A DNA stretch of 35,036 bases from Deltaproteobacteria bacterium. Lineage in GTDB: Bacteria; Myxococcota; XYA12-FULL-58-9. Both the position numbers and the translations under genes were made by a program. Positions 1 through 35,036 of this stretch are shown piece by piece. Below the pieces are notes generated by a model. It was not told the origin of the DNA. It saw only the letters and a program-made list of their open reading frames with translations, and ran no database searches. Position 1 is the first letter of the stretch. Each line of letters starts with the position of its first letter. The stretch lies in the NCBI GenBank assembly GCA_016218825.1, contig JACRCV010000031.1:1-35036 (forward strand), given 5' to 3'.

Positions 1-1
1 A

Positions 2-1276
2 TTCGAGGAGATGTGCGGCGACCTCATGCAGCGCATCAAGAACCCGTTTCAGCGTGCCCTCGAGGACGCCAAGCTGAAAACCGTCGAGGTCGACGAGGTC
101 GTGCTCGTCGGCGGCGCCACCCGCATGCCGATGGTGCAGGAACTGGTCAAGAAGCTCACCAACAAGGAGCCGAACCGCACCGTCAACCCCGACGAGGTTG
201 TGGCCGTTGGCGCGGCCATCCAGGCCGGAATCCTGGGCGGCGGCACCTTCGACGTCAGCATCCTCGAGCTGACCGGCAACGTCTTCCAGGTGGTCGCGAC
301 CGGCGGTGACATGTTCTTGGGCGGCGCCGACTTCGATTCGCGCATCGAGGACTGGCTCTTGGATCAGTTCAAGAAGAAGTCGCGCATCGATCTCGCCGAC
401 GAGCCCGCCGCAGTGCAGCGGGTCCGCAACGCCGCGGAGCGCGCCAAGATCGAGCTGTCGCTGCTCGCGCACACCGAGGTTCGGATCCCCAACCTCCTCG
501 AGCGCCGCGGCAAGGGGATCGATCTCGAGATCGCGATCGACCGCGAGACCTTGAACCGCCTGACCCAAGATCTCGTGGCGCGCACCATCGACGTGGTCGA
601 CAAGCTGCTCGCCGAGTCCGGCATCGACAAGAACGAGATCGACGAGGTGATCCCGGTCGGCGGTCAGACGCGGATGCCGCTCGTCGTCGAGACCATCACC
701 CGGCACTTCGGCAAGCCGCCACGCAAGGGCATCCACCCCGACGAGTGCGTGGCGCTCGGCGCGGCGCTGCTCGGAGATTCGCTGTCGCAGATCGACGCGG
801 TGACGCTGCTCGACACCCTGAGCCGGCCGATCGGCATCGCCGACCCCGCCGGCACCCTACAAGTGGTGATCGACAAGAACGTCCACCTGCCGCGCAAGGC
901 GGTGCTGCCGTTGAAGACCACCAAGGACCAGCAGGCGGCGCTCGAGGTCGAGGTCTACCAGGGCGAGGCGGGCACGCGGGTGGCGCAGTGCGACTACCTC
1001 GGCACCCTGATCTACAGCGGCGTTCCCGAGGCCGGCGCCGGCGAGGTGACGGTCACCATCGAGTTCACCGTGGACGCCGAAGGGATGCTGGCGATCTCGG
1101 CCAGCAACGACCGCACCGGCGCGCCGCAGACCATCCGCCTCGCGACCCTCGAGCGTCCGGTCGCCGACACCTCGCAGATCATTCAAGAGCGCCCGGGCAA
1201 AGACGCGACCCAGGTCGAGCCCGAGGCCGCGTCGTCCGGCCTGCGCGGCTTGGTGCGCAGCATCCTCAAGCGCTAG
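2..1276 (+). CDS. Hsp70/DnaK-like chaperone, 5'-truncated by the window edge and with scrambled domain order
   Basis: The reading frame is open from the window edge; the first internal ATG is at 11. Residues about 1-75 (counted from that ATG) match the end of a DnaK ATPase domain, with LVGGATRMP and NPDEVVAVGAAIQAG. At about position 236 the frame jumps to GGGTFDVSIL, the phosphate-binding motif that normally lies well upstream. It then runs through a second, more divergent copy of the same region (PVGGQTRMP, HPDECVALGAAL) and a beta-type substrate-binding domain. The alpha-helical lid typical of DnaK is absent; a short polar tail ends in SILKR. So part of the ATPase domain occurs twice, first from a canonical-looking copy and then from a divergent one. 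CCTGGGCGGC at the join fits both gene contexts. Either two hsp70 genes recombined or the contig is mis-joined here. The family assignment is secure; the architecture is suspect. Confidence 0.85.
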   Translation, partial: FEEMCGDLMQRIKNPFQRALEDAKLKTVEVDEVVLVGGATRMPMVQELVKKLTNKEPNRTVNPDEVVAVGAAIQAGILGGGTFDVSILELTGNVFQVVATGGDMFLGGADFDSRIEDWLLDQFKKKSRIDLADEPAAVQRVRNAAERAKIELSLLAHTEVRIPNLLERRGKGIDLEIAIDRETLNRLTQDLVARTIDVVDKLLAESGIDKNEIDEVIPVGGQTRMPLVVETITRHFGKPPRKGIHPDECVALGAALLGDSLSQIDAVTLLDTLSRPIGIADPAGTLQVVIDKNVHLPRKAVLPLKTTKDQQAALEVEVYQGEAGTRVAQCDYLGTLIYSGVPEAGAGEVTVTIEFTVDAEGMLAISASNDRTGAPQTIRLATLERPVADTSQIIQERPGKDATQVEPEAASSGLRGLVRSILKR

Positions 1277-1345
1277 AGCGCTCTGCACCTGCTTTTGATT
1301 CCCGCGCCGCAGCTGCCGCGGCGCTCCCCACCCCCACCCCTGAAT

Positions 1346-1368
1346 CCCCGCCCCCGGGTGGGGCGGGG
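1346..1368. terminator. GC-only hairpin between convergent genes
   Basis: A perfect 9-bp inverted repeat (CCCCGCCCC and GGGGCGGGG) with a 5-nt loop lies between the stop codons of the Hsp70-like gene and the kinase gene. There is no T-run on either side, so intrinsic termination is uncertain. A weaker 7-bp hairpin (GCGCCGC and GCGGCGC) lies at 1304-1324. The position between convergent ends is the main argument. Confidence 0.4.
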
Positions 1369-1412
1369 ACGAAGATCGCTTCAACGCGAAAGCCCCTGGC
1401 CGAGCGTCCCCG

Positions 1413-3824
1413 CTACTGCCAGTCCCCGGCCCTGATGATCACCTTCTCGGTGCCGCCGGCTTTGAGGGCCTTGGTCACGCTGTACTTCTTGCCGCTGGCG
1501 CAGGTCACCTTGATCTCGCACTTGCCGACCGGGACGTCCTTGTTGGCGAATGGCGGAGTGCCTGCATCAGTGCGGCCGACAAACACCTTGCAGTCCGCTT
1601 CGCCTACGGTCATCACCGAGAGCTTCGCTCCCGATCCACCACACTTGCCGCCGCCGCCGCCGCCGCCGCCACCGCCGCCACCTCCGCCGCCACCACCTCC
1701 CCCGCTGCGCTCCTTGGTCTTCTCCCGTGGCCGGTCGCGGCCGTGGGACGGCGTCAGGTCGTCGAGGGTCAGCTCGACCTGCGCCTCGGTCTTGCCCTCC
1801 TTGAAGCTGGCGTTGGCCTTGCTGTGCCTGAAGCCGTCCTTGGCGACCTCGATCTCGTAGGTCTTTGTCGGATCCAGGCCCTTGATCTCGAGCGGCGTGA
1901 CGCCCTGCTTCACCCGACCGAGGTACACCGTCGCGCCGCTCGGGCTCGACTTGACGTAGAGGGTGCCGGCGCCTTGGGCCCCGGGCTTGCCGCCGCCGGC
2001 GCTGTTCAAGCTCAGCCGCACCGTCGCGGTCTTCTGGTTGTTGGGAAAGGTGACGCTGCGGCTCTCGGTCTGGAAACCGTCCTTGACGATCTCCAAGATC
2101 ACCGGCCGCGACGGGTCTTGGTTCTTCAGCGTCAGCGGCGTCACCCCCTGCGGCAGCCCGCCGATGCGGACCGAGGCCCCCGGGGGATCGGTGACCACCT
2201 CGATCGTCGCGTCTGCGGTCGCCGGCGCCGCCGTGCTCCGTTCCAGCTCGACGTTGATCACCGCCGGGTTGCCGGCGACGAGCTCGAAGCGGTAGGCGCG
2301 GTCGGGATAGCCGTTGGCGCGCGCCAAGAGGATGTGCTCGCCCACCTTGACGTCGTGGCTCGACAGCGGCGTCTTGCTGCCGAGGAGGTTGCCGTCGAGG
2401 TAGATGTCGACCTGGTCGGTCGGCTGCGAGGTGATGACGACGGTGCCGACGTCGCCGGAGGGACCGGTCAACAGCACGATCAAGAGGATCAAGGCCGCCA
2501 AGAACGCCGCCACCGCGATGATGATCGCGCCGACGTGCTTCTGCTGGATGGCGCCGGCGTCGCCGCTCTCGGCGCCGGCGAGCGACGGCCGTGGTTGCAG
2601 GCTCCGCCGCGGTGAGAGCGGCATCAACGCCGAGCCGGTCCGCGCCTCATGGGCCTCGCCGCTCTTGCCGCGCGAGACGAACGAGCGCCCGCCCATGCCC
2701 TCCGGCGCGATCTCGGTGGCGATGTTGCCGTGGGCCGAGAAGCCCGATTCGAAGATCATCGTCTTCTCGCCGGAGGACGCCGCTCCCGGATCGGTCTTGA
2801 GGGGCGCGGCGCGCATCTCCGCCGCCGCGGCCACCATGTCCGGGTTGTTCGGCGCCTGCACCTTCATGAACTCTTCCATCTTCTGCATTTCGGCGTCGAT
2901 GTCGGGCTTGAACTCTTGTTGCAGAAGAACGGCGCAGCGCTTGGCGTTGTAGATCGTGTTCTCTTCGATCAGGAATTGCTGCAGGTCGTCGTGCAGCTCC
3001 GAGGTCCACTGGTAACTTTCGTCGCGCTCCTTGGCGAGCGCCTTCAGCATGATGCGCTCGAGCTCTTGCGAGACGTTGGGGTTGATCTGGCTCGGCGGCG
3101 GCACCTCGGCGTTTCGCACCTTCTCCAGGGTCGAGAAGTCGCTCTCGCCCAAGAACAGCCGCTTGCCGGTGATCATCTCGTACATCAGGATGCCGACCGC
3201 GAAGATGTCGGAGCGGTGATCGATCTCGAGGCCGCGCACCTGTTCGGGCGACATGTAGCCGAACTTGCCTTTGAGCACGCCTGCCTGGGTCTTGCTCGCC
3301 CGGTCTTCGGCCTTGGCGATGCCGAAGTCGGTGATCTTCACCGCGCCTTCGTAGCTCACCAGGATGTTCTGCGGGCTGACGTCGCGGTGGATGACGTTCA
3401 ACGGCCGGCCGGTCGGGTCGGCCTTGCGGTGCGCGTAGTCGAGGCCGTCGCAGATCTTCGAGATGATGAACGCCGAGGCCGGCAGCGGCAACAGCTCCTT
3501 CTTCTTGCGGATGTGATCGAGGATGAAGCGCAGGTCCTTGCCGGCGACGTACTCCATCGCGATGTAGTACTGGTTCTCGTACTTCCCGAGCTCGTAGATC
3601 TGGACGATGTTGGCGTGGCTGAGCTGCACCGCGATGCGGGCCTCGTCCACGAACATGTTGATGAACTCGTCGTCATCCGCCATGTTCGGCAGGATGCGCT
3701 TGATCGCCAGGATGCGCTCGAAGCCCTCTACCCCGAAGGCCTTGGCCTTGAAGACCTCGGCCATGCCGCCGACGTTCACCCGCTCCAGGAGCAGGTATTT
3801 GCCAAATGGAATAGGGTAGTTCAT
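1413..3824 (-). CDS. membrane Ser/Thr protein kinase with PEGA repeats
   Basis: This 803-residue protein has a cytoplasmic eukaryotic-like kinase domain (about residues 7-290). It carries a glycine loop (NVGGMAEV), the lysine in LAIKRIL, the catalytic loop HRDVSPQN near residue 146, DFGIAK near 166 and SPEQVRG. VSP in place of LKP in the catalytic loop is usual for myxobacterial kinases. A juxtamembrane linker leads to one membrane helix (about 428-452). Three PEGA-like beta repeats follow (about 456-530, 533-608 and 620-690), with PTDQVDIYLDG, PPGASVRIGG and PSGATVYLG cores. Next come a charged segment, 19 glycines and a fourth PEGA-like end domain. It probably senses outside signals through the PEGA region and phosphorylates cytoplasmic targets. 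It is a paralogue of the kinase at 14866. It diverges from pilT across 219 bp. I see no good ribosome site before the ATG. Confidence 0.93.
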   Translation of the reverse strand: MNYPIPFGKYLLLERVNVGGMAEVFKAKAFGVEGFERILAIKRILPNMADDDEFINMFVDEARIAVQLSHANIVQIYELGKYENQYYIAMEYVAGKDLRFILDHIRKKKELLPLPASAFIISKICDGLDYAHRKADPTGRPLNVIHRDVSPQNILVSYEGAVKITDFGIAKAEDRASKTQAGVLKGKFGYMSPEQVRGLEIDHRSDIFAVGILMYEMITGKRLFLGESDFSTLEKVRNAEVPPPSQINPNVSQELERIMLKALAKERDESYQWTSELHDDLQQFLIEENTIYNAKRCAVLLQQEFKPDIDAEMQKMEEFMKVQAPNNPDMVAAAAEMRAAPLKTDPGAASSGEKTMIFESGFSAHGNIATEIAPEGMGGRSFVSRGKSGEAHEARTGSALMPLSPRRSLQPRPSLAGAESGDAGAIQQKHVGAIIIAVAAFLAALILLIVLLTGPSGDVGTVVITSQPTDQVDIYLDGNLLGSKTPLSSHDVKVGEHILLARANGYPDRAYRFELVAGNPAVINVELERSTAAPATADATIEVVTDPPGASVRIGGLPQGVTPLTLKNQDPSRPVILEIVKDGFQTESRSVTFPNNQKTATVRLSLNSAGGGKPGAQGAGTLYVKSSPSGATVYLGRVKQGVTPLEIKGLDPTKTYEIEVAKDGFRHSKANASFKEGKTEAQVELTLDDLTPSHGRDRPREKTKERSGGGGGGGGGGGGGGGGGGGKCGGSGAKLSVMTVGEADCKVFVGRTDAGTPPFANKDVPVGKCEIKVTCASGKKYSVTKALKAGGTEKVIIRAGDWQ
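1647..1703 (-). repeat. glycine-codon trinucleotide tract inside the kinase gene
   Basis: On the plus strand the tract begins with eight consecutive GCC units and continues with GCC, ACC, TCC and CCC. Read on the minus strand these are 19 glycine codons in a row. The pure eight-unit part is prone to replication slippage, and length changes would stay in frame. It forms a flexible linker between the third and fourth PEGA-like domains. Confidence 0.9.
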
Positions 3825-4001
3825 CCGGAATCAGGGCATGGCTCAACTGCACACGGACTATTGGCGCACCAAGAGTCCAGGTCCCGCGAGGGCACACCAT
3901 GCCCTCTGTTGTTTCTCGCAACGATTCGGGTCAGTTGCAAGAGCGGGCCTCGTTTTGTCGCGGCGCTTGCCTGCCGCGGCTAGGTGGGCGCCCGGGGTCT
4001 G

Positions 4002-4037
4002 TGCTAGCCTCCAGGCCCGGCAAGCGCAGCTGAGGAG
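4002..4037 (+). promoter_or_regulatory. extended -10 promoter and ribosome site of pilT
   Basis: TG-C-TAGCCT at 4002-4010 resembles an extended -10 element. No good -35 lies 17 bp upstream. The same TCTGTGCTAG string precedes the PilZ gene at 5680. GAGGAG at 4032-4037 lies 6 nt before the ATG at 4044 and supports that start. The rest of the 219-bp divergent gap (3825-4043) shows nothing else I can name. Confidence 0.4.
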
Positions 4038-4043
4038 CATCCG

Positions 4044-5324
4044 ATGGAGCTGAACGACATTCTCGCGGTGGCATTGAAGGGCGGCGCGTCGGATATCCAT
4101 CTCAAGGCCGGCCTGCCGCCGATGTTCCGGGTGAACGGCGCGTTGCTGCCGCTCAAGGACGCACCACGCCTGCCGCCCGAAGACATCGCCCGTATGGCGG
4201 TGTCGATCATGAGCGACCTGCAGCGGGAGAAGTTCCAGAAGCACTCCGAGATCGACCTCGCCTACGGCGTCCCGGGGCTGGGACGCTTTCGCGTCAACGT
4301 CTTTCAGCAGCGCGGCACCACCGGCGCGGTGTTCCGCGTCATCCCGCTCAAGATCCAGACGATCGAGCAGCTCGGGCTCCCCAAGGTGCTCGAGGAGATC
4401 TCGATGGAGCCGCGCGGCCTGATCCTCGTGACCGGCACCACCGGCAGCGGCAAGTCGACGACGCTCGCGGCGATGCTCGACCACATCAACACCAACCGCA
4501 CCGCCCACATCCTCACGATCGAGGACCCCATCGAGTTTCTGGTGCGAGACAAGCGCTCGATCGTCAATCAGCGCGAGGTCGGCGTCGACACCGAGGGCTT
4601 CGCGAACGCGCTGCGCAGCGCCTTGCGCCAGGACCCCGACGTGATCCTCGTCGGCGAGATGCGCGACCTCGAGACCATCGAGATCGCGCTCACCGCCGCC
4701 GAGACCGGGCACCTGGTGATGTCGACGTTGCACACCCTCGACGCCACCGAGACCATCAACCGCATCGTCTCGGCCTTTCCGCCCCACCAGCAGAAGACCA
4801 TCCGCCTGCAGCTGGCGTCGGTGCTCAAGTCGATCGTCAGCCAGCGCCTGGTGCCGCGCGCCGACAACAAGGGCCGGGTCGCGGCGCTCGAGATCTTGCG
4901 TAACACCTCCCGGGTGCGGGAGCTCATCGAGGACATGGACCGCACCAAGGAGATCGCCGAGGCGATCCAACAAGGCCACTCGACCTACGGCATGCAGACC
5001 TTCGATCAGTCGGTGATGGCGCTGTTGTCCGGCAAGCTCATCACCTACAAGGAAGCGCTGCGCCAGGCCTCCAACCCCGACGACCTCGCGCTGCGGGTCT
5101 CGGGGATCGCCGGCACCTCGGACACCTCCTGGGACAACTTCGAGGCCACCGGTCACGGCGCCGCACCGCCCGTGGCCCCGCCGGCTCGACCGCAAGCGCC
5201 GCCGCCGCCGGCCCGACCTCAGGCGGCACCGCCCGGCGCACGGCCCGCGACGCCGGCCGCGGCACAACCGGCCGCCGCCGGCACTCGGCCCGCGGATGAC
5301 GACTTCAAGATCGAGCGCTTCTGA
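4044..5324 (+). CDS. pilT: PilT-family type IV pilus retraction ATPase
   Basis: This 426-residue cytoplasmic hexameric ATPase would power type IV pilus retraction. The N-terminal PAS-like domain begins with the family pattern ASDIHLKAG. The ATPase core has Walker A GTTGSGKST (residues 131-139), the Asp box around TIEDPIEF, Walker B ILVGEMRD and the His box LHTLDA. The usual PilT AIRNLI retraction motif is not seen: the matching stretch reads LRNTSRVRELIED, so this may be a PilT paralogue or PilU-like protein. The body ends near residue 350. It is followed by an unusual tail of about 70 residues rich in Pro and Ala, ending DDDFKIERF; ordinary PilT is about 345-370 residues. No other pil genes are in the window. 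The next gene, on the other strand, encodes a PilZ protein. Confidence 0.92.
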   Translation: MELNDILAVALKGGASDIHLKAGLPPMFRVNGALLPLKDAPRLPPEDIARMAVSIMSDLQREKFQKHSEIDLAYGVPGLGRFRVNVFQQRGTTGAVFRVIPLKIQTIEQLGLPKVLEEISMEPRGLILVTGTTGSGKSTTLAAMLDHINTNRTAHILTIEDPIEFLVRDKRSIVNQREVGVDTEGFANALRSALRQDPDVILVGEMRDLETIEIALTAAETGHLVMSTLHTLDATETINRIVSAFPPHQQKTIRLQLASVLKSIVSQRLVPRADNKGRVAALEILRNTSRVRELIEDMDRTKEIAEAIQQGHSTYGMQTFDQSVMALLSGKLITYKEALRQASNPDDLALRVSGIAGTSDTSWDNFEATGHGAAPPVAPPARPQAPPPPARPQAAPPGARPATPAAAQPAAAGTRPADDDFKIERF

Positions 5325-5332
5325 GCCGTGTC

Positions 5333-5680
5333 CTAGCGCGCCGAGCGCACGAACGCGCCGATGATCTGCCGGTCGGCATCCGACAGGTCGACGAACTCGA
5401 CGCCCATCCCCGGGGAGCCTTTCTGGACGTCGTGCCGTGTGGCCCAGACCACGCGTGCCCGGGCGCTGATCGAGCGGATCTCGCCCGGGACGGTGAACGT
5501 CAGGGTCACGACGTCACCCGTCTCGAGGAGCAGGTCCGACTGCAAGAACGCGCCGCTCTGGCTGAGATCGAGGGCGTCGAGCGAGATCTCGCCGTAGCCG
5601 GGCTCGCCGGCGTGCGCCACCTGCACCGCGACCCGGACCGAGCGGCGGACGTGACGTCGGTCTTGAACCCCTCCGGCCAT
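5333..5680 (-). CDS. small single-domain PilZ protein
   Basis: The 115-residue product is one PilZ domain. Both c-di-GMP-binding elements are visible: an N-terminal arginine cluster (RRHVRRSVR) and DLSQSGAF, matching (D/N)xSxxG. It is probably a soluble c-di-GMP receptor. It ends 8 nt from the pilT stop on the opposite strand, so a link to pilus or motility control is plausible but inferred only from position. An extended -10 (TG-C-TAGGGT) ends 6 nt before the ATG, which suggests a leaderless transcript and supports this start. Confidence 0.88.
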   Translation of the reverse strand: MAGGVQDRRHVRRSVRVAVQVAHAGEPGYGEISLDALDLSQSGAFLQSDLLLETGDVVTLTFTVPGEIRSISARARVVWATRHDVQKGSPGMGVEFVDLSDADRQIIGAFVRSAR

Positions 5681-5686
5681 GCCAAC

Positions 5687-5695
5687 ACCCTAGCA
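5687..5695 (-). promoter_or_regulatory. extended -10 of the PilZ gene, close to the start codon
   Basis: On the minus strand TG-C-TAGGGT ends 6 nt before the ATG at 5680. No convincing -35 is seen. Transcription would start at or next to the A of the ATG. The TCTGTGCTAG string is shared with the pilT upstream region. Confidence 0.4.
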
Positions 5696-5761
5696 CAGAC
5701 CCTGTCTGGAGATCTCGCCCACCCCGGACGCTCGAAGACCACGCCCGCGCCCGGATGGGGG

Positions 5762-6883
5762 TCACGGGTCCGGGAACCGAACGATCGCGACGCGGCAGTC
5801 CGGGCAAGGACGGTCCACCGCTTCGAACTCGGTGCCGCAGCGCGGGCAGTAGCCGGCGCCGGATTGGTCGTGGCGCTCGGGTGGCGCCAGGAGCTCGGCG
5901 GCCGACAGGCCGAGCGCGGGCAACAGCGCGCCGAGCGCCGCCCGGGCTCGCGCTCGCGCGCTCTCGATCACGGCGCGTGCCTCCGCGGGCACGTCGTCGT
6001 CGTCGCTCGGGTACGACAGCTCGACGAGCGTCTGCCGTGCGACCTCTCGGAGACCGCCGCGGTCGCACACCAGGCTCGCGACCACCACCGGGTGATAGCC
6101 GGCGACGAGGTCGCGGCTGACGGCCTCAGCGGCGCGACACGCGGACGGGAAGTTGACCGCGAGGACGAAGCCCTTGAGCCAGCGATCGCCGGCGGCGTCC
6201 GGGTAGAGCCGGCGGTGCGCCACCGTGAAGCGCCACACCACGGTCGCGATCAGGCAGACGCACGCCGCCACGCCCGGGCGCCAGTAGCGGAGGGCCCACT
6301 CGGTGGTCGCCAGCAGGATCGAGGATCCGGCGAGATCGGCGAACAACAGCGAGCCCAGGAGCCGCAGGCCCAAGAGCTCGCGCGACGCGGTCTGAAGTCG
6401 GGCGTCGGCCCTGGCGACGTCCAGGGTCGCGGCCTCGAGCCGCTCGATGACCTGCTGCCGTTCGGCGGGTGGCGTGCGCCGCACCTCGTCCAAGAGCGCG
6501 GCCGAGTGGCGGGCGGCGATCTCGCTCGCGTGCTGCACGAAGCAGCGACCATCGATCTCGAGCTCCGGGCCGGCGACCGTGAGCGCGCCGATAGCGTCAT
6601 AGCGCAGGAAGCGGTGTCCCCATTCGCGCGGCCGTCCGGTGCTCTGTCGGTGTGGCTGGTAGGCGTAGACCCCGGTGGTGCCGAGGCGCAGGACCGGCGG
6701 CTCGCTGGCGATGCTCTGCGCCCACGGCAGCGGGTTGCGCAACACCACGCCGGAGGCCGACGGCCGGAAATGCCGGCCCAGCCCCTGAACGAAGAGCCGT
6801 CGTGGTGGCGGCAGATACGACACGACCTCGAGCAGGTAGATGACCGCGAGGATCAACGCGAGCTCTTGCAGGCTCTCGGACAT
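5762..6883 (-). CDS. membrane protein with C-terminal zinc ribbon, unknown function
   Basis: I do not recognise this 373-residue protein. It starts with a membrane helix (about residues 7-24), followed by a basic segment and a beta-rich stretch (residues 40-110) that could be a PH-like domain. A helical region ends in two adjacent hydrophobic segments (about 170-215). An alpha-helical part follows, then a C-terminal CPRCGTEF...CPDC zinc ribbon at about 345-365, close to the end (VRFPDP). Zinc ribbons of this type often mediate contacts with nucleic acid or protein, but nothing shows which. It lies on the same strand between the DUF2167 gene (36 nt away) and the PilZ gene (81 nt away), so these three may be co-transcribed. 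Confidence 0.7.
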   Translation of the reverse strand: MSESLQELALILAVIYLLEVVSYLPPPRRLFVQGLGRHFRPSASGVVLRNPLPWAQSIASEPPVLRLGTTGVYAYQPHRQSTGRPREWGHRFLRYDAIGALTVAGPELEIDGRCFVQHASEIAARHSAALLDEVRRTPPAERQQVIERLEAATLDVARADARLQTASRELLGLRLLGSLLFADLAGSSILLATTEWALRYWRPGVAACVCLIATVVWRFTVAHRRLYPDAAGDRWLKGFVLAVNFPSACRAAEAVSRDLVAGYHPVVVASLVCDRGGLREVARQTLVELSYPSDDDDVPAEARAVIESARARARAALGALLPALGLSAAELLAPPERHDQSGAGYCPRCGTEFEAVDRPCPDCRVAIVRFPDP

Positions 6884-6919
6884 GGGAGGCAGTCGCGGCC
6901 GGCGGCGCCGCGTGGCCGC

Positions 6920-7936
6920 TCAGGTTCCCTGCGGCGTGTCGCCTTTTCGCCCCAGGCGGCCGAAGAAGCGGCGCAGCGCGGCAGCGCCGGCGGCGAGGGC
7001 GATGATCAGGACCTTCCAGCCCTTCTTGAAGATCAGCAGCAGCTGCAACAGCAGGCCGGTCTTCGCGGCGATGGCCGCGCCGCCGCCCACCATCAGCGCC
7101 GCGAGGCCGTACTCGGCGAGCTTGTCGCCCTGACGATAGTCGCCATAGCGGTTGCCGTCGGTGAACGCGAACGCACCGAGCACCCGGGCGTATTCGGGCA
7201 GGCCGGCGCTCATGTTCTCGGGGGTGACGAGCAAGGTCACGCTCATCACGCCGGTGCGGCTCAGCAGGCGGGTGTTGTAGTTGATCGACTGCAGGCCGTC
7301 CTCGGCGGTCGCGGTCACCGCCCACTCGAGGTTGTGGGTGGTGTCGTTGTAGCGCGGTGGCCTGGCCCACCCGGAGACGTGCACCGGCGCCCAGCCGTGC
7401 TTTTGGCGCTCGATGTTCGCCTCCTCGGTTCCCTGACGCAGCGACTCGAGGATGGCGTCGGCGTCGATCTCGTTCTTGTCGTCGTCGTTCACGTGGCCGT
7501 CCTCGGAGTACTCGAAGATCGCCAGCCAGTGGTTGTCCTTGCGCTTCGGGAGGATGACGCCCTGCTCGTCGCCGGTCACCGGGTTCTGGAACACCTCCAT
7601 CAGCTTCTGCGCCACCTGTTTGTCGCCGAACAGAAAGTCGGCGGGCACCTGGACCCGGGCGACGTCCCCCAACAGACCGGTCGTTGGGCCCACTTGCCAC
7701 TCGAACATGCTCCACGGTGGCAGATCGGTGATCGAGCCCGAGTCGGCGGCCGGGTTGTCGTCCGCGCCGGCTTCGGCGCTCTGGGTCGCGGCGGGCGAGG
7801 CGCTGTTCCCCTTGGCTCTTCCTTTGTCTTTGCCCTTCCTCGCGGTGCTCGCGAGCGCGGCCTCGGGGTGCAGGGCGACGCTGCTCATCGCCACGCCGAG
7901 GCTCACGAAACACAGCAGCAGGAGACTAGAGCGCAT
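6920..7936 (-). CDS. DUF2167-family membrane-anchored protein
   Basis: The protein has 338 residues from the ATG at 7936. A GTG 54 nt upstream also opens the frame, but the ATG has GAGGT about 7 nt before it and directly begins a signal peptide (RSSLLLLCFVSLGVAMSS). A low-complexity linker leads to the DUF2167 body, with GLLGDVARVQVP, FEYSEDGHVNDDDKNEIDAD and GWARPPRYNDTTHNLEWAV. Two hydrophobic C-terminal segments (about 265-310) precede a basic tail, as in membrane-anchored members of this family. The function of the family is unknown. A TAGGGT hexamer at 7968-7973 on the minus strand is a possible -10. It diverges from the binding-protein gene at 8097. Confidence 0.85.
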   Translation of the reverse strand: MRSSLLLLCFVSLGVAMSSVALHPEAALASTARKGKDKGRAKGNSASPAATQSAEAGADDNPAADSGSITDLPPWSMFEWQVGPTTGLLGDVARVQVPADFLFGDKQVAQKLMEVFQNPVTGDEQGVILPKRKDNHWLAIFEYSEDGHVNDDDKNEIDADAILESLRQGTEEANIERQKHGWAPVHVSGWARPPRYNDTTHNLEWAVTATAEDGLQSINYNTRLLSRTGVMSVTLLVTPENMSAGLPEYARVLGAFAFTDGNRYGDYRQGDKLAEYGLAALMVGGGAAIAAKTGLLLQLLLIFKKGWKVLIIALAAGAAALRRFFGRLGRKGDTPQGT

Positions 7937-8061
7937 GGACACCTCGTTGGTGAGCAGCTCGGCGTTGACCCTACCGAAGGGCACCGGCACGATCCAGCGG
8001 ATTCAGCCTCGCGGCCGCGCCCGCCGCCGCTTCGCGGCTTCTGATCTCACCCCGGCGCATG

Positions 8062-8090
8062 TTGACCTTGGCGCGTTTTCGGGCTGCAAT
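8062..8090 (+). promoter_or_regulatory. sigma70-like promoter for a leaderless transcript
   Basis: TTGACC (8062-8067), a 17-bp spacer and TGCAAT (8085-8090) end 6 nt before the ATG at 8097. Transcription would begin at the start codon, which explains the absence of a ribosome-binding site. Confidence 0.5.
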
Positions 8091-8096
8091 CCCCGC

Positions 8097-8924
8097 ATGG
8101 CCTCAATTCCGCGGATCGTCCTCCTGCTCGTGGTTTGCATCGCGCCACGCCTCGCGGTCGGCGCGCCCTTCCCGCTCACGCTCACCACGTTGCCCTTCGA
8201 CAACCCGCAGGAGGAGAGCGCGGTGTTCTCGCTGCTCGGGCGCTACCTCGCCGACGCGCTCGGGCGACCGGTGGAGTTCGTCGCCGCGAAGTCGTACGAC
8301 GAGGCGACGCGGATGCTGTCTTCCGGCAAGGCCGACGTGGCGCTGTTCGGTGCCGTGGCCTACGTCAAGGCCCGGCGCCAGGGTCAGGTGCGCGCCATCC
8401 TGCGCTCGATCCGCAACCACCGTCCGACCTACGACGGCGTCGTCATCGTCAAGCGCGGCTCAGGCATCGAGTCCCTCGCCGACCTGAAGGGTCACAGCTT
8501 TGCCTGGGTCGACCCGTTCTCCGGCGCCGGTTATCTCTATCCGCGCATCCTCCTCAAGGGCGCCGGGATCGTCCCCGACCGCGATCTGAAGGCCACCTTC
8601 GTCGGCAGTCACAAGCAAGTGGTGCAGAAGGTCGCGAGCGGCGAGGTCGACGCCGGAGCGTGCTTCGCCGGCGCCGAGGAGATGCTCACCGATCCGAGCG
8701 CCGTCGTCGCCATCGGCCGCACCGAGCCGGTGCCGGGTGAGCCGGTGGTGGTGCGCCCCGGGCTCGGGAGCGAGTTGGTGAAGAAGCTGCGCTCGGCGCT
8801 GATGGAGATGGCGACCGTCGAGGCGGCCGCGCCCTTCTTCCGCTTCGCCGAGATTGATGGCTTCGTGCCGGCGGTGGATGCCGACTACGATCGGGTCGAC
8901 GAGCTGCTCCGGCAGCTGCAGTGA
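8097..8924 (+). CDS. PhnD-like phosphate/phosphonate-type substrate-binding protein
   Basis: This 275-residue secreted binding protein begins with a signal peptide (IVLLLVVCIAPRLAVGA). The two-lobed fold is recognisable from LGRPVEFVAAKSYDEATRML, KADVALFGAVAYV, LADLKGHSFAWVDPFSGAGYLYP and the C-terminal FVGSHKQVVQKVASGEVDAG. These are features of the PhnD/PtxB-type family that binds phosphonates, phosphite or related anions. No ABC permease or ATPase gene follows. Instead the stop is 3 nt before an FHA-domain gene, so the protein may supply a signal rather than import a nutrient. The ligand cannot be predicted. A promoter ends 6 nt before the ATG. Confidence 0.88.
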   Translation: MASIPRIVLLLVVCIAPRLAVGAPFPLTLTTLPFDNPQEESAVFSLLGRYLADALGRPVEFVAAKSYDEATRMLSSGKADVALFGAVAYVKARRQGQVRAILRSIRNHRPTYDGVVIVKRGSGIESLADLKGHSFAWVDPFSGAGYLYPRILLKGAGIVPDRDLKATFVGSHKQVVQKVASGEVDAGACFAGAEEMLTDPSAVVAIGRTEPVPGEPVVVRPGLGSELVKKLRSALMEMATVEAAAPFFRFAEIDGFVPAVDADYDRVDELLRQLQ

Positions 8925-8927
8925 ACC

Positions 8928-11324
8928 ATGAGCGGACGGCGAGACAAAGCGGGGAGCGGCGCGCCCGAGCCGTCGGAGCAAGACGATCTCTCGGACACCG
9001 ACCCGTCGGCGAGCGCGCCCGAGTCGGCGGCGTCACAGAGCACGCGGCCGCTGCGGGCGGCGCCGTCGTCCACCGCGGATGCGCCGCGGCACGACGCTCC
9101 GATGGTGGACGACGCCTGGTCGACGAGCAACCCCGAGATCGAGGGTGACGCCGCGCCGGTCGAACACACCTACATCGAGCCGACCCCGGCCGCCACCGAC
9201 CGAACCGGCCAGGACGCGCCACGGCTGGCGAAGGATGCGGTCGCCGGCGTTCGCAGCGACAGCCAGCCCGGGTTCGACGTCTCCGCCGAGGTGTTGAACC
9301 CGGTGGCGGTCGCCGAGGCGCCGGTCGCGGATCTGGACGGCATCGGCCCGGCGTTCCCCGACCCTGAAGAAGCGGGCCCGGTGGTCGTTCGGAGAGACGT
9401 CGACGGTGCCGGCGGTGATGCGCGGCCGGCTCCGGCGCGGGCGAGCGAGGTGCCGACCTCGGCGCGCCCCGGGCTCGAGTCGGTCGCCGACGCCGCGATG
9501 GCCCGCGCCCAGAACGCCGGTCGGCTGGCGGCGGACGACGGCTGGGCCGACTTCAAGGACGGCAGCGGCGGCTGGAAGAGCCTGTCGGGCGAGAGCCAGC
9601 TGGCGCCCAAGCCCAAGGCGCTGAGCGGCCCGCAGTACACCCGCCGTGACACCAACGTCTACAAGCTCGGCAAGGCGGTGAAGGCGGAGGAAGGGGCGCG
9701 GCTGGTGGGCACTGCGGGCAAAGACACCGGCCGCGAGTTCGCGATCAGCGAGCGCGAGATCGCGATCGGTCGCGGACCGAGCAACGCGGTCGTCCTCGGC
9801 GACAGCTCGGTGTCGCGCGAGCACGCCCGCCTGCTGCACGAGGGCGACAACTACATCCTCGTCGATCTCCGCTCCGCCAACGGCACCTTCGTCAACGGCC
9901 AACGGGTGGACCGCGCGCGGTTGCGCAGCGGCGACGAGGTCGGCTTCGGGAGCTCGCGCTTCCGTTTCCTCGAGATCGGCGACGTCTTCAAGCCGGTGGA
10001 CGCGAGCGGCGCTCCGGTGTTGCCGGGCGCCAAGGCCGGCGTCTGGCTGCAGCTGCGGCAGAGCCCGCACTTCAGGAGCGTGCTGGTGAGCGCCCTGATC
10101 TTGGCGTTCACCCTGATCGTCACCGCGGTGATCCTGGTGGTGCGCGCCAACAGCTCCGGCGGCCGCCCGCGGCGCGACACTATCTTTCGCTACTATCTCC
10201 AGGGGGTCGAGGCCTTCAAGCGGCGCCAGTGGAGCGACGCCGAGGCGCAGTTCAAGATCATCGTCGGGCTGGATCCGAGCCACGCGCGCGGCCAGCAGTA
10301 CCTCCAGGAGTTGGCGCGCGAGAAGGAGCTGGCGCTGCAGCTGCAGGCGGCGCGGACCAGCGTTCAGGCGGGTGACCTCGCCCAGGGGTACGCGCAGGCG
10401 TCGGGGATCACCGACTCGGTTTACACCCCGGAGGCGGCCGAGCTGTTGCGGGGCGTCGACGCCGAGCTCGACCTGCGGGTGTCGCGGGCGAAGGGCGCGC
10501 TCGAAACGTCGCAGCCGGCCGTGGCGTTGAAGCTCCTGGACGGCGTCGAGAGTGTCCGGCCGGGCCGGCCGGACGTCGCGGCGCTCAGGGATCGGGCGCG
10601 CGCCGCGACCGGCGCGCCGGCGGCACCGGCGCCGAGCCCCGACAAGCCCGAGCCGGCCGGGCGACGCACCGGCGGCCGGACGGTCGACGACGACAATCGG
10701 GGGGCGGCCAAAGAGGCCGACGCCGGCGATGATGAGCCCGCGTCGCCGAAGCGGCAGGGCTTCGGCTCCGGGGTTACCGCGCGGGCGACGGCGGCGTTCG
10801 CGTCGGGCGACCCGGCGCTGGCGATGCGGATCCTGGAGGCGGCGGCCGACAACCGCGACGTCCAGGTGTTGAAGAACAAGATCCTGCGCTTTCAGAAGGT
10901 GTACGACGGCGCCAAAGAGGAGCACCGCGCCAAGCGCGCCGACGCGGCGATCAAAGAGCTCAAGCAGGCCAAGGCCTTCGAGGCCAAGATCACCGGCGGC
11001 GACTCCGACCTCGTCGAGGAGATCGATCGCAAGATCGCCGACATGTACTACGTCCAGGGAATGGCGAGCTATCTGGCCGGCCGCTATCCGGACGCCTACC
11101 GCGAGCTGAAGACCGCGTTGTCGTTCGACAGCGGCCACCGGCCGTCGCAGAAGAAGCTCGACGATCTGGCCGACAAGGCCAAGGAGATCTTCGACGACGG
11201 CGCCCGGGCGCAGGCGTCGGACGTCGCCAAGGCCAAAGAGCGCTTCCGGTTGGTGTTGCAGATCGTGTCGCCGGCCACCGACACCTACCGGAAGGCCAGG
11301 GAACGGCTCGACGCGTTGCCGTGA
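8928..11324 (+). CDS. FHA-domain, single-pass membrane protein with TPR-like C-terminal region
   Basis: The 798-residue product begins with a long acidic, Ala/Pro-rich disordered region (residues 1 to about 240). An FHA domain (about 258-350) carries the phosphothreonine-binding signatures GRGPSNAV, SREHARLL and NGTFVNGQ. A membrane helix follows at about 384-406 (ALILAFTLIVTAVILVV). The rest is alpha-helical with TPR-like pairs (FRYYLQGVEAFKRRQWSDA, YYVQGMASYLAGRYPDAYR) split by a low-complexity segment near 560-610. It probably recruits a phosphorylated partner at the membrane while the TPR part binds another protein on the far side. Its start is 3 nt after the binding-protein stop. The Ser/Thr kinase at 14866 is a plausible source of the phosphosignal, by inference. 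Confidence 0.9.
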   Translation: MSGRRDKAGSGAPEPSEQDDLSDTDPSASAPESAASQSTRPLRAAPSSTADAPRHDAPMVDDAWSTSNPEIEGDAAPVEHTYIEPTPAATDRTGQDAPRLAKDAVAGVRSDSQPGFDVSAEVLNPVAVAEAPVADLDGIGPAFPDPEEAGPVVVRRDVDGAGGDARPAPARASEVPTSARPGLESVADAAMARAQNAGRLAADDGWADFKDGSGGWKSLSGESQLAPKPKALSGPQYTRRDTNVYKLGKAVKAEEGARLVGTAGKDTGREFAISEREIAIGRGPSNAVVLGDSSVSREHARLLHEGDNYILVDLRSANGTFVNGQRVDRARLRSGDEVGFGSSRFRFLEIGDVFKPVDASGAPVLPGAKAGVWLQLRQSPHFRSVLVSALILAFTLIVTAVILVVRANSSGGRPRRDTIFRYYLQGVEAFKRRQWSDAEAQFKIIVGLDPSHARGQQYLQELAREKELALQLQAARTSVQAGDLAQGYAQASGITDSVYTPEAAELLRGVDAELDLRVSRAKGALETSQPAVALKLLDGVESVRPGRPDVAALRDRARAATGAPAAPAPSPDKPEPAGRRTGGRTVDDDNRGAAKEADAGDDEPASPKRQGFGSGVTARATAAFASGDPALAMRILEAAADNRDVQVLKNKILRFQKVYDGAKEEHRAKRADAAIKELKQAKAFEAKITGGDSDLVEEIDRKIADMYYVQGMASYLAGRYPDAYRELKTALSFDSGHRPSQKKLDDLADKAKEIFDDGARAQASDVAKAKERFRLVLQIVSPATDTYRKARERLDALP

Positions 11325-11344
11325 CACCACGCCCATGTTAGCGT
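11316..11344 (+). promoter_or_regulatory. internal promoter of the sigma-factor gene, overlapping the FHA gene end
   Basis: TTGCCG (11316-11321) and TAGCGT (11339-11344) are 17 bp apart, with a TG one base before the -10. The -10 ends 7 nt before the ATG at 11352, again giving an almost leaderless message. The same TAGCGT hexamer precedes the aminopeptidase gene at 33409. Confidence 0.42.
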
Positions 11345-11351
11345 CGCCGCG

Positions 11352-11963
11352 ATGGCGCCGACTGATCAGACGGCCCCGGCGGCGACCGACCAGGACCTGC
11401 TGAGCGTCGCCCGGCGGGGTGACTACGCCGCGTTCGAAGAGATCGTCCGGCGCTATCAGGACCGCGTCTATCGGCTCGGGCTCGGGATGACGAGTCAGCC
11501 CGCCGAGGCCGAAGAGGTGGTCCAAGATACCTTCCTGAGCATCTTCCGCGGCCTCGCCAGTTTTCGCGGCGACGCCAGCCTGTCGAGCTGGATCTTTCGC
11601 GTCGCGGCCAACGCCTCGCTGATGGTGCTCCGGCGGCAACGCCGCAAGCCGCACCTGTCGCTAGAAGACACCCGGCCCGACTACGCCGACGATGGCGGCG
11701 GCAGGGTGCGGATGCCGGGCGCCTGGGTCGGCGAGCCCGACGAGATGATCCTGAGCGGCGAGCTCAAGGGGCTCATCGAGGCCGCGATCACCGGGTTGCC
11801 GGAGAAGTATCGCCTGGTGCTGCTGCTCAAGGACGTCGAGGGTCTGTCGAACGACGAGGTCGCACAGACGCTCGGTCTCACCGTACCGACCGTCAAGGCC
11901 CGCCTGCACCGCTCCCGTCTCATTGTGCGCGAGCAGCTCGATGATTATTTCAACAAGCGCTGA
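11352..11963 (+). CDS. ECF-family RNA polymerase sigma factor
   Basis: This 203-residue RpoE-like sigma-70 factor has region 2 at about 25-98: RRYQDRVYRLGLGM, then AEEVVQDTFLSIFRGLASF and SSWIFRVAANASL. Region 4 at about 140-195 has LPEKYRLVLLLKDVEGLSNDE and the helix-turn-helix VPTVKARLHRSR. Such factors redirect RNA polymerase to stress or envelope regulons. A small zinc-type anti-sigma gene follows after 56 nt, the usual pairing. There is no ribosome site; a promoter-like pair ends 7 nt before the ATG. Its target promoters are unknown. Confidence 0.95.
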   Translation: MAPTDQTAPAATDQDLLSVARRGDYAAFEEIVRRYQDRVYRLGLGMTSQPAEAEEVVQDTFLSIFRGLASFRGDASLSSWIFRVAANASLMVLRRQRRKPHLSLEDTRPDYADDGGGRVRMPGAWVGEPDEMILSGELKGLIEAAITGLPEKYRLVLLLKDVEGLSNDEVAQTLGLTVPTVKARLHRSRLIVREQLDDYFNKR

Positions 11964-12019
11964 CTCGCGGCCGGCACAAGGGAGGCCGCGGGGGACAGCG
12001 TGAGGGGATAGGGCTCAGG

Positions 12020-12307
12020 ATGGCAATCGGCGCGAGCGGATCGACGGGGCACAGCTGTCGCGATGCAGCGGATGCGCTCTTTGGCTTCTTGGATCGCTCG
12101 CTCTGCCCCGAGGTGCGAGACGAGGTGCGGGTCCACTTCGAGCGCTGCCCACCCTGCGTCCATCTTCTCGACAGCTACCGCAAGACCATCTCGCTGTGTC
12201 GCCGGGCGCTCTCTGCGCCGGTGCCGCCGGAGACCCGGGGGCGGCTCGCGACGCGACTGCGCCAGATGACCGCCAACGTGCCCGGAAGCCGCAGCAAAAG
12301 CGGTTGA
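12020..12307 (+). CDS. small zinc-binding anti-sigma factor
   Basis: The 95-residue soluble protein has the zinc anti-sigma pattern: His11/Cys13 near the start, then His39-x3-Cys43-x2-Cys46 (HFERCPPC), followed by a helix (LLDSYRKTISLCRRAL). It has no membrane helix. Position after the ECF sigma gene on the same strand makes it the likely partner that binds and silences that factor. As a soluble zinc protein it may respond to redox or zinc state, as in ZAS-type anti-sigma factors; this is inferred from the motif only. The remaining 35 residues are basic and unstructured. A perfect TTGACA overlaps its stop codon and may drive the next gene. Confidence 0.85.
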   Translation: MAIGASGSTGHSCRDAADALFGFLDRSLCPEVRDEVRVHFERCPPCVHLLDSYRKTISLCRRALSAPVPPETRGRLATRLRQMTANVPGSRSKSG

Positions 12308-12333
12308 CAGCGCCGGCCTCTGGCGTCGAGAAT
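12304..12333 (+). promoter_or_regulatory. promoter of the HAMP-type receptor gene
   Basis: A perfect TTGACA (12304-12309) overlaps the TGA of the anti-sigma gene. GAGAAT (12328-12333) lies 18 bp downstream. Predicted transcription starts near 12340, giving a leader of about 33 nt before the ATG at 12373. Confidence 0.45.
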
Positions 12334-12372
12334 CCCGCCGTCGGCGCCACTCGGCCCGCGATTACGAGACCT

Positions 12373-14739
12373 ATGCTGCCACGATTGATCGCCATTCCTT
12401 TGAGCGCTCTGCTCCTCGCTGGCGTCGGCCGGTTCGTTCTGAAGGGCGTCGCCGCGCAGGGCGGCCGAGCGTTGGAGGCGACCCGGGAGCTGGTCAAGGC
12501 CGGCGCGGCCCAGATCGAGTTTGATCTCCACCAACAGGGGAGAGAGCTGTCGACCGACGCCGAGCGCTTCGCCGGCGACCAGGCGCTCGCCGCCGATCTG
12601 AAGGGCCTCGCCGCGGTGCTGGCCATCAGCCCGCCGTCCGGCAAGGTTCCGGAGCGGCTGCGGGCGCGAATCGAGGCCCTGAAGAACAAGCTCTTGGAGC
12701 AGGTCGCGGTCCTCAAAGAGCAGAAGCCGCACCTGGCCGCGGTCACCGTGGTCGACGGCGACGGCGTGGTGTTGCTCTCCGATTCGAGCATCTTCAAGAT
12801 CGGGGATCGCCTCGCGGCGCCCAAGGCCGAAGAGGAAGAGGAGGCGACCGCGGTGGAGGGCGGCGACGTCGATCGGCCCGCGGACGGGACCGCGACCGCG
12901 CCGCCGCCGAGCCCGCCGAAGCCGGTCGGCAAGGGCGGCTTCGTGCTGACGGCGCTCGACGACGAGGTCCAGCAGGTCACCGCGGTCGAGGCCGGCCACG
13001 TGGTCTGGTACGGAGCAGCCCCGGTGGCGTTGCGAGGCACCACGGTGGGCGCCGTCATCCTCGAGGCCAAGCTCACGAGTCTGCCGCGGGTGACCGGCAC
13101 CGACGCGCTGTTGGCCGTCGGCGACACCGTGACGCTGGGCAAGGCGCCGAAGGGCTTCGAGCTCGCGGCGCTCGGCGACACCGATCAACCGCACCTGCTC
13201 GTCGAGCATCGAGTGCTGGCGAAGGTCCCGGGCCTGGGCGAGGTCGGTGCCGGGCCGTGGTATACCGAGCCGGCGACCATCGGCGTCTGGGCGGCACGCT
13301 TCGGCGTGCCCGGGGCGGCGGGCGTCCGCGGCCTGGTCTTCACCGACGTCACCGCCTTCTACAGTGAGCTGGCGAGCTTCCAGGTGTTGGTGCTGGTGTT
13401 CCTGGTCCTGTTGTTCGTGGTCCAGGTGCTGGCGCTGTCGTTTGTCGATTTTCCGCTGCGCCGCGGCGTGGAGCGGATCGCCGACTTTCTCGGGCGCATC
13501 AATCAAGGGAAGGGCGACGAACGCCAGCTGCCGGACCGCGCCTGGCCGCGGTCGCTTTCGCGGCTGGTCTTGCTGCTCAACAAGACCCTATTGCGAACCG
13601 CGGGCGCCGGCGTGGTCGCGTCGCTGCCGCGCTCCCCCACCTTGGACGACGTGCTCCAAGCGCATCGCAGCGAACCGGCGCCGGACGTCTCGGACTTCGA
13701 GTTCCGGGGCATCTCGGACGCCGGCTCTCTGGGGATCGGTCTGCAGCCGGGGTCGGCGGCTCCGGTCGCCACCGCGACGCCGGCCAAGAGCGCGCGACCA
13801 CCGGCGTCCCCGGAGCCCGAGGCGGCGACGTTGGGGACCCAGGCCCCGGACGATCGGCGCGCCACCGACGAGATGCCGGCGGTGACGGCGCCCGACGTGG
13901 CGTCTGCGGCCGCCGCCGAGGCCGGGCTCGAGGACCTCGTCGAGGCCGAGCCGATGCCTGCCGACCTGAACGAGGCGCCGGCCCCCGAGCCCGTGGGCCC
14001 GGTAACCGCGGACGTCCCGGCATTCGTCGGGCCGGGGGCGCCGGTCGCTGCGGCCGCCCCGGTGCTGGACAAGGTGCCCGCGGTCACCGCCGCGGTGAGC
14101 GCGGTGCTGTCGGATGCCGACTTCGCGCCGCAGCCGCCGGCGGCCGAGGCCGCGGTGCAGGCGCCGGCCGGGCGTGGGGCGCAGCTCGGAGACCTGCTCG
14201 ACGAGTTCGCCACCGACGCGACGACGATGATGCAGCTGTCGCCGCAGCTGATGGCGGCGATGCGCGAGATGGCCAGCCCCGCAGCGGCGGCGAGCCCGAA
14301 TGCTTCCTCGGCCGCGGCCGGCGCTGTGGCGGCGAGCGGCGGTGACGAAGCGTTGGCGGCGCTCGCCAACGAGATGGCGGCGGCGAACGCGCCGGACGTG
14401 CGGCCGGCCCCGCCCCCGGCGACCGCGCCGACGTTTGATGCCGGGAAGACCAACGTGATGCCGCTGGCGATGGCGAAGGAGCTGGCGGCGAGGGTCGCGG
14501 CCGATGGGGCGGCGCCGGCCGCGCCGGCAACCGCCCATTATCGCGAGGTTTTCCAGGAGTTCGTCGAGACCCGCAAGAAATGCGGCGAGAACGCGACCGA
14601 TCTGACCTTCGAGAAGTTCGTCGCCAAGCTCGACAAGAGCAAAGAGGCGGTGATCGCCAAGCATCAGTGCAGCGACGTGCGGTTCCAGGTGTACGTGAAG
14701 GACGGCAAGGCGGCCCTGAAGGCGCTGCCGGCGCGTTAG
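12373..14739 (+). CDS. membrane receptor with HAMP-like linker and MXAN_5187-type C-terminal domain
   Basis: The ATG at 12373 is chosen because it begins a membrane helix (LPRLIAIPLSALLLAGVG). Upstream in-frame codons read as low-quality sequence overlapping the anti-sigma gene. The product has 788 residues. An extracytoplasmic region (about 25-335) contains a Cache-like stretch (HLAAVTVVDGDGVVLLSD). A second helix (about 335-358) leads into a HAMP-like linker (DFPLRRGVERIADFLGRIN). Residues about 405-720 are Ala/Pro/Glu-rich and disordered. The last 65 residues (FQEFVETRKKCGENATDLTF, then KHQCSDVRFQVYVKDGKAAL) resemble the C-terminal domain of Myxococcus MXAN_5187-like proteins, from memory of that family. 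There is no kinase, cyclase or methyl-accepting output, so signalling must go through partners. The kinase gene follows after 126 nt. Confidence 0.78.
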   Translation: MLPRLIAIPLSALLLAGVGRFVLKGVAAQGGRALEATRELVKAGAAQIEFDLHQQGRELSTDAERFAGDQALAADLKGLAAVLAISPPSGKVPERLRARIEALKNKLLEQVAVLKEQKPHLAAVTVVDGDGVVLLSDSSIFKIGDRLAAPKAEEEEEATAVEGGDVDRPADGTATAPPPSPPKPVGKGGFVLTALDDEVQQVTAVEAGHVVWYGAAPVALRGTTVGAVILEAKLTSLPRVTGTDALLAVGDTVTLGKAPKGFELAALGDTDQPHLLVEHRVLAKVPGLGEVGAGPWYTEPATIGVWAARFGVPGAAGVRGLVFTDVTAFYSELASFQVLVLVFLVLLFVVQVLALSFVDFPLRRGVERIADFLGRINQGKGDERQLPDRAWPRSLSRLVLLLNKTLLRTAGAGVVASLPRSPTLDDVLQAHRSEPAPDVSDFEFRGISDAGSLGIGLQPGSAAPVATATPAKSARPPASPEPEAATLGTQAPDDRRATDEMPAVTAPDVASAAAAEAGLEDLVEAEPMPADLNEAPAPEPVGPVTADVPAFVGPGAPVAAAAPVLDKVPAVTAAVSAVLSDADFAPQPPAAEAAVQAPAGRGAQLGDLLDEFATDATTMMQLSPQLMAAMREMASPAAAASPNASSAAAGAVAASGGDEALAALANEMAAANAPDVRPAPPPATAPTFDAGKTNVMPLAMAKELAARVAADGAAPAAPATAHYREVFQEFVETRKKCGENATDLTFEKFVAKLDKSKEAVIAKHQCSDVRFQVYVKDGKAALKALPAR

Positions 14740-14778
14740 GCGCGCTCGACGCCGCGAGACTGACACCGAACGCATCCC

Positions 14779-14807
14779 TTGAGCGTGCCGGAGCGCGCGT
14801 GTACGCT
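14779..14807 (+). promoter_or_regulatory. promoter of the second Ser/Thr kinase gene
   Basis: TTGAGC (14779-14784), 17 bp, then TACGCT (14802-14807) preceded directly by TG. Transcription would start near 14814, about 52 nt before the ATG. Confidence 0.42.
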
Positions 14808-14865
14808 TGAGGACGGCGTGCGGCGCCAGGCTCATTCGTGAGCACCGGCCGCGCGCGGACGAACG

Positions 14866-16878
14866 ATGTCTTACAGCCACTTCCCCGTGCGTTTCGGCAA
14901 GTACATCTTGCTGGACCGGATCAACTCCGGCGGCATGGCCGAGGTGTATCGCGCGAAGGTGACCGGCGCCGAGAGCTTCGAGCGCCTGGTGGCCATCAAG
15001 TGCATGTTGCCGCAGCTCAACGAGGACCAGCAGTTCACGACGATGTTCATCGACGAGGCGAAGCTGGCGTCGCAGCTGTCGCACGCCAACATCGTCCAAA
15101 TCTACGAGCTCGGCCGGATCAACGACAACCTCTACATCGCGATGGAGCTGGTGAACGGCCGCGATCTGCGCCACATCATCAAGCGCCTGAACAGCACCAA
15201 GACCGCGATGCCCATCGGCTTCGCGTCCTATGTGATTCACCGGGCCGCGGAGGGGCTCGACTTCGCGCACCGCAAGATCGGCGTCAACGGCCAGCCGTTG
15301 AACCTGGTGCATCGCGACGTCAGCCCGCAGAACATCCTGGTGAGCTACGACGGCGAGGTGAAGGTCGTCGACTTCGGCATCGCCAAGGCCGCGGTGCGCG
15401 ACACCGAAACCCGCGCCGGCGTGCTCAAGGGCAAGTTCGCCTACATGGCGCCGGAGCAGGTCACCGGGGGCGCCATCGACCGGCGGGCGGACATCTTTGC
15501 CCTCGGCGCGGTGTTCTACGAGCTGTTGACCGGCAAGAAGCTGTTTCACGGCGAGAGCGACTTCTCCATCCTCGAGAAGGTGCGCTCGGCGAAGGCGCCG
15601 AACATGGCCGAGCTCTATCCGGGGCTCCCGGCCGAGGTCGACGCCGCGCTCAGGTCGGCGCTCGCCCCCGACGTCGGCACCCGCTTCGCGTGGGCCTCGG
15701 ACTTCGCCGAGGCGCTGGCGCCGCTGTTGATCGACAACCGCAACATCTTCGGCGCCAAGCAGGCCAAGGAGTTCATGCACGCCCTGTGCGCCGATGACAT
15801 CGACTTGTTGGGCGAGCAGCTGCGCCGCTATTCGGCGATCAGCGAAGACGACTGCGACGAGTCCAGCGAGCAGAAGCGCAAACCGCGCAGCTCGCAGATC
15901 TTCGAGACCCGCCTGGAAGCGATCGAGGTCGGGGCCGACGTGATCGCCGACGGCACCGACGTCGGCGGCGGCGAGCAAAAGACGAGCGTCTCGGGGACCC
16001 ACGAGCGCTCTCGATCTCACCCGGACGCGCGCCTTGTGGCCGCGACCGCGGACGGCGCCGGCGCCGAGGCGGCGTCCGGATGGACCGGGGTTGGCCCGGC
16101 TGCAGCCTTTGGTCTCGAGCTCTCGGACGCCACCGGGATGATGCCGGAGAGCGTGCGGCGGCCGCTGTCGCCGGAGGTCGGCGCGACCGCGATCGGGATC
16201 CCCCTGCGGCCGCAACCGTACGCCGAGATGCGCTCGGGATCATTCTCCGCGTCCCGCAGCCAAGCCGCCAGGAATGATCTGTCCTCGAATCGTGGCATGC
16301 TGACCGCGCTCGTCGTCGTGATCCTGCTGACCACCATGGTGGTCGTCGCGATCGTGGTGTCGAATCGGAGCTCGCGGCCGAGCGCCCGCGCTACCGCGGT
16401 CACCGAAGTGCCGCTCGCCATCGAGCAGGTCGCGGCGACGTCAAGGCCTCCTCCGGCGACGACCGTCAGCGCGCCGGCGACCCCTCCCGCCGCGCCCGCG
16501 CCCGCCCCGACGCCGGTCGAGGCCGCCGCGTCGGCCCCGACTCCGGTGGCCGCGACCGAAGGCGCGGTCGGTGACGCCGAGGACGACGACACGAGCGACG
16601 ACGGTGGTCACAAGAACGTCAAGAACAAGGGCACCACGAGCGCCAAGCACGGCTACGTCACCGTCAAGGCCAACGGGGTCAAGGCGGCGCGGGTGTACGT
16701 CAACGGCAAGGAAGCCGGCTACTCACCAGTGGTGTTCTACAAGGTGAAGCTGGGCAACAACAGCATCAAGATCGTCGAGGACGTCGACGGCGAGGCAGGG
16801 CGCGTGAAGGTGCTCGACGTCGTCGTGGTGCCGAGCCACACCCGCAAGGACCCCTTGAAGCTCGTCGTGTCGATGTAA
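14866..16878 (+). CDS. membrane Ser/Thr protein kinase with C-terminal PEGA-like domain
   Basis: This 670-residue kinase is a paralogue of the one at 1413-3824: both begin with FGKY(I/L)LL(D/E)R and share the HRDVSPQN loop. The catalytic domain (about 8-290) shows NSGGMAEVYRAK, VAIKCMLP, HRDVSPQN near residue 148, DFGIAKA near 168, APEQVTG and RRADIFALGAVFYELLTGK. A long linker leads to one membrane helix at about 477-497 (LVVVILLTTMVVVAIVV). A Pro/Ala-rich stalk and a single PEGA-like beta domain (about 600-668; ARVYVNGKEAG) follow outside the membrane. It closes the sigma/FHA cluster and is the only kinase there, so it is the natural candidate to phosphorylate the FHA protein's partner or the sigma/anti-sigma pair. 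Confidence 0.93.
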   Translation: MSYSHFPVRFGKYILLDRINSGGMAEVYRAKVTGAESFERLVAIKCMLPQLNEDQQFTTMFIDEAKLASQLSHANIVQIYELGRINDNLYIAMELVNGRDLRHIIKRLNSTKTAMPIGFASYVIHRAAEGLDFAHRKIGVNGQPLNLVHRDVSPQNILVSYDGEVKVVDFGIAKAAVRDTETRAGVLKGKFAYMAPEQVTGGAIDRRADIFALGAVFYELLTGKKLFHGESDFSILEKVRSAKAPNMAELYPGLPAEVDAALRSALAPDVGTRFAWASDFAEALAPLLIDNRNIFGAKQAKEFMHALCADDIDLLGEQLRRYSAISEDDCDESSEQKRKPRSSQIFETRLEAIEVGADVIADGTDVGGGEQKTSVSGTHERSRSHPDARLVAATADGAGAEAASGWTGVGPAAAFGLELSDATGMMPESVRRPLSPEVGATAIGIPLRPQPYAEMRSGSFSASRSQAARNDLSSNRGMLTALVVVILLTTMVVVAIVVSNRSSRPSARATAVTEVPLAIEQVAATSRPPPATTVSAPATPPAAPAPAPTPVEAAASAPTPVAATEGAVGDAEDDDTSDDGGHKNVKNKGTTSAKHGYVTVKANGVKAARVYVNGKEAGYSPVVFYKVKLGNNSIKIVEDVDGEAGRVKVLDVVVVPSHTRKDPLKLVVSM

Positions 16879-16880
16879 AG

Positions 16881-16918
16881 AAAAACCGCCCCGGATACTC
16901 ACGTATGCGGGGCGGTTT
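16881..16918. terminator. strong bidirectional intrinsic terminator
   Basis: A perfect 11-bp stem (AAACCGCCCCG and CGGGGCGGTTT) encloses an inner 4-bp stem (ATAC and GTAT) with a TCAC loop. It lies just after the kinase stop and before the HU gene's end on the other strand. On the minus strand the stem is followed by a T-rich run (TTTTTCTTT), so it is strongest for HU. On the plus strand only TTT closes the stem. Confidence 0.9.
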
Positions 16919-16992
16919 CGATCCGGTCGCACGCCTCTCGCGAGGCGCGAATCCGGAAAAGACCGGGACCCAGGGGCCCCGGCCTCACTCGA

Positions 16993-17268
16993 CTACAGCG
17001 AGTGCTTCAGGGTCATCGCCGGACGGAAGCCGACGGTCTTCGAGGCCTTGATCTTGATGGCCTCGCCGGTCTGCGGGTTCCGGCCCTTGCGAGCCTTGCG
17101 GTTCCGCACCACGAAGGTGCCGAAGCCGGGGTAAGCGAAGCGGTGCTCTTTCTTGATCGACAGCGCGACGTTGTCGAACATGCCGTCGACGAGATCGCCG
17201 AGCAGCTTCTTGGTCACTTGGCCGTTCCACTTGGTGTAGAGCTTCTCTACCAGCTCAGCCTTCGTCAT
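16993..17268 (-). CDS. hup: HU-family nucleoid DNA-binding protein
   Basis: The 91-residue product is a full-length HU/IHF-type protein. It starts MTKAELVEKLY and has the dimer-forming helices (LLGDLVDGMFDNVALSIKKE), then the FAYPGFGTFVVRNRKARKGRNP DNA-binding arm region, split here by GF and RN turns. It ends with the family pattern FRPAMTLKHSL. It packs and bends DNA as a homodimer. The ATG at 17268 is chosen over an upstream extension because GGAAGAGGG lies just before it and the N-terminus then matches the family exactly. It ends at the bidirectional terminator shared with the kinase gene. Confidence 0.97.
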   Translation of the reverse strand: MTKAELVEKLYTKWNGQVTKKLLGDLVDGMFDNVALSIKKEHRFAYPGFGTFVVRNRKARKGRNPQTGEAIKIKASKTVGFRPAMTLKHSL

Positions 17269-17365
17269 CTTAATCCCTCTTCCTTTTGTTCGGCCCCACG
17301 TCGTGCGCCGAGACCATCCCGGCTCTTCAGTTTGCCAACCGCCAAGGGGCCTGTTTGGTGCACCG

Positions 17366-17394
17366 TGTGTAGCTACTTCAACGAGATCCGTCAA
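17366..17394 (-). promoter_or_regulatory. promoter of the HU gene
   Basis: On the minus strand TTGACG (17389-17394) and TACACA (17366-17371) are 17 bp apart. This predicts a leader of about 90 nt before the ATG at 17268, ending in the ribosome site GGAAGAGGG. Confidence 0.45.
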
Positions 17395-17684
17395 CTACTC
17401 CCTGAGAATAGAAGCCTTTTGGACCACGGCCGGCGGAGCCCGCAAGCAGGCCGTAACCACGATGATTTCAACAAACATCCATGATTTCACGATCTTACGA
17501 TGCACTACATCGCATGCAACGTACCGCTGTCGGCGAAGATCGCGGCGAGAATGGGGCGCTCCTCAGATCCGCTTCAGACGTGGGGTTTGCATTGCACGAC
17601 TCCGCTGTTGCCAGTATTTTCGGCATCCACACGAACACATGCAGCTGTAGTGCTTGGGCCGCAGTGACTTTACAGTGTGTATAT

Positions 17685-17700
17685 CCGCAAGTTATTGCGG
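17685..17700. repeat. perfect inverted repeat CCGCAA-GTTA-TTGCGG
   Basis: A 6-bp perfect dyad with a 4-nt loop in the AT-richer gap upstream of HU. It could be an operator or a small hairpin. The TTGCGG half-site recurs in the next dyad 34 bp on. Confidence 0.55.
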
Positions 17701-17734
17701 CAGAATGACTATATGCGATATGTGTTGTGCATCG

Positions 17735-17749
17735 CATTGCGGTGCAATG
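17735..17749. repeat. perfect inverted repeat CATTGC-GGT-GCAATG
   Basis: A 6-bp perfect dyad with a 3-nt loop. A flanking CGCAT/ATGCG pair lengthens it imperfectly. TGCATTGCA at 17587-17595 is another related palindrome nearby. Confidence 0.5.
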
Positions 17750-17856
17750 GATGCGCGTATTTGTGTCTACCAATGTCTTGTTTTTCGCAGGTGGACCTGT
17801 TTGGAGTGACTCGGCGCCTCTCCGGATCTTGTCAAGGTCTGGAGGCGCGGCCGGTT

Positions 17857-19080
17857 TCAGGAGGCGAGGGCGTTGGGGTTCAGGATCAAGGCGTCCGCCG
17901 CGTCGCCGGTCCTCAGAAGGAGGTCGCCGGCTGGGAGGTCGAGCAGGGCGTCGACCTGGGCGAGCGACGACAGGTGACTGGAGCCTTGGTGGGGTCGGGG
18001 CGTGGCCCAAAGCTCGCCGTCTCTGGTTTCGAGCGTCGCTCGCACCAGCTCGCGGCGGGCGCGATGGGCGCCGAGGTCCTGGGTCAAGCGGACCGGGCGT
18101 CGCGGCCGGTGGATCTTTCGATGGCCGCCGAGCCGGCGGACGGCCAGACGCGCGAACAGCTCGAAGCACACGAAGGCCGAGACCGGGTTGCCGGGCAGGC
18201 CGATGAACGGCGTGTCCAAGAGCGCGCCGAACGCGAGCGGCTTGCCGGGCTTGATCGCCACCTGCCAGAAGTCGATGCGGCCGTGGCGACGGATGACCTC
18301 GCGGACCAGGTCGTGGTCGCCCACCGAGACCCCGCCGGCACTGACGATCAGGTCCGCCGCGCGCGCCGCGGCGAACAGCGCCTGCTCGAGGGCGTCCTCG
18401 CGGTCTGGGCTCGGCGGGAGAACGATCGGGATGCCGCCGGCGTCGGCGACCGCGGCGGCGAGCATCGGGCTGTTGCAGTCGCGGATCTCTCCGGGCGCGA
18501 GCGCCGCGTCGATCTCCTTGAGCTCGTCGCCGGTCGCCAACACCGCCACCCGCGGTCGGCGCACGACCTCGACGACCGCGATCCCCTGGGCCGCGAGCAG
18601 CGCGACGTCGCCGGCGCCGATCTCTTGGCCGCCCTCGAGGACCCGCTCGCCGACGGCGATGTCCTCGCCGGCGCGGCGAACGTCCGCGCCCACTGCGACC
18701 CCGGCCTCGAGGTCGACGTGCGCCGCGGTGCTCCGACAGGCCTCTTGTGGGATCACCGCGTCGGCGCCCATCGGCAGCATGCCGCCGGTGAAGATCCGCA
18801 TCGCTTCGCCCGGCAACAGCATCGTGGAGCTCGGCCGACCGGCGGCGACTGCGCCGTTGAGGCGCAAGCGCACCGGCAGATCGGGACGGGCGGTGGCGGT
18901 ATCGGCGGCTCGCACCGCGAAGCCGTCCATCGCCGAGTTGTCGAACTGCGGCAACGGACATGCGGCGACGCGGTCGCGAACCGCCACCCGGCCGTGCGCT
19001 GCGGCGAGCGCCACGCTCTCCCCGGGGAGCGCCGCGAGCGGCTGCAGGATCCGACTCTGGGCCTCCTCGAGCGCCAGCAT
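17857..19080 (-). CDS. moeA: molybdopterin molybdenumtransferase MoeA
   Basis: This 407-residue enzyme inserts molybdate into adenylylated molybdopterin, the last step of molybdenum cofactor synthesis. Family signatures are DNSAMDGFAV, GGMLPMGADAVI, VLATGDELKE, SAGGVSVGDHDLV, IKPGKPLAFG and GLPGNPVSA, and the length is normal for MoeA. The ATG at 19080 starts 2 nt after the stop of the upstream lipoprotein gene, so the two are probably translated from one message. No other molybdenum cofactor or molybdoenzyme gene lies in the window. The pairing with a repeat lipoprotein is unusual. Confidence 0.96.
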   Translation of the reverse strand: MLALEEAQSRILQPLAALPGESVALAAAHGRVAVRDRVAACPLPQFDNSAMDGFAVRAADTATARPDLPVRLRLNGAVAAGRPSSTMLLPGEAMRIFTGGMLPMGADAVIPQEACRSTAAHVDLEAGVAVGADVRRAGEDIAVGERVLEGGQEIGAGDVALLAAQGIAVVEVVRRPRVAVLATGDELKEIDAALAPGEIRDCNSPMLAAAVADAGGIPIVLPPSPDREDALEQALFAAARAADLIVSAGGVSVGDHDLVREVIRRHGRIDFWQVAIKPGKPLAFGALLDTPFIGLPGNPVSAFVCFELFARLAVRRLGGHRKIHRPRRPVRLTQDLGAHRARRELVRATLETRDGELWATPRPHQGSSHLSSLAQVDALLDLPAGDLLLRTGDAADALILNPNALAS

Positions 19081-19082
19081 CG

Positions 19083-21497
19083 CTACTTCGCGGTGGTCGG
19101 TGCGGCGCCGATGGCTTTTTCGTCGACGCGGCGGCCGTCGTTGTTGAACGCGAAGCGGCGCGCTTTGACCTTGCCTCGGGCGTCGTAGATGAACAGGCGA
19201 CCGGCGGCGCGCTTTTCGACCCGGGTCGGCACGCCTTCGCGGCGTGCCACCTCGGCTTCGTCCCCAACGCAGCCGGCGATGAACTCCGCCAGGGCCTGGT
19301 CGGCGCCCGCCCGGTCGGCGAGCTTGCGGGCGAGCTCGAGGTCCTTGGTGCAGCTGCTCCGGATCCCCGCGAGGTCCACCTCGCCTTTGGCGATCTTCAC
19401 CTTGATCTTCTTGTCGGCGCCCGGCTCGCTCGGCAGCGCCGTGGCGCGCTCGACGCACTCGGTGAAGCCTCCGATCGCGGTCGCCAGGCGAGCGAGCTTG
19501 GCCTTGGTGTCGGCTTCCGTTTGCGCCTTGCCGAGCTCGGCGGTCGCCTCCATCACGCGGTCCCGCAGCTCTTCGAGGCGGACGCGCCAGCCCAACGAGC
19601 CCAAGGTGCTCGCCCGCGCACCCTTCTCGGTCGCGCACACCTCGCGGAGCTTGGCGGCGGTGAGCTTGCCGAGCGCGGTCGTGAACACCGCGTCGGCGTC
19701 GTACCCGGGGTGCTTCTCGGTCTTGTCGAGGTTGTCACGGCAAGCGCTGAGCACCGGCAACAGCGCCTGGGTCGCCTTCAGGGCGTCCTTGCCCGACACC
19801 GCGGCCTTCGTCGCTTCGACGGCGCGGTTCAGCTCGCCGACCATCGTCGTCAAGTCGTCCAACCAGCGCACCCGAAAATCGACCCGCTTGCCGCTCGGGT
19901 CGAAGCCGAAGGTGACGGTGTTGGCCGCCTTACCCTTGTGCGGGCGCTCGTAGATGAAGACCCGGCCGCCCGACACCGGCTCGACCCGGGTCGGGATGCC
20001 CTCGCGCTCTGCGACGCTCACCTCGTCGGCCTTGCAGGTGGCGACGAACTGCGCCAGCTCTTGCGCCGCGACCGCTTTCTTCAGGCTCGCCTCGGCGGCG
20101 CCGGCGCGCTTGCCGCACTCCTTGGCGAGCGCCTGCACCCCGACCTTGCCGAACACCGTCTCCACCAGGAGCCCCTTGTCGGCCCCCGGCTCGCCGCCGA
20201 CCTTGGTGGCGGTCTCGGCGCACTCTTTGAAGCCGCCGAGCACCGCTCGCCAGAGCTCCACCTGCGCGCCTGGATCCTTGCTCGCGCCGGCCTTGTCCAT
20301 CTGCGCCACGGTGGCCTCGAGGCGGACGGCGACCTCGTCGAGCCGCAGCGCCCACTTCAGCCCGGGCTGGAGCTTGGTGTAGCGGGTCTCCTCGGCGGCG
20401 CACGCCTGGCGCAGGCCGCCGGCGTTGAGGTTACCGAGCAGGGTCGCGAAGGTCTGAGCGTCACGCGCCCCGGGGTGCTTGGCAACCGCGTCGAGGCCGG
20501 TCTGACACTGGTGCAGCGCTTGGGCTGCGGCCACCGCGGCCGGCAGCGCGTCGGCGGCGCGCTTCGCGGCTCGGGCCCGCTGCAGCGGCGGCGCGAAGAC
20601 AGCGATCGCGGCGTTGACCCTCTCTTGCCAATCGCGCCAATCTGCCTCGCGGCGGCCTTTGGCGGCGCGATCCGTGCACTGGCGCTTGGTCTCGGCCACC
20701 GTCAGGACGCCGAGCCGGGTTTCGATCAGCCAATCGTCGCGGTAGTCAGGGTCGTGCTCCAGGTCGGCGAGTGCGTTGACGCAGCCGACGAAACCGGCGG
20801 TGACCTTCTGGAACAAGGCGATCGTCTCCTTGGCGCTGCCGGCCGAATGGATGGCCTGGGCCGCGTCGTAGCCGGCCTCGATCGGCTCCGCGGTGGCGGT
20901 GGTGGCCTTCAGCTGCCACTCGGCCTGTCGCCGTCGGGCCTCGACGGCCTGCAGCTTGGGATCGAGAAGGGCGGCGTGGGCGCGGTAGCGCGACTCGTCC
21001 TCGTATTCGCGGCCGTCGGCGCGGAGCTTCGACAGGTTGGCGACGATCTCCTTCAGGGTCTGGACGTCCTCGGCGGTCGGGACGCGCTGCTTGAGCTCTT
21101 GGAACATGCTGACGCCTTGGGCCAAGAGCTGCTGGCCCTTGTGGATCGTGGCGTCGATGGCTTCGTTCCGCCGGCGGATGCGGTCGATCTCGATCTCCCG
21201 ATCGAGCTTGGTGTGCGCCGCCCCCACCTCCTCGGTGAGATCTTCGAAGTCGGGGTGCGAGCGCGTCAGGTCCGAGGCCCGGCTCATCTGCTGGTCGATC
21301 TTGGCGAGCAGGATGATGGCCGCCTCGAACTGCTTGGTCGCCAGCGCCTGGTTGAAATCCCGGAGCTGGCGGGAGATGTTGTTGACGCCGGAGTCCTCGC
21401 CCTCGGCTGCGGGCTTGGGGCCGGCCGACTTGCTGGCGTCGCCCTGGAGGGCGGCACAGCCCGAAATGAGAAGGCAGAGCAAGGTGACGGGGCGCAT
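19083..21497 (-). CDS. large repeat-built lipoprotein, unknown function
   Basis: I do not recognise this 804-residue protein. The ATG at 21497 begins a lipoprotein signal (LLCLLISGC, cysteine near residue 15). A helical, coiled-coil-like region (about 30-230) is rich in charged residues. At least two tandem units of about 215 residues follow (roughly 327-542 and 582-796). Each starts with a C-x3-LD-x4-KHPG pattern, includes GGF(K/T)EC and GEPGADK or SEPGADK, and ends VAxREG(I/V)PTRVE then a G-R-x-FIYxxxxKxK motif. A shorter, degenerate first unit lies near 240-300 (CVNALADLEHDPDY). Regular cysteines in each unit suggest disulfides outside the cytoplasm. It is the first gene of an operon with moeA and has a good promoter just before the start. 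Confidence 0.8.
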   Translation of the reverse strand: MRPVTLLCLLISGCAALQGDASKSAGPKPAAEGEDSGVNNISRQLRDFNQALATKQFEAAIILLAKIDQQMSRASDLTRSHPDFEDLTEEVGAAHTKLDREIEIDRIRRRNEAIDATIHKGQQLLAQGVSMFQELKQRVPTAEDVQTLKEIVANLSKLRADGREYEDESRYRAHAALLDPKLQAVEARRRQAEWQLKATTATAEPIEAGYDAAQAIHSAGSAKETIALFQKVTAGFVGCVNALADLEHDPDYRDDWLIETRLGVLTVAETKRQCTDRAAKGRREADWRDWQERVNAAIAVFAPPLQRARAAKRAADALPAAVAAAQALHQCQTGLDAVAKHPGARDAQTFATLLGNLNAGGLRQACAAEETRYTKLQPGLKWALRLDEVAVRLEATVAQMDKAGASKDPGAQVELWRAVLGGFKECAETATKVGGEPGADKGLLVETVFGKVGVQALAKECGKRAGAAEASLKKAVAAQELAQFVATCKADEVSVAEREGIPTRVEPVSGGRVFIYERPHKGKAANTVTFGFDPSGKRVDFRVRWLDDLTTMVGELNRAVEATKAAVSGKDALKATQALLPVLSACRDNLDKTEKHPGYDADAVFTTALGKLTAAKLREVCATEKGARASTLGSLGWRVRLEELRDRVMEATAELGKAQTEADTKAKLARLATAIGGFTECVERATALPSEPGADKKIKVKIAKGEVDLAGIRSSCTKDLELARKLADRAGADQALAEFIAGCVGDEAEVARREGVPTRVEKRAAGRLFIYDARGKVKARRFAFNNDGRRVDEKAIGAAPTTAK

Positions 21498-21506
21498 GGT
21501 GCGCCT

Positions 21507-21535
21507 GATATATCTGTGACTGGATCCGTTGTCAC
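21507..21535 (-). promoter_or_regulatory. promoter of the lipoprotein-moeA operon, with a dyad
   Basis: On the minus strand GTGACA (21530-21535), 17 bp and TATATC (21507-21512) end 9 nt before the ATG at 21497. A GTGAC/GTCAC dyad (21516-21535) centred on GGATCC covers the -35 and spacer and could be an operator. It lies in the 56-bp gap shared with mutH. Confidence 0.5.
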
Positions 21536-21553
21536 TCGCTCCCGAGGGCAGGC

Positions 21554-22234
21554 GTGCGGTCAAAGCTCGTGCGACAAGACCCGCCGACGACGCTGAAGGA
21601 GCTCGAGGTGCGGGCGGCGGCCCTCGCCGGGCACACGGTGTTGGCGCTGGCGGACGCGCTCGGCGTCGAGGTGCCGCGCGAGTCGCGGCGCGCCAAGGGC
21701 TTCGTCGGCCAGCTGGCGGAGGCGGCGCTGGGGGCGGCCGCGAACGCCGGCGACGGACCGGATTTCCCGGCGCTGCAGGTGGAGCTGAAGACGATCCCGC
21801 TGCTCGCGAGCGGCCGGCCGCGCGAGTCGACGTTCTGCTGCTCGATCCAGATGGCGCGCTCCGATCGCGAGGAGTGGCGGAGCTCCCGCTTGCGCCGCCG
21901 GCTGCAGCAGGTGCTGTGGTTGCCGGTCATCGGCGGTCGCGGCACCGCGGTCGCCCTGCGCCGTTTTGGCCGCGCGACGCTGTGGCGGCCGACCCCGGTT
22001 GAGGAGCAGCTGTTGTGCGCCGATTGGGAGGACCTGATGGGGCGGATCGCGGCGGGTCGGGTCCCCTCGGCGCACCACGGCGTCGCGCTGCAAGTGCGTC
22101 CGAAGGCGCCCACGCGCGACGCTCGGAGCCTCGCGCCGGGGGATGACGGCCCCCGGCTGACGTTGCCGCTCGGGTTCTACCTCCGGGCGTCGTTCACCGC
22201 GACCATCCTCCGAGCGGCGCCGACGTCCGATTGA
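21554..22234 (+). CDS. mutH: MutH-type DNA mismatch repair endonuclease
   Basis: This 226-residue protein matches MutH along its length. The nuclease residues fall at the same numbers as in the E. coli enzyme: Glu56, Asp70, Glu77 and Lys79, in GPDFPALQVELKT. The C-terminal part has EEQLLCADWEDLMGRI, LQVRPKA and LPLGFYLRASFTATIL, all typical. MutH nicks the unmethylated strand at hemimethylated GATC during mismatch repair. It is best known from Gammaproteobacteria with Dam methylation, so its presence here is unusual. No dam, mutS or mutL lies in the window. The start is GTG, with an AGGGCAGG purine stretch just upstream. It diverges from the lipoprotein operon. Confidence 0.93.
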   Translation: MRSKLVRQDPPTTLKELEVRAAALAGHTVLALADALGVEVPRESRRAKGFVGQLAEAALGAAANAGDGPDFPALQVELKTIPLLASGRPRESTFCCSIQMARSDREEWRSSRLRRRLQQVLWLPVIGGRGTAVALRRFGRATLWRPTPVEEQLLCADWEDLMGRIAAGRVPSAHHGVALQVRPKAPTRDARSLAPGDDGPRLTLPLGFYLRASFTATILRAAPTSD

Positions 22235-22296
22235 CCGCGCCGACGTTCTCTGCCGGTCGCTCACCACACCTGCCTACATCAGCGGCCGCTGAATAG

Positions 22297-22325
22297 TTGC
22301 AGTTGTCGATGCCGCTCGGTACCCT
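22297..22325 (+). promoter_or_regulatory. promoter of the PilZ-receiver gene, leaderless
   Basis: TTGCAG (22297-22302), 17 bp and TACCCT (22320-22325) end 7 nt before a GTG at 22333. The -35 overlaps an earlier in-frame TTG codon, which argues against that codon being the start. Confidence 0.45.
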
Positions 22326-22332
22326 GGGGGCT

Positions 22333-23148
22333 GTGGGTGGTCGTCCGGGGGACGAGCCGCCCAAAGGGCGCGACGCGGTGGACCTCGACGATACGCGAGC
22401 CCAGGAAAAGCGCCGCTATGCGCGCTATCCCTACACGCTGTGCGTTCGCTGTCAGCCGGCGCCGCCGGTGAACGCCGACTGGACCGAGAACCTGTCGCTG
22501 GGCGGGGCGTTCGTGCGCACCGACCAGCCGCTTTGCGCCGGGCAGCAGGTCGTCGCGACGGTGTCGTTCCCCGGGCTCCTCGAGCCGATGAACGTCCCGG
22601 CGCGCGTCGCCTGGGTACGGTCGCTGGATGCGATGACCGGCGGTGGGGTCGGCGTCGAGTTCGTCGACAGCCAGCCGGCGGCCCGGCTCAAGAGTCTCTT
22701 GGACGACAGCGGGGCCCCTAACGCCGGCGTCGAGGCCGAGCCGTTTCGGTTGTTGGTCGCCGAGGACAACGCTCGCCTCGCCGCGACCTACGAGCGCCTG
22801 GTGGACCAACTGCCGACGGTGCGCGCCGCCGGGATCTCCGCCCGCTTTGCCACCGACGGTCGCCAAGCCCTCGACCTGATCGAGGCGCAGGGCGTCGACA
22901 TGGTCATCACCGACATCTATATGCCGGTGATGGACGGCTACGAGCTGATTCGGCGGTTGCGCGCCGATCTCGCGACCAGTCGCATCCCGATCATGGTCGT
23001 CACCGGCGGCCGGGGCGACGAGCGCAAGAAGGTCGAGGACCTCGGGGCCGACGCGTTCTCGTTCAAGCCGATGTTCTTCGGTCGCCTCCTCGAGACCATC
23101 GCGCGCCTGGTGCAGTTTCGCCGCCGCGAAGTCAACGTGCTCCAGTAG
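22333..23148 (+). CDS. PilZ domain fused to a response-regulator receiver
   Basis: The 271-residue product has an N-terminal PilZ domain (about 20-120) with RRYARYPY and NLSLGGAFVRT, the two c-di-GMP-binding motifs. A receiver domain (about 140-265) follows, with an acidic pair in LVAEDN, the phospho-acceptor Asp in VITDIYMPVMDG, Thr in MVVTGG and Lys in FSFKPM. No output domain follows, so it probably joins c-di-GMP and phosphorelay inputs and acts on a partner. No histidine kinase is adjacent. The frame is open from TTG 22297 and has an ATG at 22309. The GTG at 22333 is preferred because a promoter-like pair ends 7 nt before it. There is no ribosome site at any of the three. Confidence 0.9.
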   Translation: MGGRPGDEPPKGRDAVDLDDTRAQEKRRYARYPYTLCVRCQPAPPVNADWTENLSLGGAFVRTDQPLCAGQQVVATVSFPGLLEPMNVPARVAWVRSLDAMTGGGVGVEFVDSQPAARLKSLLDDSGAPNAGVEAEPFRLLVAEDNARLAATYERLVDQLPTVRAAGISARFATDGRQALDLIEAQGVDMVITDIYMPVMDGYELIRRLRADLATSRIPIMVVTGGRGDERKKVEDLGADAFSFKPMFFGRLLETIARLVQFRRREVNVLQ

Positions 23149-23166
23149 CGACTGTGATGCCGCCCG

Positions 23167-24408
23167 TCAGGGCTGGACGCCGATGGCGCCGACGATGGCG
23201 CCGAGCCCCGAGCCGGAGCTGGTCTTGCCCAGGTCGACGACCGCGCCGGAGACCAGGAACTGCGCTTGCCGCACGCCGAGGTTCTCGGCGATGAAGACTC
23301 GGCCCTTCAGGCCGCCGGCCGCGATCACGCTGGCCGCGGTCGGCATCTCGGGGGCCGCGCCCTGGTAGCTGAGCTCGCCTGCGAGCGCGAACGGCGTCGC
23401 GGCGTCGGTCGGGTCGTAGCCGTAGGCGACGAGCGCGTCGGCCCCCGCCTCGGCGGTCAACAGCAGGAAGGCGTTGTTGAATGGCGACATCGCGATGGCC
23501 GCGGGGAACTCGTAGAGCAGCGGTGAGAGCGTCTGCGCCAGGCGGAGCTGGTCGCCCACGACCTCGACCGCCGCGACCCGGTGCGGCAGCCCCGACCAGA
23601 TCGAGGCATCGGCGATCAGCGCGTAGCGCCCGTCGGCGGTCACCGCGACGTCCTCGACGAGCTGGTCGTCGTCGGCGAAGACGTCGGCCTGACCGACGAG
23701 CTGGGTGCTCGCCAGCCCCTGCAGCAGATAGGCGTCGGCGCCGGCGGCGGTTCCCAGCACCTCCTTGCCGGCGACCACGAGGTGGTCCCCGGCACCGGGT
23801 ACGAAGATCGCGTCGCCGGGTGTTCGGGCGCCGGCGATCTTGCCGACCTCGTCGAGGCTGCCGTCGCAGGCGATCCGAATCAGATACAGGCCGCCGCCGT
23901 TCTCCGGGGTGTTGCCGTCGACCACCACCAGGGCGCCGCCGTTCGGGGTGACGACGACGCGCTGGGCGTAGAAATCGCCGCGGCCGCTGAAGGCGCTGTG
24001 GATGACCGCCGGGGTGCCGTCGGCCGCCAGGCGGAACACTCCGAGGCTGCCGTCGTCCTGCGCGGCGAAGCCGAGCGCGCCGTCCGGGGTGAAGACGATG
24101 TCGCCGAACGCGATCCGTCCGAGGTTGAAGGTCTTGCCGGTCACCGACAGGTGGCCGGCCTTGGACAGCGCCAGCACTTCGAAGCGCGAGCTCTGGCCGC
24201 CGCCGTCATCGTAGGGGTGAGAGATCACGACGTAGCGCTCGCGGTCCGGGCTCGCCGGGGTGCGCGGGCAGCCGACGTCCTGGTCGCCGCCGGAGGCCCC
24301 GGGGTCGCCGGCTCCCGGCAGCGCCGGGCCGCCGGAGCCGCCGCAGCCTTGCAGGAGAGACATCGTGCCGACGAAGAGGAGACCGAGAGCTCGAAAGCGG
24401 TGCGCCAT
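23167..24408 (-). CDS. beta-propeller-type lipoprotein
   Basis: The 413-residue protein begins with a lipoprotein signal (FRALGLLFVGTMSLLQGC). A Gly-rich linker and about seven repeats follow with a propeller rhythm, for example FGDIVFTPDGALGFAAQDDG, RVVVTPNGGALVVVDG and DVAVTADGRYALIAD. These resemble 6-phosphogluconolactonase-like or YVTN-type propellers, but no catalytic site is evident. It is probably anchored in the outer membrane or periplasm. The ATG at 24408 is chosen over one 18 nt upstream because the lipobox then sits normally and a -10-like hexamer ends 6 nt before it. It diverges from the thrombospondin-repeat lipoprotein, another surface-type protein. Confidence 0.8.
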   Translation of the reverse strand: MAHRFRALGLLFVGTMSLLQGCGGSGGPALPGAGDPGASGGDQDVGCPRTPASPDRERYVVISHPYDDGGGQSSRFEVLALSKAGHLSVTGKTFNLGRIAFGDIVFTPDGALGFAAQDDGSLGVFRLAADGTPAVIHSAFSGRGDFYAQRVVVTPNGGALVVVDGNTPENGGGLYLIRIACDGSLDEVGKIAGARTPGDAIFVPGAGDHLVVAGKEVLGTAAGADAYLLQGLASTQLVGQADVFADDDQLVEDVAVTADGRYALIADASIWSGLPHRVAAVEVVGDQLRLAQTLSPLLYEFPAAIAMSPFNNAFLLLTAEAGADALVAYGYDPTDAATPFALAGELSYQGAAPEMPTAASVIAAGGLKGRVFIAENLGVRQAQFLVSGAVVDLGKTSSGSGLGAIVGAIGVQP

Positions 24409-24414
24409 CAGGAC

Positions 24415-24444
24415 ATGAAACACCATGGAGGCAGAAGTAGGCAA
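24415..24444 (-). promoter_or_regulatory. promoter of the beta-propeller gene, leaderless
   Basis: On the minus strand TTGCCT (24439-24444) and TTTCAT (24415-24420) are 18 bp apart. The -10 ends 6 nt before the ATG at 24408. Confidence 0.4.
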
Positions 24445-24528
24445 CTCGGCGGTCGCGCGCGCCGAAAACGATCACGCTGGGGTGTCGGCTGCACCGGAGC
24501 ACCGATCGCCAGCCGTAGGAGCAGCGGC

Positions 24529-27228
24529 ATGTCGTACGCGGCGCAGAGTTGGTTGCTGATGAGCGTGGTGGCGCTGTCGGCGTGTGGGGACAGTCACGCC
24601 ACCTGTGTCACTCACGCAGACTGCCAGAGCGGTGCGCTCTGTGTCGCGGGGAGCTGCGCCGCCCCGCCGGCCGACGCCAACGGCGACTTCGTCCCGACCG
24701 ATCGCGACGCCGACGGTGTCCCCGACGGGCGCGACAACTGCATCGACGTCGCGAACCCGGAACAGGTCGACAGCGACGGCGACGGTCACGGGGACGCCTG
24801 CGACCGCGACAACGACGGCGACGGGGTCGACGACGAGCAGGACAACTGCCCGCGGCTGGCCAACACCGACCAGGCCGATCTCGATGGGGACGGCAGCGGT
24901 GATCTCTGCGACCCCGACCGCGACGGCGACGGCATCGACGACGGCCACGACAACTGTGCCGCGGTCGCGAACCCGTCGCAGGCCGATCAGGATCACGACG
25001 GCATCGGTGACGTCTGCGACGCGGATCGCGACGGCGACGGCGTCGGCAACGAGCAGGACAACTGCCCGACCGTCGCCAACCCCGATCAGCAGGACACCGA
25101 TCACGACGGTGTCGGCGACGCCTGCGAGACCATCCCGGACCGTGATCGGGACGGGATCGAAGACCCGCGCGACAATTGCCCCGACACCCCGAATCCGGAG
25201 CAGACCGACTCGGATCTCGACAACCACGGGGACGCCTGCGATCCGCCGACCCTGCGGCAGACGGGCCTGCCGTGGAGCGCGAGCTGCAGCTTCACGCCGC
25301 CGGTCAGCCAGTTCACGCCGATGGAGAAGTGGCGCTGGCCGCTCGTGACCGACACCATCAGCTTTCCGACCAAGGTCCAGGTGATGTCGACGCCGATGGT
25401 GGCGAACCTGACCGACGACAACGGCGACGCGCTCGTCAACCGCGACGATGTCCCGGACGTGATCTTCGTGTCCTTCGACACCACGGTGGCGAGCGGCAAG
25501 GATCCCGCCGACCCGACGCAGCACAATCCCCAGGGCGGGGTGCTGCGGGTCGTGGACGGCGCGTCCGGCAAGACCCTGTGGAGCTCGGGCGGCACCGGCC
25601 AGCTGTTGGCGCCGGCGGCGAGCGTCGCGGTGGCGGACCTCGACCTCGACGGCATGCCCGAGATCGTCGCCCTCAAGTACCAGGGCAAGGGGCTGATGGC
25701 GTTCGCCGCCGACGGCAGCGTGGTGTGGGACTGCACGACCTTGGGCGCCTGCTTCGACACCGGGTCGTTGTTCAACTGGGGCGGGGTTTCGGTCGCCGAC
25801 GTCGACCAGGACGGCAGCCCGGAGTTGCTCTACGGCGCCGCCCTCTTCACCGCCGACGGCACCGCCTGGCCGGTGCAGGGCATCGACGGGACCGGCGACA
25901 ACTTCGTGTCACCGACGTTGTCGCGTCACGTCGGTCCATTGTCGGTGGCGGTCGACATCGACGGCGACGGCTCGGCGCTCGAGCTTCTCGCGGGGCGCAC
26001 CGTGTATCGTCTGTCCGTCGCTGCCGGCGCCTACGTGCGGGACGCGGCGGTCTCCGACAACATCGGGGCGGCGATCGCCGCCACGGTCACGAGCTATCCG
26101 ACGACCCAGGACGGTTTTCCGGCGGCGGCCAACGTCGACGCCGACAGTCGGCTCGAGCTCGTCCTGGTCGCGGATCAGCACCTGCTGCTCCTCGACGACG
26201 ACGGCTCGCGCATCGACAGCATCGCCGTCCCTCAGGACCCGGTGTTCGGCACCTTCGCCGGCGGGCCGCCGACCGTCGGCGACTTCGACGGCGACGGTGA
26301 GGTGGAGGTCGGGGTCGCCGGCGAGAGCCGCTACGCGGTGTTCGACCTCGTCGGCGGGCTGCTCTCGGTGCTCTGGGATCGGCCGATCGTCGAGGCCTCG
26401 TCGTCGCGCACCGGCTCGAGCGTGTTCGACTTCGACGCCGACGGCCGCGCCGAGGTGGTGTACAACGACGAGCAGTTCCTGCGGATTTACACCTACCACG
26501 GCGGCTTCCCGCCGGCCGGATACTCGGGCTGCGACGACCGGCTGTGCACCTGGGAGAGGCCGAACACCTCGTTTACCGCCTACGAATACCCGGTCATCGT
26601 CGACGTCAACAACGACGGCAACGCCGAGATCGTGGTCGCCGCCAACGACTTCGGCCGGACCGATCCCGCCGACCTCGCGGCCGGATTGGTCCCGACCCAC
26701 GGCGTCGCGGTGTTCGGCGACGCCGAGGACAACTGGGTGCCGACGCGGCGGATCTGGAACCAGCACGCCTACCACATCACCAACATCGACGAGGACGCCG
26801 TGGTGCCGCAGCTCCAGGCACCGCTCGCCGGTCACAACTCGTTCCGCAAGAACATCCAGGGGACCGCGGCGCTGCCCGACCTGCGCGCTCCGGACGCGGC
26901 GATCGAGAGCAGCATCATCGACTGGAAGTGCAACAGCCCGGGGGCGGTGGGCGTGTGGGTCGAAAACCGCGGCGCGCTGCAGCTTCCTGCCGGTGTCTGG
27001 GTGACGTTGTTCGCCGGCCCGCCGGCGACCGGCACCGTGCTCGGGCGGGGACAGACGCAAGGAGCGCTCGCGCCCGGCGAGGCCGAGCTCGTCGTCATCC
27101 CGGTTTCGGGGAGCGGCTCGGGGACCCAGGACGGTTGGGCCGTGGTCGACCTCGGCCCGACCTTTGGCGGCAACAACGAGTGCGACGAGACCAACAACGC
27201 GGTGAACCTCGGCCGCTTCGGTTGTTAG
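24529..27228 (+). CDS. surface lipoprotein with thrombospondin type 3 and VCBS/FG-GAP-like repeats
   Basis: The ATG at 24529, with AGGAG 7 nt upstream, begins a lipoprotein signal (SWLLMSVVALSAC); the product has 899 residues. A small Cys-rich segment (TCVTHADCQSGALC) comes first. About six Asp-rich thrombospondin type 3 calcium-binding repeats follow (about 50-240; DRDGDGIDDGHDNC and similar). Residues about 275-775 hold VCBS/FG-GAP-like calcium-binding blades (VAVADLDLDGMPEIV, VDVNNDGNAEIVVAA) as in secreted beta-propellers. The C-terminal part (about 785-899) looks like a CARDB-type beta domain (VGVWVENRGAL, ETNNAVNLG). It is probably a calcium-stabilised cell-surface protein for adhesion or matrix contact. 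It diverges from the propeller lipoprotein across 120 bp. Confidence 0.9.
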   Translation: MSYAAQSWLLMSVVALSACGDSHATCVTHADCQSGALCVAGSCAAPPADANGDFVPTDRDADGVPDGRDNCIDVANPEQVDSDGDGHGDACDRDNDGDGVDDEQDNCPRLANTDQADLDGDGSGDLCDPDRDGDGIDDGHDNCAAVANPSQADQDHDGIGDVCDADRDGDGVGNEQDNCPTVANPDQQDTDHDGVGDACETIPDRDRDGIEDPRDNCPDTPNPEQTDSDLDNHGDACDPPTLRQTGLPWSASCSFTPPVSQFTPMEKWRWPLVTDTISFPTKVQVMSTPMVANLTDDNGDALVNRDDVPDVIFVSFDTTVASGKDPADPTQHNPQGGVLRVVDGASGKTLWSSGGTGQLLAPAASVAVADLDLDGMPEIVALKYQGKGLMAFAADGSVVWDCTTLGACFDTGSLFNWGGVSVADVDQDGSPELLYGAALFTADGTAWPVQGIDGTGDNFVSPTLSRHVGPLSVAVDIDGDGSALELLAGRTVYRLSVAAGAYVRDAAVSDNIGAAIAATVTSYPTTQDGFPAAANVDADSRLELVLVADQHLLLLDDDGSRIDSIAVPQDPVFGTFAGGPPTVGDFDGDGEVEVGVAGESRYAVFDLVGGLLSVLWDRPIVEASSSRTGSSVFDFDADGRAEVVYNDEQFLRIYTYHGGFPPAGYSGCDDRLCTWERPNTSFTAYEYPVIVDVNNDGNAEIVVAANDFGRTDPADLAAGLVPTHGVAVFGDAEDNWVPTRRIWNQHAYHITNIDEDAVVPQLQAPLAGHNSFRKNIQGTAALPDLRAPDAAIESSIIDWKCNSPGAVGVWVENRGALQLPAGVWVTLFAGPPATGTVLGRGQTQGALAPGEAELVVIPVSGSGSGTQDGWAVVDLGPTFGGNNECDETNNAVNLGRFGC

Positions 27229-27230
27229 TC

Positions 27231-27258
27231 GGCGAGCCGCGGGTCGCGCCGGCTCGGC
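27231..27258. terminator. hairpin between convergent genes
   Basis: A 9-bp stem with one mismatch (GGCGAGCCG and CGGCTCGGC) and a 10-nt loop fills the 31-bp gap between the surface lipoprotein stop and the PilZ stop. There is no T-run. Confidence 0.35.
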
Positions 27259-27259
27259 A

Positions 27260-27688
27260 TCAACCGCCGGCAGTGCGGGGCGAGCGCATTCGGGTCAGGA
27301 AGGCCTGGATGTAGAGCTCGATGGCGGCCTTGTCCCGGCGGCTGATTCGCGTGAACTCCAGGCCCATCCCTTCGATGTCGGCGTAGCCGACCGGGCGCTC
27401 CCTGGGATCGGACGCCGTGGACCAGCGGACGACGCAGAGGGCGTTGATGGCGCGTTTGGCGGTGGGGAGGCAGAACGCGATGTCGACCTTGGAGCCTTTG
27501 GCGAACGGGCTCCGGGTGCGGACGAACACCCCGGTCATCGAGATGTTGGTGATGCGGCTCGCGAGCAAGATCTCACGGCCCGGGTAGTCGACCGCGATAC
27601 CGCGCGACGGCACGCGAAAGTAGCGCGACAGCTCCTTGATCGGGATCGGCTGTTTGTTGTCGCCGCCTCGCATGAGCTTCTTGATCAC
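27260..27688 (-). CDS. single-domain PilZ protein
   Basis: The 142-residue product is a divergent PilZ domain. SRYFRVPSR corresponds to the arginine motif, and NISMTGVFVRT matches (D/N)xSxxG. GMGLEFTRISRRDKAAIELYI is the usual PilZ end. The frame opens with GTG at 27688, and an ATG five codons in (27673) is an alternative start. A promoter-like pair upstream predicts a leader of about 20-30 nt, compatible with either. It is the third PilZ protein of the window and, unlike the small one at 5333, begins with a basic tail. Confidence 0.82.
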   Translation of the reverse strand: MIKKLMRGGDNKQPIPIKELSRYFRVPSRGIAVDYPGREILLASRITNISMTGVFVRTRSPFAKGSKVDIAFCLPTAKRAINALCVVRWSTASDPRERPVGYADIEGMGLEFTRISRRDKAAIELYIQAFLTRMRSPRTAGG

Positions 27689-27712
27689 CTACCGCCGCCT
27701 CGTCGGACGCCC

Positions 27713-27741
27713 TCCATACCAGCCGAGCCCGGGTTCTGCAA
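27713..27741 (-). promoter_or_regulatory. promoter of the PilZ gene at 27260
   Basis: On the minus strand TTGCAG (27736-27741) and TATGGA (27713-27718) are 17 bp apart. They lie just downstream of the end of the membrane-protein gene at 27760. Confidence 0.42.
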
Positions 27742-27759
27742 AAGACATCGACGCCGGCC

Positions 27760-29748
27760 CTACGGCGCCAGGAACACCTGCCAGCCGCTGGCGGCGTGCT
27801 GGGATTCGACGAAGCGCACCGTGACCTGCGACAGCGTCGGATCGCCGGCGAGGTAGGGCAGCAGGCCGACGTAGTCGCGTCGCGTCAGCTTCGGGGAGAG
27901 GCTCCTGGGGAGCGGGGTGTCGGCGAGCGTCAGGTCGCCGCCGGCCCGCCCGGCCTCGAGCGCAGCGCGGGTCAGGAAGAACTGGTCGCGATTGATCTGG
28001 GCGTACTCGCGCTCGTGGGCGTCGACGCGCCGCAAGTACCGCGCCGCGCCCGCGCCGACCCCGGCGAGCGCCAGGAGCCAGACGCAGGCCGCCGCCACGA
28101 ACGACAGCAGGTGCCGTCGCTGCCGCCGGACCGCCTCGAGCGCGGTTTGCAGCAGCGTCGCGGCGAGCCAAGCGGCGCCGAGCATGCCGAGGTAGCTGTA
28201 ACGCATCGAGGCGGCTTGGGCGCTGCCGAGGTGAGCACGGCCGATGGCCTGCAGCAGGTAGGCGGCGACCAGCCACGCGACTCCAAACGCCAGCGACCGC
28301 CAGTGCCAGGCGCCGAGCAAGCGGCGGCGCCACCCGGCGAGCAGCGCCGCGGCGACCAACGACGCCGCCACGGTCGCGAAGACCGGGCGGCCGTCGAGGC
28401 GAAGAAAGGGCAGGGCGCTGCCGGCGACGACGCCGGTCAGCAGATAGTCGAGGGCGCGGCCCAGCCCGGCGAGGTCGGTCGGCAGGCCGGCGCCGACGTC
28501 GCCACGTCCGGCGGCGAGCGCCAGGGCCGGGATCGAGAGGCCGAAGCCCAGGTGCCACCACCGCAGGCGTCGCCGGCCGACGCCGTGCAGCGTCAGGTAG
28601 GCGGCGCACAACCACGGCGCGACCGAGCCACCGATGAAGACCAAGCCCGCCGCCGCCGCGGCGACGACGGAGGCGAGCGGCGCGTGAGGCGCGCCTTGCA
28701 CCGCGAGGACGGTCTGGCGGACCGCGAGGAGCGTCAAGGCGCTGCTGGCGAGGAAAGAGAGCTCCATGTACCACGGCACGACGTCGGCGTGGACCCAGGC
28801 GGTGGCGTAGAGCAGGGCGCTGGCGGTGGCCGCGAGGCGGCCGATTCCGTGGCGACGCAGGGTCGAGAGCAGGAGCAGGACGACCCCGAGGTGGCAAAGG
28901 AGCATCACGAGCTGCAGCGGCGCGTAGTGGTGGCGCGCGAGCCGGGTGCCGAGGTCGAAGACCAGCAAGAACAGCGGCGCCAGCTGGTCGTCGTAGTTGA
29001 CGCGGGTCGCGAAGGACAGGTCGGCGGCGAAGACCTGGAGCAGGCTGTACTCGTCCCACTGGTAGAAATTGTAGAAGCGCAGGAACATCAGGCCGGTCAA
29101 CGCCGCGAGCGCGAGCCACGCGATGCGGTAGCGCCGCTGCGTCATCGCCAAGAGCGCCGCGAACGCGAGCAGGACGACGGCGGCGACGAGCGCTCGCGGT
29201 CCTAAGAGCGGCGGCAGCGGCTCGGGCCAGGGGGCCGACACCTGGGCGGCGTTGCGGATCGCGAGCCACCCGAAGCGCTCGGCGCTCTGGTCGTCTAGGA
29301 CCAGGCGTGCGGCTCGACTCCGAAGCGCCGGCGGCAGCGGCACCGTCGCCAGGAGGTATCCGTGGCGCGCCGCCACCGGCAGCCGCGCCGGGATCGCGAC
29401 GCGCACGTCGTCGACCGCGACGATGTCGATGCGGACCCCGGGCCGAGTGGGGTCACCGGCGTATTGCAGGAGGACGAAGGGCTCGGGGCCGAGCGCCAGC
29501 GGCTCGGACACGCAGCGCCGCTGCTCGCCGTTGTCGTCGGGGTGATACGCCCAGGGGTTCGGGTCCGACGCTGCGCGCGCCAGCCGTTGGCTGATCGCGC
29601 AGGCGGGGTCGGCGAAGCTGAGCGGCAGCAGGCGCGGCGGGGCGGCGGTCGGGGCGACCTCCGGCGTCGAGGTCAGGAACAGCGCCACTTGCAGCGCGAT
29701 CCCGGCGCCGAGGATTGCCACGAGGCCCGGAAGTCGGCAGGTCGGCAT
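27760..29748 (-). CDS. multi-pass membrane protein, possibly a GT-C glycosyltransferase
   Basis: This 662-residue protein has an N-terminal helix (about 8-27) and an extracytoplasmic beta-rich segment (about 40-175; FVLLQYAGDPTRPGVRIDI). Roughly ten or more hydrophobic helices follow (about 185-580), then a C-terminal outside domain (FLTRAALEAGRAGGDLTLAD). The general layout, with FYQWDEYS after an early helix, recalls GT-C enzymes, which use lipid-linked sugars and place an acidic residue in an early outer loop. I cannot assign a sugar or acceptor. It starts 4 nt after the PHP gene stop, as the third gene of an operon with the aminopeptidase and PHP genes. Confidence 0.72.
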   Translation of the reverse strand: MPTCRLPGLVAILGAGIALQVALFLTSTPEVAPTAAPPRLLPLSFADPACAISQRLARAASDPNPWAYHPDDNGEQRRCVSEPLALGPEPFVLLQYAGDPTRPGVRIDIVAVDDVRVAIPARLPVAARHGYLLATVPLPPALRSRAARLVLDDQSAERFGWLAIRNAAQVSAPWPEPLPPLLGPRALVAAVVLLAFAALLAMTQRRYRIAWLALAALTGLMFLRFYNFYQWDEYSLLQVFAADLSFATRVNYDDQLAPLFLLVFDLGTRLARHHYAPLQLVMLLCHLGVVLLLLSTLRRHGIGRLAATASALLYATAWVHADVVPWYMELSFLASSALTLLAVRQTVLAVQGAPHAPLASVVAAAAAGLVFIGGSVAPWLCAAYLTLHGVGRRRLRWWHLGFGLSIPALALAAGRGDVGAGLPTDLAGLGRALDYLLTGVVAGSALPFLRLDGRPVFATVAASLVAAALLAGWRRRLLGAWHWRSLAFGVAWLVAAYLLQAIGRAHLGSAQAASMRYSYLGMLGAAWLAATLLQTALEAVRRQRRHLLSFVAAACVWLLALAGVGAGAARYLRRVDAHEREYAQINRDQFFLTRAALEAGRAGGDLTLADTPLPRSLSPKLTRRDYVGLLPYLAGDPTLSQVTVRFVESQHAASGWQVFLAP

Positions 29749-29752
29749 CTTC

Positions 29753-30778
29753 CTAGCGTTTGTGCTGCGCGAAGAGCATGCGCTCGGCGGCGCCGGCCTG
29801 CGGGGCGAGGGGCAGGCGGACCTGGCGCACGTCGGTGATCCCGCCGCGGGCGCGGATCAGCTGCTCGAGCGGTGGCCACAGGCTCGCGGGGGCGCCGGCG
29901 TCACCCGGGCGCTTCTTCGGCGGGTTTTCTCCGGCGCCGTGGAAATCGGTGCCGCCGCTCGTCAGCAGGCCCGCGGTGCGCGCCGCGGCCTCGTAGAGCG
30001 GCCGGTGATCGGCCGGGAGGTCGACGCGGTAGGTCTCGACGGCGTCGAGGCCCTCGGCCTTGAGCTTCGCGAACAGGTCGGTGATCGCCTGCGGATCGGC
30101 GGCCGGCGCGTTGCGGTGTGGGTGCGCGAGCACCGCGACGCCGCCGGCGGCGCGAATCCGCTGGATCGCCTCGCGCGAGCCGAGGATGGGGGCCTCCGGC
30201 ATTTCGGCGGGTGACGGGTAGCGCGGGGTCACGAGCTCGCGGCTGGCGGTGTCCGGGTCTTTGGCGTAGCCGCGATCGGCGAGCGCTTTGCCGATGTGCC
30301 AGCTGGTCGGCGCCTGGAGCCCGGCGGTGAAGCCGACGTCGGCGAAGCTCAGCGCGAAGCCGTCGGCGCGCAGGCGCTCGACACAGGCGCGCACCCGCGC
30401 GTAGCGGCTCAGGCGCTGGCGGATGAGCGCGGCGCGGAGCTTGGGGTTTGCGGGATCACAGCCGAGGCCGACGATGTGGGCCTCCTGCCAATAGCCCGGC
30501 CGGACGGGCTGGTCGAGCCAAACGCCGATCTCGACGCCCGGCACGATCTGCGGCGCACGCGCGCCGAGCCGCGACAGGTGTTGCACCAACGCCTGGTCGT
30601 GAGCGGCGCCGATGCTGTCGTGGTCGGTGATCGCCGCGACGCCGACGCCGGACTGTCGCACCAGGTCGACGAGGCCGATGTCGGAGAGGACGCCGTCGGA
30701 GATGTTGGAGTGCAGGTGCAGGTCGAGACCGGTGGCGCGCCCGCCGCTGTCGTCTTGCGATCCGTCGCCGATCCGCAT
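29753..30778 (-). CDS. PHP-domain phosphoesterase
   Basis: The 341-residue protein has the metal-binding motifs of the PHP superfamily: DLHLHSNISDG near residue 18, TDHDS, GVEIGVW, AHPHR and GTDFHG. The order and spacing fit the YciV/TrpH type (3',5'-nucleotide phosphatase, RNase AM). That group trims 5' ends of RNA or hydrolyses pAp-type nucleotides; the exact substrate here is unknown. It is longer than that group because of an inserted segment around 95-210 and a Pro-rich C-terminus. The ATG at 30778 has GAGAGG about 5 nt upstream; a GTG directly before it is less likely. It starts 9 nt after the aminopeptidase stop. Confidence 0.85.
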   Translation of the reverse strand: MRIGDGSQDDSGGRATGLDLHLHSNISDGVLSDIGLVDLVRQSGVGVAAITDHDSIGAAHDQALVQHLSRLGARAPQIVPGVEIGVWLDQPVRPGYWQEAHIVGLGCDPANPKLRAALIRQRLSRYARVRACVERLRADGFALSFADVGFTAGLQAPTSWHIGKALADRGYAKDPDTASRELVTPRYPSPAEMPEAPILGSREAIQRIRAAGGVAVLAHPHRNAPAADPQAITDLFAKLKAEGLDAVETYRVDLPADHRPLYEAAARTAGLLTSGGTDFHGAGENPPKKRPGDAGAPASLWPPLEQLIRARGGITDVRQVRLPLAPQAGAAERMLFAQHKR

Positions 30779-30787
30779 CACGACCTC

Positions 30788-33409
30788 TCATACAACAAGT
30801 GTGGGATCTTCCCTAGGGGTCGGGGCGCGGCTCTTGGGCGCGGCCGTCTGCAGCCACTCGCCCAGGCGCGCCGCTTCGCGTCGGCAGAGCTCGCGTCTGA
30901 GGCGCATCGACTCCAGGGCTTTCTTCAAGGCCCGGGTCGCCTCTTCGACCGGGTGCACCGCGAAGAACGCGGCGACGTCGTCGTAGAGATCGACCGGGAG
31001 GCCGCCGGTCGCTTCGACCAAGCGCGCCAGGCCCATCGCGCCGACCTTCGGCGCCAGCGCGGTCCAGTGGGTCTTCAGGAAGGTCCAGGTGTCCCGGCCG
31101 CTCTGCCGACTCCCGAGCATCGGCGCCAGCACCAGGCGGAGTTGATCTTGGGGCAGGGTGTCGTCGAGGACCAGGCGGTGGATCTGCTTCACGGTCGGCA
31201 GATCTTCGAACCACGACAACGCGGCGATGTAACGCGACTGCAGCTCCGGGCTCATGCGGGCGCGGCGGCGCGCGTTGTAGGTGGCGAGGTAGCTCGCGAG
31301 GAGGCGGCGGTCGCCTTCGAGGGCCGCGATCTGGACGATGGTGCCGGCGAGGTTGGGCTCGGCGGCGGTCGGGTTCTTGGCCTCGGCGATCTGACGGCGC
31401 TTGGCCTCGCCGATGACCCCCGGGTCACGACCGACGCGACCCAACAGCTGGGCGAGCACCGCGCGCCGGACCGCGACCGCCGGGGACTCGTCGGGGAGCG
31501 GCTCGAAGCGCAGCTCGTCGAGCTGGGGTCCGAACATCCGGCGGACGAACGCCGCGAAGCGCGGCCGATCCTGCTCGCGAACCACGTAGTCGTCGAGGCT
31601 GCCGATGCGCATCGCGAGGGTGCGGGTCACCATGTGGTCGCGCTCCGCCGCGAGGCTCTGCACCACGTCCATGAACCGGCCGATGTCGGCGAGGCCGTTC
31701 TTGACCAGGGCCCACTGGTCCTCGACGACGCTCATCCGCTCGGCCGGGGAGAGCGACCTGAGACCGTGCTCGAGGAGGCGCGCGAGGGTCTCGTCGTCGA
31801 AGTGCATGCGGTAGAACCCGGCGGCGTCGGCGTTCGGATAGCACCACGCGACCGGCAGCTCGGCGTCGAGCGGCACCTGGGCTTCCGGCGTCGTCATCAG
31901 CAGGCGCTGGGTGTGGACGCCGTCCGCGGTGCCGACGCGGATCACGATCGGGATGTGCCAACATTGCTCGGGGCTCTTGGCCATCGCCTCGCGGTTGGCG
32001 AAGAAGCGCCGCTGCCGCAGGTGCAGCAGGGTCTTGCCGTCGCGCTTGCGCATCGACACCGACAGCAGCGGAAAGCCGGGCTCTTCGATCCACGATCGCA
32101 TCAGGCGCGCGACCGGCTGTTTGGAGGCGGCCGCGAGCGCCGCCCACAGATCGGCGCCGCGGGCGTTGGCGTCGGCGTGCGTCGCGACGTAGCGCCGCAG
32201 GCCGTCCTTGAACACCTCTTCGCCCAGGTAGCGCTCGGCCATGCGGAGCACGGCGCAACCCTTCTCGTAGGTGATGACGTCGAAGAGCTCGGTCGCCTCG
32301 GCCGGGCTCTTGACCGCGGCGTAGATCGGATGGGTGTTGTCGAGGGCGTCGGCGGAGAGCGCCGAGTGGCTGGCCTCGAGGAAGTCGTCCCAGATCCGCC
32401 ACTCCGGCTTCCAGAGATCGATCGCCTTGTAGGCCATGAAGCTGGCGAACGCCTCGTTCAGCCACAGGTCGTCCCACCAGCGCATCGTCACGAGGTTGCC
32501 GAACCACATGTGCGCGAGCTCGTGCGCGATGACCTCGGCGATGCGTTTTTGTGCGTGCCACGAGGTCGCGCCCGCCTGCATCAACAGCAGGTTCTGGCGA
32601 TAGAACACCGCGCCGACGTTCTCCATCGCGCCGGCGTCGAACCCTGGGACCGCGACCTGGTCGAGCTTCTGGTAGGGGTAGCGCGCCTTGAAGTAGCGTT
32701 GGTACCAGGGGAGCACCTGGCGGGTCACCGCGGCGGCGAACTCGGTCTGTTTCTCTTTGCCGGCGACCGCGAGGGTCCGGTAGCGCGCCGCGCCTATTTG
32801 GATCGGCTTGGTGGCGCGGTAGCGGCCGATGGTGACCGCGGCGAGGTAGGTGGAGATCACGCGCGTCGGTTTGAAGCGGTGCACGGCGCGGCCGGCGACG
32901 GTGCGGACGCTCGTTGCGACGCCGTTCGTGACCACGGTGAGCCCGGGATCGGTGCGGATCAACCACCGCAGGCGCGCCTTGAAGTCCGGCTCGTCGAAGC
33001 ACGGGAAGATGGCGCGGGCGTCGGCGGCCTCGCACTGCGAGACGATGGCGGTGTCGGCGCCGTCCTTCGCGAGGTAGAGGCCGTGCATGCTGGGGCTGAG
33101 CACGCCGGTGAACTGCAGGCGCAGCGTGGTCTTGCCGCGGGCGAGCACCTTCGGGAAGCGCAGGGTGATCGCCTGCTGTGCGCCGAGGACTTCGACCGCG
33201 GCCGGGACCGTGCGGCCGCGAACGGTGGCGCTGGCTCTTTGAATCGCGAGGTCGCGCGCGTGCAGGGTGACGGTGTCCTTCGGGGCGAGCACCTGCAGCG
33301 CGATCGTGACCTGGCCGGAGAAGCGCGGCCGGCGCAGCGAGACGTCGAGGTCGATGTCGTAGGACAGGGGCTTGGCGTGACGAGGCAGACGAAAACCGGA
33401 GGCGCTCAT
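30788..33409 (-). CDS. M1-family zinc aminopeptidase
   Basis: The 873-residue enzyme removes N-terminal residues from peptides. The N-terminal beta domain (about 1-200) is followed by the exopeptidase motif GAMEN near 260 and the zinc site HELAH near 294, with the distal Glu in WLNEAFAS about 18 residues on. The C-terminal half is a helical ERAP1-C-like domain (from about 500 to the end). No signal peptide is seen, so it is probably cytoplasmic. It is the first gene of an operon with the PHP gene and the membrane protein. A promoter-like pair ends 8 nt before the ATG, again suggesting a message with almost no leader. Confidence 0.95.
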   Translation of the reverse strand: MSASGFRLPRHAKPLSYDIDLDVSLRRPRFSGQVTIALQVLAPKDTVTLHARDLAIQRASATVRGRTVPAAVEVLGAQQAITLRFPKVLARGKTTLRLQFTGVLSPSMHGLYLAKDGADTAIVSQCEAADARAIFPCFDEPDFKARLRWLIRTDPGLTVVTNGVATSVRTVAGRAVHRFKPTRVISTYLAAVTIGRYRATKPIQIGAARYRTLAVAGKEKQTEFAAAVTRQVLPWYQRYFKARYPYQKLDQVAVPGFDAGAMENVGAVFYRQNLLLMQAGATSWHAQKRIAEVIAHELAHMWFGNLVTMRWWDDLWLNEAFASFMAYKAIDLWKPEWRIWDDFLEASHSALSADALDNTHPIYAAVKSPAEATELFDVITYEKGCAVLRMAERYLGEEVFKDGLRRYVATHADANARGADLWAALAAASKQPVARLMRSWIEEPGFPLLSVSMRKRDGKTLLHLRQRRFFANREAMAKSPEQCWHIPIVIRVGTADGVHTQRLLMTTPEAQVPLDAELPVAWCYPNADAAGFYRMHFDDETLARLLEHGLRSLSPAERMSVVEDQWALVKNGLADIGRFMDVVQSLAAERDHMVTRTLAMRIGSLDDYVVREQDRPRFAAFVRRMFGPQLDELRFEPLPDESPAVAVRRAVLAQLLGRVGRDPGVIGEAKRRQIAEAKNPTAAEPNLAGTIVQIAALEGDRRLLASYLATYNARRRARMSPELQSRYIAALSWFEDLPTVKQIHRLVLDDTLPQDQLRLVLAPMLGSRQSGRDTWTFLKTHWTALAPKVGAMGLARLVEATGGLPVDLYDDVAAFFAVHPVEEATRALKKALESMRLRRELCRREAARLGEWLQTAAPKSRAPTPREDPTLVV

Positions 33410-33417
33410 TGCCTTGG

Positions 33418-33446
33418 ACGCTAACCTCGGGGCACCCGGCGCACAA
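33418..33446 (-). promoter_or_regulatory. promoter of the aminopeptidase operon, leaderless
   Basis: On the minus strand TTGTGC (33441-33446) and TAGCGT (33418-33423) are 17 bp apart, and the -10 ends 8 nt before the ATG at 33409. It abuts the mobile-element scar, which begins just beyond. Confidence 0.4.
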
Positions 33447-33449
33447 GGA

Positions 33450-33580
33450 CGTGGTCACGTGCCTGCTGCTCACAGACCAGGCCGCGGGCGGCATTCGGGC
33501 GACCGACGACGTCGACCTCATTGCCGGGATCGAGTCTCATCACGCGTACTACAAGTTCGCCGAGCGCTTGCCCACGGCGA
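33450..33580 (+). pseudogene. possible fragment of an AbiEii-like nucleotidyltransferase
   Basis: One plus-strand frame reads GGIRATDDVDLIAGI then ESHHAYYKFAERL. This is close to the stretch around the catalytic aspartates of AbiEii/MenA-type nucleotidyltransferases (RAT-x-DVDLIV, then YY-x-L-x-ERL). Nothing before or after fits that family, and the frame then runs into antisense of the QueC-like gene. It looks like a broken piece left by insertion or deletion. The match is short and rests on motif memory. Confidence 0.35.
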
Positions 33581-33588
33581 GGCGGGTG

Positions 33589-34140
33589 CTACGAGCGAGC
33601 ATCAAGGGCCTCTCTGTCGCGGCAGGACACGCACGTTCCGCACGGCTTCCGGCGCTTGCTCTGGCAGCTTCGCGTGAGGTGAATGGGAACGCGGTGCCTG
33701 ACGCAGTAGACCTGAATCATCCTCTTGGTCCAGCCGAGAAACGGAGTGCTCAACACGAGTTGCCCGTCGGAGTAGCCGTCGAGCACGGTCTGCATCGCCG
33801 TGAAGAAGCCCTGCGAGCAGTCGTAATAGGGCGTGCCGGCGTGAACCCCCGTCGCCACGAGCGCGGGCCCGGGCTCGAGAGCCATCACCGCCGTCATGAT
33901 TAGGAAGGCGTTCCGGCCTTGGATGTAGCCCTCCCGCGGTGGCTGTAGCCCCGCAGCTCGAACGCGACGTAGCCGCACGCGATATCGCTTCGCGATGGCC
34001 CTGGCGCTGGCGTACTCCCATGTCGCCGCCTGTTGGCCGTAGTCGACGAACAGGGCTTCCGTGTCCTTGGCCTGGGTTACGTGAAAATGAAGCGCTGCCG
34101 CAGAGTCCATGCCCCCGCTCAAGAGCACGACGCGACGCAT
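33589..34140 (-). CDS. compact QueC-like PP-loop ATPase
   Basis: This 183-residue protein has the PP-loop motif VVLLSGGMDSAA at its very start. It also has FVDYGQQAATWEYASARAIA, YIQGRNAFLIMTAV and the C-terminal zinc-binding cysteines SCQSKRRKPCGTCVSC (C-x7-C-x2-C-x2-C). All are features of QueC, which makes the 7-cyano-7-deazaguanine precursor of queuosine. It is shorter than usual QueC (about 220-240), although the N-terminus and zinc site both appear whole. Shortened QueC-like proteins occur in defence and DNA-modification loci such as Qat and some CBASS types. It sits in a mobile-element scar. Directly before its ATG lies antisense sequence of a broken recombinase, so it may lack its native promoter. 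Confidence 0.82.
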   Translation of the reverse strand: MRRVVLLSGGMDSAAALHFHVTQAKDTEALFVDYGQQAATWEYASARAIAKRYRVRLRRVRAAGLQPPREGYIQGRNAFLIMTAVMALEPGPALVATGVHAGTPYYDCSQGFFTAMQTVLDGYSDGQLVLSTPFLGWTKRMIQVYCVRHRVPIHLTRSCQSKRRKPCGTCVSCRDREALDARS

Positions 34141-34758
34141 ACCGGGTCCGGCAGGCGCGATGAAATGCTCACGTTGGAGCGGCATCAGTTCGACCGCAGC
34201 AACGGTCCGCTTCACATCGTCAACAAGCCCGACTTCCCGACACGGCTCGGCCTCGGCTGGGAGACGAAGTGGCGCAAAGAGCGCGTGCTGCCGCTCACCG
34301 ACAAGGCCGTCGAGATCCTGGCGCGCATCCCGCTCCGGGACACGTACGGCTTCGTCGGCAAGCAGAGCGACGGCAGGATCATCCCCGTGAGCCTCCTGTT
34401 CCCGATGAAGGCCTGGGTGAACGGCAAGCCCAAGCTCATCCGCTGTGCCGAGTTCAAGCACGCCTGGCGGGCACTGCAGAAGGCCGCTGGGCTCGAGGGC
34501 TTTGGCTACCAGTGGCACGACATGCGCCGCTCGTGGAACCGCTACGCCGCTGAGCGTGGCATCCCGACGACATACCGTGCCGAGTTCCTCGGCCACCGCA
34601 TCGAGGTGAACGAGGGCAACTACAAGACCGCGATGGGCTACGAGTTCATGCGCCAGAAAATGGGGCGCAGCATGGCGGAAGCAGCGGCAGAATTTTCAAA
34701 AGTTGTTCCGAATTTGTTCCACTTGAGGGCTGAACGCGACGCGGCGGCCGGTAAGTAG
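34141..34758 (+). pseudogene. 5'-truncated tyrosine recombinase (phage-type integrase)
   Basis: From 34141 the frame encodes the catalytic end of a tyrosine recombinase. It begins in the first catalytic-Arg box (TGSGRRDEMLTLERHQFD), then KERVLPLTDKA, HDMRRSW (HxxR box), LGHR and a candidate nucleophile in GNYKTA. The N-terminal arm, core-binding domain and start are missing. The upstream frame is antisense of the QueC-like gene, and the join lies exactly at that gene's start codon. The 3' end is 8 nt from the CCA end of tRNA-Gly, the usual place for an integrase at its att site. It is almost certainly inactive. Confidence 0.85.
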
Positions 34759-34766
34759 TTGAAAAG

Positions 34767-34842
34767 TGGAGCGGGCGACGAGGTTCGAACTCGCGACCCT
34801 CGGCTTGGGAAGCCGATGCTCTGCCAACTGAGCTACGCCCGC
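34767..34842 (-). tRNA. tRNA-Gly (anticodon CCC), CCA encoded
   Basis: A full cloverleaf folds on the minus strand. The acceptor stem is GCGGGCG/CGCCCGC, the D-arm GCTC/GAGC, the anticodon stem TCGGC/GCCGA with loop TTCCCAA, and the T-arm GCGAG/CTCGT with loop TTCGAAC. The anticodon CCC reads GGG glycine codons. The discriminator T is followed by an encoded CCA at 34767-34769. Its 3' end faces the truncated integrase, as at element integration sites. Read on the plus strand the T-loop is palindrome-like (GTTCGAAC). Confidence 0.97.
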
Positions 34843-34853
34843 TCTTGGCGACT

Positions 34854-34882
34854 TTTCTACAAACTCTCGAGGCAGTTGGCAA
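34854..34882 (-). promoter_or_regulatory. promoter of tRNA-Gly
   Basis: On the minus strand TTGCCA (34877-34882), 17 bp and TAGAAA (34854-34859) place transcription a few nucleotides before the tRNA 5' end at 34842. Confidence 0.5.
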
Positions 34883-34936
34883 GGCACTACGTCACCACCA
34901 TAACTCCGCTCTAAGGCCACGCGCCCCGGGGCAGCC

Positions 34937-34972
34937 GGCGCCTCAGAAACGCGGACGCGTCTCTGAGGTGCC
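34937..34972. repeat. long imperfect palindrome or hairpin
   Basis: The arms GGCGCCTCAGA and TCTGAGGTGCC (with single mismatch/wobble positions) continue inward as ACGCG/CGCGT, giving a near-perfect 36-nt hairpin. It lies between the tRNA promoter and a possible gene end at 35003. No T-run follows on either strand. It may be a terminator of the right-hand gene or a site-specific element. Confidence 0.55.
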
Positions 34973-35002
34973 AGGGCGAGCTTGTCGGTGCGAGGCCGGG
35001 GG

Positions 35003-35036
35003 TCAGTGCAGGTCCATGCGCGGCTCGCGTATGTCG
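35003..35036 (-). CDS. possible 3' end of a gene running in from the right
   Basis: On the minus strand an open stretch from the window edge ends in TGA at 35003-35005, reading DIREPRMDLH before the stop. Eleven codons are too few to identify a family or to be sure it is coding. The hairpin at 34937-34972 lies downstream of it, where a terminator would be. Confidence 0.2.
   Translation of the reverse strand, partial: DIREPRMDLH

Follow-up and report, generated by a model that had tools for sequence, protein, structure and literature searches.

In several lineages of the Myxococcota, the gene of a membrane FHA protein stands directly upstream of an ECF sigma factor gene and the gene of a small soluble anti-sigma factor, and this conserved neighbourhood suggests that protein phosphorylation controls the sigma switch. 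The window, i.e. the stretch of 35,036 nucleotides that was analysed, comprises the initial 35 kb of contig 2 in a Myxococcota genome of 6.5 Mb (G000), which belongs to an uncultured order. Genes were called with a codon-based script; the six plus-strand, co-directional genes that the first-pass annotation had placed within 8097-16878 are all present (Table 1), with a plus-strand GC3 of 0.86-0.92 in the scored reading frames (the short anti-sigma gene was left out). The first four genes are separated by 3, 27 and 56 nt, respectively. All six had been read as a single envelope pathway. The link of the FHA, ECF and anti-sigma genes (module A) withstands comparison, whereas the receptor and kinase genes constitute a second, looser module (module B) that is separable from the first, the PhnD-like gene belongs to the cluster in one genus only and the anti-sigma factor is cytoplasmic.

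Table 1. Features of the window and of related loci; positions without a locus prefix refer to the window
Feature	Length	Position	Strand	Match or remark
PhnD-like periplasmic binding protein	275 aa	8097..8924	+	PF12974, E 3.7e-62
Membrane FHA protein	798 aa	8928..11324	+	PF00498, E 2.2e-20
ECF sigma factor	203 aa	11352..11963	+	sigma2 + sigma4
Soluble class I anti-sigma domain	95 aa	12020..12307	+	PF13490, 28.9 bits
Promoter-like element before receptor gene		12304..12333	+	TTGACA-N18-GAGAAT
MXAN_5187-family receptor	788 aa	12373..14739	+	NF041621, 90.7 bits
MXAN_5187 C-terminal domain	70 aa	about 14527-14736		within receptor gene
Hanks-type Ser/Thr kinase	670 aa	14866..16878	+	PF00069, E 2.7e-39
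Hsp70 gene		11-1276		cut by contig start
Second kinase		1413-3824	-	three PEGA stretches
PilT/PilU-type ATPase gene		4044-5324	+	
HU		16993-17268	-	
Protein of 800 aa	800 aa	19083-21563	-	no Pfam match
MutH		21554-22234	+	
PilZ-response regulator		22297-23148	+	
Anti-sigma ortholog, same operon		L044:7214-7456		no HxxxCxxC zinc site
Anti-sigma ortholog, same operon		L045:7903-8151		no HxxxCxxC zinc site
FHA-ECF run of G168 (f25)		L125:9347-16096		two membrane FHA genes in tandem, followed by ECF and anti-sigma
ECF-receptor run of G013 (f11)		L054:9971-15129		co-directional

Within the order, gene arrangement was compared across eight genomes, all of them draft assemblies, and relatives were grouped by family codes (f numbers). 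The ECF ortholog is the top match in all six genomes of the order that have one (202-438 bits, the next match reaching at most 130). Since the kinase and FHA families are large (about 58 kinase and 37 FHA matches, beside 27 ECF matches, in the window genome), orthology was based on best matches together with synteny. Six genomes carry both orthologs, and in five of them (G000, G193, G189, G190 and G191) the FHA gene immediately precedes the ECF gene, at a spacing of 27-170 nt or touching; the sole exception is G194, where the two are on different contigs. The anti-sigma gene comes after the ECF gene in G000, G193, G190, G191 and G194, while the contig of G189 ends at that point, and the receptor gene then follows in G000, G193 and G191 and, after a glycosyltransferase gene, in G190. 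None of the 26 other ECF matches of G000 lies within 5 kb of any FHA match listed. The first-pass annotation would have been refuted if relatives did not keep these genes together; this does not apply to FHA-ECF-anti-sigma, nor to most of the remainder within the order, so that the functional link, which had been drawn from a single gene order, is supported by more than one genome.

In the phylum at large, 121 of 195 genomes have an ECF match with E below 1e-38. At 46 such loci outside the window, the ECF gene is nearly always followed by that of a soluble four-ligand anti-sigma factor of 76-105 aa, a few loci yielding none or only a chance pattern. A membrane FHA gene directly upstream of the orthologous ECF gene was found in f21 (G159-G161), f25 (G167, G168) and f31 (G184-G187), the two genes often overlapping or nearly so across lineages. 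In most members of the phylum (f9, f11, f14, f16, f17, f19, f20 and f22) the ECF-anti-sigma pair lacks the FHA gene, which is thus not obligatory. When presence of FHA was mapped on the ECF tree, five changes sufficed, compared with 12.3 in shuffles (0 of 500 shuffles were as low), and at least three changes are forced by well-supported branches, so that more than one gain or loss of the FHA link took place. With about 30 FHA genes among ~5,600 genes, a co-directional FHA gene upstream would be expected by chance at an estimated ~0.3%; given this expectation and four lineages, the recurrence is presumably not accidental. A contig search with a segment of the FHA protein returned only four loci, all in genomes already compared, and in the open-access literature searched no report of an FHA gene adjoining an ECF/anti-sigma pair was found. 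The genes on the other side of the pair vary: in f19, f21 and f22 the anti-sigma gene is often followed by that of a radical-SAM protein, RlmN-like by reading (f19: L122-L124, L141, L143), and an RNase R-like gene adjoins the pair or lies near it in f14 (L108-L112, L115) and f16. The neighbours in f19 and f14 hint at a regulon related to RNA or the ribosome.

The FHA domain (about residues 279-341) lies in the predicted cytoplasmic N-terminal part of the window protein, and its canonical pThr-binding residues (GR / SxxH / NG) appear intact in the sequence. Hydropathy places one transmembrane helix at residues 387-405 and predicts the C-terminal part to be periplasmic. Of the "FHA-TPR" membrane protein annotated initially, the FHA domain and the membrane helix are thus borne out; TPRs are not matched by Pfam in the window protein and were found in distant equivalents only, namely in the scanned f25 and f21 proteins, whereas those of f31 show nothing past the helix. 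A single transmembrane helix is likewise indicated for three relatives in the order and for all upstream FHA proteins of f21, f25 and f31 (the hydropathy check left out G193 and G189), and Pfam detects the FHA domain in one member of each of these three families. What the FHA proteins have in common across families is only this domain and the one helix. The window protein also matches the Yop-YscD cytoplasmic domain, as would be expected if it served an envelope machine as a scaffold in the membrane, with the adjacent ECF pair regulating that machine only. Such a scaffold could be accommodated with the FHA-ECF run of G168, which has two FHA genes and follows genes of the Flp/Tad pilus (T2SSF-type and RcpC/CpaB), and with the glycosyltransferase 2 gene found between anti-sigma and receptor genes in G190 and G013; yet the window FHA gene has neither pilus nor secretion genes as direct neighbours, and the FHA proteins share so little beyond domain and helix, TPR or not, that we regard a scaffold role as improbable.

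The sigma factor and its partner have the features of a regular ECF/anti-sigma pair, as annotated at first. The ECF protein belongs to the ECF class (group 4): PF04542 and PF08281 span its 203 aa, sigma1 and sigma3 are absent, and SigW and RpoE are the nearest solved chains. Its acidic AEAEEVVQD motif is intact, and A53-E54-E55-V56-x-Q58 is invariant among four aligned orthologs of the order. An autoregulatory ECF promoter (GAAC...GTC) was found upstream of none of 51 gene starts, where 2.3 were expected. The anti-sigma factor carries the ligand pattern C13...H39-x3-C43-x2-C46, intact in the window, and no transmembrane helix in its 95 aa by hydropathy; it is in this sense a soluble protein of RsrA type. 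Because it has no membrane helix, it is beyond the direct reach of a periplasmic event, which contradicts the notion that envelope sensing acts on the anti-sigma factor itself.

One of the closest known systems is Streptomyces SigR-RsrA, whose soluble anti-sigma factor has the same C/H-x3-C-x2-C pattern; RsrA (5frf) is the only PDB match of the window protein (E 0.004). The window protein differs in that it stays below the cut-off of the RsrA equivalog family TIGR03988 (42.3 versus 62.5 bits), has FHA and kinase neighbours and belongs to a family that lost the ligands in two orthologous operons. According to surveys, soluble zinc anti-sigma factors are often redox sensors (PMC7406223; PMC8999054), whereas mixed zinc and non-zinc groups exist and the zinc can be structural (PMC7406223). 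A redox switch in which oxidation or zinc loss at C13/H39/C43/C46 frees the ECF factor, with FHA protein, receptor and kinase uninvolved, would fit the four-ligand pattern, which is present as in RsrA in G000, G193, G194 and almost all orthologs of the phylum, FHA-less ones included. All zinc-site cysteines are, however, gone from the anti-sigma factors of G191 and of G190 (the latter retaining a single His), although both genomes keep the FHA-ECF-anti-sigma operon. Zinc or thiol sensing is hence not the conserved mechanism there, and this loss weakens the case for RsrA-type sensing also in the window genome, where the ligands are intact; on balance a redox switch seems rather unlikely. The two operons amount to a natural experiment on whether the zinc of the anti-sigma factor is sensory or structural.

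A control by phosphorylation could operate in the following manner: The sigma factor would be held by the small soluble anti-sigma factor, with the membrane-tethered FHA protein as third component of module A. A Hanks kinase may phosphorylate a threonine on the anti-sigma factor, on the sigma factor or on itself; binding of the phosphothreonine by the FHA domain at the membrane would then shift the sigma/anti-sigma balance towards free sigma. Candidate targets of the FHA domain are the kinase itself, the sigma linker and the anti-sigma tails. A conserved threonine of the anti-sigma factor (Y-x-x-T) was considered as target and discarded, since lineages lacking FHA retain it, whereas the FHA-bearing f21 and f31 have lost it. 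Module B, comprising a tandem-CACHE receptor and the transmembrane kinase, would supply an envelope or solute input, with the conserved C-terminal domain of the receptor possibly relaying the state of that protein. Observed are the parts with their hydropathy-based topology, how they are conserved and adjoin one another, and FHA-binding and kinase motifs that are intact; each phosphorylation and binding step, and the direction of the effect, we infer. That module B feeds module A, and that its kinase is the one, out of about 58 kinase matches in the genome, that serves module A, is presumed likewise. In favour of the scheme are the recurrent FHA-ECF adjacency with its clustering on the ECF tree, the nearness of the best kinase match, the CACHE-type fold of the receptor and a mycobacterial precedent; against it count the many ECF-anti-sigma pairs that lack FHA, the different contigs in G194, the anti-sigma threonine that does not follow FHA, the break between receptor and kinase genes in G193 and the negative search for an autoregulatory ECF promoter. 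We tentatively prefer this two-module scheme, in which the FHA protein reads the kinase phosphorylation and sigma is freed, while putting its chances somewhat below even.

Three known systems resemble parts of this scheme: (i) in Mycobacterium tuberculosis, PknB phosphorylates the soluble anti-sigma factor RseA, whereby SigE is freed (PMC11173970; PMC8999054), and ClpC1P2 degrades RseA once its T39 is phosphorylated (PMC11173970). SigE-RseA-PknB (and SigH-RshA-PknB) shares with the window an ECF sigma factor, a soluble zinc anti-sigma factor and input from a transmembrane Hanks kinase, and by this analogy would be the closest working precedent, although its published scheme has neither an FHA protein nor a CACHE receptor and phosphorylation is only presumed here; (ii) ECF43 factors (EcfP-PknT, EcfK-PknS) are also encoded near a transmembrane Hanks kinase. 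In these, uncharged or Thr residues replace the acidic sigma2.2 motif and direct phosphorylation activates sigma (PMC13147305; PMC8999054), a mode ruled out for the window, whose ECF factor keeps the acidic motif and is followed by an anti-sigma gene; (iii) CACHE chemoreceptors and kinases (DctB, Mlp24, PctA, McpB) have the periplasmic sensor fold and two transmembrane helices of the window receptor, which differs in having no kinase, cyclase or chemotaxis output and a MXAN_5187 C-terminal domain instead. A more far-reaching formulation, which we consider doubtful, is that the FHA protein is the third, phosphothreonine-reading part of an ECF/soluble anti-sigma switch in several Myxococcota lineages, that FHA capture, rather than proteolysis, redox chemistry or direct phosphorylation of sigma, turns the kinase signal into transcription, and that it replaced an ancestral zinc sensor in one branch. 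If true, a phospho-reader would be added to the known modes of ECF sigma control, and the kinase-rich Myxococcota would gain a concrete, testable route from kinase to transcription.

The receptor of module B reaches the NF041621 C-terminal domain family far above its cut-off of 30 bits, and falls short of the full-length family NF041620 (141.4 versus 200), its sensor half being divergent. Of 195 Myxococcota genomes, 189 encode the domain, mostly in two proteins each, while none of the 14 control genomes does; in the open-access literature searched, no paper on MXAN_5187 was found. The protein is laid out as TM1, a tandem-CACHE-like periplasmic sensor, TM2, a helical linker, a low-complexity stretch and the 70-aa C-terminal domain. 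In an AlphaFold model (7 sequences, mean pLDDT 73.6), TM1 continues into a long helix, followed by a two-part PAS-like sensor (pLDDT mostly 75-93, except for the loop 150-186), TM2 and two short helices. The modelled sensor superimposes on DctB (Z 14.7, rmsd 5.4, 218 residues aligned), on the CitA PAS domain (Z 15.5 over 120 residues) and on Tlp3 (Z 11.9); thus, as modelled, the receptor has the two PAS-like periplasmic subdomains after a long helix that define a tandem CACHE (dCACHE), while Pfam returned no dCache match. It had been annotated as a HAMP receptor without classical output. The two hydrophobic helices are there and the model has two helices after TM2 (361-378 and 394-411, pLDDT about 60-75), but a Pfam HAMP match is absent; a kinase, cyclase or chemotaxis output is indeed lacking, and the protein ends in the MXAN_5187 domain instead. 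This domain is modelled as two helices and two strands (pLDDT 81.8). No convincing solved relative was found: Foldseek gave no match below E 1, and VIA was the best (Z 3.7), which does not exclude a relative.

The kinase has the Lys, HRD and DFG of Hanks kinases (motifs VAIK, HRDVSPQN and DFG), one transmembrane helix (480-498) and a C-terminal part predicted to be periplasmic. The "transmembrane PEGA-type kinase" of the first-pass annotation holds for kinase and helix, whereas PEGA in the C-terminal part scores 18.6 bits and remains below the cut-off of 20.8. Promoter-like elements had been noted for several genes; one, TTGACA-N17/18-GAGAATCCCGCC, which precedes the receptor gene, is kept in both G000 and G193 (alignment with L039; one found, 0.3 expected). 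A promoter-like site conserved in two genomes of the same genus is consistent with module B being transcribed separately. In G000, G194, G188, G190 and G191, the best kinase match of the genome is no farther than about 6 kb from the receptor or the FHA-ECF genes; in G193 a response regulator gene, not a kinase gene, directly follows the receptor gene, and in G185 a kinase gene comes after FHA-ECF-anti-sigma. Outside the order, one locus joins the two modules in part: in G013 the genes run ECF, anti-sigma, glycosyltransferase 2, small protein and MXAN_5187 protein, which ties module A to the receptor there too, while the remaining loci examined beyond the order showed no receptor gene near the ECF gene. 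The phylum-wide C-terminal domain thereby gains a defined context of CACHE sensor, kinase and glycosyltransferase. Glycosyltransferase 2 precedes the MXAN_5187 gene in L042, L044 and L057 too, and is near it in L071.

The two modules may also be unrelated and kept close merely by slow rearrangement. The kinase with HU, MutH, the PilZ-response regulator and the 800-aa protein forms a neighbourhood that is conserved in G193 and, without an HU call, in G194; HU and MutH are near the kinase gene in G188 and G192 as well. That module B moves with HU, MutH and the PilZ-response regulator, and that the modules are apart in G194 and their joining is not seen in G189, would be natural for chromosomal neighbours. 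Drift can, however, hardly explain FHA-ECF adjacency in four distant lineages, an argument that is weaker for the adjacency of module A to module B. As an account of the whole cluster, mere neighbourhood appears unlikely, and we retain the two-module scheme as the working reading.

The PhnD-like gene is an accessory. It had been described as encoding a binder without transporter partners, 3 nt from the FHA gene, and the genome indeed has no true PhnE permease (best match 27.1 bits versus a cut-off of 216.7), so that membership in a PhnCDE phosphonate ABC transporter is rejected. As a lasting member of the cluster it is not sustained: an ortholog at the same position exists only in G193 of the same genus (L039, 61% identity), and the other genomes of the order have PhnD-like paralogs only, at 27-34% identity and elsewhere in the genome. 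G000 encodes six PhnD-like proteins, in the window and at five other places, which probably act as sensors or belong to other systems.

At the start of the window, the Hsp70 gene lacks its N-terminal part. The second kinase gene diverges from the PilT/PilU-type ATPase gene, and this divergent pair is also found in G189 (L102).

Follow-up and report, generated by a model that had tools for sequence, protein, structure and literature searches.

The DNA adjoining tRNA-Gly(CCC) at the end of this contig is very probably a decayed tRNA-Gly island, in which a single type IV CBASS gene, cap9, survives as an early-stage relic. The window, i.e. the whole stretch of DNA analyzed here, is the complete contig G000:C2 of 35,036 bases, which belongs to a genome of 6.5 Mb in 121 contigs with an estimated completeness of 96.5%. 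All parts named in a preliminary description of this DNA, namely a nucleotidyltransferase fragment, a QueC-like gene of 183 residues, the end of a recombinase and the tRNA itself, are present in the window (Table 1). Two features had been missed there: the contig ends at position 35036, only 194 nt past the tRNA, and the 3' end of the QueC-like gene carries the start of a second frame, which is described below.

Table 1. Features of the scar at tRNA-Gly(CCC), with positions in the window, and of a related operon found elsewhere.
Feature	Position	Strand	Basis
Peptidase M1 (aminopeptidase N/ERAP-like), flanking gene on the host side of the scar	30788..33409	-	Pfam PF01433 (E=2e-77), ERAP1_C, Peptidase_M1_N
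PDC-M21B-type (AbiEii-like) nucleotidyltransferase fragment, ~40 residues, RxTxDxD, truncated on both sides	about 33454..33573	+	PADLOC PDLC04516
cap10 5' stub, start codon and ~7 codons (MLARSTR)	33582..33602	-	offset and start shared with Cap9-locus relatives
cap9 (QueC-family enzyme, type IV CBASS), 183 aa, open	33589..34140	-	profile, structure, tree and motif evidence
Tyrosine recombinase 3' part, box-I Arg to catalytic Tyr and C terminus; N-terminal half missing	34147..34758	+	Pfam PF00589 (E=4e-7)
tRNA-Gly(CCC) with encoded CCA, presumed integration target	34767..34842	-	ARAGORN
Putative att core, last 45 nt of tRNA-Gly(CCC)	34767..34811	-	100% copies at two non-tRNA sites in G001
TIR-TGT fusion operon (other genomes and plasmids)	L245:4855-8115 (G065:C1:4672854-4676114); L265:3762-8162; L266:3762-8156; L267:3753-8164; L268:3801-8163		gene neighbourhoods

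The element at tRNA-Gly(CCC)

The pieces of the scar are packed tightly. The nucleotidyltransferase fragment begins about 45 nt beyond the start of the peptidase M1 gene, the cap9 start codon stands only 6 nt away from the edge of the recombinase remnant, and 8 nt separate the stop of the recombinase frame from the tRNA, which the recombinase faces. The three scar pieces, i.e. the nucleotidyltransferase fragment, cap9 and the recombinase piece, look foreign by composition: their GC3 amounts to 0.80-0.88 compared to 0.92 in the neighbouring genes, and their codon index to 0.45-0.58 compared to 0.74-0.79, with the lowest value (0.45) found for cap9. All three share an intermediate GC content of 0.64-0.66, their frames are clean and there are almost no spacers between them. 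Elsewhere in the window, at 24549-25300, a predicted large surface protein, ordinary-looking as judged by eye, carries DxDxDGxxD calcium-binding (thrombospondin type 3-like) repeats in long succession.

The proposal that the catalytic end of a tyrosine recombinase stands next to the tRNA is borne out by the match to Pfam Phage_integrase. The piece starts at the box-I Arg region and aligns at 34% identity with a homologue from G001, a genome of the same genus, covering residues 243-422 of its 441-residue frame. The nucleotidyltransferase fragment covers positions 34-74 of the 234 positions of the PADLOC PDC-M21B model (E=3e-6). It has the 40-residue RxTxDxD region in common with PDC-M21B and AbiEii-like nucleotidyltransferases, but is a fragment only; a full-length PDC-M21B homologue scores 21.8 bits against AbiEii, just under the cut-off of 22.5. 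No plasmid matches were found for either the fragment or the integrase.

Within G001, the last 45 nt of tRNA-Gly(CCC) recur with 100% identity at two places without a tRNA call (L232:2413-2457 and L233:6277-6321). At L233, a full-length tyrosine integrase gene contains the copy within its 3' end and continues in frame across the att site (ERATRFELATLGLGN), and the L232 copy adjoins the tail of the same integrase. Exact copies of the tRNA 3' end at integrases of G001 indicate that integrative elements target tRNA-Gly(CCC) in this genus, where it is an integration hotspot. Although the integrase type in the window differs from that of G001, the att core of the window element probably covers the same 45 nt. 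Since neither a second att copy in the window genome nor direct repeats flanking the scar in the region were found, the distal end appears to be lost and the remnant is not expected to excise.

A comparison with relatives, aimed at an empty site, yielded no tRNA within the 1.5-kb flanks of the homologous peptidase gene, these flanks not being syntenic. The tRNA-Gly genes that match best in the closest relatives either form Gly(TCC) clusters or are CCC copies without linkage to the peptidase gene. Among 96 relatives no match at the level of Cap9 was obtained (best, 80 bits), which together with the foreign codon usage points to a horizontal origin of cap9. The preliminary description had read the locus as an integrated element cut down until the QueC-like gene was its only whole cargo; this reading is well supported by the foreign codon usage, the amputated integrase facing the tRNA, the cap10 stub and the tRNA copies in G001.

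Identity of the QueC-like gene

The QueC-like gene is the Cap9 gene of a type IV CBASS. Its frame is open, with 183 residues and no internal stop, in line with the earlier description of the gene as apparently intact. Its best match among solved structures is 9NTO, Cap9 in the Cap9-CdnD complex (E=2e-38), compared to E=1e-5 for the canonical QueC 2PG3; given the strength of the 9NTO match, the frame did not arise antisense by chance. The PADLOC type IV CBASS QueC model assigns 219 bits to the window protein, 231 bits to the Cap9 of a complete plasmid operon and 68 bits to the housekeeping QueC of the same genome. The protein belongs to PF06508 and has the YxDC motif conserved there, but reaches 74.7 bits against the NCBIfam QueC equivalog (cut-off 150.3) and 12.8 bits against the QatC model NF041925 (cut-off 280). 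Its predicted structure (pLDDT 85.8, pTM 0.85) superimposes on 9NTO_B with a TM score of 0.91 and on the QueC structure 3BL5 with 0.76.

A maximum-likelihood tree of 49 sequences, comprising Cap9s, QatCs, phage QueCs and housekeeping QueCs, places the window protein inside the Cap9 group, which is set apart from QatC by a branch with 100/100 support. The ten-row Cap9 fork (support 96/79) contains no QueC row, and the QueC of the window genome groups with the QueCs of its phylum. The nearest sequence in the tree is that of L038 (45% identity); overall, the window protein is 39-46% identical to other Cap9s, the closest of them by identity being at 46%. When genome contigs were scanned for Cap9 relatives, a single-protein query found none and a three-row alignment query did find them; the same alignment, run against viral contigs, returned QueC-like proteins, ten of which were put in the tree, all falling outside the Cap9 fork. 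Two divergent proteins of the Cap9 clade, L043 and L044 from Dehalococcoidia and Cellulomonas, carry YxDT or YxDN for YxDC and thus lack the substrate-site Cys; they are possible further subtypes.

In an ATP-dependent reaction, Cap9 attaches 7-carboxy-7-deazaguanine to the CD-NTase at its N-terminal Gly, a modification on which type IV CBASS defence depends (Wassarman et al., PMC11996544; PMC13279940). Its signature motifs have been given as LxSGGxDS, Y/FxQx5E, RN, Hx4YxDCx3F, PFx4K and CEx6CxxCxxCxD (Libby et al., PMC13329287). The window protein fully keeps five of these six (LxSGGxDS, YxQx5E, RN, Hx4YxDCx3F and PFx4K), and all Cys and the Asp of the zinc motif are present, with Gln in place of the Glu that the other nine Cap9s compared possess. 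It agrees with Cap9 of 9NTO in length, fold, motifs, zinc Cys and the overlap with the cap10 start, but differs by this CE to CQ exchange, by an Arg at the position three residues ahead of the first zinc Cys, where Tyr is otherwise invariant, and by having no Cap10, CD-NTase or effector alongside.

Three other identities were considered and rejected. Housekeeping QueC (B. subtilis 3BL5 and the genome's own copy, G000:C38:7562-8272, located between xerC-like and hslV-like genes) has the PP-loop ATPase fold and active-site layout in common with the window protein, but is about 40-50 residues longer, is remote by sequence with 22% in the fold alignment, and forms a separate clade; the score of half the NCBIfam cut-off and the presence of the own copy elsewhere likewise rule it out. 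QatC has a QueC-type core in common with the window protein, but comprises about 400 aa with N- and C-terminal extensions, carries Thr/Thr for the Tyr/Asp substrate residues and has qatABD neighbours, whereas the window protein has its 183 aa, keeps Tyr and Asp within YxDC and stands on the opposite side of the 100/100 branch, at 12.8 bits; the genome gave no qat match at E<=1e-20. Phage QueC is ruled out by the position in the Cap9 clade, apart from the phage sequences. Hence, of the options raised earlier, i.e. Qat, type IV CBASS and deazaguanine DNA modification, the model scores, the tree and the cap10 overlap leave type IV CBASS and remove the other two. The refuting case named in the preliminary description does not apply, as the protein neither clusters with housekeeping QueC nor is the only QueC of its genome. 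As an aside, a large genome of the phylum likewise holds a second QueC-like gene beside its housekeeping copy (L247, G086:C21:70613-71203).

The cap10 stub and the lost operon

The strongest evidence comes from the 3' end of cap9, ATGCTCGCTCGTAG, which contains the last cap9 codons together with the start of a frame beginning MLARSTRL. This cap10 stub overlaps the cap9 stop by 14 nt and leaves a residual frame of 17 codons. A cap10-like frame starts inside the cap9 end in 7 of the 8 Cap9 loci examined, typically with ATG CTG GCG CGG (MLAR). The start offset of the window stub (-13) equals that of L039, its first six residues are those of L040, and the MLAR(S/R) start is common to the stub, L035, L039, L040, L041 and L042. 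The stretch partly encodes the cap9 C terminus and is thus not wholly independent evidence; independent support comes from the expected offset of the start and from the ST that follows the stop. After about 7 codons the resemblance to Cap10 ends, and the nucleotidyltransferase fragment takes over on the opposite strand.

Checked gene by gene, L038, L039, L040 and L042, whose Cap9s are 40-46% identical to that of the window, are Cap9-Cap10-CD-NTase (CdnD) operons. Their CD-NTases start with MGGSGGG, MGSSGG or MSGGGG, and each of the four operons has an OGG-like gene, three of them also encoding a small membrane protein; a further Cap9 relative also stands in a complete operon on a plasmid. Given the cap10 start at the cap9 end and the operons of the relatives, the window cap9 is the amputated head of a Cap9-Cap10-CdnD operon.

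The partners of Cap9 were not found. Neither the type IV CD-NTase model PDLC00790 nor the Cap10 model PDLC00913, which also misses some housekeeping Tgt controls, matched anything in the 96.5% complete genome at E<=0.1, nothing exceeded the SMODS cut-off in the genome, and the window contains no CD-NTase with a Gly-rich N terminus. The CD-NTase search consisted of PDLC00790 and SMODS, so that a very divergent CD-NTase could escape it, and partners could sit in the missing ~3.5% of an assembly of 121 contigs. The only trace of Cap10 is the stub of about 7 codons. As to other queuosine genes, which the preliminary description had suggested looking for, the genome has one QueD/PTPS gene in addition to the separate housekeeping queC, and the carboxy-deazaguanine substrate is therefore probably made.

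A history in line with these data would begin with the insertion of an element, presumably by the tyrosine recombinase of the window, at the 3' end of tRNA-Gly(CCC). The element would have carried a type IV CBASS operon, i.e. cap9, cap10, cdnD and a 2TM effector, often with OGG, together with other defence genes. Deletions or rearrangements, in an order that can only be conjectured, would later have taken away the rest: the recombinase would have lost its N-terminal half, cap10 would have been cut after about 7 codons and fused with a piece of the nucleotidyltransferase gene, and the distal att site would have disappeared, leaving cap9 alone whole and presumably without function.

A related gene set was encountered in G065, a genome of the phylum whose QueC-like protein sits on a long branch near Cap9 in the 49-sequence tree. 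Here, L245 holds four closely packed genes, which encode a TIR-Cap10-like TGT fusion (PDLC00913, 80 bits), Ogg-HhH, the QueC-like protein and a ThsB-type TIR protein that starts with MGGGGGSG. The same four genes occur on Rhizobiaceae plasmids, with a PfkB-family kinase gene ahead (four inspected), and 13 plasmid records match most of the TIR-Cap10-like fusion; the operon is conserved between this one genome of the phylum and the Rhizobiaceae plasmids. The MGGG start is invariant in all five TIR proteins compared, and the QueC-like proteins of the operon share FPDQT where Cap9 has YxDC. The operon looks as if the Cap9/Cap10/OGG deazaguanylation module known from type IV CBASS had a TIR protein as its target, without a CD-NTase, and may be a new defence system. 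'Cluster 4' QueC-like proteins with PfkB neighbours have been described as purine salvage (Libby et al., PMC13329287); the operon has a PfkB neighbour as well on plasmids, but its zinc motif differs. No mention of a TIR partner for a deazaguanylation module was found in the part of the Cap9/QueC-like literature that we covered, and the operon is more interesting than the stranded cap9 itself.

State of cap9 and competing readings

The open frame of cap9, with the ATP-, substrate- and zinc-site residues all kept, is what would be seen in a working enzyme or after a recent truncation, and judged by its motifs the protein could plausibly still deazaguanylate a CD-NTase. Two changes stand beside the first zinc Cys, where TYSCE has become TRSCQ. 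Leave-one-out comparison of the core Cap9s revealed that the window protein departs at 4 of 38 otherwise invariant columns, the most of any, compared to 0 to 3 in the others; L043 and L044 depart at 3 of 30 columns, and the substitutions are therefore not decisive. The Arg of TRSCQ also occurs in the QueC of the same genome (TRSCY) and thus need not be damaging, while the Glu of the Cap9 zinc motif, Gln in the window, probably sits at the position of the essential Tyr189 of E. coli QueC. With modest confidence, we take the substitutions to suggest early decay. A useful role for cap9 is doubtful because no partner was found for it, it has no context, an integrase remnant lies directly upstream and changes flank the first zinc Cys. 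With neither its partner CD-NTase nor Cap10 detected, cap9 is probably idle and most likely a relic without immune function. Between the relic and the domesticated gene that had been offered as alternatives, the relic is thus favoured.

Domestication would mean that an expressed orphan Cap9 deazaguanylates the N-terminal Gly of a host protein or the CD-NTases of visiting elements. The open frame, the kept catalytic motifs and the probable supply of substrate through QueD and QueC would fit such a role; we nevertheless consider it unlikely, as no partner gene was found and cap9 has no conserved context, lacks its own promoter or a clear ribosome site with the integrase remnant 6 nt upstream, and shows foreign codon usage as well as the loss of the signature Glu. 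That it has been kept specifically to attach 7-deazaguanine to a host protein outside CBASS is very unlikely.

The preferred reading, a decayed island with a relic cap9, also has to be weighed against an assembly artefact, in which fragments of different origin would have been joined near the contig end of a metagenome-type assembly. The stop of the contig shortly beyond the tRNA and three foreign pieces with almost no spacers are what such a joining could produce, but the pieces stand in the standard arrangement of a tRNA island and have GC content, codon usage and clean frames in common, and we give the artefact a very slight chance indeed. Least probable is that the gene encodes another, divergent QueC (preQ0 synthase) of the housekeeping or DNA-modification type, brought in by a phage-like element: membership in PF06508 and the YxDC would suit it, but not the bit score at half the NCBIfam cut-off, the length of 183 aa, the Cap9 clade apart from phage QueCs, the cap10 stub or the housekeeping QueC elsewhere in the genome.

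In conclusion, the finding is ordinary in kind and informative in detail. It clearly illustrates the decay of a type IV CBASS operon to its QueC-like gene, and the stranded Cap9 can be told from housekeeping QueC by clade, length, motifs and the overlap with the cap10 start. Routine annotation would label such an orphan a 7-cyano-7-deazaguanine synthase, as happened with the plasmid Cap9. If an orphan Cap9 of this type were active, protein deazaguanylation would reach beyond CBASS and perhaps Qat.
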